Position numbers and translations under genes: made by a program. From Lachnospiraceae bacterium (GTDB taxonomy: Bacteria > Bacillota > Clostridia > Lachnospirales > Lachnospiraceae), in the NCBI GenBank assembly GCA_018056425.1, contig JAGPFR010000029.1, forward strand, positions 1 to 32,013: 32,013 nucleotides of DNA, in the 5' to 3' direction. Below, in pieces: positions 1 through 32,013 of the stretch (positions are counted from its first letter, which is position 1; each line of letters begins with the position of its first letter). The notes beneath the pieces are model-generated. The model had not been told where the DNA came from, did no database searches, and was given only the letters and a program-made list of their open reading frames with translations.

Positions 1-1
1 G

Positions 2-1051
2 ATAAGCGGAACGCACGGCAAGACCACAACGACTTCAATGATAAGCGAGATCCTCATGGCTCAGGAAACGGATCCCACCATTACCGTAGGAGGAATGCTT
101 CCTTCGATCGGCGGTAACATCAGGGTCGGCGGACGTACATACTTCGTTACCGAAGCATGCGAATACACCAACAGCTTCCTGGACTTTTTCCCGGATATCG
201 CACTTATCCTTAATATAGAAGAAGATCATCTGGATTTCTTCAAAGATCTCGATGACATCAGGGCTTCTTTTAAGAAATTTGCATCGCTTCTTCCCGAGGA
301 CGGAACACTTATCATCAATTCGGGAATCGAAGATACGGGCTATATCACAGACGGCCTTGAATGTAATGTCGTAACATTCGGACTTACCGCATCGGGCGGA
401 AAAGAAGCCGATTACACCGCGGATAATGTCTATTACGATGAGATGGGATGCCCCGAATTTGACCTTAAGGTTCGCGGCAAAGACAGGATGCATATCCATC
501 TCGGCGTTCCCGGTGAGCACAACGTTCTTAACGCACTTGCCGCATGTGCATTTGCAGATGCAGTGGGAGCGGATGAAACAGCCGTATCCAAGGCACTGAA
601 CAGTTTTGAGGGAACCGACAGAAGATTCCAGAAAAAGGGCAGGATCTTAAACGGTGTAATGCTTGTCGATGATTATGCGCATCATCCCACCGAGATCAGA
701 GCCACCATGAAAGCTGCGCTTTCCGTAAAGCACAGGGAGCTCTGGGTTGTTTTCCAGCCCCATACATATTCGAGGACCAAGGCTTTCTTCGATGATTTTG
801 CAGAGGTTCTCAGTATGGCGGACAAGGTTGTGCTGGCCGATATCTATGCTGCCAGAGAGACCGATACACTCGGAATGAGTTCACAGCTTTTGGCAGAGGC
901 CGTCAGAAAAAAAGGAACCGATAGTTATTATTTCCCCTCTTTTGAAGAAATTGAGGACTTCCTCCGAAAAAATTGCCAAGAGGGAGACATGTTGATAACT
1001 ATGGGAGCCGGAGATGTATATAAAATAGGCGATTCGTTACTTCAGAGCTAA
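2..1051 (+). CDS. murC: UDP-N-acetylmuramate--L-alanine ligase MurC (5' end missing)
   Basis: MurC adds L-alanine to UDP-MurNAc in an ATP-dependent step, the first amino-acid addition in cytoplasmic peptidoglycan precursor synthesis. The open frame enters from the left edge at base 2 and reads straight into the Mur-ligase ATP loop GTHGKTTT (bases 8-31), so the ATG at 38 is internal. Further family marks are EHNVLNALAA in the central domain and the MurC-type VDDYAHHPTEI, which begins the C-terminal ligase domain near base 664. About 350 residues are visible; MurC is usually about 450-470, so roughly 110-120 N-terminal residues (the UDP-binding Rossmann domain) lie outside the window. The reading frame is intact to the TAA at 1049-1051. 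Identity is supported by these MurC-specific motifs rather than MurD/E/F ones. The neighbouring genes are unrelated in function. Confidence 0.95.
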   Translation: MSGTHGKTTTTSMISEILMAQETDPTITVGGMLPSIGGNIRVGGRTYFVTEACEYTNSFLDFFPDIALILNIEEDHLDFFKDLDDIRASFKKFASLLPEDGTLIINSGIEDTGYITDGLECNVVTFGLTASGGKEADYTADNVYYDEMGCPEFDLKVRGKDRMHIHLGVPGEHNVLNALAACAFADAVGADETAVSKALNSFEGTDRRFQKKGRILNGVMLVDDYAHHPTEIRATMKAALSVKHRELWVVFQPHTYSRTKAFFDDFAEVLSMADKVVLADIYAARETDTLGMSSQLLAEAVRKKGTDSYYFPSFEEIEDFLRKNCQEGDMLITMGAGDVYKIGDSLLQS

Positions 1052-1052
1052 A

Positions 1053-1187
1053 CTATCCACATATCCACGGTATTTCAATTATCAGAGATTGAAAATACCG
1101 TGGATTATTTAATTATTGTGTGGATATCTAAATCCAGTATTCATGCGTACCTTACACCCGTTATCCACTTAATCCACTTAATCCACC
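1053..1187. promoter_or_regulatory. Cluster of DnaA-box-like 9-mers upstream of the helicase-loader operon
   Basis: Against the DnaA box TTATCCACA, the gap contains CTATCCACA at 1053-1061 (8/9), ATATCCACG at 1061-1069 (7/9), and TAATCCACG on the minus strand at 1099-1107 (7/9). It also has ATATCCACA on the minus strand at 1119-1127 (8/9), and three head-to-tail copies with exactly 9-bp spacing: TTATCCACT at 1161-1169 (8/9), TAATCCACT at 1170-1178 (7/9) and TAATCCACC at 1179-1187 (7/9). Two of the seven fall in the stem of the murC hairpin and may be structural only. The cluster lies immediately upstream of the dnaD-like gene. The motifs are directly visible; DnaA binding and a regulatory role are inference. 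No dnaA or dnaN is nearby, so there is no specific reason to call it oriC. Confidence 0.5.
1063..1105 (+). terminator. Hairpin after murC
   Basis: An inverted repeat of about 17 bp (left arm 1063-1079, right arm 1088-1105, one bulged base, 8-nt loop) begins 12 nt after the murC stop. It is followed by an A/T-rich stretch (ATTATTTAATTATT) rather than a clean T run, so termination is likely but not certain. The two ends of the stem read ATCCACGG and CCGTGGAT, so two of the DnaA-box-like 9-mers in this gap are parts of this hairpin. Confidence 0.6.
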
Positions 1188-1264
1188 GATATGGTGACTA
1201 ACCCTCAAATCCGCATGGTTTCTGATAAATCGTCATTTTGTCCATTTTGCTGATGCGGCCTTTG

Positions 1265-1273
1265 TGATATAAG
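1265..1273 (+). promoter_or_regulatory. Extended -10 promoter candidate for dnaD-dnaI-prs
   Basis: TGATATAAG at 1265-1273 is an extended -10 element (TGn plus TATAAG). No good -35 lies at 17 bp; TTGCTG at 1247-1252 would give a short 15-bp spacer. Transcription would begin near 1280, which would exclude the GTG at 1273 as the start codon of the following gene and favours the TTG at 1321. Confidence 0.4.
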
Positions 1274-1320
1274 TGGTATTACCGCTGATTTGGATCAGGC
1301 GGCGAACGGGGGTCACTTTT

Positions 1321-2496
1321 TTGGCACAGTTAACAATTTATCAGGACAGTTATATAAATGCGACGATCCTTTCAAACAGGTTCATCGACGAGTACATGAC
1401 GGATGCAAATGATGCGCAGCTTAAGGTATATCTCTACACAGCGCGCATGATGAGCGCAAATCTGGAAACTTCAGTAACGGACATAGCAGACAGATTTAAT
1501 TACACCGAGAAGGATGTACTCAGAGCATTTAAATACTGGCAGAGCAAGGGCATCCTTGAACTGGATTATGATGAGAACGGTACGCTTTGCGGCGTTCATC
1601 TCAAGAATCTGTGCAAGAGTGACAGTGTGGCTCCTTCGGTTGAATCCACACATCTCCCTCAATCGCTGATCATTCCCCAGACGATAGTTTCATCTCCGGG
1701 AAAACAGACCGTATTCAGCGAAAACGAGCGTAAGGCTGCGGAAAGGGTTGCAGAGGCCGAAAACAAGGCTGCAGTGATACCCGCCAAGCCTTCATATACA
1801 CCTTCCATGGTAAGGGAATTTAAAGCTTCCCGTACCGCTTCGGATAACGGGATAGACATCTTCTATCTTGCCGAAGAATACAGGAAAAAGCCTCTTTCAC
1901 CCTCGGATATCGGCACCATTATTTATATCTGCGATGAACTCGGTTTTTCGGACGAACTTTTCGATCACCTCCTCCAATATTGTGCTTCTAAAGACAAGTT
2001 CGATTTCAGATATATAGAGAAGGTTGCGATATCCTGGAAAGAGAGCGGCATTACCACTCCCCGGGAGGCGGAAAATGCTCCCGGAAGGTATGACAGGAAA
2101 GTCTATGAGATCATGAGACAGCTCGGTAAGACGGGAAATACGCCCACCGACAAAGAAGTCTCTTATATAACCAAATGGACCGGTGAGTACGGCTTTTCGG
2201 ACGAGATCATCCTCGAAGCATGCGACAGGACCGTAATGGCTACCGAGAAGAACCGCTTCCAGTATGCCGATAAGATCCTGAAGAACTGGAAGGATAAGGG
2301 CGTGGGAAATCTTGCAGATATCGAAGATCTTGATAAAGCCCACGGTGAAAATATCGTGAAAAACAAAGCCGCAGCAGGCTCTCCCAAGAGCAATGCACAG
2401 AAGGCCGGAACCAATTCTTCCAATATGTTCAACAGATTCACGCAGAGAACCGACTACGATTTTGAAGCACTTGAGAAAAAACTCATCAAGAACTGA
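1321..2496 (+). CDS. DnaD-domain replication initiation protein
   Basis: This is a DnaD/DnaB-type primosome component of Firmicutes, which helps place the replicative helicase at origins and stalled forks. From TTG 1321 it is 391 aa. The N-terminal 90 residues look like a winged-helix domain (LKVYLYTARMM, then VTDIADRFNYTEKDVLRAFKYW). A charged linker follows, then two copies of the DnaD C-terminal helical module (DDBH2), each ending in the hallmark pattern: FRYIEKVAISWKESGI and FQYADKILKNWKDKGV. The extreme C-terminus is basic and disordered-looking. I chose TTG 1321 (protein starts MAQLTIYQDSYI) because GGGGG sits 8 nt upstream at 1308-1312; an in-frame GTG at 1273 has no ribosome site and probably lies upstream of the transcription start. 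Only 14 nt separate it from the ATPase gene, consistent with a helicase-loading operon. Confidence 0.88.
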   Translation: MAQLTIYQDSYINATILSNRFIDEYMTDANDAQLKVYLYTARMMSANLETSVTDIADRFNYTEKDVLRAFKYWQSKGILELDYDENGTLCGVHLKNLCKSDSVAPSVESTHLPQSLIIPQTIVSSPGKQTVFSENERKAAERVAEAENKAAVIPAKPSYTPSMVREFKASRTASDNGIDIFYLAEEYRKKPLSPSDIGTIIYICDELGFSDELFDHLLQYCASKDKFDFRYIEKVAISWKESGITTPREAENAPGRYDRKVYEIMRQLGKTGNTPTDKEVSYITKWTGEYGFSDEIILEACDRTVMATEKNRFQYADKILKNWKDKGVGNLADIEDLDKAHGENIVKNKAAAGSPKSNAQKAGTNSSNMFNRFTQRTDYDFEALEKKLIKN

Positions 2497-2510
2497 AACG
2501 GAGCATAAAG

Positions 2511-3470
2511 GTGGCACTTCAGAACGGGGCAATTGAAAAGCTGCAGGAAGAATACAGCAGCATCAGAATAGAAAACGAGCGGATTCGCGACGAAAGACTG
2601 GGTAAAGTCTATTCCGAGCATCCCGAGATAAGAGAAGCGGACATTAAGATCATGGATCTGATGACCGAAAAAGCTTTTGCTGCCCTTAAAGGAAACGATA
2701 CAAAAGCTATAGAGGACAAAATTGCCGCTGCAAAGGCCGAAAAGGAAACGCTTGTTAAGGCAGCAGGCGTGGATCCTTCATATGCGGACAGGATTTATAC
2801 ATGTCCTTATTGCAAAGATACCGGATTTATCGTAAAATCTGACGGGCCCGCGGAAAAGTGCAAATGTTTCAGAAAAAGGGAATCGGAGATACTTCTGGAG
2901 CAGTCCGGAATGTCCGAACTCCTTAAGAGAAACAACTTTCTTGCAATGCGCACCGATATATTCGACGATGATATCAAAGATCACTTTGATAAAGCGGTCG
3001 AGTACTGCAGGGGATTTATCGATTCCTTTGATACGGACTACCGAAATATACTGTTTTGTGGTACAGTAGGTACCGGCAAATCTTTCCTGAGCTGCTGTAT
3101 AGCTTCGGAACTTCTTGCCACATATCACAGTGTCGTCTATATGAGTGCCAACACGCTGTTTGATACGCTCGCCAAGGCCCAGTTTTCAAGGGATAAAGCG
3201 ACCGAAGCGGTTGATGTTAAAGACAGGATCTATGATTGTGACCTGTTTATCATGGATGACCTTGGTTCCGAAATGACGAATTCTTTTGTCGGAACGGAAC
3301 TTTTCACGATCTTGAACGAAAGATATAATTCCAGAAAGTCCACGATCATTTCGACTAATCTGGAACTGCCGGACTTGAGGGACCGTTATTCGGACAGAAT
3401 TTTCTCCAGGGTAACGGGATCATATGAAATATTGAAATTATACGGTCCTGATCTTAGGAACGTTTTATGA
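2511..3470 (+). CDS. DnaI/DnaC-type helicase-loader ATPase
   Basis: An AAA+ ATPase of the DnaC/DnaI family, which loads the hexameric replicative helicase onto DNA. It is 319 aa, close to B. subtilis DnaI. The N-terminal helical part (1-90) carries a coiled-coil-like charged stretch. A zinc-binding knuckle follows, with Cys98, Cys101, Cys117 and Cys119 (CPYC ... CKC), as in DnaI. The ATPase core has Walker A GTVGTGKS at 184-191, Walker B LFIMDD ending at Asp249-Asp250, and a sensor-1 region ISTNLE. The start is GTG with GGAG 7 nt upstream (2500-2503). It lies between the dnaD-like gene and prs, with 14- and 15-nt gaps, so all three are probably one transcript. The alternative reading as an IstB-like transposition ATPase is disfavoured by the zinc knuckle and by the dnaD neighbour. 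Confidence 0.88.
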   Translation: MALQNGAIEKLQEEYSSIRIENERIRDERLGKVYSEHPEIREADIKIMDLMTEKAFAALKGNDTKAIEDKIAAAKAEKETLVKAAGVDPSYADRIYTCPYCKDTGFIVKSDGPAEKCKCFRKRESEILLEQSGMSELLKRNNFLAMRTDIFDDDIKDHFDKAVEYCRGFIDSFDTDYRNILFCGTVGTGKSFLSCCIASELLATYHSVVYMSANTLFDTLAKAQFSRDKATEAVDVKDRIYDCDLFIMDDLGSEMTNSFVGTELFTILNERYNSRKSTIISTNLELPDLRDRYSDRIFSRVTGSYEILKLYGPDLRNVL

Positions 3471-3485
3471 CAGGAGAATATTAAT

Positions 3486-4679
3486 ATGCCCAAGCGTGAA
3501 GAGAAAAGAAATCTTGAAAGTATTCCCGTAGGAAGTCTGGGGATCATTTCCCTCGACGGATGCAGGAATCTTGCCCAGAAAGTTGACTCTTATCTGGTCA
3601 AGTGGCGTTTCGAAAGAGAGAGCGAGCATAAAGGATCGCTTGCTTTTTCGGGATATCAGAGAGACTCGTATCTTCTTAAAGCAAGAGTACCCAGATTCGG
3701 TTCCGGTGAAGGAAGGGGAGAGATCCTTGAATCCGTAAGAGGTGCCGATCTTTACATCCTAGTTGATGTTCTTAACTATTCAGAGACTTATTCACTTTGC
3801 GGACATGAGAATCACATGTCACCCGATGATCACTATCAGGATCTTAAGAGGATCATCTCAGCCGTAGGCGGTAAGGCAAGAAGGATCACCGTTATCATGC
3901 CTTTCCTCTATGAGAGCCGTCAGGACAGACGTACTTCAAGAGAATCACTCGACTGTGCGATCGCTCTTCAGGAGCTGGTACGTATGGGCGTTGATAATAT
4001 CATCACATTCGATGCACATGAGCCCAGAGTACAGAACGCAATTCCCCTCAGCGGATTTGAGACCGTTCAGACACCTTATCAGTTCATCAAGGGTCTCTTA
4101 AAGCATGTTAAGGGGCTCAAGATCGATGCGGACCACATGATGGTCATTTCCCCCGATGAGGGAGGAATGAGAAGAGCTATCTATATCGCTAACGTTCTCG
4201 GACTTGATATGGGCATGTTCTATAAGAGACGTGATTACAGAAGGATCGTAAACGGAAGAAACCCCATCATCTCCCATGAGTTCCTCGGAAGTGATGTTGC
4301 AGGCAAGGATATGATCATCATCGATGACATGATCTCATCCGGAGATTCCGTTCTCGAGGTTGCTGCAGAGCTCAAGAAGAGAAATGCGGGCAATATCTTC
4401 GTATTTGCTACCTTCGGTCTTTTCACCGGAGGCCTGTCAAGATTCGATGAAGCTTACGAGAAGGGACTTATCTCAAGAGTCCTTACCACCAACCTGATCT
4501 ATCAGACTCCCGAGCTTCTTGAGAAGGAATGGTACATCAGCTGTGATCTGAGCAAGTACATCGCATATATCATCGATACTCTCAATCACGACTCATCTAT
4601 TTCCGATCTTCTCAATCCCAACGAGAGGATCCAGAGCATCGTCCGCAGATATAACGCAGGCGAACTTGAAATGGAGTAA
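3486..4679 (+). CDS. prs: Ribose-phosphate pyrophosphokinase (PRPP synthetase, long form)
   Basis: Makes phosphoribosyl pyrophosphate from ribose 5-phosphate and ATP, feeding purine, pyrimidine, His, Trp and NAD synthesis. Visible motifs are the ATP-loop region PFLYESRQDRRTSRE (about 139-153, equivalent to the usual PYARQDR), FDAHEP at 175-180 (equivalent to DLHA), and the PRPP-binding loop DMIIIDDMISSGDSV at 275-289. At 397 aa it is about 80 residues longer than classical Prs (310-320). The extra material is an N-terminal extension and an insertion around 40-125, so it belongs to the longer Clostridia-type Prs. Start ATG 3486 has AGGAG at 3472-3476. It is third in the dnaD-dnaI-prs run and is followed directly by a strong terminator. 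Regulatory differences from classical Prs cannot be judged from sequence. Confidence 0.9.
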   Translation: MPKREEKRNLESIPVGSLGIISLDGCRNLAQKVDSYLVKWRFERESEHKGSLAFSGYQRDSYLLKARVPRFGSGEGRGEILESVRGADLYILVDVLNYSETYSLCGHENHMSPDDHYQDLKRIISAVGGKARRITVIMPFLYESRQDRRTSRESLDCAIALQELVRMGVDNIITFDAHEPRVQNAIPLSGFETVQTPYQFIKGLLKHVKGLKIDADHMMVISPDEGGMRRAIYIANVLGLDMGMFYKRRDYRRIVNGRNPIISHEFLGSDVAGKDMIIIDDMISSGDSVLEVAAELKKRNAGNIFVFATFGLFTGGLSRFDEAYEKGLISRVLTTNLIYQTPELLEKEWYISCDLSKYIAYIIDTLNHDSSISDLLNPNERIQSIVRRYNAGELEME

Positions 4680-4698
4680 TTAATAACCGGATATGAAA

Positions 4699-4732
4699 GA
4701 TGGCAGAGGAATTATCCTCTGCCGTCTTTTTT
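4699..4732 (+). terminator. Rho-independent terminator after prs
   Basis: Stem GATGGCAGAGGA (4699-4710) pairs with TCCTCTGCCGTC (4715-4726) with one G-T wobble, loop ATTA, followed by T6. It closes the dnaD-dnaI-prs operon. Confidence 0.92.
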
Positions 4733-4769
4733 ATGCGATAATTATGCTTGCATGTTAATGTCATATAAA

Positions 4770-4801
4770 CCTTACAATAATGTAAGGTAACTGTAAGGTA
4801 A
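4770..4801 (+). promoter_or_regulatory. Predicted BceR-type operator plus a direct-repeat half-site
   Basis: CCTTACA (4770-4776), ATAA (4777-4780), TGTAAGG (4781-4787) is a perfect 7-bp inverted repeat. Its core TTACA-N4-TGTAA fits the TNACA-N4-TGTAA consensus that I recall for BceR-family response regulators of peptide-resistance modules. A second copy of the right half, TGTAAGGTAA, follows at 4792-4801, 11 bp from the first, about one helical turn. It lies about 90 nt upstream of the DUF4003 gene and 3.9 kb upstream of the response-regulator gene at 8684. Binding by that regulator is inference. A candidate -10 (TATGAT, 4835-4840) has only a poor -35, as expected for an activated promoter. 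Confidence 0.62.
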
Positions 4802-4834
4802 TTCGATGTGACGAAAACGGTGCCTTTGGTAATC

Positions 4835-4840
4835 TATGAT
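4835..4840 (+). promoter_or_regulatory. -10 candidate for the DUF4003/bce operon
   Basis: TATGAT at 4835-4840 would start transcription near 4847, leaving a leader of about 40 nt before ATG 4888 (GAGGAG around 4873). The -35 position (4812-4817) is CGAAAA, a poor match, so activator dependence is plausible. An alternative -10, TACAAT at 4773-4778 with TTGCAT at 4748-4753 (19-bp spacer), overlaps the operator. Confidence 0.35.
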
Positions 4841-4887
4841 CACAGACAGGAAATAAACCTGATTTTTATTTAAGAGGAGAAAGTACC

Positions 4888-5868
4888 ATGACTGAAAACG
4901 TAATGAGAAAAGTAGAACTGTTTGCTTCCAATAAGAATCTTATCCATAAGAAATTTATATGGGATTATCATCTCATGAGCGTTCTTTCAAGCATGGTTTA
5001 TACCATGGAAAATAAGGAAGCAGACATCGATGCCATGAAGAACTGCCTTAAGATTCTGAAGAAGAACACCGGAGTATTCTCTCCTTTCAGAAATAACGAA
5101 AGACTGTTCCTTGTGAGCAAGATGGCACTTTCTTCAGATCCCGAGAAGTACATCAAGGATGTTGTGTCTCTCTATGGAAAGATCAAAAAAGGCCGTATCA
5201 TGGATGACGGTTTCATGATCGTAGCTGCCGTTAATATCGTTGATGCAGGACGCGTTAATGATGCAGACAAGATCATCGTTAAGTTTAATGAGATCATGAA
5301 GGTTATGAAAAAAGAACATCCCGTTCTTACCGGCAGAGAGGATATGCCTCTGGCAATCAGTCTTGCGATGACAGACAGAAGCGTAGAGGAAATTGCAGAA
5401 GAGCTCGAAGCCGACTATAAGATCTTAAAGACCGTATTCAAAGCACATTCCGATTCGGTTCAGGGTCTTGCAGAAGTTCTTGCTCTTCAGGAGGGTTCTC
5501 CCGAAGATAAGACCGCCAGGGTTATCGATATCTATAATGCTTTCAAGGCATATCACAGAAGATACAGCAGAGAGTACGGACTTGCTTCTCTCGGTGCACT
5601 TATCGGAAGCGATAAGGATGCAGATACTCTCGTAAAAGAAATCTGTGAGACAGAAAAGTATCTTGCAAGTCAGAAGGGCATGGGTATGTCGATCATGGGC
5701 AAATCCGACAGACTGATGTTTGCTGCTCTTATTGTTGCGGACAGCGAAGGTTATGCAGGAGCGGGAATAAAGAATCCTATTATAGTTGAGACTCTTCAGA
5801 CGATCATTGCAATGGAAGTAATGCTTGTGGTAGTTGCAGTCAGCGCAGCTTCAAGCTCTTCCAACTAA
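4888..5868 (+). CDS. DUF4003 family protein
   Basis: A 326-aa protein that I recognise as DUF4003-like; its function is not established. It is almost entirely alpha-helical, with no signal peptide and no catalytic motif that I can identify. Typical stretches are LFASNKNLIHKKFIWDYHLM near the N-terminus, a central SLYGKIKKGRIMDDGFMIVAA segment, and YGLASLGALI near 235. The last 30 residues form a hydrophobic stretch (about 305-322, IIAMEVMLVVVAVSAA) ending SSSSN, which could be a membrane tail or simply part of the fold. The gene sits 60 nt upstream of the Bce-type ATPase gene, separated by a hairpin without a T run, and behind a BceR-like operator. A role in the peptide-resistance response is inferred from this placement only. 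Confidence 0.75.
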   Translation: MTENVMRKVELFASNKNLIHKKFIWDYHLMSVLSSMVYTMENKEADIDAMKNCLKILKKNTGVFSPFRNNERLFLVSKMALSSDPEKYIKDVVSLYGKIKKGRIMDDGFMIVAAVNIVDAGRVNDADKIIVKFNEIMKVMKKEHPVLTGREDMPLAISLAMTDRSVEEIAEELEADYKILKTVFKAHSDSVQGLAEVLALQEGSPEDKTARVIDIYNAFKAYHRRYSREYGLASLGALIGSDKDADTLVKEICETEKYLASQKGMGMSIMGKSDRLMFAALIVADSEGYAGAGIKNPIIVETLQTIIAMEVMLVVVAVSAASSSSN

Positions 5869-5884
5869 CAAGTAATTAAAAGCA

Positions 5885-5911
5885 GGCTTGCAGGTAACAT
5901 ACCTGCAGGCC
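5885..5911 (+). repeat. Intercistronic hairpin between DUF4003 gene and ABC ATPase gene
   Basis: GGCTTGCAGGT (5885-5895) pairs with ACCTGCAGGCC (5901-5911), an 11-bp stem with one wobble and loop AACAT. No T run follows, so it is unlikely to be a full terminator. A role in RNA processing, stability or partial attenuation between the first gene and the transporter genes is possible. The next gene has a strong ribosome site, GGAGG, 13 nt beyond it. Confidence 0.6.
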
Positions 5912-5928
5912 GGTATTCGGAGGAATAA

Positions 5929-6699
5929 ATGTCAGTTATCCTGGAAGTACAAAATGCAGAGAAGTATTACGGAAACAAGGGGAACATCTCTCCTGCACTT
6001 AATGACCTGAGTTTTACGGTAAGCGAAGGAGAATTTGTAGGTATCATGGGTGCCAGCGGAAGCGGTAAGACAACGCTTCTTAATTGCATTTCAACCATCG
6101 ATACACTTTCGGCAGGAAGAGTTCTTATAAAGGATAAAAACATCGCACTTCTCAAAGGTAAAGAACTGGACAGATTCCGTGCGGAAAGTCTCGGTTTTAT
6201 TTTTCAGGATTTCAATCTCCTGGATACCATGACCGCGCGTGAAAATATCGCACTTGCTCTTTCCGTAAGAGGAGAGGAAGCATGTAAGATCAATCCGAAG
6301 ATAGAAGATATCGCAAAACTTCTGGGGATTGAGGATGTTCTGGATAAATTCCCCTATGAAATGAGCGGCGGACAGAAGCAGAGAGTTGCCGCGGCAAGGG
6401 CCGTTGTTACCGATCCCGAGCTTGTGCTTGCGGATGAGCCCACCGGGGCTCTTGATTCCAAATCATCGAAAGCTCTCATGGAAAGCCTCGGCAGGTTAAA
6501 CACCGAAAGACATTCGACGATCCTTATGGTCACACACGATACATTTTCCGCAAGCTATGCAGGCCGGATTCTTTTTATAAAGGACGGTAAGATATTCACA
6601 GAGATAGTAAAAGACGAAAATGAGACCAGAAAAGATTTCTTCAGAAGAATAGTTGATGTTACTACGGTTCTCGGAGGTGAACTTGATGAGATCGTTTGA
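5929..6699 (+). CDS. BceA-type ABC transporter ATP-binding protein
   Basis: ATPase subunit of a peptide-7-exporter (Bce) type transporter, which with its FtsX-like permease senses and confers resistance to cell-envelope antimicrobial peptides such as bacitracin. It is 256 aa, the usual length. Walker A is GASGSGKTT at 41-49, a Q-loop follows in IFQDFNLLD, the signature is MSGGQKQRVAAARA, Walker B is LVLADEP followed by TGALDS, and the H-loop lies in MVTHD. The start is ATG with GGAGGAATAA directly upstream. Its 3' end overlaps the permease start by 14 nt, showing translational coupling. It is followed by the permease, response regulator and sensor kinase, a complete module. Which peptide is handled cannot be told from sequence. 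Confidence 0.9.
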   Translation: MSVILEVQNAEKYYGNKGNISPALNDLSFTVSEGEFVGIMGASGSGKTTLLNCISTIDTLSAGRVLIKDKNIALLKGKELDRFRAESLGFIFQDFNLLDTMTARENIALALSVRGEEACKINPKIEDIAKLLGIEDVLDKFPYEMSGGQKQRVAAARAVVTDPELVLADEPTGALDSKSSKALMESLGRLNTERHSTILMVTHDTFSASYAGRILFIKDGKIFTEIVKDENETRKDFFRRIVDVTTVLGGELDEIV

Positions 6700-8665
6700 T
6701 ATAGCACGCAGGAATATCAAAAAGAGCCGCAGTGACTATTCCATATATTTCTTCACTCTGATCCTCGGCGTGACTGTTTTCTATATGTTCAATGCGGTCG
6801 GAACACAGGGCATCATGAAGGAAGCCATGTGCTCTTCGAATGTTGCGGTTGATAGTTTTGTCTCTGTGATCGGAATGGTCTCGGTAGCCGTTGCAATCAT
6901 ATTCGGACTGCTCATCATATATGCGAATAATTTCCTGATCAAGAGACGTAAAAAAGAATTCGGTATTTACATGCTTCTTGGAATGAGCCCTTCAAAGGTA
7001 TCAAAGATTCTTTTATACGAAACCTGTATAGTGGGGGCCTTTTCCCTCGTGATAGGAATCCTGTTCGGGATTGTTTTATCCCAGTGCCTGTCAGTGATCG
7101 TTGCGAAGATGTTTGTGATGGATCTGTCCGGATTCAGATTCGATATTTCCATGGAGGCACTTGCAAAGACGCTTCTTTGTTTTGCGGGAATATATGTGGT
7201 GATCTTTCTTCTCAACAAAAGATCCGTAAGAAAAAATAAGCTCATTGATCTTCTCACCGCTGCTAAAAAGAGTGAGAAGACCGTTCTGAAAAATTCGACT
7301 TTATCTTTGGTATTATTTGTACTTTCTCTGATCGGTTTCGTATATGCGTGGATAAGGATCGGATTTTACGGAGCATATCTTAGCAGGAATGCTTTTTTCG
7401 GATGTATCATAATCGGATTTGTATGCACCTTTTTATTTTTCCGCTCCGCAGGGGGCTTCCTGCAAAAGGCATGTTCATCCGGCAAAAAATTTTATGCGAA
7501 GGGACTTAATTCTTTTGTGGTAAGACAGTTCACCGCAGGAGTTAACAGTTCGTCCTTTTCCATGGCGGTTATTTCCCTTCTTTTATTCCTTGCTCTTTTG
7601 TTTTTCTCCACCGGTTTTTCCATCAGGAATTATTTAAATGCAAGGCTGGGGAATTTTACTCCCGTGGATATAACCATGGATCTGTTTTCTCTTGATCCGG
7701 AAGGCTTTTTCGAGGAACATGGTATTTCGCTTGATGATTGGTCATCGGATCACCTTACGATTCCCATCTATAAGGGAGATGAAGTGACTTTAAGAACTCT
7801 TCTGGGTGATCATATCGAAGAGGCTTCCGAAACATTCCAAATGGCGAATTGGGATTCCATGGTCGGGGTCATGCGTCTTTCCGAATATAATCTCATTGAG
7901 GATCTGTACGGACGTGACAGACTTGAGATGGATGATGATCAGTATGCATTCATTCTGGATTTTGATATGATGGGCTCCATTGAAAACAAGGCTCTGGAGG
8001 ATGGAAATGTTCTGACCGTATCCGGCACGGCACTTACTCCCGCTTATGACCATGTCATTCCCGAATGCGTACTCATGTCCGGAATGGAAGCCAATCTCGG
8101 TATAGTAGTCCTGCCGAATTGCGTGATCGATTCACCCGGTTGCAATCTTAAAAATATCAGTAATTTCATAGCTGCAAATTATATAAGCGAAGAAGCGGGT
8201 GAAAATGTCGATGCCGTTTTGAGTGAGCTTGAAGATGATGTTTTCTATACCACGAAAAAAGAGATAAGATCAAGCAGCATAAGTATGACGGTAATTATCG
8301 TATTTGTGGTTTTGTATCTCGGAATCGTATTTGTAATATCCGGTGCTGCGATCATCGGACTTAAGATGCTTTCCGATTCCATCGACTCCGCATCACATTT
8401 CATGATCCTCAAAAATATCGGAGCAAGCACATCCGACAGAAAAAAAGCCCTGTTTACAAGAGTGTTTTCTTTCTACATGTTCCCCCTTGCACTTGCGGTA
8501 CTGAATACCATATTCGGAGTAAGATTTGTAAAGGACTTCATGAGCTCTATCGGTATGATAAATATGGGACAGGGGATAATCATGTCTCTTATAATAATGG
8601 TGCTGATATATGGCGGTTATTTCTTGACAACCTACGAGGGATGTAGAAAAATAGTCGGTATATAA
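6686..8665 (+). CDS. BceB-type ABC transporter permease (FtsX domains)
   Basis: Membrane subunit of the peptide-sensing/resistance transporter. It is 659 aa from ATG 6686. The first transmembrane helix is at about 18-38, followed by an N-terminal FtsX domain containing KRRKKEFGIYMLLGM, with more helices to about 320. A large extracytoplasmic domain of about 200 residues (roughly 320-540, acidic) comes next, then three C-terminal helices with a second FtsX domain. Ten helices with a big loop between 7 and 8 is the Bce hallmark, and that loop is the likely peptide-contact and signalling domain. I chose ATG 6686 rather than the in-frame ATG at 6653 because GGAGG at 6673-6677 is 8 nt upstream and the product then begins MRSFDIARRNIKKSRSDY, typical of the family. 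Confidence 0.9.
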   Translation: MRSFDIARRNIKKSRSDYSIYFFTLILGVTVFYMFNAVGTQGIMKEAMCSSNVAVDSFVSVIGMVSVAVAIIFGLLIIYANNFLIKRRKKEFGIYMLLGMSPSKVSKILLYETCIVGAFSLVIGILFGIVLSQCLSVIVAKMFVMDLSGFRFDISMEALAKTLLCFAGIYVVIFLLNKRSVRKNKLIDLLTAAKKSEKTVLKNSTLSLVLFVLSLIGFVYAWIRIGFYGAYLSRNAFFGCIIIGFVCTFLFFRSAGGFLQKACSSGKKFYAKGLNSFVVRQFTAGVNSSSFSMAVISLLLFLALLFFSTGFSIRNYLNARLGNFTPVDITMDLFSLDPEGFFEEHGISLDDWSSDHLTIPIYKGDEVTLRTLLGDHIEEASETFQMANWDSMVGVMRLSEYNLIEDLYGRDRLEMDDDQYAFILDFDMMGSIENKALEDGNVLTVSGTALTPAYDHVIPECVLMSGMEANLGIVVLPNCVIDSPGCNLKNISNFIAANYISEEAGENVDAVLSELEDDVFYTTKKEIRSSSISMTVIIVFVVLYLGIVFVISGAAIIGLKMLSDSIDSASHFMILKNIGASTSDRKKALFTRVFSFYMFPLALAVLNTIFGVRFVKDFMSSIGMINMGQGIIMSLIIMVLIYGGYFLTTYEGCRKIVGI

Positions 8666-8683
8666 AAAGATGGAGATGCACTT

Positions 8684-9397
8684 ATGTACCGGATCGGCAT
8701 TCTGGAAGATGATCTTAAGATCGGTTCCGAATTGAAATTATTTCTTGAAAAAAACGGATATGAAGCGGAGTTTATCACTCCCGAAAGTTATTCCGGAATA
8801 AATGAAAATGAGATGACAGATCTGCTTATAGGAGCGGATCTGTCACTTTTGCTGCTTGATATATCTCTTCCCGGATTTGACGGAATAAGGATATGTAAAG
8901 CTTTCAGGGAGTGCAGCAAAATTCCAGTTATCATGATCACAAGCGACAACAGCGAACTCACCGAACTTATGAGTATTCAAAACGGCGCGGATGATTTTGT
9001 TCCGAAGCCCTTTAACACAAGGATACTTCTTGCAAGGATCGAAAATGTCATCAGAAGAGTCTATGCTGCGTCTGAAACCGCATCGGATATGAGGTCTGTT
9101 AAGACAGCGGGCGGTAATATTTTTACACTCGATATATCGAAGGGGAAAATACGAAACGAGAGCGGAGAAGAGACGGAACTTACCAGGAATGAATTCCATA
9201 TTCTGAAGCTTCTGGTTTCCAGACAAGGGGAGATCGTTTCGAGAGACAGGATAATGGAAGAGCTTTGGGATAATGAAGCATTCGTGGATGACAATACTCT
9301 TACGGTCAACATGACACGCCTGAAGGGCAAGCTTGAACAGATAGGTATAAGCAGTGCCATTACTACCAAAAGAGGAATGGGGTATATACTGAATTGA
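8684..9397 (+). CDS. BceR-type response regulator (OmpR/PhoB class)
   Basis: DNA-binding response regulator partner of the kinase encoded next. It is 237 aa. The receiver domain (1-115) has the acidic pair Glu8-Asp9, phosphoacceptor Asp59 in LLLLDISLPGFDG, Thr86, and Lys108 in FVPKPF. The C-terminal winged helix (about 140-235) contains LTRNEFHILKLLVSRQGEIVSRDRIMEELW and ends GMGYIL. Its gene starts 18 nt after the permease, and its stop overlaps the kinase start. By analogy it should activate the operon through the TTACA-N4-TGTAA repeat at 4772-4785; that is inference. Confidence 0.9.
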   Translation: MYRIGILEDDLKIGSELKLFLEKNGYEAEFITPESYSGINENEMTDLLIGADLSLLLLDISLPGFDGIRICKAFRECSKIPVIMITSDNSELTELMSIQNGADDFVPKPFNTRILLARIENVIRRVYAASETASDMRSVKTAGGNIFTLDISKGKIRNESGEETELTRNEFHILKLLVSRQGEIVSRDRIMEELWDNEAFVDDNTLTVNMTRLKGKLEQIGISSAITTKRGMGYILN

Positions 9398-10395
9398 GCT
9401 TTCCGAGATATATAAAAGAACATATACAGAGTGTCCTTGCATGCCTGTTCATCATAGTGACGACGGATATCCTGCTGATGACTATACAGGGATCATCGTC
9501 GCTTATGATCTATGTCGCGGCTGTATGTACATTTTCATGTTTTATGTGTATGTATATCGATTACAGGAAGCTTAAAAATCTCTTCGGTGATGCATATGAC
9601 AAGATCGAAGTGCTGGATAAGAAATATCTTGTGTCGGAAGTTTTGGAAGATCAGGGTACGCAGGAAAGCGAGTGCCTTTTGTCCGTGCTTAAGAAGGCGG
9701 AAGTATCCATGAGCGAAAACGTTGCGAAATATCGCAGGGGCTCTGAGGAGTACAGGGATTATATCGAGACCTGGGTTCATGAGATCAAGATCCCCATATC
9801 CGCATCCAGAATGATCATCGAAAATCACGGTGATGATACGGTATCGGAAAGCGGGATTGCAGGCGAACTGGACAGACTTGAAGGGTATGTGGAGCAGGTT
9901 CTTTTTTATGCGAGAAGCTCCAATGTCGAGAAAGATTTCTTTATCAGGGAAGTTGATCTTGAGGAGATAATCAAAGGCATTATTTCCGGGAGAAGGAAAA
10001 CGCTTATCCCCATGCATGCCTCCATAGATATGGGAAAACTGCAGGGCGATAAGAAGGTGCTCAGTGACGGAAAGTGGCTTGCATTTATCATAGGTCAGAT
10101 AGTTGATAACAGCATCAAATATGCATCACCGGACCGCAATCTGAAATTGTCCTTTTATCTGACGGAAGAAGACGGAAAACAGATCCTGAATCTTGAAGAT
10201 AACGGAGTCGGTATGAAGGCTGCGGAAATCCCGAGAGCTTTTGAAAAGGGTTTTACCGGAACCAACGGGAGGACCGGAAGAGCATCCACCGGTATCGGAT
10301 TATATCTGTGCAGAAAGCTGTGCCTAAGACTTGAGCATGAGATCGCTATTGAAGCGAAAGAAGGCGAAGGGACGAAGATTAAAATTATATTTTGA
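9394..10395 (+). CDS. BceS-type intramembrane-sensing histidine kinase
   Basis: Sensor kinase of 333 aa with only two N-terminal membrane helices (about 13-32 and 36-54) joined by a loop of just a few residues. It therefore has no extracellular sensor domain, and in this family takes its signal from the transporter. The phosphoacceptor is the His in TWVHEIKIP near residue 130. The ATPase part has an N-box in DNSIKYAS, a G1 box in EDNGVGM and a G2 box in STGIGLYLC. The start codon is TTG 9394, whose last two bases belong to the regulator's TGA stop (4-nt overlap); AGAGGAATGGGG lies upstream. It is the last gene of the module and ends 5 nt before a long inverted repeat. Confidence 0.9.
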   Translation: MSFPRYIKEHIQSVLACLFIIVTTDILLMTIQGSSSLMIYVAAVCTFSCFMCMYIDYRKLKNLFGDAYDKIEVLDKKYLVSEVLEDQGTQESECLLSVLKKAEVSMSENVAKYRRGSEEYRDYIETWVHEIKIPISASRMIIENHGDDTVSESGIAGELDRLEGYVEQVLFYARSSNVEKDFFIREVDLEEIIKGIISGRRKTLIPMHASIDMGKLQGDKKVLSDGKWLAFIIGQIVDNSIKYASPDRNLKLSFYLTEEDGKQILNLEDNGVGMKAAEIPRAFEKGFTGTNGRTGRASTGIGLYLCRKLCLRLEHEIAIEAKEGEGTKIKIIF

Positions 10396-10400
10396 TAAGA

Positions 10401-10448
10401 AAGTGGGGACGCTTCATTTTTATCGGCAAAAATGAAACGTCCCCACTT
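10401..10448. repeat. Long perfect-like hairpin between convergent genes; likely bidirectional terminator or REP-like element
   Basis: Two 21-bp arms (10401-10421 and 10428-10448) are complementary at 20 positions (one C-A mismatch near 10412), around a 6-nt loop. The arms contain AAGTGGGGACG and TTCATTTTT, so each strand reads a G/C-rich stem base and an A/T-rich tip. It fills almost the whole gap between the kinase stop (10395) and the bioY stop (10455). It may stop transcription from both sides. Its composition resembles dispersed GGGGACG-type palindromes that I recall from Clostridia genomes, but I cannot count copies here. Confidence 0.7.
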
Positions 10449-10454
10449 TAAACT

Positions 10455-11003
10455 TTAAAAGGGTATAAATCTTTTCAGTCTCGATGTCAGTGTGAGTGCA
10501 AGTGCGATCTTTACAATATCGGGAATGATAAAGGGAAATACGCACCATGAAAGAGCCGTGATAAGTCCTATGGGCTCTTTGGTATTGGTATAAACGATCA
10601 TGAACCATGCCGTTCCGAAGGCGTAGCAGATGATAAGCCCGATGACCATTGCAATCCCGAGAGGGATTATTTTTTTGGCCTTTTCCTTAAGCAGTAACTC
10701 AAAAACTACGAATACGAGCATTGAGAAGATAAAACCGATAATATATCCGCCCGTTGTTCCAATAAGTGCTCCGATGCCGCCTTTAAATCCGGCAAATACG
10801 GGAAGTCCGACAGCGCCGAGCAGAATGTATACGATAACGGATATGGTTCCCCGTTTTCCTCCGAGGAGTCCGCCCGCCAGGAAGACCGCAAAGGTCTGAA
10901 GAGTAAAGGGGACCGCACCGGGTATCTGTATCTGAGAGCAGACAGCGATGAGTGCCGCAAATAAGCCTATGAATATTGTTTGTGTAAGTTTACTGTTTTT
11001 CAT
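10455..11003 (-). CDS. bioY: BioY biotin transporter (ECF substrate-binding subunit)
   Basis: Membrane S-component that captures biotin and works with the shared ECF energy module (EcfT and two ATPases, not in this window). It is 182 aa with about six hydrophobic helices. BioY features are IPGAVPFTLQTFAVFLAGGLLGGKRG near residues 27-52, LLGAVGLPVFAGFKGG (about 61-76), and GPxG-like glycine-rich GTTGGYIIGF. It is the only minus-strand gene in the window. ATG at 11003 has GGAGG at 11014-11018. Two BirA operators overlap its promoter, which independently supports biotin as substrate. No biotin biosynthesis genes are adjacent, so the cell may depend on uptake, though that cannot be judged from 32 kb. 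Confidence 0.93.
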   Translation of the reverse strand: MKNSKLTQTIFIGLFAALIAVCSQIQIPGAVPFTLQTFAVFLAGGLLGGKRGTISVIVYILLGAVGLPVFAGFKGGIGALIGTTGGYIIGFIFSMLVFVVFELLLKEKAKKIIPLGIAMVIGLIICYAFGTAWFMIVYTNTKEPIGLITALSWCVFPFIIPDIVKIALALTLTSRLKRFIPF

Positions 11004-11020
11004 TTCTGTAGTGCCTCCAA

Positions 11021-11052
11021 ATTGTTAACTCAAACGATGATGATGTTAACAT
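11021..11052. promoter_or_regulatory. BirA operator 1 (bioY)
   Basis: ATTGTTAAC (11021-11029), 15 nt, GTTAACAT (11045-11052). This is the biotin-repressor dyad TTGTTAAC-N15-GTTAACAA of Firmicutes with one terminal deviation. The right half covers the bioY -10. Confidence 0.85.
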
Positions 11053-11071
11053 TTCAATAATACATTGTCAA
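11043..11071 (-). promoter_or_regulatory. bioY promoter
   Basis: On the minus strand, a perfect -35 TTGACA (complement of 11066-11071), a 17-bp spacer, and TAACAT (complement of 11043-11048) preceded by TGT, giving an extended -10. Both elements sit inside half-sites of the two BirA operators, so bound repressor would cover them. Confidence 0.75.
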
Positions 11072-11096
11072 CCATATTTATGTAGAAGTTAACAAT
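11064..11096. promoter_or_regulatory. BirA operator 2 (bioY)
   Basis: ATTGTCAAC (11064-11072), 15 nt, GTTAACAAT (11088-11096). It is the same dyad as operator 1, with a single change (T to C) in the left half that creates the TTGACA -35. The centres of the two operators are about 43 bp apart, close to four helical turns. Confidence 0.85.
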
Positions 11097-11099
11097 TCA

Positions 11100-11423
11100 A
11101 AAGATCATGGATGCAAATATGAACGCAAGCCTGTATTTATGCGGATTTGCAAGACAATTTGATCCTGAATGCGGGCTGGAAACGCTCGTTATAAGAAGCG
11201 TTTCGAATTGTGTTTATTTAAGCATATAGCCACAAAATATTGTAAATTATGAGAAATTTTATAAATTGTTTGATAATTTTAGCGAAAACTATTCAATTTT
11301 TCAGATTATAGTGATATAGTACATTATATAAATAGCCAAAACATTCGATGAGTACTACAAGAAAACGTATTCTCATAATTTTCGGAAAATGCATTACAAG
11401 TACTGAAGCGGGAGGCTCTACAC
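11100..11423. other. Gap between bioY control region and glgC
   Basis: About 320 nt, strongly A/T-rich in its second half, with no convincing ORF. It contains a weak hairpin, GAAACGCT (11179-11186) pairing with AGCGTTTC (11197-11204). A glgC promoter candidate is TTCAAT (11292-11297), 17-bp spacer, TATAGT (11315-11320) preceded by TGA. The implied glgC leader is about 97 nt. I see no known riboswitch fold. Confidence 0.5.
11292..11320 (+). promoter_or_regulatory. glgC promoter candidate (extended -10)
   Basis: TGATATAGT at 11312-11320 is an extended -10. The -35 TTCAAT at the correct 17-bp distance matches only 3 of 6 consensus bases. Transcription would begin near 11327. Confidence 0.4.
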
Positions 11424-12692
11424 ATGGTAAAAAAAGAAATGATAGCCATGCTTCTGGCAGGCGGACAGGGTTCGAGGCTTGGTGTTCTTACTTCCAAAGT
11501 CGCTAAGCCCGCCGTATCATTCGGAGGAAAATACAGGATCATAGATTTCCCTTTGTCCAACTGTATCAATTCCGGTGTTGATACGGTCGGTGTGCTTACT
11601 CAGTATCAGCCTCTCAGACTGAACTCCCATATCGGCATCGGTATTCCCTGGGATCTCGACAGAAATATAGGCGGTGTCAGTGTGCTTCCTCCCTACGAAA
11701 GTGTTCAGGGAAGTGAATGGTATTCGGGAACCGCAAATGCTATTTACCAGAATATGGAATATATCGAGAATTACAATCCCGATTACGTCCTTATACTTTC
11801 CGGTGACCATATTTATAAGATGGACTACGAGGTCATGCTCGATTTCCATAAGGCAAAGGGCGCGGATCTTACGATCGCCGTAATGCCCGTACCTCTTGAG
11901 GAAGCAAGCAGATTCGGAATCATGATCACTGACGAAGACAAGAGGATCATCGACTTTGAGGAAAAGCCCAAGAATCCCCGTTCCAATCTGGCTTCGATGG
12001 GTATCTATATTTTCAACTGGCAGACTCTCCGTGAGGGGATGCTCGCACTCAAAGATATTCCCGGCCTTGATTTCGGTAAGCACATAATCCCTTATTGCAG
12101 GGATAAGGGCGCCGGCTTATATGCTTATGAATTCAATTCATACTGGAAGGATGTAGGAACTCTTCATTCATATTGGCAGGCAAACATGGAGCTCATCGAT
12201 ATAGTTCCCGAGTTCAATCTCTATGAAGAGTATTGGAAGATCTATACCAAGAGCGATATTCAGCCGCCACAGTATTTCGGCCCCGAATCGGAGGTTTCGA
12301 AATGTATCATCGGTGTCGGAAGCGAGATCTGCGGCAAGGTTTACAATTCCGTTATCGGATGCGGTGTAAGGATCGGTAAGAACTCGGTTATAAGAGATTC
12401 GATAATCATGAACGAAACCGTGATCGGTGAAGGATGCGACATCACAAAAGGCGTCATCGCAGAAAGGGTCAAAGTCGGAAACAATGTCGTAATGGGATTC
12501 GGTGAAGAAGTGCCCAATGACACCGCGCCCCAGATCTATACCGACGGCCTTGTTACGATCGGAGAAAAGAGCGTTATTCCCGACGGAGTGAGAATAGGCA
12601 AGAACTCCGTTGTATATGGAGTGACCACCAAGGAAGATTATCAGGATGATTATCTCGGATGCGGAAAAACCCTTATCACCGCTGAAGAGTAA
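11424..12692 (+). CDS. glgC: Glucose-1-phosphate adenylyltransferase GlgC
   Basis: Makes ADP-glucose from glucose 1-phosphate and ATP, the committed step of glycogen synthesis. It is 422 aa. The nucleotidyltransferase domain (1-260) shows [14 protein letters not shown] at 11-24, [19 protein letters not shown] at about 29-47, catalytic-region [10 protein letters not shown] and the sugar-phosphate motif FEEKPKNP. A left-handed beta-helix of hexapeptide repeats fills the C-terminal third ([17 protein letters not shown] and similar). The start ATG has GGGAGG 11 nt upstream. It is followed 10 nt later by glgD, the usual Clostridia and Bacilli arrangement in which GlgD modulates GlgC. No glgA, glgB or glgP is in the window. 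Confidence 0.95.
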
Positions 12693-12702
12693 GGAGTAGG
12701 AT

Positions 12703-13839
12703 ATGAGAGCGATCGGAATAATACTTGCCGGCGGAAACAATCACAGAATGGCTGAGCTTTCGCAAAAGAGAGCGGTCTGCGCCATGCCTATTGCGGGCAG
12801 TTATCGCAGTATCGACTTTACTCTCAGTAACATGTCCAATTCACATGTTCAGAAAGTTGCGGTCTTTACACAGTACAATGCCGGAAGCCTTAATCGTCAT
12901 ATGAACTCATCCAAGTGGTGGGACTTCGGACGTAAGCAGGGCGGACTTTATGTCCTGACACCTGCCATGACATGTGACAACAGCAGCTGGTACAGGGGAA
13001 CTGCGGATGCGATCTATCAGAATCTCGGATTCCTCAAGGAAAGCCATGAGCCCTATGTCATCATCGCACCCGGCGACTGCGTTTATAAGATGGATTTCAA
13101 TGCTCTTCTCGAGTATCACGTGGATAAGAAGGCCGATATTACGGTAGTCTGCAAGGATCTTCCCGAAGGCTACGATATGTCCAGATACGGCACGATAATG
13201 ATGAACGAGGAAATGAGAGTTGTCGGATTTGAAGAGAAACCTCTTCAGCCCAAGACCAGGACCATTTCCTGCGGAATCTATATCATCCGCAGAAGACTTC
13301 TGATCGATGTCATCGAGAAGTGTGCCGAAGAAGACAGATATGATTTCGTAAGAGACGTTATCATCAGGTATAAAGATGTAAAGAGAATGTTCGGATATAA
13401 GATCACTTCTTACTGGAAGAACATTGCATCGGTTGAGGATTATTTCGAGACGAATATGGATTTCCTCAATCCCGATATCAGAAATTATTTCTTCAACCAG
13501 TATCCGAACATATACTCCAAGGTTGATGACCTTCCTCCCGCAAAATACAATCCGGGCGCAAGCCTTAAGAATTCCCTTGTATCGAGCGGATGTATAGTAA
13601 ACGGAACCGTAGAGAACTCGATCCTCTTTAAATCGAGCTACATCGGAAACAATACCGTGATCCGAAATTCCATCATCCTCAACGATGTCTATATTGGTGA
13701 CAATGCCGTCATAGAAAACTGCATCGTTGAAAGTCACAGTACCATAAACGGCGGAGAAGTCCACAGAGGCGAGGGGGGGACAGATCAAAGTCGTGGTGGA
13801 ACAAAGAGAACGGTTTGTTATGTAACATTCAGGGACTGA
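12703..13839 (+). CDS. glgD: GlgD, glucose-1-phosphate adenylyltransferase-like subunit; probable 3' frameshift
   Basis: Paralogue of GlgC that pairs with it and alters its kinetics. The N-terminus ILAGGNNHRMAELSQKRAVC keeps the fold but departs from the GlgC GGxGxRL loop, as expected for GlgD. APGDCVYKMDF and FEEKPLQPKTRT mark the sugar-nucleotide region, and hexapeptide repeats (SSYIGNNTVIRNSIIL) follow. As it stands the frame ends in a non-homologous tail, TDQSRGGTKRTVCYVTFRD, to 13839. Deleting one G from the seven-G run at 13773-13779 restores GQIKVVVEQRERFVM and a TAA at 13823-13825, which looks like a normal GlgD end (373 aa). This is a sequencing or assembly error, a recent mutation, or an unstable tract. 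Only the last dozen or so residues are affected, and GlgD activity might survive. Confidence 0.9.
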   Translation: MRAIGIILAGGNNHRMAELSQKRAVCAMPIAGSYRSIDFTLSNMSNSHVQKVAVFTQYNAGSLNRHMNSSKWWDFGRKQGGLYVLTPAMTCDNSSWYRGTADAIYQNLGFLKESHEPYVIIAPGDCVYKMDFNALLEYHVDKKADITVVCKDLPEGYDMSRYGTIMMNEEMRVVGFEEKPLQPKTRTISCGIYIIRRRLLIDVIEKCAEEDRYDFVRDVIIRYKDVKRMFGYKITSYWKNIASVEDYFETNMDFLNPDIRNYFFNQYPNIYSKVDDLPPAKYNPGASLKNSLVSSGCIVNGTVENSILFKSSYIGNNTVIRNSIILNDVYIGDNAVIENCIVESHSTINGGEVHRGEGGTDQSRGGTKRTVCYVTFRD

Positions 13840-13869
13840 TCTAAGAAGCTGGATGAGGGGGAAGAAAAA

Positions 13870-13910
13870 AGTCCGTGGCAGGGCTAAAGGCGCTGTCATG
13901 GGCTTTTTTT
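13870..13910 (+). terminator. Rho-independent terminator after glgCD
   Basis: AGTCCGTGGCAGGGC (13870-13884) pairs with GCGCTGTCATGGGCT (13890-13904) using three wobbles and one mismatch, followed by a run of seven T in total to 13910. It ends the glycogen operon. Confidence 0.85.
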
Positions 13911-13926
13911 ATGCCTGAAAATACTC

Positions 13927-13932
13927 TATAAT
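13927..13932 (+). promoter_or_regulatory. -10 candidate for pth-mfd
   Basis: A consensus TATAAT at 13927-13932, just after the glgD terminator. The -35 position falls in the T run of the terminator and is not recognisable. Transcription would start near 13939, leaving a 46-nt leader. Confidence 0.45.
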
Positions 13933-13984
13933 AATAACCCGATATTTAAATGAGCCATATTCTCGCACAACGGAGATCAATGAT

Positions 13985-14566
13985 ATGAAGATGATAGTCG
14001 GACTCGGAAATCCGGGTAAGGATTATGAACATACAAGACATAATGTAGGATTTGATGTAATTACCAGGCTTGCAGGGGACCTCGATATCGGGGCGGGTGC
14101 ATGGAAGGCAGAACACAGGGCACATACCGCAAGGGCAATGATAGGTACCGAGAAGGTGATACTGGTAAAACCTCAGACATACATGAACCTGTCTGGTGAA
14201 GCCGTAAGGGCACTGAACGATTATTACAAACTTGAAGGCGTAAGCGACGTTATTGTTATATCCGATGATGTCGCACTTCCCACGGGTCATATAAGGATCC
14301 GCGTAAAGGGAAGCGCCGGAGGACATAACGGACTAAAGAACATTATTCAGCACATGGGAAGCGAAGCGTTTACCAGAGTAAGAGTCGGCGTCGGTGAATC
14401 CGGAGGAGATATGGTAGGCCACGTGCTCGGCAGATTTTCATCCGAGGATGCGAAGATCATGGATGAAGCGATAAGCAGGGCTGCAGATGCCGTAAAGTGC
14501 CTTGTTACCGACGGACCCGAACTTGCAATGACGAGATTTAATACCAAGAAAGATGAAGCAAAATAA
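13985..14566 (+). CDS. pth: Peptidyl-tRNA hydrolase
   Basis: Cleaves peptidyl-tRNAs that drop off ribosomes, recycling tRNA. It is 193 aa, the normal size. Family marks are VGLGNPGKDYEHTRHNVGF at residues 5-23 with Asn9 and catalytic His19, KPQTYMNLSGEAV with the substrate-binding Asn, and ISDDVALPTGHIRIRVKGSAGGHNGLKNI with the conserved Asp and GGHNG. The start ATG has a weak site, GGAGATCAATGAT, upstream. Its 3' end overlaps the mfd start by 14 nt, so the two are translationally coupled, an arrangement common in Firmicutes. Confidence 0.95.
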   Translation: MKMIVGLGNPGKDYEHTRHNVGFDVITRLAGDLDIGAGAWKAEHRAHTARAMIGTEKVILVKPQTYMNLSGEAVRALNDYYKLEGVSDVIVISDDVALPTGHIRIRVKGSAGGHNGLKNIIQHMGSEAFTRVRVGVGESGGDMVGHVLGRFSSEDAKIMDEAISRAADAVKCLVTDGPELAMTRFNTKKDEAK

Positions 14567-17500
14567 TGCATTGCTGGAACCTGTAAAGGGACTGGCGGAT
14601 ATCGACAATATCAAAACGATCATTTCGGGAAACAGCGTAAGACTTCCCAAGGGAACCGTTTCTATCGCGGGATGCGGAGATTCACAAAAGCTCCACCTGA
14701 TAGCAGGTATCTCGGGGGAGGTTAAATGCCGCATCATCCTGACATATGACGACCTTCGTGCGAGAGCGATCGCTGATGAATTCAGGCTCTATGACGAGAA
14801 TACTTATTATTTCCCGGCAAAGGACCTGATTTTTTTCCAGTCGGATATTAACAGTAACGATCTGATAAGAGACCGTATCAGAACTTACAGAGGCCTTCTG
14901 GAAAAGGAAGAAGTAACCGTGGTCACTACTTTTGCCGCGCTTATGACAAGACAGCTTCCGGTTGATAATGACATGGCTGTCATAAATCTGAAAGCCGGCG
15001 GAACCGTTGACTCTTCAAAACTTGCGCGGAAACTTACTTTCCTCGGATATGAAAGATGCGCCCAGGCCCAAAGCCCGGGACAGTTTGCAATCCGCGGAGA
15101 TATCATAGACATCTATGACCTTACGGAAGATAACCCTTACAGGATCGAGGTATGGGGTGATGACATAGAATCGATCAGGTCATTCGATTCATATTCGCAA
15201 AGATCGATCGAACAGCTTGAGAGCATAAGCGTTTATCCCGCGTCCGAGATGCTGATGGATGACGAAAGGCTGGGTCAGGGTCTTGATCGCATCATGAAAG
15301 ATGCGGAAAGCAGAAGTGCAAAACTCAAAAAAGAGTTCAGGACCGAAGAAGGCGCAAGAGTTCTTGCCGACGCGAACAGACTTAAGGAAGATCTTACCGA
15401 GATAGGCAGAAAGCTTAATCTCGAAAGTTATCTTTTGTATTTTTATCCGGATGAGACGCTTTCTTTTCCTGCGTGGATCAGAAAACTCTTCGGTGACGAT
15501 GTGAGATTTTTTGCGGACGAGCCCGTAAGATGTATCGGTCAGGGCAAAGCCGTGGAGATGGAATTCAGGGAAAGCATAACATCCAGGCTCGAGAAGGGAT
15601 ATGCACTCCCCGGCCAGGCAGATCTGATATTCGGAACCGGACTGATCCTGGAAGAGATGGAAAGCTGCGGACTTGTCGGACTTTCCGTATTTGATTCTTC
15701 GAAGGAAGGATTTACTCCGGTATATAAATATGATATCGGCGGAAGAAATGTTCAGTCCTATAACGGCAATGCTGAACTTCTCGAAAAAGATCTTCTTTCA
15801 TTCAGGAAAAGAGGATACAGAGTTGTCATCTTCTCCCAGTCGAGAACAAGAGCTGACCGTATGCGTCAGGAACTGGAGAAGGACGGAATTCCCTGTGTAT
15901 ATACGGAAGAGCCCGTGGATTCTTTTCCCGAAGGCAGCATTACCATTATGCACGGATATGTCGAGAGAGGATTCGAATATCCGATGCTCGGTTTTGCGGT
16001 TATCGCAGAGAATGATATTTTCGGCGGACGCATCAGGAAGAAAAAGAAGAAGAGATCATCGACATATACCGGAAGCAGGATTGCCGCACTTGAAGATCTG
16101 CATCCCGGAGACTACGTCGTTCACGAGACATACGGACTCGGAGTTTATAAAGGGATAGAGAAGATCTCATCGGGAGATTCGGTCAAGGATTATATCAAGC
16201 TTGAGTATTCGGGCGGCGGAGTATTGTACGTACTTGCCACGGAACTTGATATGGTTCAGAAGTATGCTTCTGCGGATATCGATAAGAAACCCAAGGTAAA
16301 CAGACTCGGAGGCAAGGAGTGGGAGAAGACCAAGACAAGGGCAAGGGAATCTGCGGAGGGTATCGCAAGAGATCTTGTCGAGCTCTATGCAAAGAGACAG
16401 GCGTCTCCCGGATTTATCTACGGACCCGATACCGTATGGCAGAGGGAATTTGAAGAGACATTTCCTTTTGAAGAGACCGAAGATCAGCTTGATGCGATAA
16501 GGGATACCAAAGCCGACATGGAAAGCGGTAAGGTAATGGACAGACTTATCTGCGGCGATGTAGGTTTCGGAAAAACGGAGATTGCGATCCGTGCCGCATT
16601 CAAGGCAGTTCAGGAAGGAAAACAGGTTGCATGCCTTGTTCCCACGACCATACTTGCGCAGCAGCATTATGCGACATTTACTCAGAGAATGAAGGATTTC
16701 CCCGTCGGAATAGGTCTGCTTTCCAGATTCAGATCCGCTGGGGAGATCAAAAAAACCATCGACGATCTGAGAAAAGGACTTATCGATATAGTCATCGGAA
16801 CGCACAGACTTTTATCGAATGATGTTGCATTCAAAGACCTCGGACTTCTGATAATAGACGAGGAGCAGAGATTCGGCGTATCGCATAAAGAGAAGATAAA
16901 AAAGCTCCGCGAGAATGTGGATGTACTGACCCTCTCCGCAACGCCCATTCCCAGAACTCTTGAGATGAGCCTAGCGGGAATAAGGGATATGAGCCTTCTT
17001 GAAGAGCCTCCCACGGACAGACAGCCCATCCAGACATTTGTATGCGAATACAATGAAGAGATGGTAAGGGAAGCGATCAGCAGAGAGCTTGCAAGAGGAG
17101 GCCAGGTATATTACCTCTACAACAATGTAAGGACCATCCCCGAGCATACCGATGCACTTCGCGAGATGCTTCCGAATGCGAGGATAGAATTTGCCCACGG
17201 TCAGATGAAGGAAAAAGAACTCGAAGATGTCATGTACGATTTTGTAAACGGTGACATCGATGTTCTGGTAAGCACGACCATCATCGAAACCGGTATGGAT
17301 ATTCCGAACGTTAACACTCTCATAATATATGATGCCGATAATTTCGGACTTTCACAGCTCTACCAGCTCAGAGGCCGTGTGGGAAGATCGTCGAGAGTTG
17401 CATTTGCTTTCCTGATGTACAGGAAGAACAAGATCCTTTCCGAAATCGCGGAGAAGAGACTGGGTGCCGTAAGAGAATTTACGGATCTCGGAAGCGGATA

Positions 17501-18131
17501 CAGGATCGCGCTCAGAGATCTTGAGATAAGAGGCGCCGGTAATCTTCTCGGAAAAACTCAGCACGGTCATATGGAAGCGGTAGGCTACGATCTGTATTGC
17601 AAGATGCTCGGTGAAGCGGTCGGAAGGCTTAAGGGCGAGGAAGTATATGATGATTTCTCGACGGTAATAAACCTCGACATCGACGCATATATTCCTCAGG
17701 AGTATATATTCAACGAAGAGCAGAAGCTTGATATGTATAAGAGGATCGCTTCGATCGAGAAGGAATCCGATCTCGGTGATATGAAGGACGAACTCCTCGA
17801 CAGATTCGGCAAGATCCCTCTGTCTGCGGAAAATCTTCTCAGAGTGGCTTACATGAGAAGACTCGGTCACAATATCTACATGACCGAGATTAAAGGCGGA
17901 AAGGGAACGATCACGTTTTCTTTTAAGGCGGATGCCATGGTGGATCCCGGCAAGATTCCCGAGATCCTTGCAAAGCATAAGAGACGTCTGAGCTTTTCCG
18001 CAAACGGTAAGGTGCCTACATTTACCTATCTGTATACGCCGGAAACACTCGTAGAAAAAGAAGAACAGAACCTGATGGCTCTGACCGAGATGCTCCTTGG
18101 CGATATGCAGGTCATGAAACTCGAGCAGTGA
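14553..18131 (+). CDS. mfd: Transcription-repair coupling factor Mfd
   Basis: Large ATP-driven DNA translocase that removes stalled RNA polymerase and recruits UvrA to the lesion. It is 1192 aa, normal for the family. In order: a UvrB-like N-terminal module (about 20-330), an RNA-polymerase-interaction CarD-like domain beginning VVHETYGLGVYKGIEKI near residue 522, and the RecG-like motor. The motor has Walker A GDVGFGKTE near 668, LIIDEEQRFGV near 766, motif III LSATPIPRTLEMSLAGIRD, and motif VI QLYQLRGRVGRSSR. The C-terminal TRCF autoinhibitory domain follows to about 1170. The frame is intact throughout. The start ATG lies inside the 3' end of pth, with no separate promoter evident. Confidence 0.97.
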   Translation: MKQNNALLEPVKGLADIDNIKTIISGNSVRLPKGTVSIAGCGDSQKLHLIAGISGEVKCRIILTYDDLRARAIADEFRLYDENTYYFPAKDLIFFQSDINSNDLIRDRIRTYRGLLEKEEVTVVTTFAALMTRQLPVDNDMAVINLKAGGTVDSSKLARKLTFLGYERCAQAQSPGQFAIRGDIIDIYDLTEDNPYRIEVWGDDIESIRSFDSYSQRSIEQLESISVYPASEMLMDDERLGQGLDRIMKDAESRSAKLKKEFRTEEGARVLADANRLKEDLTEIGRKLNLESYLLYFYPDETLSFPAWIRKLFGDDVRFFADEPVRCIGQGKAVEMEFRESITSRLEKGYALPGQADLIFGTGLILEEMESCGLVGLSVFDSSKEGFTPVYKYDIGGRNVQSYNGNAELLEKDLLSFRKRGYRVVIFSQSRTRADRMRQELEKDGIPCVYTEEPVDSFPEGSITIMHGYVERGFEYPMLGFAVIAENDIFGGRIRKKKKKRSSTYTGSRIAALEDLHPGDYVVHETYGLGVYKGIEKISSGDSVKDYIKLEYSGGGVLYVLATELDMVQKYASADIDKKPKVNRLGGKEWEKTKTRARESAEGIARDLVELYAKRQASPGFIYGPDTVWQREFEETFPFEETEDQLDAIRDTKADMESGKVMDRLICGDVGFGKTEIAIRAAFKAVQEGKQVACLVPTTILAQQHYATFTQRMKDFPVGIGLLSRFRSAGEIKKTIDDLRKGLIDIVIGTHRLLSNDVAFKDLGLLIIDEEQRFGVSHKEKIKKLRENVDVLTLSATPIPRTLEMSLAGIRDMSLLEEPPTDRQPIQTFVCEYNEEMVREAISRELARGGQVYYLYNNVRTIPEHTDALREMLPNARIEFAHGQMKEKELEDVMYDFVNGDIDVLVSTTIIETGMDIPNVNTLIIYDADNFGLSQLYQLRGRVGRSSRVAFAFLMYRKNKILSEIAEKRLGAVREFTDLGSGYRIALRDLEIRGAGNLLGKTQHGHMEAVGYDLYCKMLGEAVGRLKGEEVYDDFSTVINLDIDAYIPQEYIFNEEQKLDMYKRIASIEKESDLGDMKDELLDRFGKIPLSAENLLRVAYMRRLGHNIYMTEIKGGKGTITFSFKADAMVDPGKIPEILAKHKRRLSFSANGKVPTFTYLYTPETLVEKEEQNLMALTEMLLGDMQVMKLEQ

Positions 18132-18189
18132 CGGTGGTTTCCGTATTTACCGCATTTGTCAGTGATACCGATTTTGTCACTGCCCTAAA

Positions 18190-18218
18190 TTGAAAGAAAA
18201 GCTTGAATTTGGTATAAT
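18190..18218 (+). promoter_or_regulatory. Strong sigma-A-type promoter of the secreted repeat protein
   Basis: TTGAAA (18190-18195), 17-bp spacer, TATAAT (18213-18218). Five of six -35 bases and all six -10 bases match consensus. The start is near 18225, with a leader of about 40 nt before ATG 18264. Confidence 0.8.
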
Positions 18219-18263
18219 AACTGTTATCAAAAAATTAACCTTTATGTGTTGAAAGGGGGTTCT

Positions 18264-19409
18264 ATGAGAATTATAAGAAATCTCGTAATTGCCATGGCTT
18301 CGGCACTGTTTGTGATAGGCGTATCAGCCTTCGAAGCTCAGGCAGCACCCGTCAAAATGGCTGACGGAACCATGTTTGACGCAGAGTATTATGCTGCAGC
18401 ATATCCCGATGTAGTAGCGGTATTCGGAAATAATGCCGATCTGCTCTACATGCATTACCAGCTTTGCGGTAAGGCAGAGGGAAGACTTGCGGTTGCACCT
18501 TCAGCCGCTGCTCCTTCACTTGCTACCGGAAGCACCGCAGCAGGAACATTCGATGCAGCATATTATGCTAAGAGATATCCCGATGTTGTGGCAGTACTCG
18601 GAACCGATCCCGCAGTCCTTAAGCTTCACTATGATCTCTATGGTAAGGCAGAAGGCAGATTCGGAAGCGCGGCAGAAGAGAATGCAGCAGGCGCTGCAGC
18701 AGTAACCGCTCCCGTTGCAGGAAATCCCGCAGCTCCCACTACCGGAGTTACCATTTCCTCGCTCGGATCAAGATACGCAGCAGTTTCTGCTGATGTAATG
18801 CTTGACGGAACCGGTACCGGATATCACGCAAAGATTTCCCTCCAGAACGGAATCGGAAGTGCCATCAGCTTCGGTATCCAGTATGACCTCTTCGGAGCAA
18901 AGCCCTATAACGGAAAGACTGTTTACTTATCAGAGAACGTTGTTAATAACCTTCCCGGCGGACAGGTTTACACCAGACACGGATTTGCACAGCTCGGCGT
19001 TCCTACCAATATCATGATCGTCCTTGATATGCAGACCGGACTTGTAGACCTCTATGTAAACGGAAGCCTTGTAGGACAGGTTGCAAATACCAATCTTCTC
19101 CAGGGACAGCTCAGCGCGGTTGTTGAAGGCGCAGCAAGAATTGACGGAGATACCGTATTTGCAAACTTCTCAAATGTAAGATTCAAGAAGCCCGGAACTT
19201 CCAATACAAACGGCGACAGAGTATTCTTCTGGCAGACCCAGAACACCAACGCAGGTATTGCTACCGCATATTCGGGATCAGCTCCCGGAGGATATTGCAC
19301 CTCCAGTAACATTACCGTAAGAGGAACCATCGTCGGCCTCGGCATATTTGACTGGGACAGCGCATATGCCAATGTATCCGGAATGGGTATATACGCAATG
19401 TGGCTGTAA
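18264..19409 (+). CDS. Secreted protein with two YYAxxYPDVV repeats
   Basis: A 381-aa exported protein of unknown function. It has a classical signal peptide: MRIIRN, a hydrophobic core, and a likely AQA-A cleavage near residue 28. Two tandem repeats of about 40 residues follow: FDAEYYAAAYPDVVAVFGNN to GKAEGRL, and FDAAYYAKRYPDVVAVLGTD to GKAEGRF, a module I recall from surface and secreted proteins of Lachnospiraceae. An Ala/Pro-rich linker (about 140-165) leads to a C-terminal domain of about 215 residues rich in beta-type sequence (GIQYDLFGAKPYNGKTVY, TNIMIVLDMQTGLVDLYVNGSLVG), reminiscent of a lectin-like jelly roll but not assigned. ATG 18264 is chosen because AAAGGGGG lies just upstream and it gives a normal signal peptide; an upstream GTG at 18246 precedes that site. 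It has its own strong promoter and terminator. Confidence 0.82.
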   Translation: MRIIRNLVIAMASALFVIGVSAFEAQAAPVKMADGTMFDAEYYAAAYPDVVAVFGNNADLLYMHYQLCGKAEGRLAVAPSAAAPSLATGSTAAGTFDAAYYAKRYPDVVAVLGTDPAVLKLHYDLYGKAEGRFGSAAEENAAGAAAVTAPVAGNPAAPTTGVTISSLGSRYAAVSADVMLDGTGTGYHAKISLQNGIGSAISFGIQYDLFGAKPYNGKTVYLSENVVNNLPGGQVYTRHGFAQLGVPTNIMIVLDMQTGLVDLYVNGSLVGQVANTNLLQGQLSAVVEGAARIDGDTVFANFSNVRFKKPGTSNTNGDRVFFWQTQNTNAGIATAYSGSAPGGYCTSSNITVRGTIVGLGIFDWDSAYANVSGMGIYAMWL

Positions 19410-19443
19410 GCCCTAAGCGGTAAAACTTAAATATAAGGCTCAG

Positions 19444-19483
19444 AACTCTGTACCGATCCCCGAGGTCGGTACAGAGTTTTTTT
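19444..19483 (+). terminator. Rho-independent terminator after the secreted repeat protein
   Basis: ACTCTGTACCGA (19445-19456) and TCGGTACAGAGT (19466-19477) form a perfect 12-bp stem with a 9-nt loop, followed by T6. Confidence 0.95.
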
Positions 19484-19533
19484 GTTGGCTGATTTGCACA
19501 AAAGACGGAAACTAAATTCGTTAATTGGTTTTC

Positions 19534-19562
19534 TTGTACTGTGGAAGCCCGTATTCTATAAT
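19534..19562 (+). promoter_or_regulatory. Promoter of the tetR-GH2-GPH-GTB-GH36 operon
   Basis: TTGTAC (19534-19539), 17-bp spacer, TATAAT (19557-19562). Transcription would start near 19569, giving a leader of about 143 nt, long for this window. An inverted repeat, GGAAACG (19563-19569) and CGTTTCC (19584-19590), starts directly after the -10 and would straddle the start site. Confidence 0.72.
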
Positions 19563-19659
19563 GGAAACGTGAAAACTAAAAATCGTTTCCTATAGTTTCT
19601 TATTATTTTCGATGTATTATCCGGTATCGGATTAATCGATTTGTCTTTCCCGGTATCGG
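19563..19659 (+). promoter_or_regulatory. Candidate operators in the leader of the tetR operon
   Basis: Three elements are visible. GGAAACG / CGTTTCC (19563-19569 and 19584-19590) is a 7-bp inverted repeat with a 14-nt centre. ATCCG-GTAT-CGGAT (19619-19632) is a perfect palindrome with 5-bp arms. The 10-mer CCGGTATCGG at its core (19621-19630) recurs exactly at 19650-19659. Any of these could be the TetR binding site; which one cannot be decided from sequence. The rest of the 19484-19712 gap shows no ORF. Confidence 0.45.
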
Positions 19660-19712
19660 CGTTTCATTATGTAACTGTTTCGTTTTTCTTATGATTCGAA
19701 AGGCAGGTTAAT

Positions 19713-20285
19713 ATGCAGGATCTCGCAAAACTCAGAAAAACAATACTGGAAGGCTGTATCGAAGTTTACGGTGAAAAAGGAATTAAATTCACAATGGACG
19801 ATCTGGCCAGGCATCTCGGGATGAGCAAGAAGACCATTTACACCGTCTATCGTGAAAAGAAAACACTCTTCATGGCGATGGTCGACTACGTATTCGATTC
19901 CATCAAAGAGAGTGAGAAGGCAGTCGTGGAAGATCCCGCGCTTTCAACCGTAGAGAAGATCAGAAAGATCCTCGGAGTTCTCCCGGACAGTTATAAGAAT
20001 GTGGATCTGAACCAGCTGTACATCCTTCGTGAGAAATATCCCGACATATATGTAAAGGTTGAAGAAAGACTTGAGACCGGATGGGATCTTACGATCTCGC
20101 TTATCGAACAGGGTATAAAGGAAGGCGTTATCAGATCGGTAAACATTGTTCTGGTAAAGATGATGTTCGAAGCTTCCCTCGAGCAGTTTTTCTCAAGAGA
20201 TATCCTCGTCAGAAACGATATCAGTTATCTGGAAGCACTTAATGAAGTCGTTGATATTATCGTAGACGGAATCACGGTTAAATAA
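19713..20285 (+). CDS. TetR/AcrR-family transcriptional regulator
   Basis: A 190-aa one-domain-plus-ligand-pocket regulator. The DNA-binding helix-turn-helix is at about 25-56: FTMDDLARHLGMSKKTIYTVYREKKTLFMAMV. The C-terminal part is helical and divergent, as usual for TetR ligand domains. It is the first gene of the sugar operon, 11 nt before the GH2 gene, so it is probably autoregulated together with the structural genes. TetR control of a glycoside operon is less common than LacI, AraC or GntR control. The ligand is unknown; a sugar or sugar-derived inducer is only a guess. Start ATG 19713 has AGGCAGG upstream. Confidence 0.88.
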   Translation: MQDLAKLRKTILEGCIEVYGEKGIKFTMDDLARHLGMSKKTIYTVYREKKTLFMAMVDYVFDSIKESEKAVVEDPALSTVEKIRKILGVLPDSYKNVDLNQLYILREKYPDIYVKVEERLETGWDLTISLIEQGIKEGVIRSVNIVLVKMMFEASLEQFFSRDILVRNDISYLEALNEVVDIIVDGITVK

Positions 20286-20296
20286 CGGAGGCCGAA

Positions 20297-22723
20297 ATGA
20301 AGGAAAGATTCTATTTAAGTGATAATTGGAAGTTTACGACTGTTTATGAAGACAGAATGCTTTTTCCCGAGTATGACGACTCGGCATTTGAGACCGTCAG
20401 GATTCCCCACACTGTCAAGGAAACGCCGTTTAATTATTTTGACGAATCAGAATACCAGATGCTGACTCTCTACAGGAAGCACATAGATGTTCCTGCAGAC
20501 TGGGAAGGAAAATGCATCAAGCTCACATTCGACGGAGCTGCTCATTATGCCGATGTCTACGTAAACGGCGACAGGGCTGCAAGGCATTATTGCGGATATA
20601 CCGCATTTACCGTAGACATCTCATCCCTTCTTAAATACGGATGCGAAAATCTTATCTCTGTCAAACTCGACAGCAGGGAAGACCTTGATCAGCCGCCTTT
20701 CGGTCATGTTATCGATTACATGACTTATGGCGGACTCTACAGAAATGTCTACCTCGATGTATATGACAATGCTCATATGGAGAGACTTTTCATATACTCG
20801 GAAATTAATGACACGAGTGTCAAACTTATTACGACCGCATATGTCGAAGGCGAAACGCAGGAGGGCACGGTTGTAAAAGAGTACATCAAAAAGCACGGCT
20901 CTGATGATGCAGAGCGTGAAATCGCATCATGGGAACTTCCTGCGGAAAGCTCTGCGATCTCAGTCGAGTGCAATCCCGGCGAAGTTGAGAAATGGTATCC
21001 CGAGGCACCCGTTTTATATGACGTAAGGGTTTCACTTACTGATAAGGGCGGCAAAATACTTGATGAGCAGATTGTCACAACGGGAATAAGAAGCGCGGTA
21101 TGGAAGACTGACGGCTTTTATTTAAACGGTGAGAAGTATCTTATCAGAGGTCTCAACCGTCACCAGAGTTATCCTTACGTGGGATATGCGATGCCGGATT
21201 CCGTACAGGCGGAAGATGCAAGGATCCTTAAGGATGAACTCGGTGTCAACGCGGTAAGAACTTCACACTACCCTCAGTCACAGGCTTTCATCTCCGAATG
21301 TGACCGGATAGGACTTCTCGTATTTACAGAGATTCCGGGATGGCAGCATATCGGCGGCGAAGACTGGAAGAAGCAGGCTGTGGAGAATGTTAAGGAGATG
21401 GTTCTTCAGTACAGAAATCATCCGTCGATAATTCTCTGGGGCGTAAGGATCAATGAGTCCGGAGACGATCACGACTTCTATACGCAGACCAATTCCTGTG
21501 CAAGAAGCCTCGATCCCTCGAGACAGACCGGAGGCGTAAGATTCCTTAAGAAGAGCGAACTTCTGGAGGATGTATATACCTTTAACGATTTCTCACATAC
21601 GGGCGGCAAGACCGACGGATGCAATCCCAAGAAAGCAGTCACGTCCGACGTGACCAAGCCTTATATCGTTACAGAGTACGGCGGACATATATATCCCACC
21701 AAGAGCTATGACGATGAGGATCACAGGAAAGAACATTCTCTCAGACATGCCAAAGTCCTTGACGGAGTTGCTTCCGAAGGAGATATCGCAGGTTCGTTCG
21801 GATGGTGTTTCTTTGACTACAATACGCACAAAGATTTCGGAAGCGGAGACCGTATCTGTTATCACGGCGTTAACGATATGTTCAGAAATCCCAAGCTTGC
21901 CGCTTATGTATATGCGGCACTCGGATCCCATGAACCGGTTCTTGAGCTTTCATCATCCATGGATATCGGAGAACATCCCGAGAGCAGGATCGGAGAAGCG
22001 TGGATATATACCAACGCAGACAGCGTCAAGATGTATAAGAACGACATACTCATCAAGGAATTCTTCCCTTCGGATTCACCTTACAAGTATCTGACCCACG
22101 GTCCCATTCTGGTTGATGATTATGTGGGCGATGCGATCAGAAAGGGAGAGGATTTCACACCCGCACAGGCTGAGGATGTAAAGTTCCTTCTCAATCAGTA
22201 TGCACTGTACGGAATGGATGATCTCGGACCCAAGGCAAAGGCCATCGCGGCAAAATGCCTCACCGTTTACAGAATGACAATGGATCAGGCAAACCAGCTC
22301 TACGGAAAATATGTCGGTAACTGGGGCGGCGATGCGATCACTTACAGATTCGATGCATTAAAGGGCGGCGAAGTCGTAAAGAGCATAACCAAGGAAGTTG
22401 TAAGAGAGATCAGACTTACCGCGGAGTGCTATAAGACCGAGCTTATCGAGAATGAAACTTACGATGTTGCTGCGGTAAGGATCATTGCCGAAGATCAGAA
22501 CGGAAATCATATTCCGTACTTTAATGAACCGGTACTTCTCAGGGCTGACGGTCCCGTGAAGATAATCGGACCTTCCGCGATCTCGCTTAAAGGCGGAATG
22601 GGAGGAACATATATCAAAACCGTCGGAGAAGAAGGGGAAGCGGTGCTTCACATAGTCAATATGCAGGCCGGGGAGATCAAAATCACATTTAATATCAAGG
22701 TGAACAGAGCACCTCAGATTTGA
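20297..22723 (+). CDS. Glycoside hydrolase family 2 (beta-galactosidase-like)
   Basis: An 808-aa cytoplasmic glycosidase with no signal peptide. In order: a GH2 sugar-binding jelly roll (about 1-165; FDGAAHYADVYVNGDRAARHYCGYTAF), an Ig-like domain (about 170-265), and a TIM barrel (about 270-570). Barrel motifs are GLNRHQSYPYVGYA, RTSHYPQS, the acid/base Glu387 in WGVRINES and the probable nucleophile Glu460 in YIVTEYGGH. C-terminal Ig-like domains end with a DUF4982/Big-type segment. GH2 covers beta-galactosidases, beta-glucuronidases and beta-mannosidases. The neighbouring GPH symporter and GH36 alpha-galactosidase favour a beta-galactoside-type substrate, but exact specificity is not visible. 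It is separated from tetR by 11 nt and has GGAGG at its start. Confidence 0.9.
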   Translation: MKERFYLSDNWKFTTVYEDRMLFPEYDDSAFETVRIPHTVKETPFNYFDESEYQMLTLYRKHIDVPADWEGKCIKLTFDGAAHYADVYVNGDRAARHYCGYTAFTVDISSLLKYGCENLISVKLDSREDLDQPPFGHVIDYMTYGGLYRNVYLDVYDNAHMERLFIYSEINDTSVKLITTAYVEGETQEGTVVKEYIKKHGSDDAEREIASWELPAESSAISVECNPGEVEKWYPEAPVLYDVRVSLTDKGGKILDEQIVTTGIRSAVWKTDGFYLNGEKYLIRGLNRHQSYPYVGYAMPDSVQAEDARILKDELGVNAVRTSHYPQSQAFISECDRIGLLVFTEIPGWQHIGGEDWKKQAVENVKEMVLQYRNHPSIILWGVRINESGDDHDFYTQTNSCARSLDPSRQTGGVRFLKKSELLEDVYTFNDFSHTGGKTDGCNPKKAVTSDVTKPYIVTEYGGHIYPTKSYDDEDHRKEHSLRHAKVLDGVASEGDIAGSFGWCFFDYNTHKDFGSGDRICYHGVNDMFRNPKLAAYVYAALGSHEPVLELSSSMDIGEHPESRIGEAWIYTNADSVKMYKNDILIKEFFPSDSPYKYLTHGPILVDDYVGDAIRKGEDFTPAQAEDVKFLLNQYALYGMDDLGPKAKAIAAKCLTVYRMTMDQANQLYGKYVGNWGGDAITYRFDALKGGEVVKSITKEVVREIRLTAECYKTELIENETYDVAAVRIIAEDQNGNHIPYFNEPVLLRADGPVKIIGPSAISLKGGMGGTYIKTVGEEGEAVLHIVNMQAGEIKITFNIKVNRAPQI

Positions 22724-22737
22724 TCAAAGGAGGCAAT

Positions 22738-24192
22738 ATGGACAACAAAAAATTATCGGGACGCGAAAAGGCGGCATACGGCTTAGGTGCAGTAGGCAAA
22801 GACATGGTGTACATGCTATCCGCAAGCTATGTCCTGTATTATTTTCAGGATCTGCTAGGAGTTAATTCGGTTGCAATGGGATTTATCCTTCTCGTTGCGA
22901 GAGTATTCGATGCGTTCAACGATCCCATCATGGGCGTTGTCGTAGCAAAGACCCATACCAGATGGGGAAGATTTCGTCCCTGGCTCCTTATCGGAACACT
23001 AACCAATGCTGTAGTTTTGTTTGCAATGTTCGCATGCCCTCCGAGTCTTGATGCAAAGGGACTTGTTGCATACGCTGCAATAACCTATATCCTCTGGGGC
23101 GTTACCTATACCATGATGGATATCCCTTACTGGTCAATGATCCCTGCTTTTACCAAGGGCGGTAAAGAAAGAGAAGGACTCACCACTCTTGCAAGAAGCT
23201 GTGCCGGAGTCGGAAGTGCACTCGTTACGATCTTTACCGTTAAGCTCGTAAAAATGCTCGGTGATACCTTTGCGGGAAGCGGAGCTTCCGATGTTGCAAG
23301 AGAGATCGTCGGTTTTAAGTATTTTTCTCTTATAATCGCAATCCTTTTCATTGTATTTATCATCATTACGTGTGTTGCCGTTAAGGAGCAGAGCCTTGTT
23401 GACATGAAGACCGCATCGGTCGGAGACATGTTCAAAGCGCTGATATCAAACGATCAGGCAATGACCGTTGTTGTTGCGATCGTTCTGATCAACACATCGA
23501 TCTATCTTACTTCAAACCTTGTGATCTATTTCTTTAAATATGATTTCGGAGGAGTAACCTGGGGCGACAGCTACACACTCTTCAACATGTTCGGCGGCGG
23601 AGTTCAGATCATTTCCATGATGGCGTTCTATCCTCTGCTCAGAAAGTTCTTAAGTAACGTTAAGATCTTCTATGTATGTATCATCAGTGCGGTAACCGGT
23701 TATGTTACGCTTTTTGCCATTGCGTTTACGAAAATGAGCTCCGTATACATCCTCTTTATACCCGGATTCTTCATCTTCGCGGCAAACGGAGTTCTTCAGG
23801 TTATCACAACCGTATTTCTCGCAAATACCGTTGACTACGGCGAACTTAAAAATGGCAGACGTGACGAGAGTGTCATTTTCTCGATGCAGACATTTGTAGT
23901 AAAGCTTGCAAGCGGCATTGCAGCATTTGCTGCATCTATCTGCCTCCAGATTAACCATCTTCAGAAGGATGTGGAGGATACAGCTGAGAAGATCGACTAT
24001 TCACTTGCTGTTTCCGCTTCATCAAAATTCGGTCTCAGGATGACCATGGCGGTTATTCCCGTAGTCGGTCTTATTATTGCTCTTACTGTTTTCTATAAGA
24101 AATACATTCTCACAGATGCCAAGATTTCCGAGATATCCATGCAGCTCGAAGCAAAGAAGACTAAGGATCCCTGGGATGAGGAGATAGAGTGA
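22738..24192 (+). CDS. GPH-family glycoside:cation symporter (MelB-like, MFS)
   Basis: A 484-aa membrane carrier of the glycoside-pentoside-hexuronide family, importing a sugar with Na+ or H+. It has twelve hydrophobic segments. The family-typical N-terminus is KLSGREKAAYGLGAVGKDMVYML, followed by the loop DAFNDPIMGVVVAKTHTRWGRFRPWLLIG (about residues 61-89), which carries the Asp residues used for cation binding in MelB, and DIPYWSMIPAF. A C-terminal cytoplasmic tail of about 30 residues follows the last helix. Start ATG 22738 has AAAGGAGG upstream, 15 nt after the GH2 stop. In context it would deliver the galactoside cleaved by the GH2 and GH36 enzymes. Confidence 0.92.
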   Translation: MDNKKLSGREKAAYGLGAVGKDMVYMLSASYVLYYFQDLLGVNSVAMGFILLVARVFDAFNDPIMGVVVAKTHTRWGRFRPWLLIGTLTNAVVLFAMFACPPSLDAKGLVAYAAITYILWGVTYTMMDIPYWSMIPAFTKGGKEREGLTTLARSCAGVGSALVTIFTVKLVKMLGDTFAGSGASDVAREIVGFKYFSLIIAILFIVFIIITCVAVKEQSLVDMKTASVGDMFKALISNDQAMTVVVAIVLINTSIYLTSNLVIYFFKYDFGGVTWGDSYTLFNMFGGGVQIISMMAFYPLLRKFLSNVKIFYVCIISAVTGYVTLFAIAFTKMSSVYILFIPGFFIFAANGVLQVITTVFLANTVDYGELKNGRRDESVIFSMQTFVVKLASGIAAFAASICLQINHLQKDVEDTAEKIDYSLAVSASSKFGLRMTMAVIPVVGLIIALTVFYKKYILTDAKISEISMQLEAKKTKDPWDEEIE

Positions 24193-24209
24193 CGGCAAAG
24201 GAGGATGAT

Positions 24210-25712
24210 ATGGTCGACAGATCAAAATCGATATTCGGGAATAAGATAAGTTCCCGTGATTATAAAAAAGCACTTAAATCAAAACAGAAATTCATTAACA
24301 GGTTCGGAGATGATTCCGATAAGAATTATCCCGTAAGGATAGAGAAGAATAAATATATCGGTGACAGTCTCGGAGTAAATAATGTACTTGTCGGGGATCT
24401 GTCAAAGAATGCACATTACGATCCCGAGCAAAATGCCGAAGCTCTCGAATGGGATATGGAAAAGGGAATCATCGTAGGAAATATCCGTATGGGATTCGGA
24501 CATTACCGTATCTCCATGGCAATTGCATCAGCCGCAAAGTCCATGGGATATGTTCCCTACTGGATGGATCTTAATTCATACGGTGAGACCACCTGCACCA
24601 AGGTTATCGGTGCTCAAAACGACCTTTATTCACTTGGATCCAGACTATCCAAGAATCCCATATTCAACAAGCTTGTATGGGAACCGGTTAACTATGAAGG
24701 ATTCAGAGCGATAACATACAATGCATCCGATCAGAAAAACGCAGAGCTCATGGCTCCCGTTTACAGAAATGTTCCCAAGGACATTCCTGTTGTCGGAACC
24801 CATGTATGGCCCGCCCAGGCGGCGCTCCATGCCGGAATGAAAAATGTTGTAAATGCGATCCCCGACAACTGGCCCATGGCTCTTCATTTTGCGGAGGGAG
24901 CGGTTCATACGGTGCAGTGTCACAACGCATACATGGGTTACAGCATCTTAAACGGAATGAACAAGGATAAGGTATGCAGTCCCATGCCCGAAGGATCCCT
25001 TGAATATACCGGACACTACATCGACCACGAGCTTGTAAGTAATATCGAAACCGACTGCGAGGCGCGGATGAAGAGAAGAGCGGAAGGGAAGCCTATGAGA
25101 TTTCTTCTTACCATAGGAGGCGCAGGTGCGCAAAAGGAGATCTTTGCTGCAATCATAGAGTATCTGCTTCCCCAGATCAGATCGGGTAAAGCTACACTTT
25201 TTGTAAATGTCGGTGACTACAAGAATGTATGGGACGAACTTAAAAAGGAAATCTCGGGAATGAATGCTCTTTGTACCGAGCATATGAACAACTGGGAAGA
25301 TACCGAAAAGTTTGCGCAGAAGATCCTTGATCCCGATAAAGATATTGCAGGAATTCACGGCTTCTGGCATAAGAATATTTTTGAAGCGGTTTACTGCACC
25401 AATCTTCTCATGAGAGGAAGTGACGTGCTTGTCACAAAACCTTCGGAGCTTGCATTCTATCCCATTCCCAAACTCTTTATCAGAAGAGTCGGAAAACATG
25501 AGATGTGGGGTGCGATTCATTCTGCGGAGATCGGTGACGGCACACTGGAGTGCAGGGATATTCCCCACACTCTCCAGATGATCGACAGATTCCTCGGAAC
25601 ACCTCTTCTTGACGATATGAGCAAACAGATCATTGCCAACAAGAAGTCCGGAATCTATGACGGCGCATATAAGGTCGTCGAGATCGCAATGGGAATGAAG
25701 AACAAACAGTAA
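24210..25712 (+). CDS. Unrecognised GT-B-like (MurG/MGDG-synthase-type) protein in the galactoside operon
   Basis: A 500-aa protein that I cannot assign to a named family. It has no signal peptide or membrane segment. After an N-terminal region of about 85 residues comes IIVGNIRMGFGHYRISMAIA (about 87-106), whose G-x-G-H and following helix resemble the first loop of MurG and galactolipid-synthase GT-B enzymes. The second half has LLTIGGAGAQKEIF (about 299-312), like the MurG GGSxGA nucleotide loop, and SDVLVTKPSELAFYPIPKLFI (about 404-424), in the position of the donor-sugar E-loop. This supports a two-domain GT-B fold, hence a glycosyltransferase or related enzyme. Start ATG 24210 follows AAAGGAGG; the GTG at 24189 lies before that site. 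It sits 17 nt from each neighbour, so it is an operon member. A transferase in a degradative operon is odd. Confidence 0.7.
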   Translation: MVDRSKSIFGNKISSRDYKKALKSKQKFINRFGDDSDKNYPVRIEKNKYIGDSLGVNNVLVGDLSKNAHYDPEQNAEALEWDMEKGIIVGNIRMGFGHYRISMAIASAAKSMGYVPYWMDLNSYGETTCTKVIGAQNDLYSLGSRLSKNPIFNKLVWEPVNYEGFRAITYNASDQKNAELMAPVYRNVPKDIPVVGTHVWPAQAALHAGMKNVVNAIPDNWPMALHFAEGAVHTVQCHNAYMGYSILNGMNKDKVCSPMPEGSLEYTGHYIDHELVSNIETDCEARMKRRAEGKPMRFLLTIGGAGAQKEIFAAIIEYLLPQIRSGKATLFVNVGDYKNVWDELKKEISGMNALCTEHMNNWEDTEKFAQKILDPDKDIAGIHGFWHKNIFEAVYCTNLLMRGSDVLVTKPSELAFYPIPKLFIRRVGKHEMWGAIHSAEIGDGTLECRDIPHTLQMIDRFLGTPLLDDMSKQIIANKKSGIYDGAYKVVEIAMGMKNKQ

Positions 25713-25729
25713 TATATAAGGAGACGCTT

Positions 25730-28126
25730 ATGATCCGTCATATTTACAACAATGCATGGGTTCTTGATACTCCTAAAACGACATATGCGATGGCTTTGCT
25801 CCCTACGGGTCAGCTTGAACATGTTTATTACGGACGGAAGATCAGGATAGAAGATGGCGAAGGAGCACTTGATGCCCTTATCGAAAAGCATGCGTTTGCT
25901 CCGGGCAATACATGCGTGTATGACAACGATCACTGCGGATATTCACTTGAGGATGTAAGACTTGAAATGAGCTCCTACGGAAAAGGAGATCTCAGGGAGC
26001 CTTTTGTGGATATCAGATACGATGACGGATCATCGACAAGCGATTTTCAGTTCGAAAGTTTTATCATAGATGACAGGGAGCCTTTGTCGGATACACTTCC
26101 GGTTTCATATGACGAGAGCGGAAAATGCGAGCATCTGTGCATTACGCTTTCCGAGAAGGTGAAAGGCATTAAACTTCATCTTCATTATTACGTATACGAA
26201 GACTGTGACTGCATCTGCAGAATGTCCGTACTGGAAAATACATCGGATTCGGAGATCGTACTAAAGAGGCTGATGAGTACGCAGATCGATCTTGACCACG
26301 CGGGTTATTCGTTTACATCGTTCGGCGGTGCCTGGGCAAGGGAGATGCAGAAGTCATCGGTCCATCTTGTAAGAGGCAAGTTTGTTAATTCCTCAAGAAG
26401 CGGAGAATCATCTCACAGGGCAAATCCTTTTGTTATGATCCATCCCGCCGTAACAAGCGAAGACTTCGGAGATGTATACGGATTCAATCTGATCTACAGC
26501 GGCAATCATTATGAGAGCGCCGAGGTTTCTCCTTTCGGAAAGACGAGATTTATATCCGGAATAAATCCCGACGGATTTGAATTCAGGCTGGCCGCCGGAG
26601 AAAAGTTCGAATCACCCGAAGCGGTAATGTCATATTCTGCGGAAGGATTCAACGGACTGAGCCGTCACATGCACCGCTTCGTCCGCGAACATGTCGTAAG
26701 AGGAGAGTGGAAGAAGAAAGAGCGTCCTGTTCTCTTAAACAGTTGGGAGGCTGCATATTTCGATATCGATGAGAAGAAACTTGTTAAGCTTGCCAAGGCA
26801 GGACACGATGTCGGAATAGAGCTTCTTGTCATGGACGACGGATGGTTCGGTGAAAGAAACGACGATCATTCGAGTCTCGGCGACTGGGATGTTAATCCTA
26901 AGAAGTTACCGGGCGGACTTAGATCACTTGCGGATAAGATCACCGCTCTGGGAATGGGCTTTGGTATCTGGGTTGAGCCGGAGATGGTATCGGAGAAATC
27001 CAAATTGTATGAAGCACATCCCGACTGGGCGATTCAGATTCCCGGAAGAGATCATTCCGAAGGAAGATGGCAGAGAATCCTGGATCTTACCAATCCCGAA
27101 GTATGCGATTACATCGTAGATAAACTAAGCGAGGTTTTTTCATCCGCTGATATCTCATATGTGAAGTGGGATATGAACAGGACATATACGGATGTTTACT
27201 CGCAGTACCTTCCCGCAGAAAGGCAGGGAGAAGTATTCCACAGATATATCTGCGGCCTGTATTCCGTACTGAAGAGGCTCACGGAGAAGTTTCCCCATAT
27301 TCTTTTTGAAGGATGTGCATCGGGAGGAAACAGATTCGACCTCGGTATCCTCAGTTACTTCCCTCAGATCTGGGCAAGCGATGATACGGATCCCGTATGC
27401 AGGGCTGCAATCCAGACGGGCTACAGTTACGGGTATCCCATGTCGACTCTTTCGGCACATGTATCCGCAAGTCCCAATCATCAGACCCTTCGCGAGACAT
27501 CGCTTGAGACGAGATTTAATGTCGCAGCTTTCGGCGTATTCGGATACGAGTGCAATCTCTGTGACATGAAAAAAGAAGACCTTGCTGCTATAAAGGCGCA
27601 GATTGAGCTATATAAAAAGTGGAGACCTGTTTTACAGTTCGGAGAGTTCTACCGCGGACGAAATGCGGGTTCACTTCCCGTTAACGGTGTATCGAACGAT
27701 CCGAATGCCGAGGGTAATCTTACCGAGTGGACCGTTGTTGGCGATGGCGGAGAGAAAGCGGTCGGCTTCTTAATGCAGAAGCTTGTTGTTCCCAATTCGC
27801 AGTTCCATACCTATTTTGCCAGGGGACTTAATGAGGACGACACATATCACTTCTACAACAGATCACTTAAGATAGATGTAAGAGAGTTCGGTGATCTGGT
27901 AAATACGGCATCCCCCATCCATTTAAAACAGGACGGCTTACTGATCGACATTGTTGCAAAGTTCGTTAAGATGGATACGGAGAATGAAGATCTGAATGCT
28001 TCGGGTTCGGCACTTATGTATTCTGGAGTCCACCTGAAAGCAGCATTCGGTGGAACCGGTTTTAATTCCGAAGTCAGACACTTCCCCGATTTTGCCTCCA
28101 GGATCTATTTTATGGAAAAAGAATGA
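25730..28126 (+). CDS. Alpha-galactosidase, glycoside hydrolase family 36
   Basis: Removes terminal alpha-galactose from raffinose, melibiose and similar oligosaccharides. It is 798 aa, slightly longer than the usual 720-750 of AgaA-type enzymes. The N-terminal beta-supersandwich (about 1-340) begins MIRHIYNNAWVLDTPKTTYAM. The (beta/alpha)8 barrel contains LLVMDDGWFGERNDDHSSLGDW, the nucleophile Asp481 in YVKWDMNR and the acid/base Asp551 in WASDDTDP. These positions match the AgaA catalytic residues (478 and 548) with an offset of three. A C-terminal beta domain follows. There is no signal peptide, so it acts on imported sugar. It is the last gene of the operon, 17 nt after the GT-B-like gene, with AAGGAG at its start. 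A strong terminator follows. Confidence 0.95.
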   Translation: MIRHIYNNAWVLDTPKTTYAMALLPTGQLEHVYYGRKIRIEDGEGALDALIEKHAFAPGNTCVYDNDHCGYSLEDVRLEMSSYGKGDLREPFVDIRYDDGSSTSDFQFESFIIDDREPLSDTLPVSYDESGKCEHLCITLSEKVKGIKLHLHYYVYEDCDCICRMSVLENTSDSEIVLKRLMSTQIDLDHAGYSFTSFGGAWAREMQKSSVHLVRGKFVNSSRSGESSHRANPFVMIHPAVTSEDFGDVYGFNLIYSGNHYESAEVSPFGKTRFISGINPDGFEFRLAAGEKFESPEAVMSYSAEGFNGLSRHMHRFVREHVVRGEWKKKERPVLLNSWEAAYFDIDEKKLVKLAKAGHDVGIELLVMDDGWFGERNDDHSSLGDWDVNPKKLPGGLRSLADKITALGMGFGIWVEPEMVSEKSKLYEAHPDWAIQIPGRDHSEGRWQRILDLTNPEVCDYIVDKLSEVFSSADISYVKWDMNRTYTDVYSQYLPAERQGEVFHRYICGLYSVLKRLTEKFPHILFEGCASGGNRFDLGILSYFPQIWASDDTDPVCRAAIQTGYSYGYPMSTLSAHVSASPNHQTLRETSLETRFNVAAFGVFGYECNLCDMKKEDLAAIKAQIELYKKWRPVLQFGEFYRGRNAGSLPVNGVSNDPNAEGNLTEWTVVGDGGEKAVGFLMQKLVVPNSQFHTYFARGLNEDDTYHFYNRSLKIDVREFGDLVNTASPIHLKQDGLLIDIVAKFVKMDTENEDLNASGSALMYSGVHLKAAFGGTGFNSEVRHFPDFASRIYFMEKE

Positions 28127-28133
28127 GAGTGCT

Positions 28134-28169
28134 CCCCCCCCCGGTAAATGAACCGGGGGGGGATTTTTT
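28134..28169 (+). terminator. C/G-homopolymer rho-independent terminator of the galactoside operon
   Basis: Nine C (28134-28142) plus GGT, loop AAATGA, then ACC plus eight G (to 28162): an 11-bp stem of CCCCCCCCGGT with its complement, followed by ATTTTTT. The stem is almost pure C on one side and G on the other. Confidence 0.93.
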
Positions 28170-28181
28170 AACCCGGAAATT

Positions 28182-28196
28182 TGAAAATGATTTTCA
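28182..28196. promoter_or_regulatory. Fur/Zur-type 7-1-7 box, upstream copy
   Basis: TGAAAAT-G-ATTTTCA is a perfect 7-1-7 palindrome of the Fur superfamily. It ends 6 bp before the -35 of the binding-lipoprotein gene. Whether Fur, Zur or MntR-like control applies cannot be decided from the box alone. Confidence 0.72.
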
Positions 28197-28202
28197 TTTC
28201 TA

Positions 28203-28231
28203 TTGACATAAGAGGGGCTCACGGTTAAAAT
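28203..28231 (+). promoter_or_regulatory. Promoter of the metal-binding lipoprotein gene
   Basis: A perfect -35 TTGACA (28203-28208), 17-bp spacer, and TAAAAT (28226-28231). Transcription would start near 28238, inside the second metal box, leaving a leader of about 100 nt. Confidence 0.8.
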
Positions 28232-28246
28232 TGGGAATGGTTTTCA
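28232..28246. promoter_or_regulatory. Fur/Zur-type 7-1-7 box, downstream copy
   Basis: TGGGAAT-G-GTTTTCA matches the upstream box at 12 of 15 positions. It directly abuts the -10 and covers the transcription start, a repressor position. Confidence 0.6.
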
Positions 28247-28338
28247 GTTTTGCATCAAGAAGAAAAGATCCGGATGAATGATTGATCATACCCGGGTCAG
28301 CCTGTAAATGTATTATGTCCATGGAGGAATTTTGAATT

Positions 28339-29355
28339 ATGAAAAAAATGCTTACAAAGATTCTTGCGGTTCTTATATCCGCACTTATGCTTACAGCCTG
28401 CGCAGGACAGGGATCCGAGGGTATCGGATCATCTTCCGGCAAGATCCGTATCGTTACCACTATTTTCCCCGAGTATGACTGGGTTATGCAGATTCTCGGT
28501 GATAAAGCGGCTGAAGCGGATGTGACCATGCTCCTTGATAACGGCGTGGATCTTCACAGCTATCAGCCCACCGCTGACGATATCATGAAGATCGCTAATT
28601 GCGACATTTTCATTTACGTAGGCGGAGAATCTGACGGATGGGTGGAAGATGCCCTTGCAGAGTCCGTTAACAAAGATATGGTAGTTATCAATCTCCTCGA
28701 TGTACTCGGCGACAGCGTCAAAGAGGAAGAGGTGGTTGAGGGCATGCAGGAAGAGGATGAGCATCATCACGACGAGGACGAAGATCATGATGAGCATGAA
28801 GATGAAGAAGAGGAAGTAGAATATGATGAGCATGTGTGGCTTTCTCTCAGAAATGCCGCTGCCTGCTGCGATGTCATCACCGAAGGGCTTTCATCCGTAG
28901 ATTCCGAAAATGCCGCAGTTTATCATGCTAACAACGATGCATACAAAGCGCAGCTTTCCGCTCTTGATGCTCAGTACAAAGAGGCGGTTGAAGGTGCGGC
29001 TTTCGATACTCTTTTATTTGGAGACAGATTCCCTTTCAGATATCTGACCGATGATTATAACTTAAAATATTACGCTGCTTTTGTGGGATGCTCCGCAGAG
29101 AGCGAAGCAAGCTTTGAGACCATTGTTTTCCTTGCGGGCAAGGTTGATGAACTCGGCCTCAAGTCGATCATGACAATTGAAAATAATGATCAGAAGATCG
29201 CACAGACCATCCGTGACAATACCGCAGATAAGGATCAGGAAATCTGCGTTCTCGATTCAATGCAGGCAGTAACTTTGGACGACGTCAAAAATGGGGTTAC
29301 ATATTTATCCATCATGACCGATAACCTTGAGGTTCTTAAAAAGGCACTCAATTGA
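28339..29355 (+). CDS. Metal ABC transporter substrate-binding lipoprotein (ZnuA/AdcA-like)
   Basis: A 338-aa cluster A-I binding protein for zinc or manganese. The lipobox LTAC places the lipidated Cys at 21. Likely metal ligands are His73 in DLHSYQPT and His165 in EYDEHVWLS. Between them, residues 138-164 form an acidic His-rich loop (EEDEHHHDEDEDHDEHEDEE), typical of zinc-binding ZnuA proteins. The segment where ZnuA usually has its third His (HDAFGY-like) reads GDRFPFRY here, so that ligand is absent or replaced; this may mark a subfamily with altered metal geometry. No ZnuB or ZnuC gene is adjacent and a terminator follows, so it is a single-gene unit. Its promoter carries two Fur/Zur-type boxes. 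Confidence 0.88.
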   Translation: MKKMLTKILAVLISALMLTACAGQGSEGIGSSSGKIRIVTTIFPEYDWVMQILGDKAAEADVTMLLDNGVDLHSYQPTADDIMKIANCDIFIYVGGESDGWVEDALAESVNKDMVVINLLDVLGDSVKEEEVVEGMQEEDEHHHDEDEDHDEHEDEEEEVEYDEHVWLSLRNAAACCDVITEGLSSVDSENAAVYHANNDAYKAQLSALDAQYKEAVEGAAFDTLLFGDRFPFRYLTDDYNLKYYAAFVGCSAESEASFETIVFLAGKVDELGLKSIMTIENNDQKIAQTIRDNTADKDQEICVLDSMQAVTLDDVKNGVTYLSIMTDNLEVLKKALN

Positions 29356-29377
29356 TGACGTAAACAAGACAGGTTTC

Positions 29378-29409
29378 GGGCCGGGGTCTGCAGACCTCGG
29401 TCCATTTTT
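29378..29409 (+). terminator. Rho-independent terminator after the metal-binding lipoprotein
   Basis: GGGCCGGGGTC (29378-29388) pairs with GACCTCGGTCC (29393-29403) with two wobbles, loop TGCA, followed by ATTTTT. Confidence 0.9.
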
Positions 29410-29437
29410 ATAATCAGTATTTTGCGTGAATCATTTG

Positions 29438-29446
29438 TGATAAAAT
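29438..29446 (+). promoter_or_regulatory. Extended -10 directly before the GH13 start codon
   Basis: TGATAAAAT at 29438-29446 is an extended -10; its last base is only 6 nt before the ATG at 29453. Transcription would begin at or next to the start codon. No -35 with normal spacing is recognisable. A second candidate -10, TATAAT at 29409-29414, overlaps the preceding terminator and also lacks a -35. Confidence 0.4.
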
Positions 29447-29452
29447 AATTAC

Positions 29453-31075
29453 ATGTTTAAATGCAGATTAAGAACGGGCTTTATAACTAAATTGGTGTCA
29501 TTTATAACCGCATCCGCATGTGTCTTATCCATGACCGGATGTGCGCTTCAGATGAGTAAGATCAATGATGCGCAGGACCTTTATTCATCGGGTGACAATT
29601 ACAGAACTGTTTACGAGATCTTCGTTTATTCTTTCTGTGACAGTAACGGTGACGGAGTGGGTGACCTTCAGGGAATAATCTCGAAGCTTGATTACATAGA
29701 GGATATGGGATTTGATGCGATATGGCTCAGCCCCGTATGTCCTTCTCCCACATATCATAAATATGATGTTACCGATTATAAGAATATAGACCCCGAGTAC
29801 GGAACTCTTGCAGATTACGAAGCGCTTATAGAAAGCTGCCATGCCAGAAATATTCACGTCTATAATGACATGGTCATGAATCATTCTTCGTCTGAGCATC
29901 CGTGGTTTGAAGAGGCGTGCGATTATCTGCAATCTCTTGCCCCCGGTGAAGTACCCGATGCATCTGAATGCAGATATCTGAACTATTACAATTTTACCGA
30001 TAAAGAGTCCGGAGGATACAGCAGGGTTCCCGGAACCGACTGGTTCTATGAAGCAAGATTCTGGAGCGGAATGCCTGACTTTAATCTGGAGTCGGAAGAA
30101 GTAAGGCAGGAGTTTAAGGATATCGCTGCATTCTGGCTTGGTGAAGGCTGCGACGGATTCAGAATGGATGCCGTAACAAGTTACTATACCAATGACACGA
30201 CAAGCAGCACCGCGGCTCTCGGAAGATTTGCCGAAGATGTCAGGGAGATCGATCCCGATGCATACATAGTATGCGAGGGCTGGGCATCCCAGACTGATTA
30301 CTCCAAGTATTATGAGAGCGGCGTTGATTCGATGTTTGATTTTGCGTACGCTGATTCTGACGGCCTTATCGCAGGTGCCGTAAGAGGGACAGTTTCACCT
30401 GAAAGGTTTGTCACTTCCCAGATATCCGAAAATGAACTCTATCTGTCGTACAATCCCGATTACATCAATGCTCCCTTTTACACCAATCATGATATGGGAA
30501 GAAGCGCAGGCTACTACAGCGGAGAAGATGCTGACAGCAAGGTCAAACTTGCGGGAGCGCTTAACCTTCTTATGAGCGGAAGTGCATTTGTATATTACGG
30601 CGAAGAACTCGGAATGAAGGGCTCCGGCAAGGATGAGAATAAGCGTGCGCCTATGCAATGGTCAGCCGATCATTCCGCTGCCGGCATGTGCGCGGGTCCC
30701 CCGGACATGGATTCTTTTGCCATGAAGTACGGATCGTACGAAGAGCAGGTTAAGGATGAACTTTCGATATATTATTACTACAGGCAGGCCGTAAGACTCA
30801 GAAGGATCTTCCCTGCAATATCAAGAGGACAGATCACGGAGGTTGTCGCTGTTTCAGATGATTACGCTCTGTATCTGAAAGAAGCGGATGGGTTCGAGCC
30901 CGTACTGATAGCTGTCAATTTCTCATCGGAGAAGGTTGTTATAGATATTCCGGACAGCTATTTGTCATATGATGTTCTCGGCGGAGTTCTTAACACTTCT
31001 AAGGATAAGATAAAACTCGGTTCGGGTAAGATAACACTTCCCGCTTATGACATAGCGATCATAACCGAAGACTGA
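29453..31075 (+). CDS. GH13 alpha-amylase-family lipoprotein
   Basis: A 540-aa secreted glucosidase anchored as a lipoprotein: a basic N-region, a hydrophobic core, and lipobox LSMTGC, with Cys at about 30. The catalytic barrel contains GVGDLQGIISKLDYIEDMGFDAIWLSPV, region I NDMVMNHSS, region II DGFRMDAV with nucleophile Asp239, region III IVCEGWAS with acid/base Glu275, and region IV FYTNHDMGR with Asp347. A small C-terminal beta domain follows (about 460-540). The sequence resembles oligo-1,6-glucosidase/alpha-glucosidase members, acting on alpha-glucans or maltodextrins outside the membrane; exact linkage specificity is not visible. There is no Shine-Dalgarno before ATG 29453, and no later in-frame start keeps the signal peptide. 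The dehydrogenase gene follows 30 nt later and may share its transcript. Confidence 0.9.
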   Translation: MFKCRLRTGFITKLVSFITASACVLSMTGCALQMSKINDAQDLYSSGDNYRTVYEIFVYSFCDSNGDGVGDLQGIISKLDYIEDMGFDAIWLSPVCPSPTYHKYDVTDYKNIDPEYGTLADYEALIESCHARNIHVYNDMVMNHSSSEHPWFEEACDYLQSLAPGEVPDASECRYLNYYNFTDKESGGYSRVPGTDWFYEARFWSGMPDFNLESEEVRQEFKDIAAFWLGEGCDGFRMDAVTSYYTNDTTSSTAALGRFAEDVREIDPDAYIVCEGWASQTDYSKYYESGVDSMFDFAYADSDGLIAGAVRGTVSPERFVTSQISENELYLSYNPDYINAPFYTNHDMGRSAGYYSGEDADSKVKLAGALNLLMSGSAFVYYGEELGMKGSGKDENKRAPMQWSADHSAAGMCAGPPDMDSFAMKYGSYEEQVKDELSIYYYYRQAVRLRRIFPAISRGQITEVVAVSDDYALYLKEADGFEPVLIAVNFSSEKVVIDIPDSYLSYDVLGGVLNTSKDKIKLGSGKITLPAYDIAIITED

Positions 31076-31105
31076 ATGCGGACAGGATAAAGGAGACCTA
31101 CGGAC

Positions 31106-32013
31106 GTGAAGATATTTGCATATTCATTAAGACCTTATGACGAGCAGGGATTTTTCGAAGACATCTGTAAGAAGAAGGGGATAGAATACGGATTTACATC
31201 CGAATACCCTTCACTTGAAAATGCGCATTTGTGTGAAGGGTACGATGCACTCAGTATTCTTACCAATACGATGAATCCTGAGCTTCTTGATAAATTCAGG
31301 AGTCTCGGTATCAGATATATCTCCACGCGTACAATAGGATACGATCACATCGACAATGCGTACGCACATAAGATCGGTATCCGTACCGCATCAATTTCTT
31401 ATGATCCTACAGGCGTTGCGGATTATTCCATCATGATGATGCTCATGGGGCTTCGCAGGATCATGCCCATTATCGAAAGAGGAAACATTCAGGACTATTC
31501 CCTGAAAGGAAAACTCGGAAGACATATTCAGGACTGCACCGTAGGTATCGTCGGAACAGGAAGGATAGGGACCAAAGTTATAGAGCATCTTTCGGGGTTC
31601 GGATGTAAGATGCTTTGTTATGACATCAGACAGAATGATTCTGCGGCTAAATACGCGGAGTATACAGATCTTGAAACCATATATAAAAAATGTGACATCA
31701 TTTCACTCCATGTGCCGGGTCTTGAAGCAAACTATCATATGATAGGCAGGGATCAGATTGCAATGATGAAGGACGGCGTCATGATCATTAACTGTGCCAG
31801 AGGAATGCTCGTTGATACTCAGGCCATGATAGATGGGATCGAATCGGGTAAGATCGGATTTGCCGGTCTTGACACGATAGAGCATGGAGACGGTCTTTAT
31901 TACCTTGACAGAAAAGGGGATATTCTGGATAACCATGACATGGCTGTTCTTAAATCCTATCCCAACGTGCTTCTTACATCCCACATGGCATTCTATACGG
32001 ATGTCGCCGTAAG
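31106..32013 (+). CDS. D-isomer-specific 2-hydroxyacid dehydrogenase (3' end missing)
   Basis: NAD-dependent dehydrogenase of the D-lactate dehydrogenase/VanH branch; the reaction would be pyruvate or another 2-oxoacid to the D-hydroxyacid. 302 residues are visible, of an expected 325-335. The N-terminal substrate-binding part includes STRTIGYDHID at 73-83. The Rossmann loop is GIVGTGRIG at 147-155. The catalytic set is complete: Arg232 in NCARG, Glu259 in DTIE, and His293 in TSHMAFYTD. Start GTG 31106 has AGGAG at 31091-31095, 10 nt upstream. It lies 30 nt after the GH13 gene with no terminator between. Fermentative D-lactate formation is likely, while a role in vancomycin-type D-Ala-D-Lac synthesis is not supported by any neighbouring ligase. 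Confidence 0.9.
   Translation, partial: MKIFAYSLRPYDEQGFFEDICKKKGIEYGFTSEYPSLENAHLCEGYDALSILTNTMNPELLDKFRSLGIRYISTRTIGYDHIDNAYAHKIGIRTASISYDPTGVADYSIMMMLMGLRRIMPIIERGNIQDYSLKGKLGRHIQDCTVGIVGTGRIGTKVIEHLSGFGCKMLCYDIRQNDSAAKYAEYTDLETIYKKCDIISLHVPGLEANYHMIGRDQIAMMKDGVMIINCARGMLVDTQAMIDGIESGKIGFAGLDTIEHGDGLYYLDRKGDILDNHDMAVLKSYPNVLLTSHMAFYTDVAV

Follow-up and report, generated by a model that had tools for sequence, protein, structure and literature searches.

The DNA analyzed here (the window, 32,013 nucleotides from a Lachnospiraceae bacterium) contains five consecutive plus-strand genes encoding a TetR-family regulator, a GH2 glycosidase, a GPH symporter of the MelB type, a protein with the Pfam domains DUF6937 and DUF6938, and a GH36 α-galactosidase (Table 1). 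Since the five genes lie between two terminator-like hairpins, they very likely constitute one operon. The hairpin scan is weak by itself, with 12 sites on both strands compared to 7.5 expected in shuffled sequences; the two hairpins bounding the operon have the longest stems among the five plus-strand sites. The GH2, GPH and GH36 neighbors are those named in an initial annotation of this DNA, to which the TetR regulator is now added. Positions 19481-19730 contained just three 9-nt inverted repeats with arms far apart, and no TetR operator is claimed.

Table 1. Features of the DUF6937-DUF6938 locus (coordinates refer to the window).
Feature	Coordinates	Strand	Basis or remark
Terminator-like hairpin upstream of operon	19442..19480	+	17-bp stem, T run
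TetR-family regulator, probable operon regulator	19713..20285	+	Pfam TetR_N 30.7 bits, above cut-off
GH2 β-galactosidase-type glycosidase	20297..22723	+	Pfam GH2 domains; nearest solved structure β-D-galactosidase 5ldr/5euv, E 1.4e-143
GPH:cation symporter, MelB type	22720..24192	+	TIGR00792 335.9 bits, above cut-off; MelB 4m64, E 1.5e-63
Ribosome-binding site AAAGGAGG of DUF6937-DUF6938 gene	24197..24204	+	Read off the sequence
DUF6937-DUF6938 gene	24210..25712	+	500 aa, predicted GT-B fold
G95-F-G-H98 loop	24492..24503	+	Candidate catalytic-base loop, as in GT28
T409-K421 TKPSELAFYPIPK, near-invariant loop in place of the canonical donor motif KxGGxTxxE	25434..25472	+	TKPSE in 127/127 DUF rows
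GH36 α-galactosidase	25730..28126	+	Melibiase plus GH36 N and C domains; AgaA 4fnr, E 1.2e-176
Terminator-like hairpin just 3' of GH36, probable operon end	28135..28162	+	11-bp stem, 10 GC pairs, T run

The frame of the DUF6937-DUF6938 gene is free of stops over 500 codons and open already from a GTG at 24189; the ATG at 24210 is the preferred start because of the ribosome-binding site located 5 nt upstream. Translation confirmed the 500-residue protein of the initial annotation, which had also correctly positioned the motifs GFGH (residues 95-98), IGGAGAQKE (302-310) and TKPSELAFYP (409-418) and the 17-nt intervals that separate the GPH stop from the ATG and the stop of the gene from the GH36 ATG. 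The full-length open frames of homologues in many genomes exclude a chance reading frame.

Several genes outside the operon were recorded. A 387-residue protein, unmatched in Pfam and NCBIfam up to E = 1, is encoded at 18246-19409 (+), with mfd on one side and the operon on the other, and a relative is equally placed upstream of TetR in five other loci (L002, L003, L005, L008 and L009). The operon is directly followed by a ZnuA zinc/manganese ABC substrate-binding gene (28339-29355, +) and then a GH13 gene, with no transporter genes called alongside. Two neighboring nucleotidyltransferase genes with hexapeptide repeats, which we take to be GlgC/GlgD-like, occupy 11424-13839 (+). A D-2-hydroxyacid dehydrogenase gene (31106-32011, +), truncated by the window end, is nearest to VanH-type D-lactate dehydrogenases, far under the cut-offs (275.6 of 540 bits).

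Family membership and distribution

The protein is a full-length member of DUF6937 (PF22052) and DUF6938 (PF22053), with scores of 403.4 and 381.0 bits in one chain (cut-off 27 for each). No function is assigned to either domain in Pfam, and neither is named in any paper of the open-licence literature searched. NCBIfam returned nothing above noise, and two sequence searches of the PDB yielded no credible chain, the single match being a chance match to vimentin (E 0.69). The term 'uncharacterised' used in the initial annotation is therefore appropriate in that no function is assigned, although both domains were already present in Pfam. The Pfam and NCBIfam searches found no match to a characterised family, in agreement with the earlier reading. 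The gene is real and conserved, and unstudied in the literature searched.

One scan of genome contigs recovered 225 relatives, the best 80 of which were examined. The titles of these 80 name Lachnospiraceae, Butyrivibrio, Roseburia, Agathobacter, Pseudobutyrivibrio and Lachnobacterium (the five genera presumably all belonging to the Lachnospiraceae) and once only 'Clostridia', with many from the rumen or herbivore gut. At the genus level the gene is present in 25 of 31 genomes and at the family level in 46 of 299, while the phylum sample yielded 5 of 398. Matches were obtained in 21 of 391 genomes of the class sample, 18 of which are full members, while G837, G766 and G821 contain distant relatives. 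The gene is single-copy in the genomes listed, with the exception of split or partial matches in G405 and G1067. Genome searches covered samples within the phylum; outside of it one copy was found, which is 51% identical over 99% and is carried by the Treponema saccharophilum plasmid pTS2, the one match among plasmids. The search of viral contigs with the family alignment (A1) confirmed no homologue, and none was found in the phage collection.

Three individual observations concern these copies. An apparent fusion to GH36 in G1086 (a 1323-residue frame) was a product of measuring from stop to stop, and resolves into a 505-residue frame and a separate 798-residue frame that starts like GH36 of the window. 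As called, the copy in G889 (L128) lacks the greater part of the N-terminal stretch. On pTS2 (L184), a gene annotated as a viperin family antiviral radical SAM protein (25191-26006) is located approximately 10 kb from the DUF6937-DUF6938 gene.

Predicted fold and relation to GT28 enzymes

The AlphaFold2 model obtained with 76 window and locus sequences had a pLDDT of 88.9 and a pTM of 0.91. Foldseek returned 58 matches in the PDB at E ≤ 0.001; the best 50 of the 58, with E-values from 2.3e-6 to 6.1e-4, are glycosyltransferases, trehalose-phosphate synthases and UDP-GlcNAc epimerases, all of which we take by enzyme name to be GT-B enzymes. By TM-score MGD1:UDP (TMt 0.68, TMq 0.47, rmsd 5.6), 12th by E-value, came first of the 50 listed matches. 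The model and the 50 listed matches agree with the GT-B fold, comprised of two Rossmann-like domains, that had been claimed from the sequence, and this is the predicted fold of the protein. Approximately 85 additional N-terminal residues precede the first Rossmann strand in the model. Confidence is lower at the donor loop (pLDDT 78 for residues 411-420) and around it (65-67 for residues 301-310 and 421-450), and no helix is predicted for residues 410-420. While the predicted fold belongs to a superfamily already known, any function assigned to the protein is a prediction.

The initial annotation had compared loops of the protein with those of MurG and MGDG synthase, members of GT28. The GxGH loop of the GT28 N-domain is the candidate catalytic base and the KxGGxTxxE motif binds the donor. 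Motifs were counted in 127 DUF6937-DUF6938 rows (119 different) and in 29 usable MGDG_synth frames from 30 loci, L180 having no frame of sufficient length. The GxGH loop is present in all 127 rows and all 29 frames, while KxGGxTxxE is found in 0 of 127 rows versus 29 of 29 frames and TKPSE in 127 of 127 rows versus 0 of 29 frames. The comparison accordingly holds for the GxGH loop and a distant kinship but fails for the donor loop, which TKPSELAFYP replaces. The distance from K410 to P420 is 10 residues, compared with 15 in the corresponding MGDG_synth and MurG (L131) examples. Across the 119 different rows 92 residues are invariant, including H98, R93, R100, H198, D219, K410, E413, H430 and E431. 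As judged from these alignments, the N-domain loop is retained and the donor-binding loop is rebuilt.

No match of the protein to the Pfam families Glyco_transf_28, Glyco_tran_28_C or MGDG_synth was obtained up to E = 1, so that its family connects to these families solely via bridging proteins (L130 and the MurG L131). The absence of KxGGxTxxE places the protein outside GT28 by the defining motif, although it may function like a GT28 enzyme all the same. Resemblance to MurG comprises the predicted GT-B fold and a match of the Clostridia MurG to DUF6938 below the cut-off (23.5 of 27 bits). Resemblance to MGDG synthase and UgtP-type enzymes (PF06925) extends from the fold to the GxGH loop, which opens the first N-domain helix in both, and to a C-domain 'TH' motif and glycine loop that align in a profile comparison with 25 MGDG-synthase sequences pre-filtered for K[PS]G (probability 44%, E 2.4e-4, one pair). 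Unlike these enzymes, the DUF6937-DUF6938 protein has TKPSE for KxGGxTxxE, the N-terminal addition and a location in uptake operons.

A second, smaller 'TKPSE' GT-B-like protein of 436 residues, encoded at 628-1938 (+) of L130 in G837, bridges DUF6938 and MGDG/UgtP-type synthases. It matched DUF6938 with 58 bits, MGDG_synth with 11.7 bits (cut-off 25) and diglucosyl-diacylglycerol synthase with 25.6 bits (cut-off 500), and the profile comparison with alignment A1 gave 97%.

Conservation of the gene neighborhood

Neighbors within 6 kb were identified with cluster HMMs, which recovered GPH at 87 of 99 loci, compared with 85 for clusters and 23 for single-sequence phmmer; L142, a bridge locus and non-member, is counted among the 99, and the matchless L147 was dropped. 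Counts were made on 69 loci, exclusive of L142, that are flanked on each side by 4 kb or more. Drawn as they were from the 80 nearest of 225 relatives and 20 stretches chosen among more distant matches, the loci cannot be treated as independent. A MelB-type GPH gene was present at 66 of the 69 loci and immediately adjacent on the same strand at 59. A GH36-type gene, GH2 or both were found at 59 loci and neither at 10, so that the co-occurrence with glycosidase genes seen in the window extends to the homologues. Individually, GH36 was found at 43 loci (plus three with diverged GH36-like genes), GH2 at 40, TetR at 37, an HD-domain gene at 12, GalK at 8 and GalT at 5. The 69 loci displayed 25 different strings of recognised genes. 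In a tree built quickly from 70 different proteins (the 69 and that of Treponema), some forks of which are poorly supported, the position of GPH changed at least 7 times, the presence of GH2 10 times and that of GH36 5 times; GPH was near 67 of the 70 and missing nearby for 3, while a GH36-type gene accompanied 47 and GH2 40. Across rearrangements, GPH is a more lasting partner than either glycosidase. In the genome of the window (2.56 Mb, 91% complete), the neighboring symporter is the single MFS_2 match, and we put the odds of chance adjacency to the sole MFS_2 gene at roughly one in a thousand.

The link to galactoside uptake and degradation genes recurs in other arrangements. On pTS2 the order is GH36, DUF6937-DUF6938, TetR and GPH, and the opposite strand carries galT, an aldose epimerase gene and galK at a distance of 7-11 kb. 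Three loci (L144, L145 and L146) contain compact operons with the order GPH, GH36-like, DUF6937-DUF6938 and GalK. Seven of the 10 loci with no glycosidase gene form one Butyrivibrio clade with the DUF6937-DUF6938 and GPH genes, and all seven genomes encode GH36 and GH2 elsewhere. G725 encodes the protein with no match to GPH, melibiase or galactokinase in the genome. Three loci have no GPH gene nearby, of which L151 (G658) contains a lipase-like gene only, L137 (G932) a GH36-like gene only and L136 (G889) no recognised neighbor. The results from G725 and these three loci indicate that the link to GPH is not absolute. The copies in G725 (L135) and at L136 are orphans outside any recognised galactoside operon.

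Overall, the protein is very probably of the GT-B type and tied in function to galactoside uptake, and it probably contributes an undescribed step to the use of plant galactosides. The operons resemble MelB/GH36 operons for α-galactosides in encoding GH36 and a GPH symporter with most of the galactosyl-binding residues of MelB and, in some loci, in the proximity of GalK or GalT. To our knowledge, classical melibiose/raffinose operons encode no GT-B protein.

Candidate substrate and proposed role

Alignment of the symporter with MelB (4m64) over its length showed that K18, D19, D55, D59, Y120, D124, W128, R149, T373 and K377 are kept, while I22, Y26 and W342 are changed, the latter to Gln. Passages of a MelB study identify D19, D124, K18, W128 and R149 as galactosyl-binding and describe W342 as packing on the sugar ring (PMC8329300). 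Since most galactosyl-binding residues are kept and W342 is changed, recognition of a galactoside is likely but not certain. The presence of both GH36 (α) and GH2 (β) suits a compound carrying both bonds, for which the best-fitting plant compound would be digalactosylglycerol from leaf galactolipid; raffinose-type sugars or host α-Gal glycans would also suit the symporter and GH36. A hint at lipid is provided by the gene for a Hydrolase_4 α/β-hydrolase at three loci, matched at the family level. It is located 2 nt downstream in L151, beside the symporter gene in L150 and, in L134, three genes upstream. The nearest solved relatives of the Hydrolase_4 protein are unnamed α/β hydrolases followed by monoglyceride lipases (E about 5e-13). 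For the copy in L134, the score to lysophospholipase L2 was 118 bits, below the cut-off. Galactosylglycerols from galactolipids are substrates of β-galactosidases according to passages of one article (PMC8333865), and passages of another (PMC9626764) mention that galactolipids are hydrolysed by some strains of Butyrivibrio. Narrow searches of the open-licence literature on the catabolism of galactolipids, galactosylglycerol or α-galactosides by gut bacteria yielded background material at most.

We propose that the DUF6937-DUF6938 protein is a cytosolic GT-B enzyme acting on a galactoside or galactosyl fragment imported by the MelB-type symporter, a pathway to which we give in full a probability of roughly 0.35. 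The TetR-controlled operon would import a plant galactoside with α- and β-galactosyl bonds, for which the head group of leaf galactolipids (digalactosyl- or galactosyl-glycerol) is the most plausible candidate. GH36 would strip α-galactose, to be metabolized by GalK and GalT, and the DUF6937-DUF6938 enzyme would then process the remaining β-galactoside by galactosyl transfer. The loop containing His98 may serve as general acid or base. The TKPSEL loop, in its rebuilt form, may hold a non-canonical co-substrate, either phosphate or, in the direction of cleavage, UDP, as opposed to a canonically bound UDP-sugar. Hydrolysis of this β bond by GH2 would be an alternative, and the presence of GH2 at 40 of the 69 loci indicates that a cleaving role of the DUF6937-DUF6938 enzyme would often be redundant. 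That the protein represents a new class of GT-B enzymes, cleaving β-galactosyl-glycerol or a similar galactoside with phosphate or UDP in place of water as the acceptor, is unlikely as a specific claim. No match to glycoside phosphorylase families was found in Pfam or NCBIfam.

Possible, though doubtful, is a biosynthetic galactosyltransferase that uses UDP-galactose supplied via GalK and GalT for a membrane galactolipid or surface glycan when galactose is plentiful. The retained GxGH loop and the rank of MGD1, a galactolipid synthase, by TM-score among the 50 listed matches are consistent with such an enzyme, as is G725, where the gene is found with no galactose-catabolic matches, though with an MGDG_synth match. 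Also in favor, four genomes with the DUF6937-DUF6938 gene (G000, G142, G294 and G744) gave no match to PF06925; however, MGDG_synth is absent anyway in 26 of 79 genomes and its absence is therefore not telling. Against a biosynthetic role, no row contains the canonical donor motif, and the gene differs from one for a membrane-lipid synthase in its patchiness in the family and in the phylum sample and in its location in uptake operons.

It is improbable that the protein is a non-catalytic partner of the symporter derived from a GT-B enzyme, for example a sugar-sensing or inducer-exclusion protein. Loss of the canonical donor motif, the constancy of GPH as a neighbor and the Butyrivibrio clade with the DUF6937-DUF6938 and GPH genes only (7 of 70 rows) fit this role, but the invariant residues, H98 and E413 among them, resemble an active site and the gene is retained at L151, L136 and L137 with no GPH nearby.

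Enzymes with a GT-B-type fold also include nucleotide-sugar hydrolases and epimerases, as exemplified by PseG and WecB, and an enzyme of this kind could tune UDP-Gal and UDP-Glc during galactose use. Non-hydrolysing UDP-GlcNAc 2-epimerases are among the Foldseek matches (3beo, 6vlb, 3dzc and 4fkz) and some operons contain GalK or GalT. The TM-scores of the epimerases are nevertheless below that of MGD1, PF02350 (Epimerase_2) gave no match up to E = 1, and the steadiest partner is the importer and not GalT (66 versus 5 of 69 loci), which makes this function distinctly improbable.

Finally, cleavage by a sucrose-synthase-like enzyme of the sucrose left by GH36 acting on raffinose-family sugars would be in keeping with a MelB-type symporter and GH36, the usual toolkit for raffinose and melibiose, and would supply UDP-glucose, the co-substrate of GalT, but is very improbable since sucrose synthase belongs to the retaining enzymes of GT4 and carries an EX7E motif, P420 sits at the EX7E spacing from E413, and the GH2 gene would be left unexplained.

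With regard to the proposed cleavage of the remaining β-galactoside, passages of PMC8333865 describe galactolipids as main components of chloroplast membranes. Head groups of lipids so abundant are a potential source of sugar for bacteria of the herbivore gut, and no dedicated bacterial operon for galactolipid head groups was found among the entries listed in narrow searches of the open-licence literature. If β-galactosyl-glycerol is indeed cleaved by transfer to phosphate or UDP, gut Lachnospiraceae and a spirochaete would have an energy-saving pathway dedicated to these head groups, and the donor site of the enzyme would differ from those of known GT-B families. The invariant rebuilt donor loop makes the protein more interesting than a plain GT28 enzyme. 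Conserved, predicted to adopt the GT-B fold, invariant in its non-canonical donor loop and associated with one type of importer in two phyla, the protein provides a testable lead to an undescribed family of carbohydrate-active enzymes.
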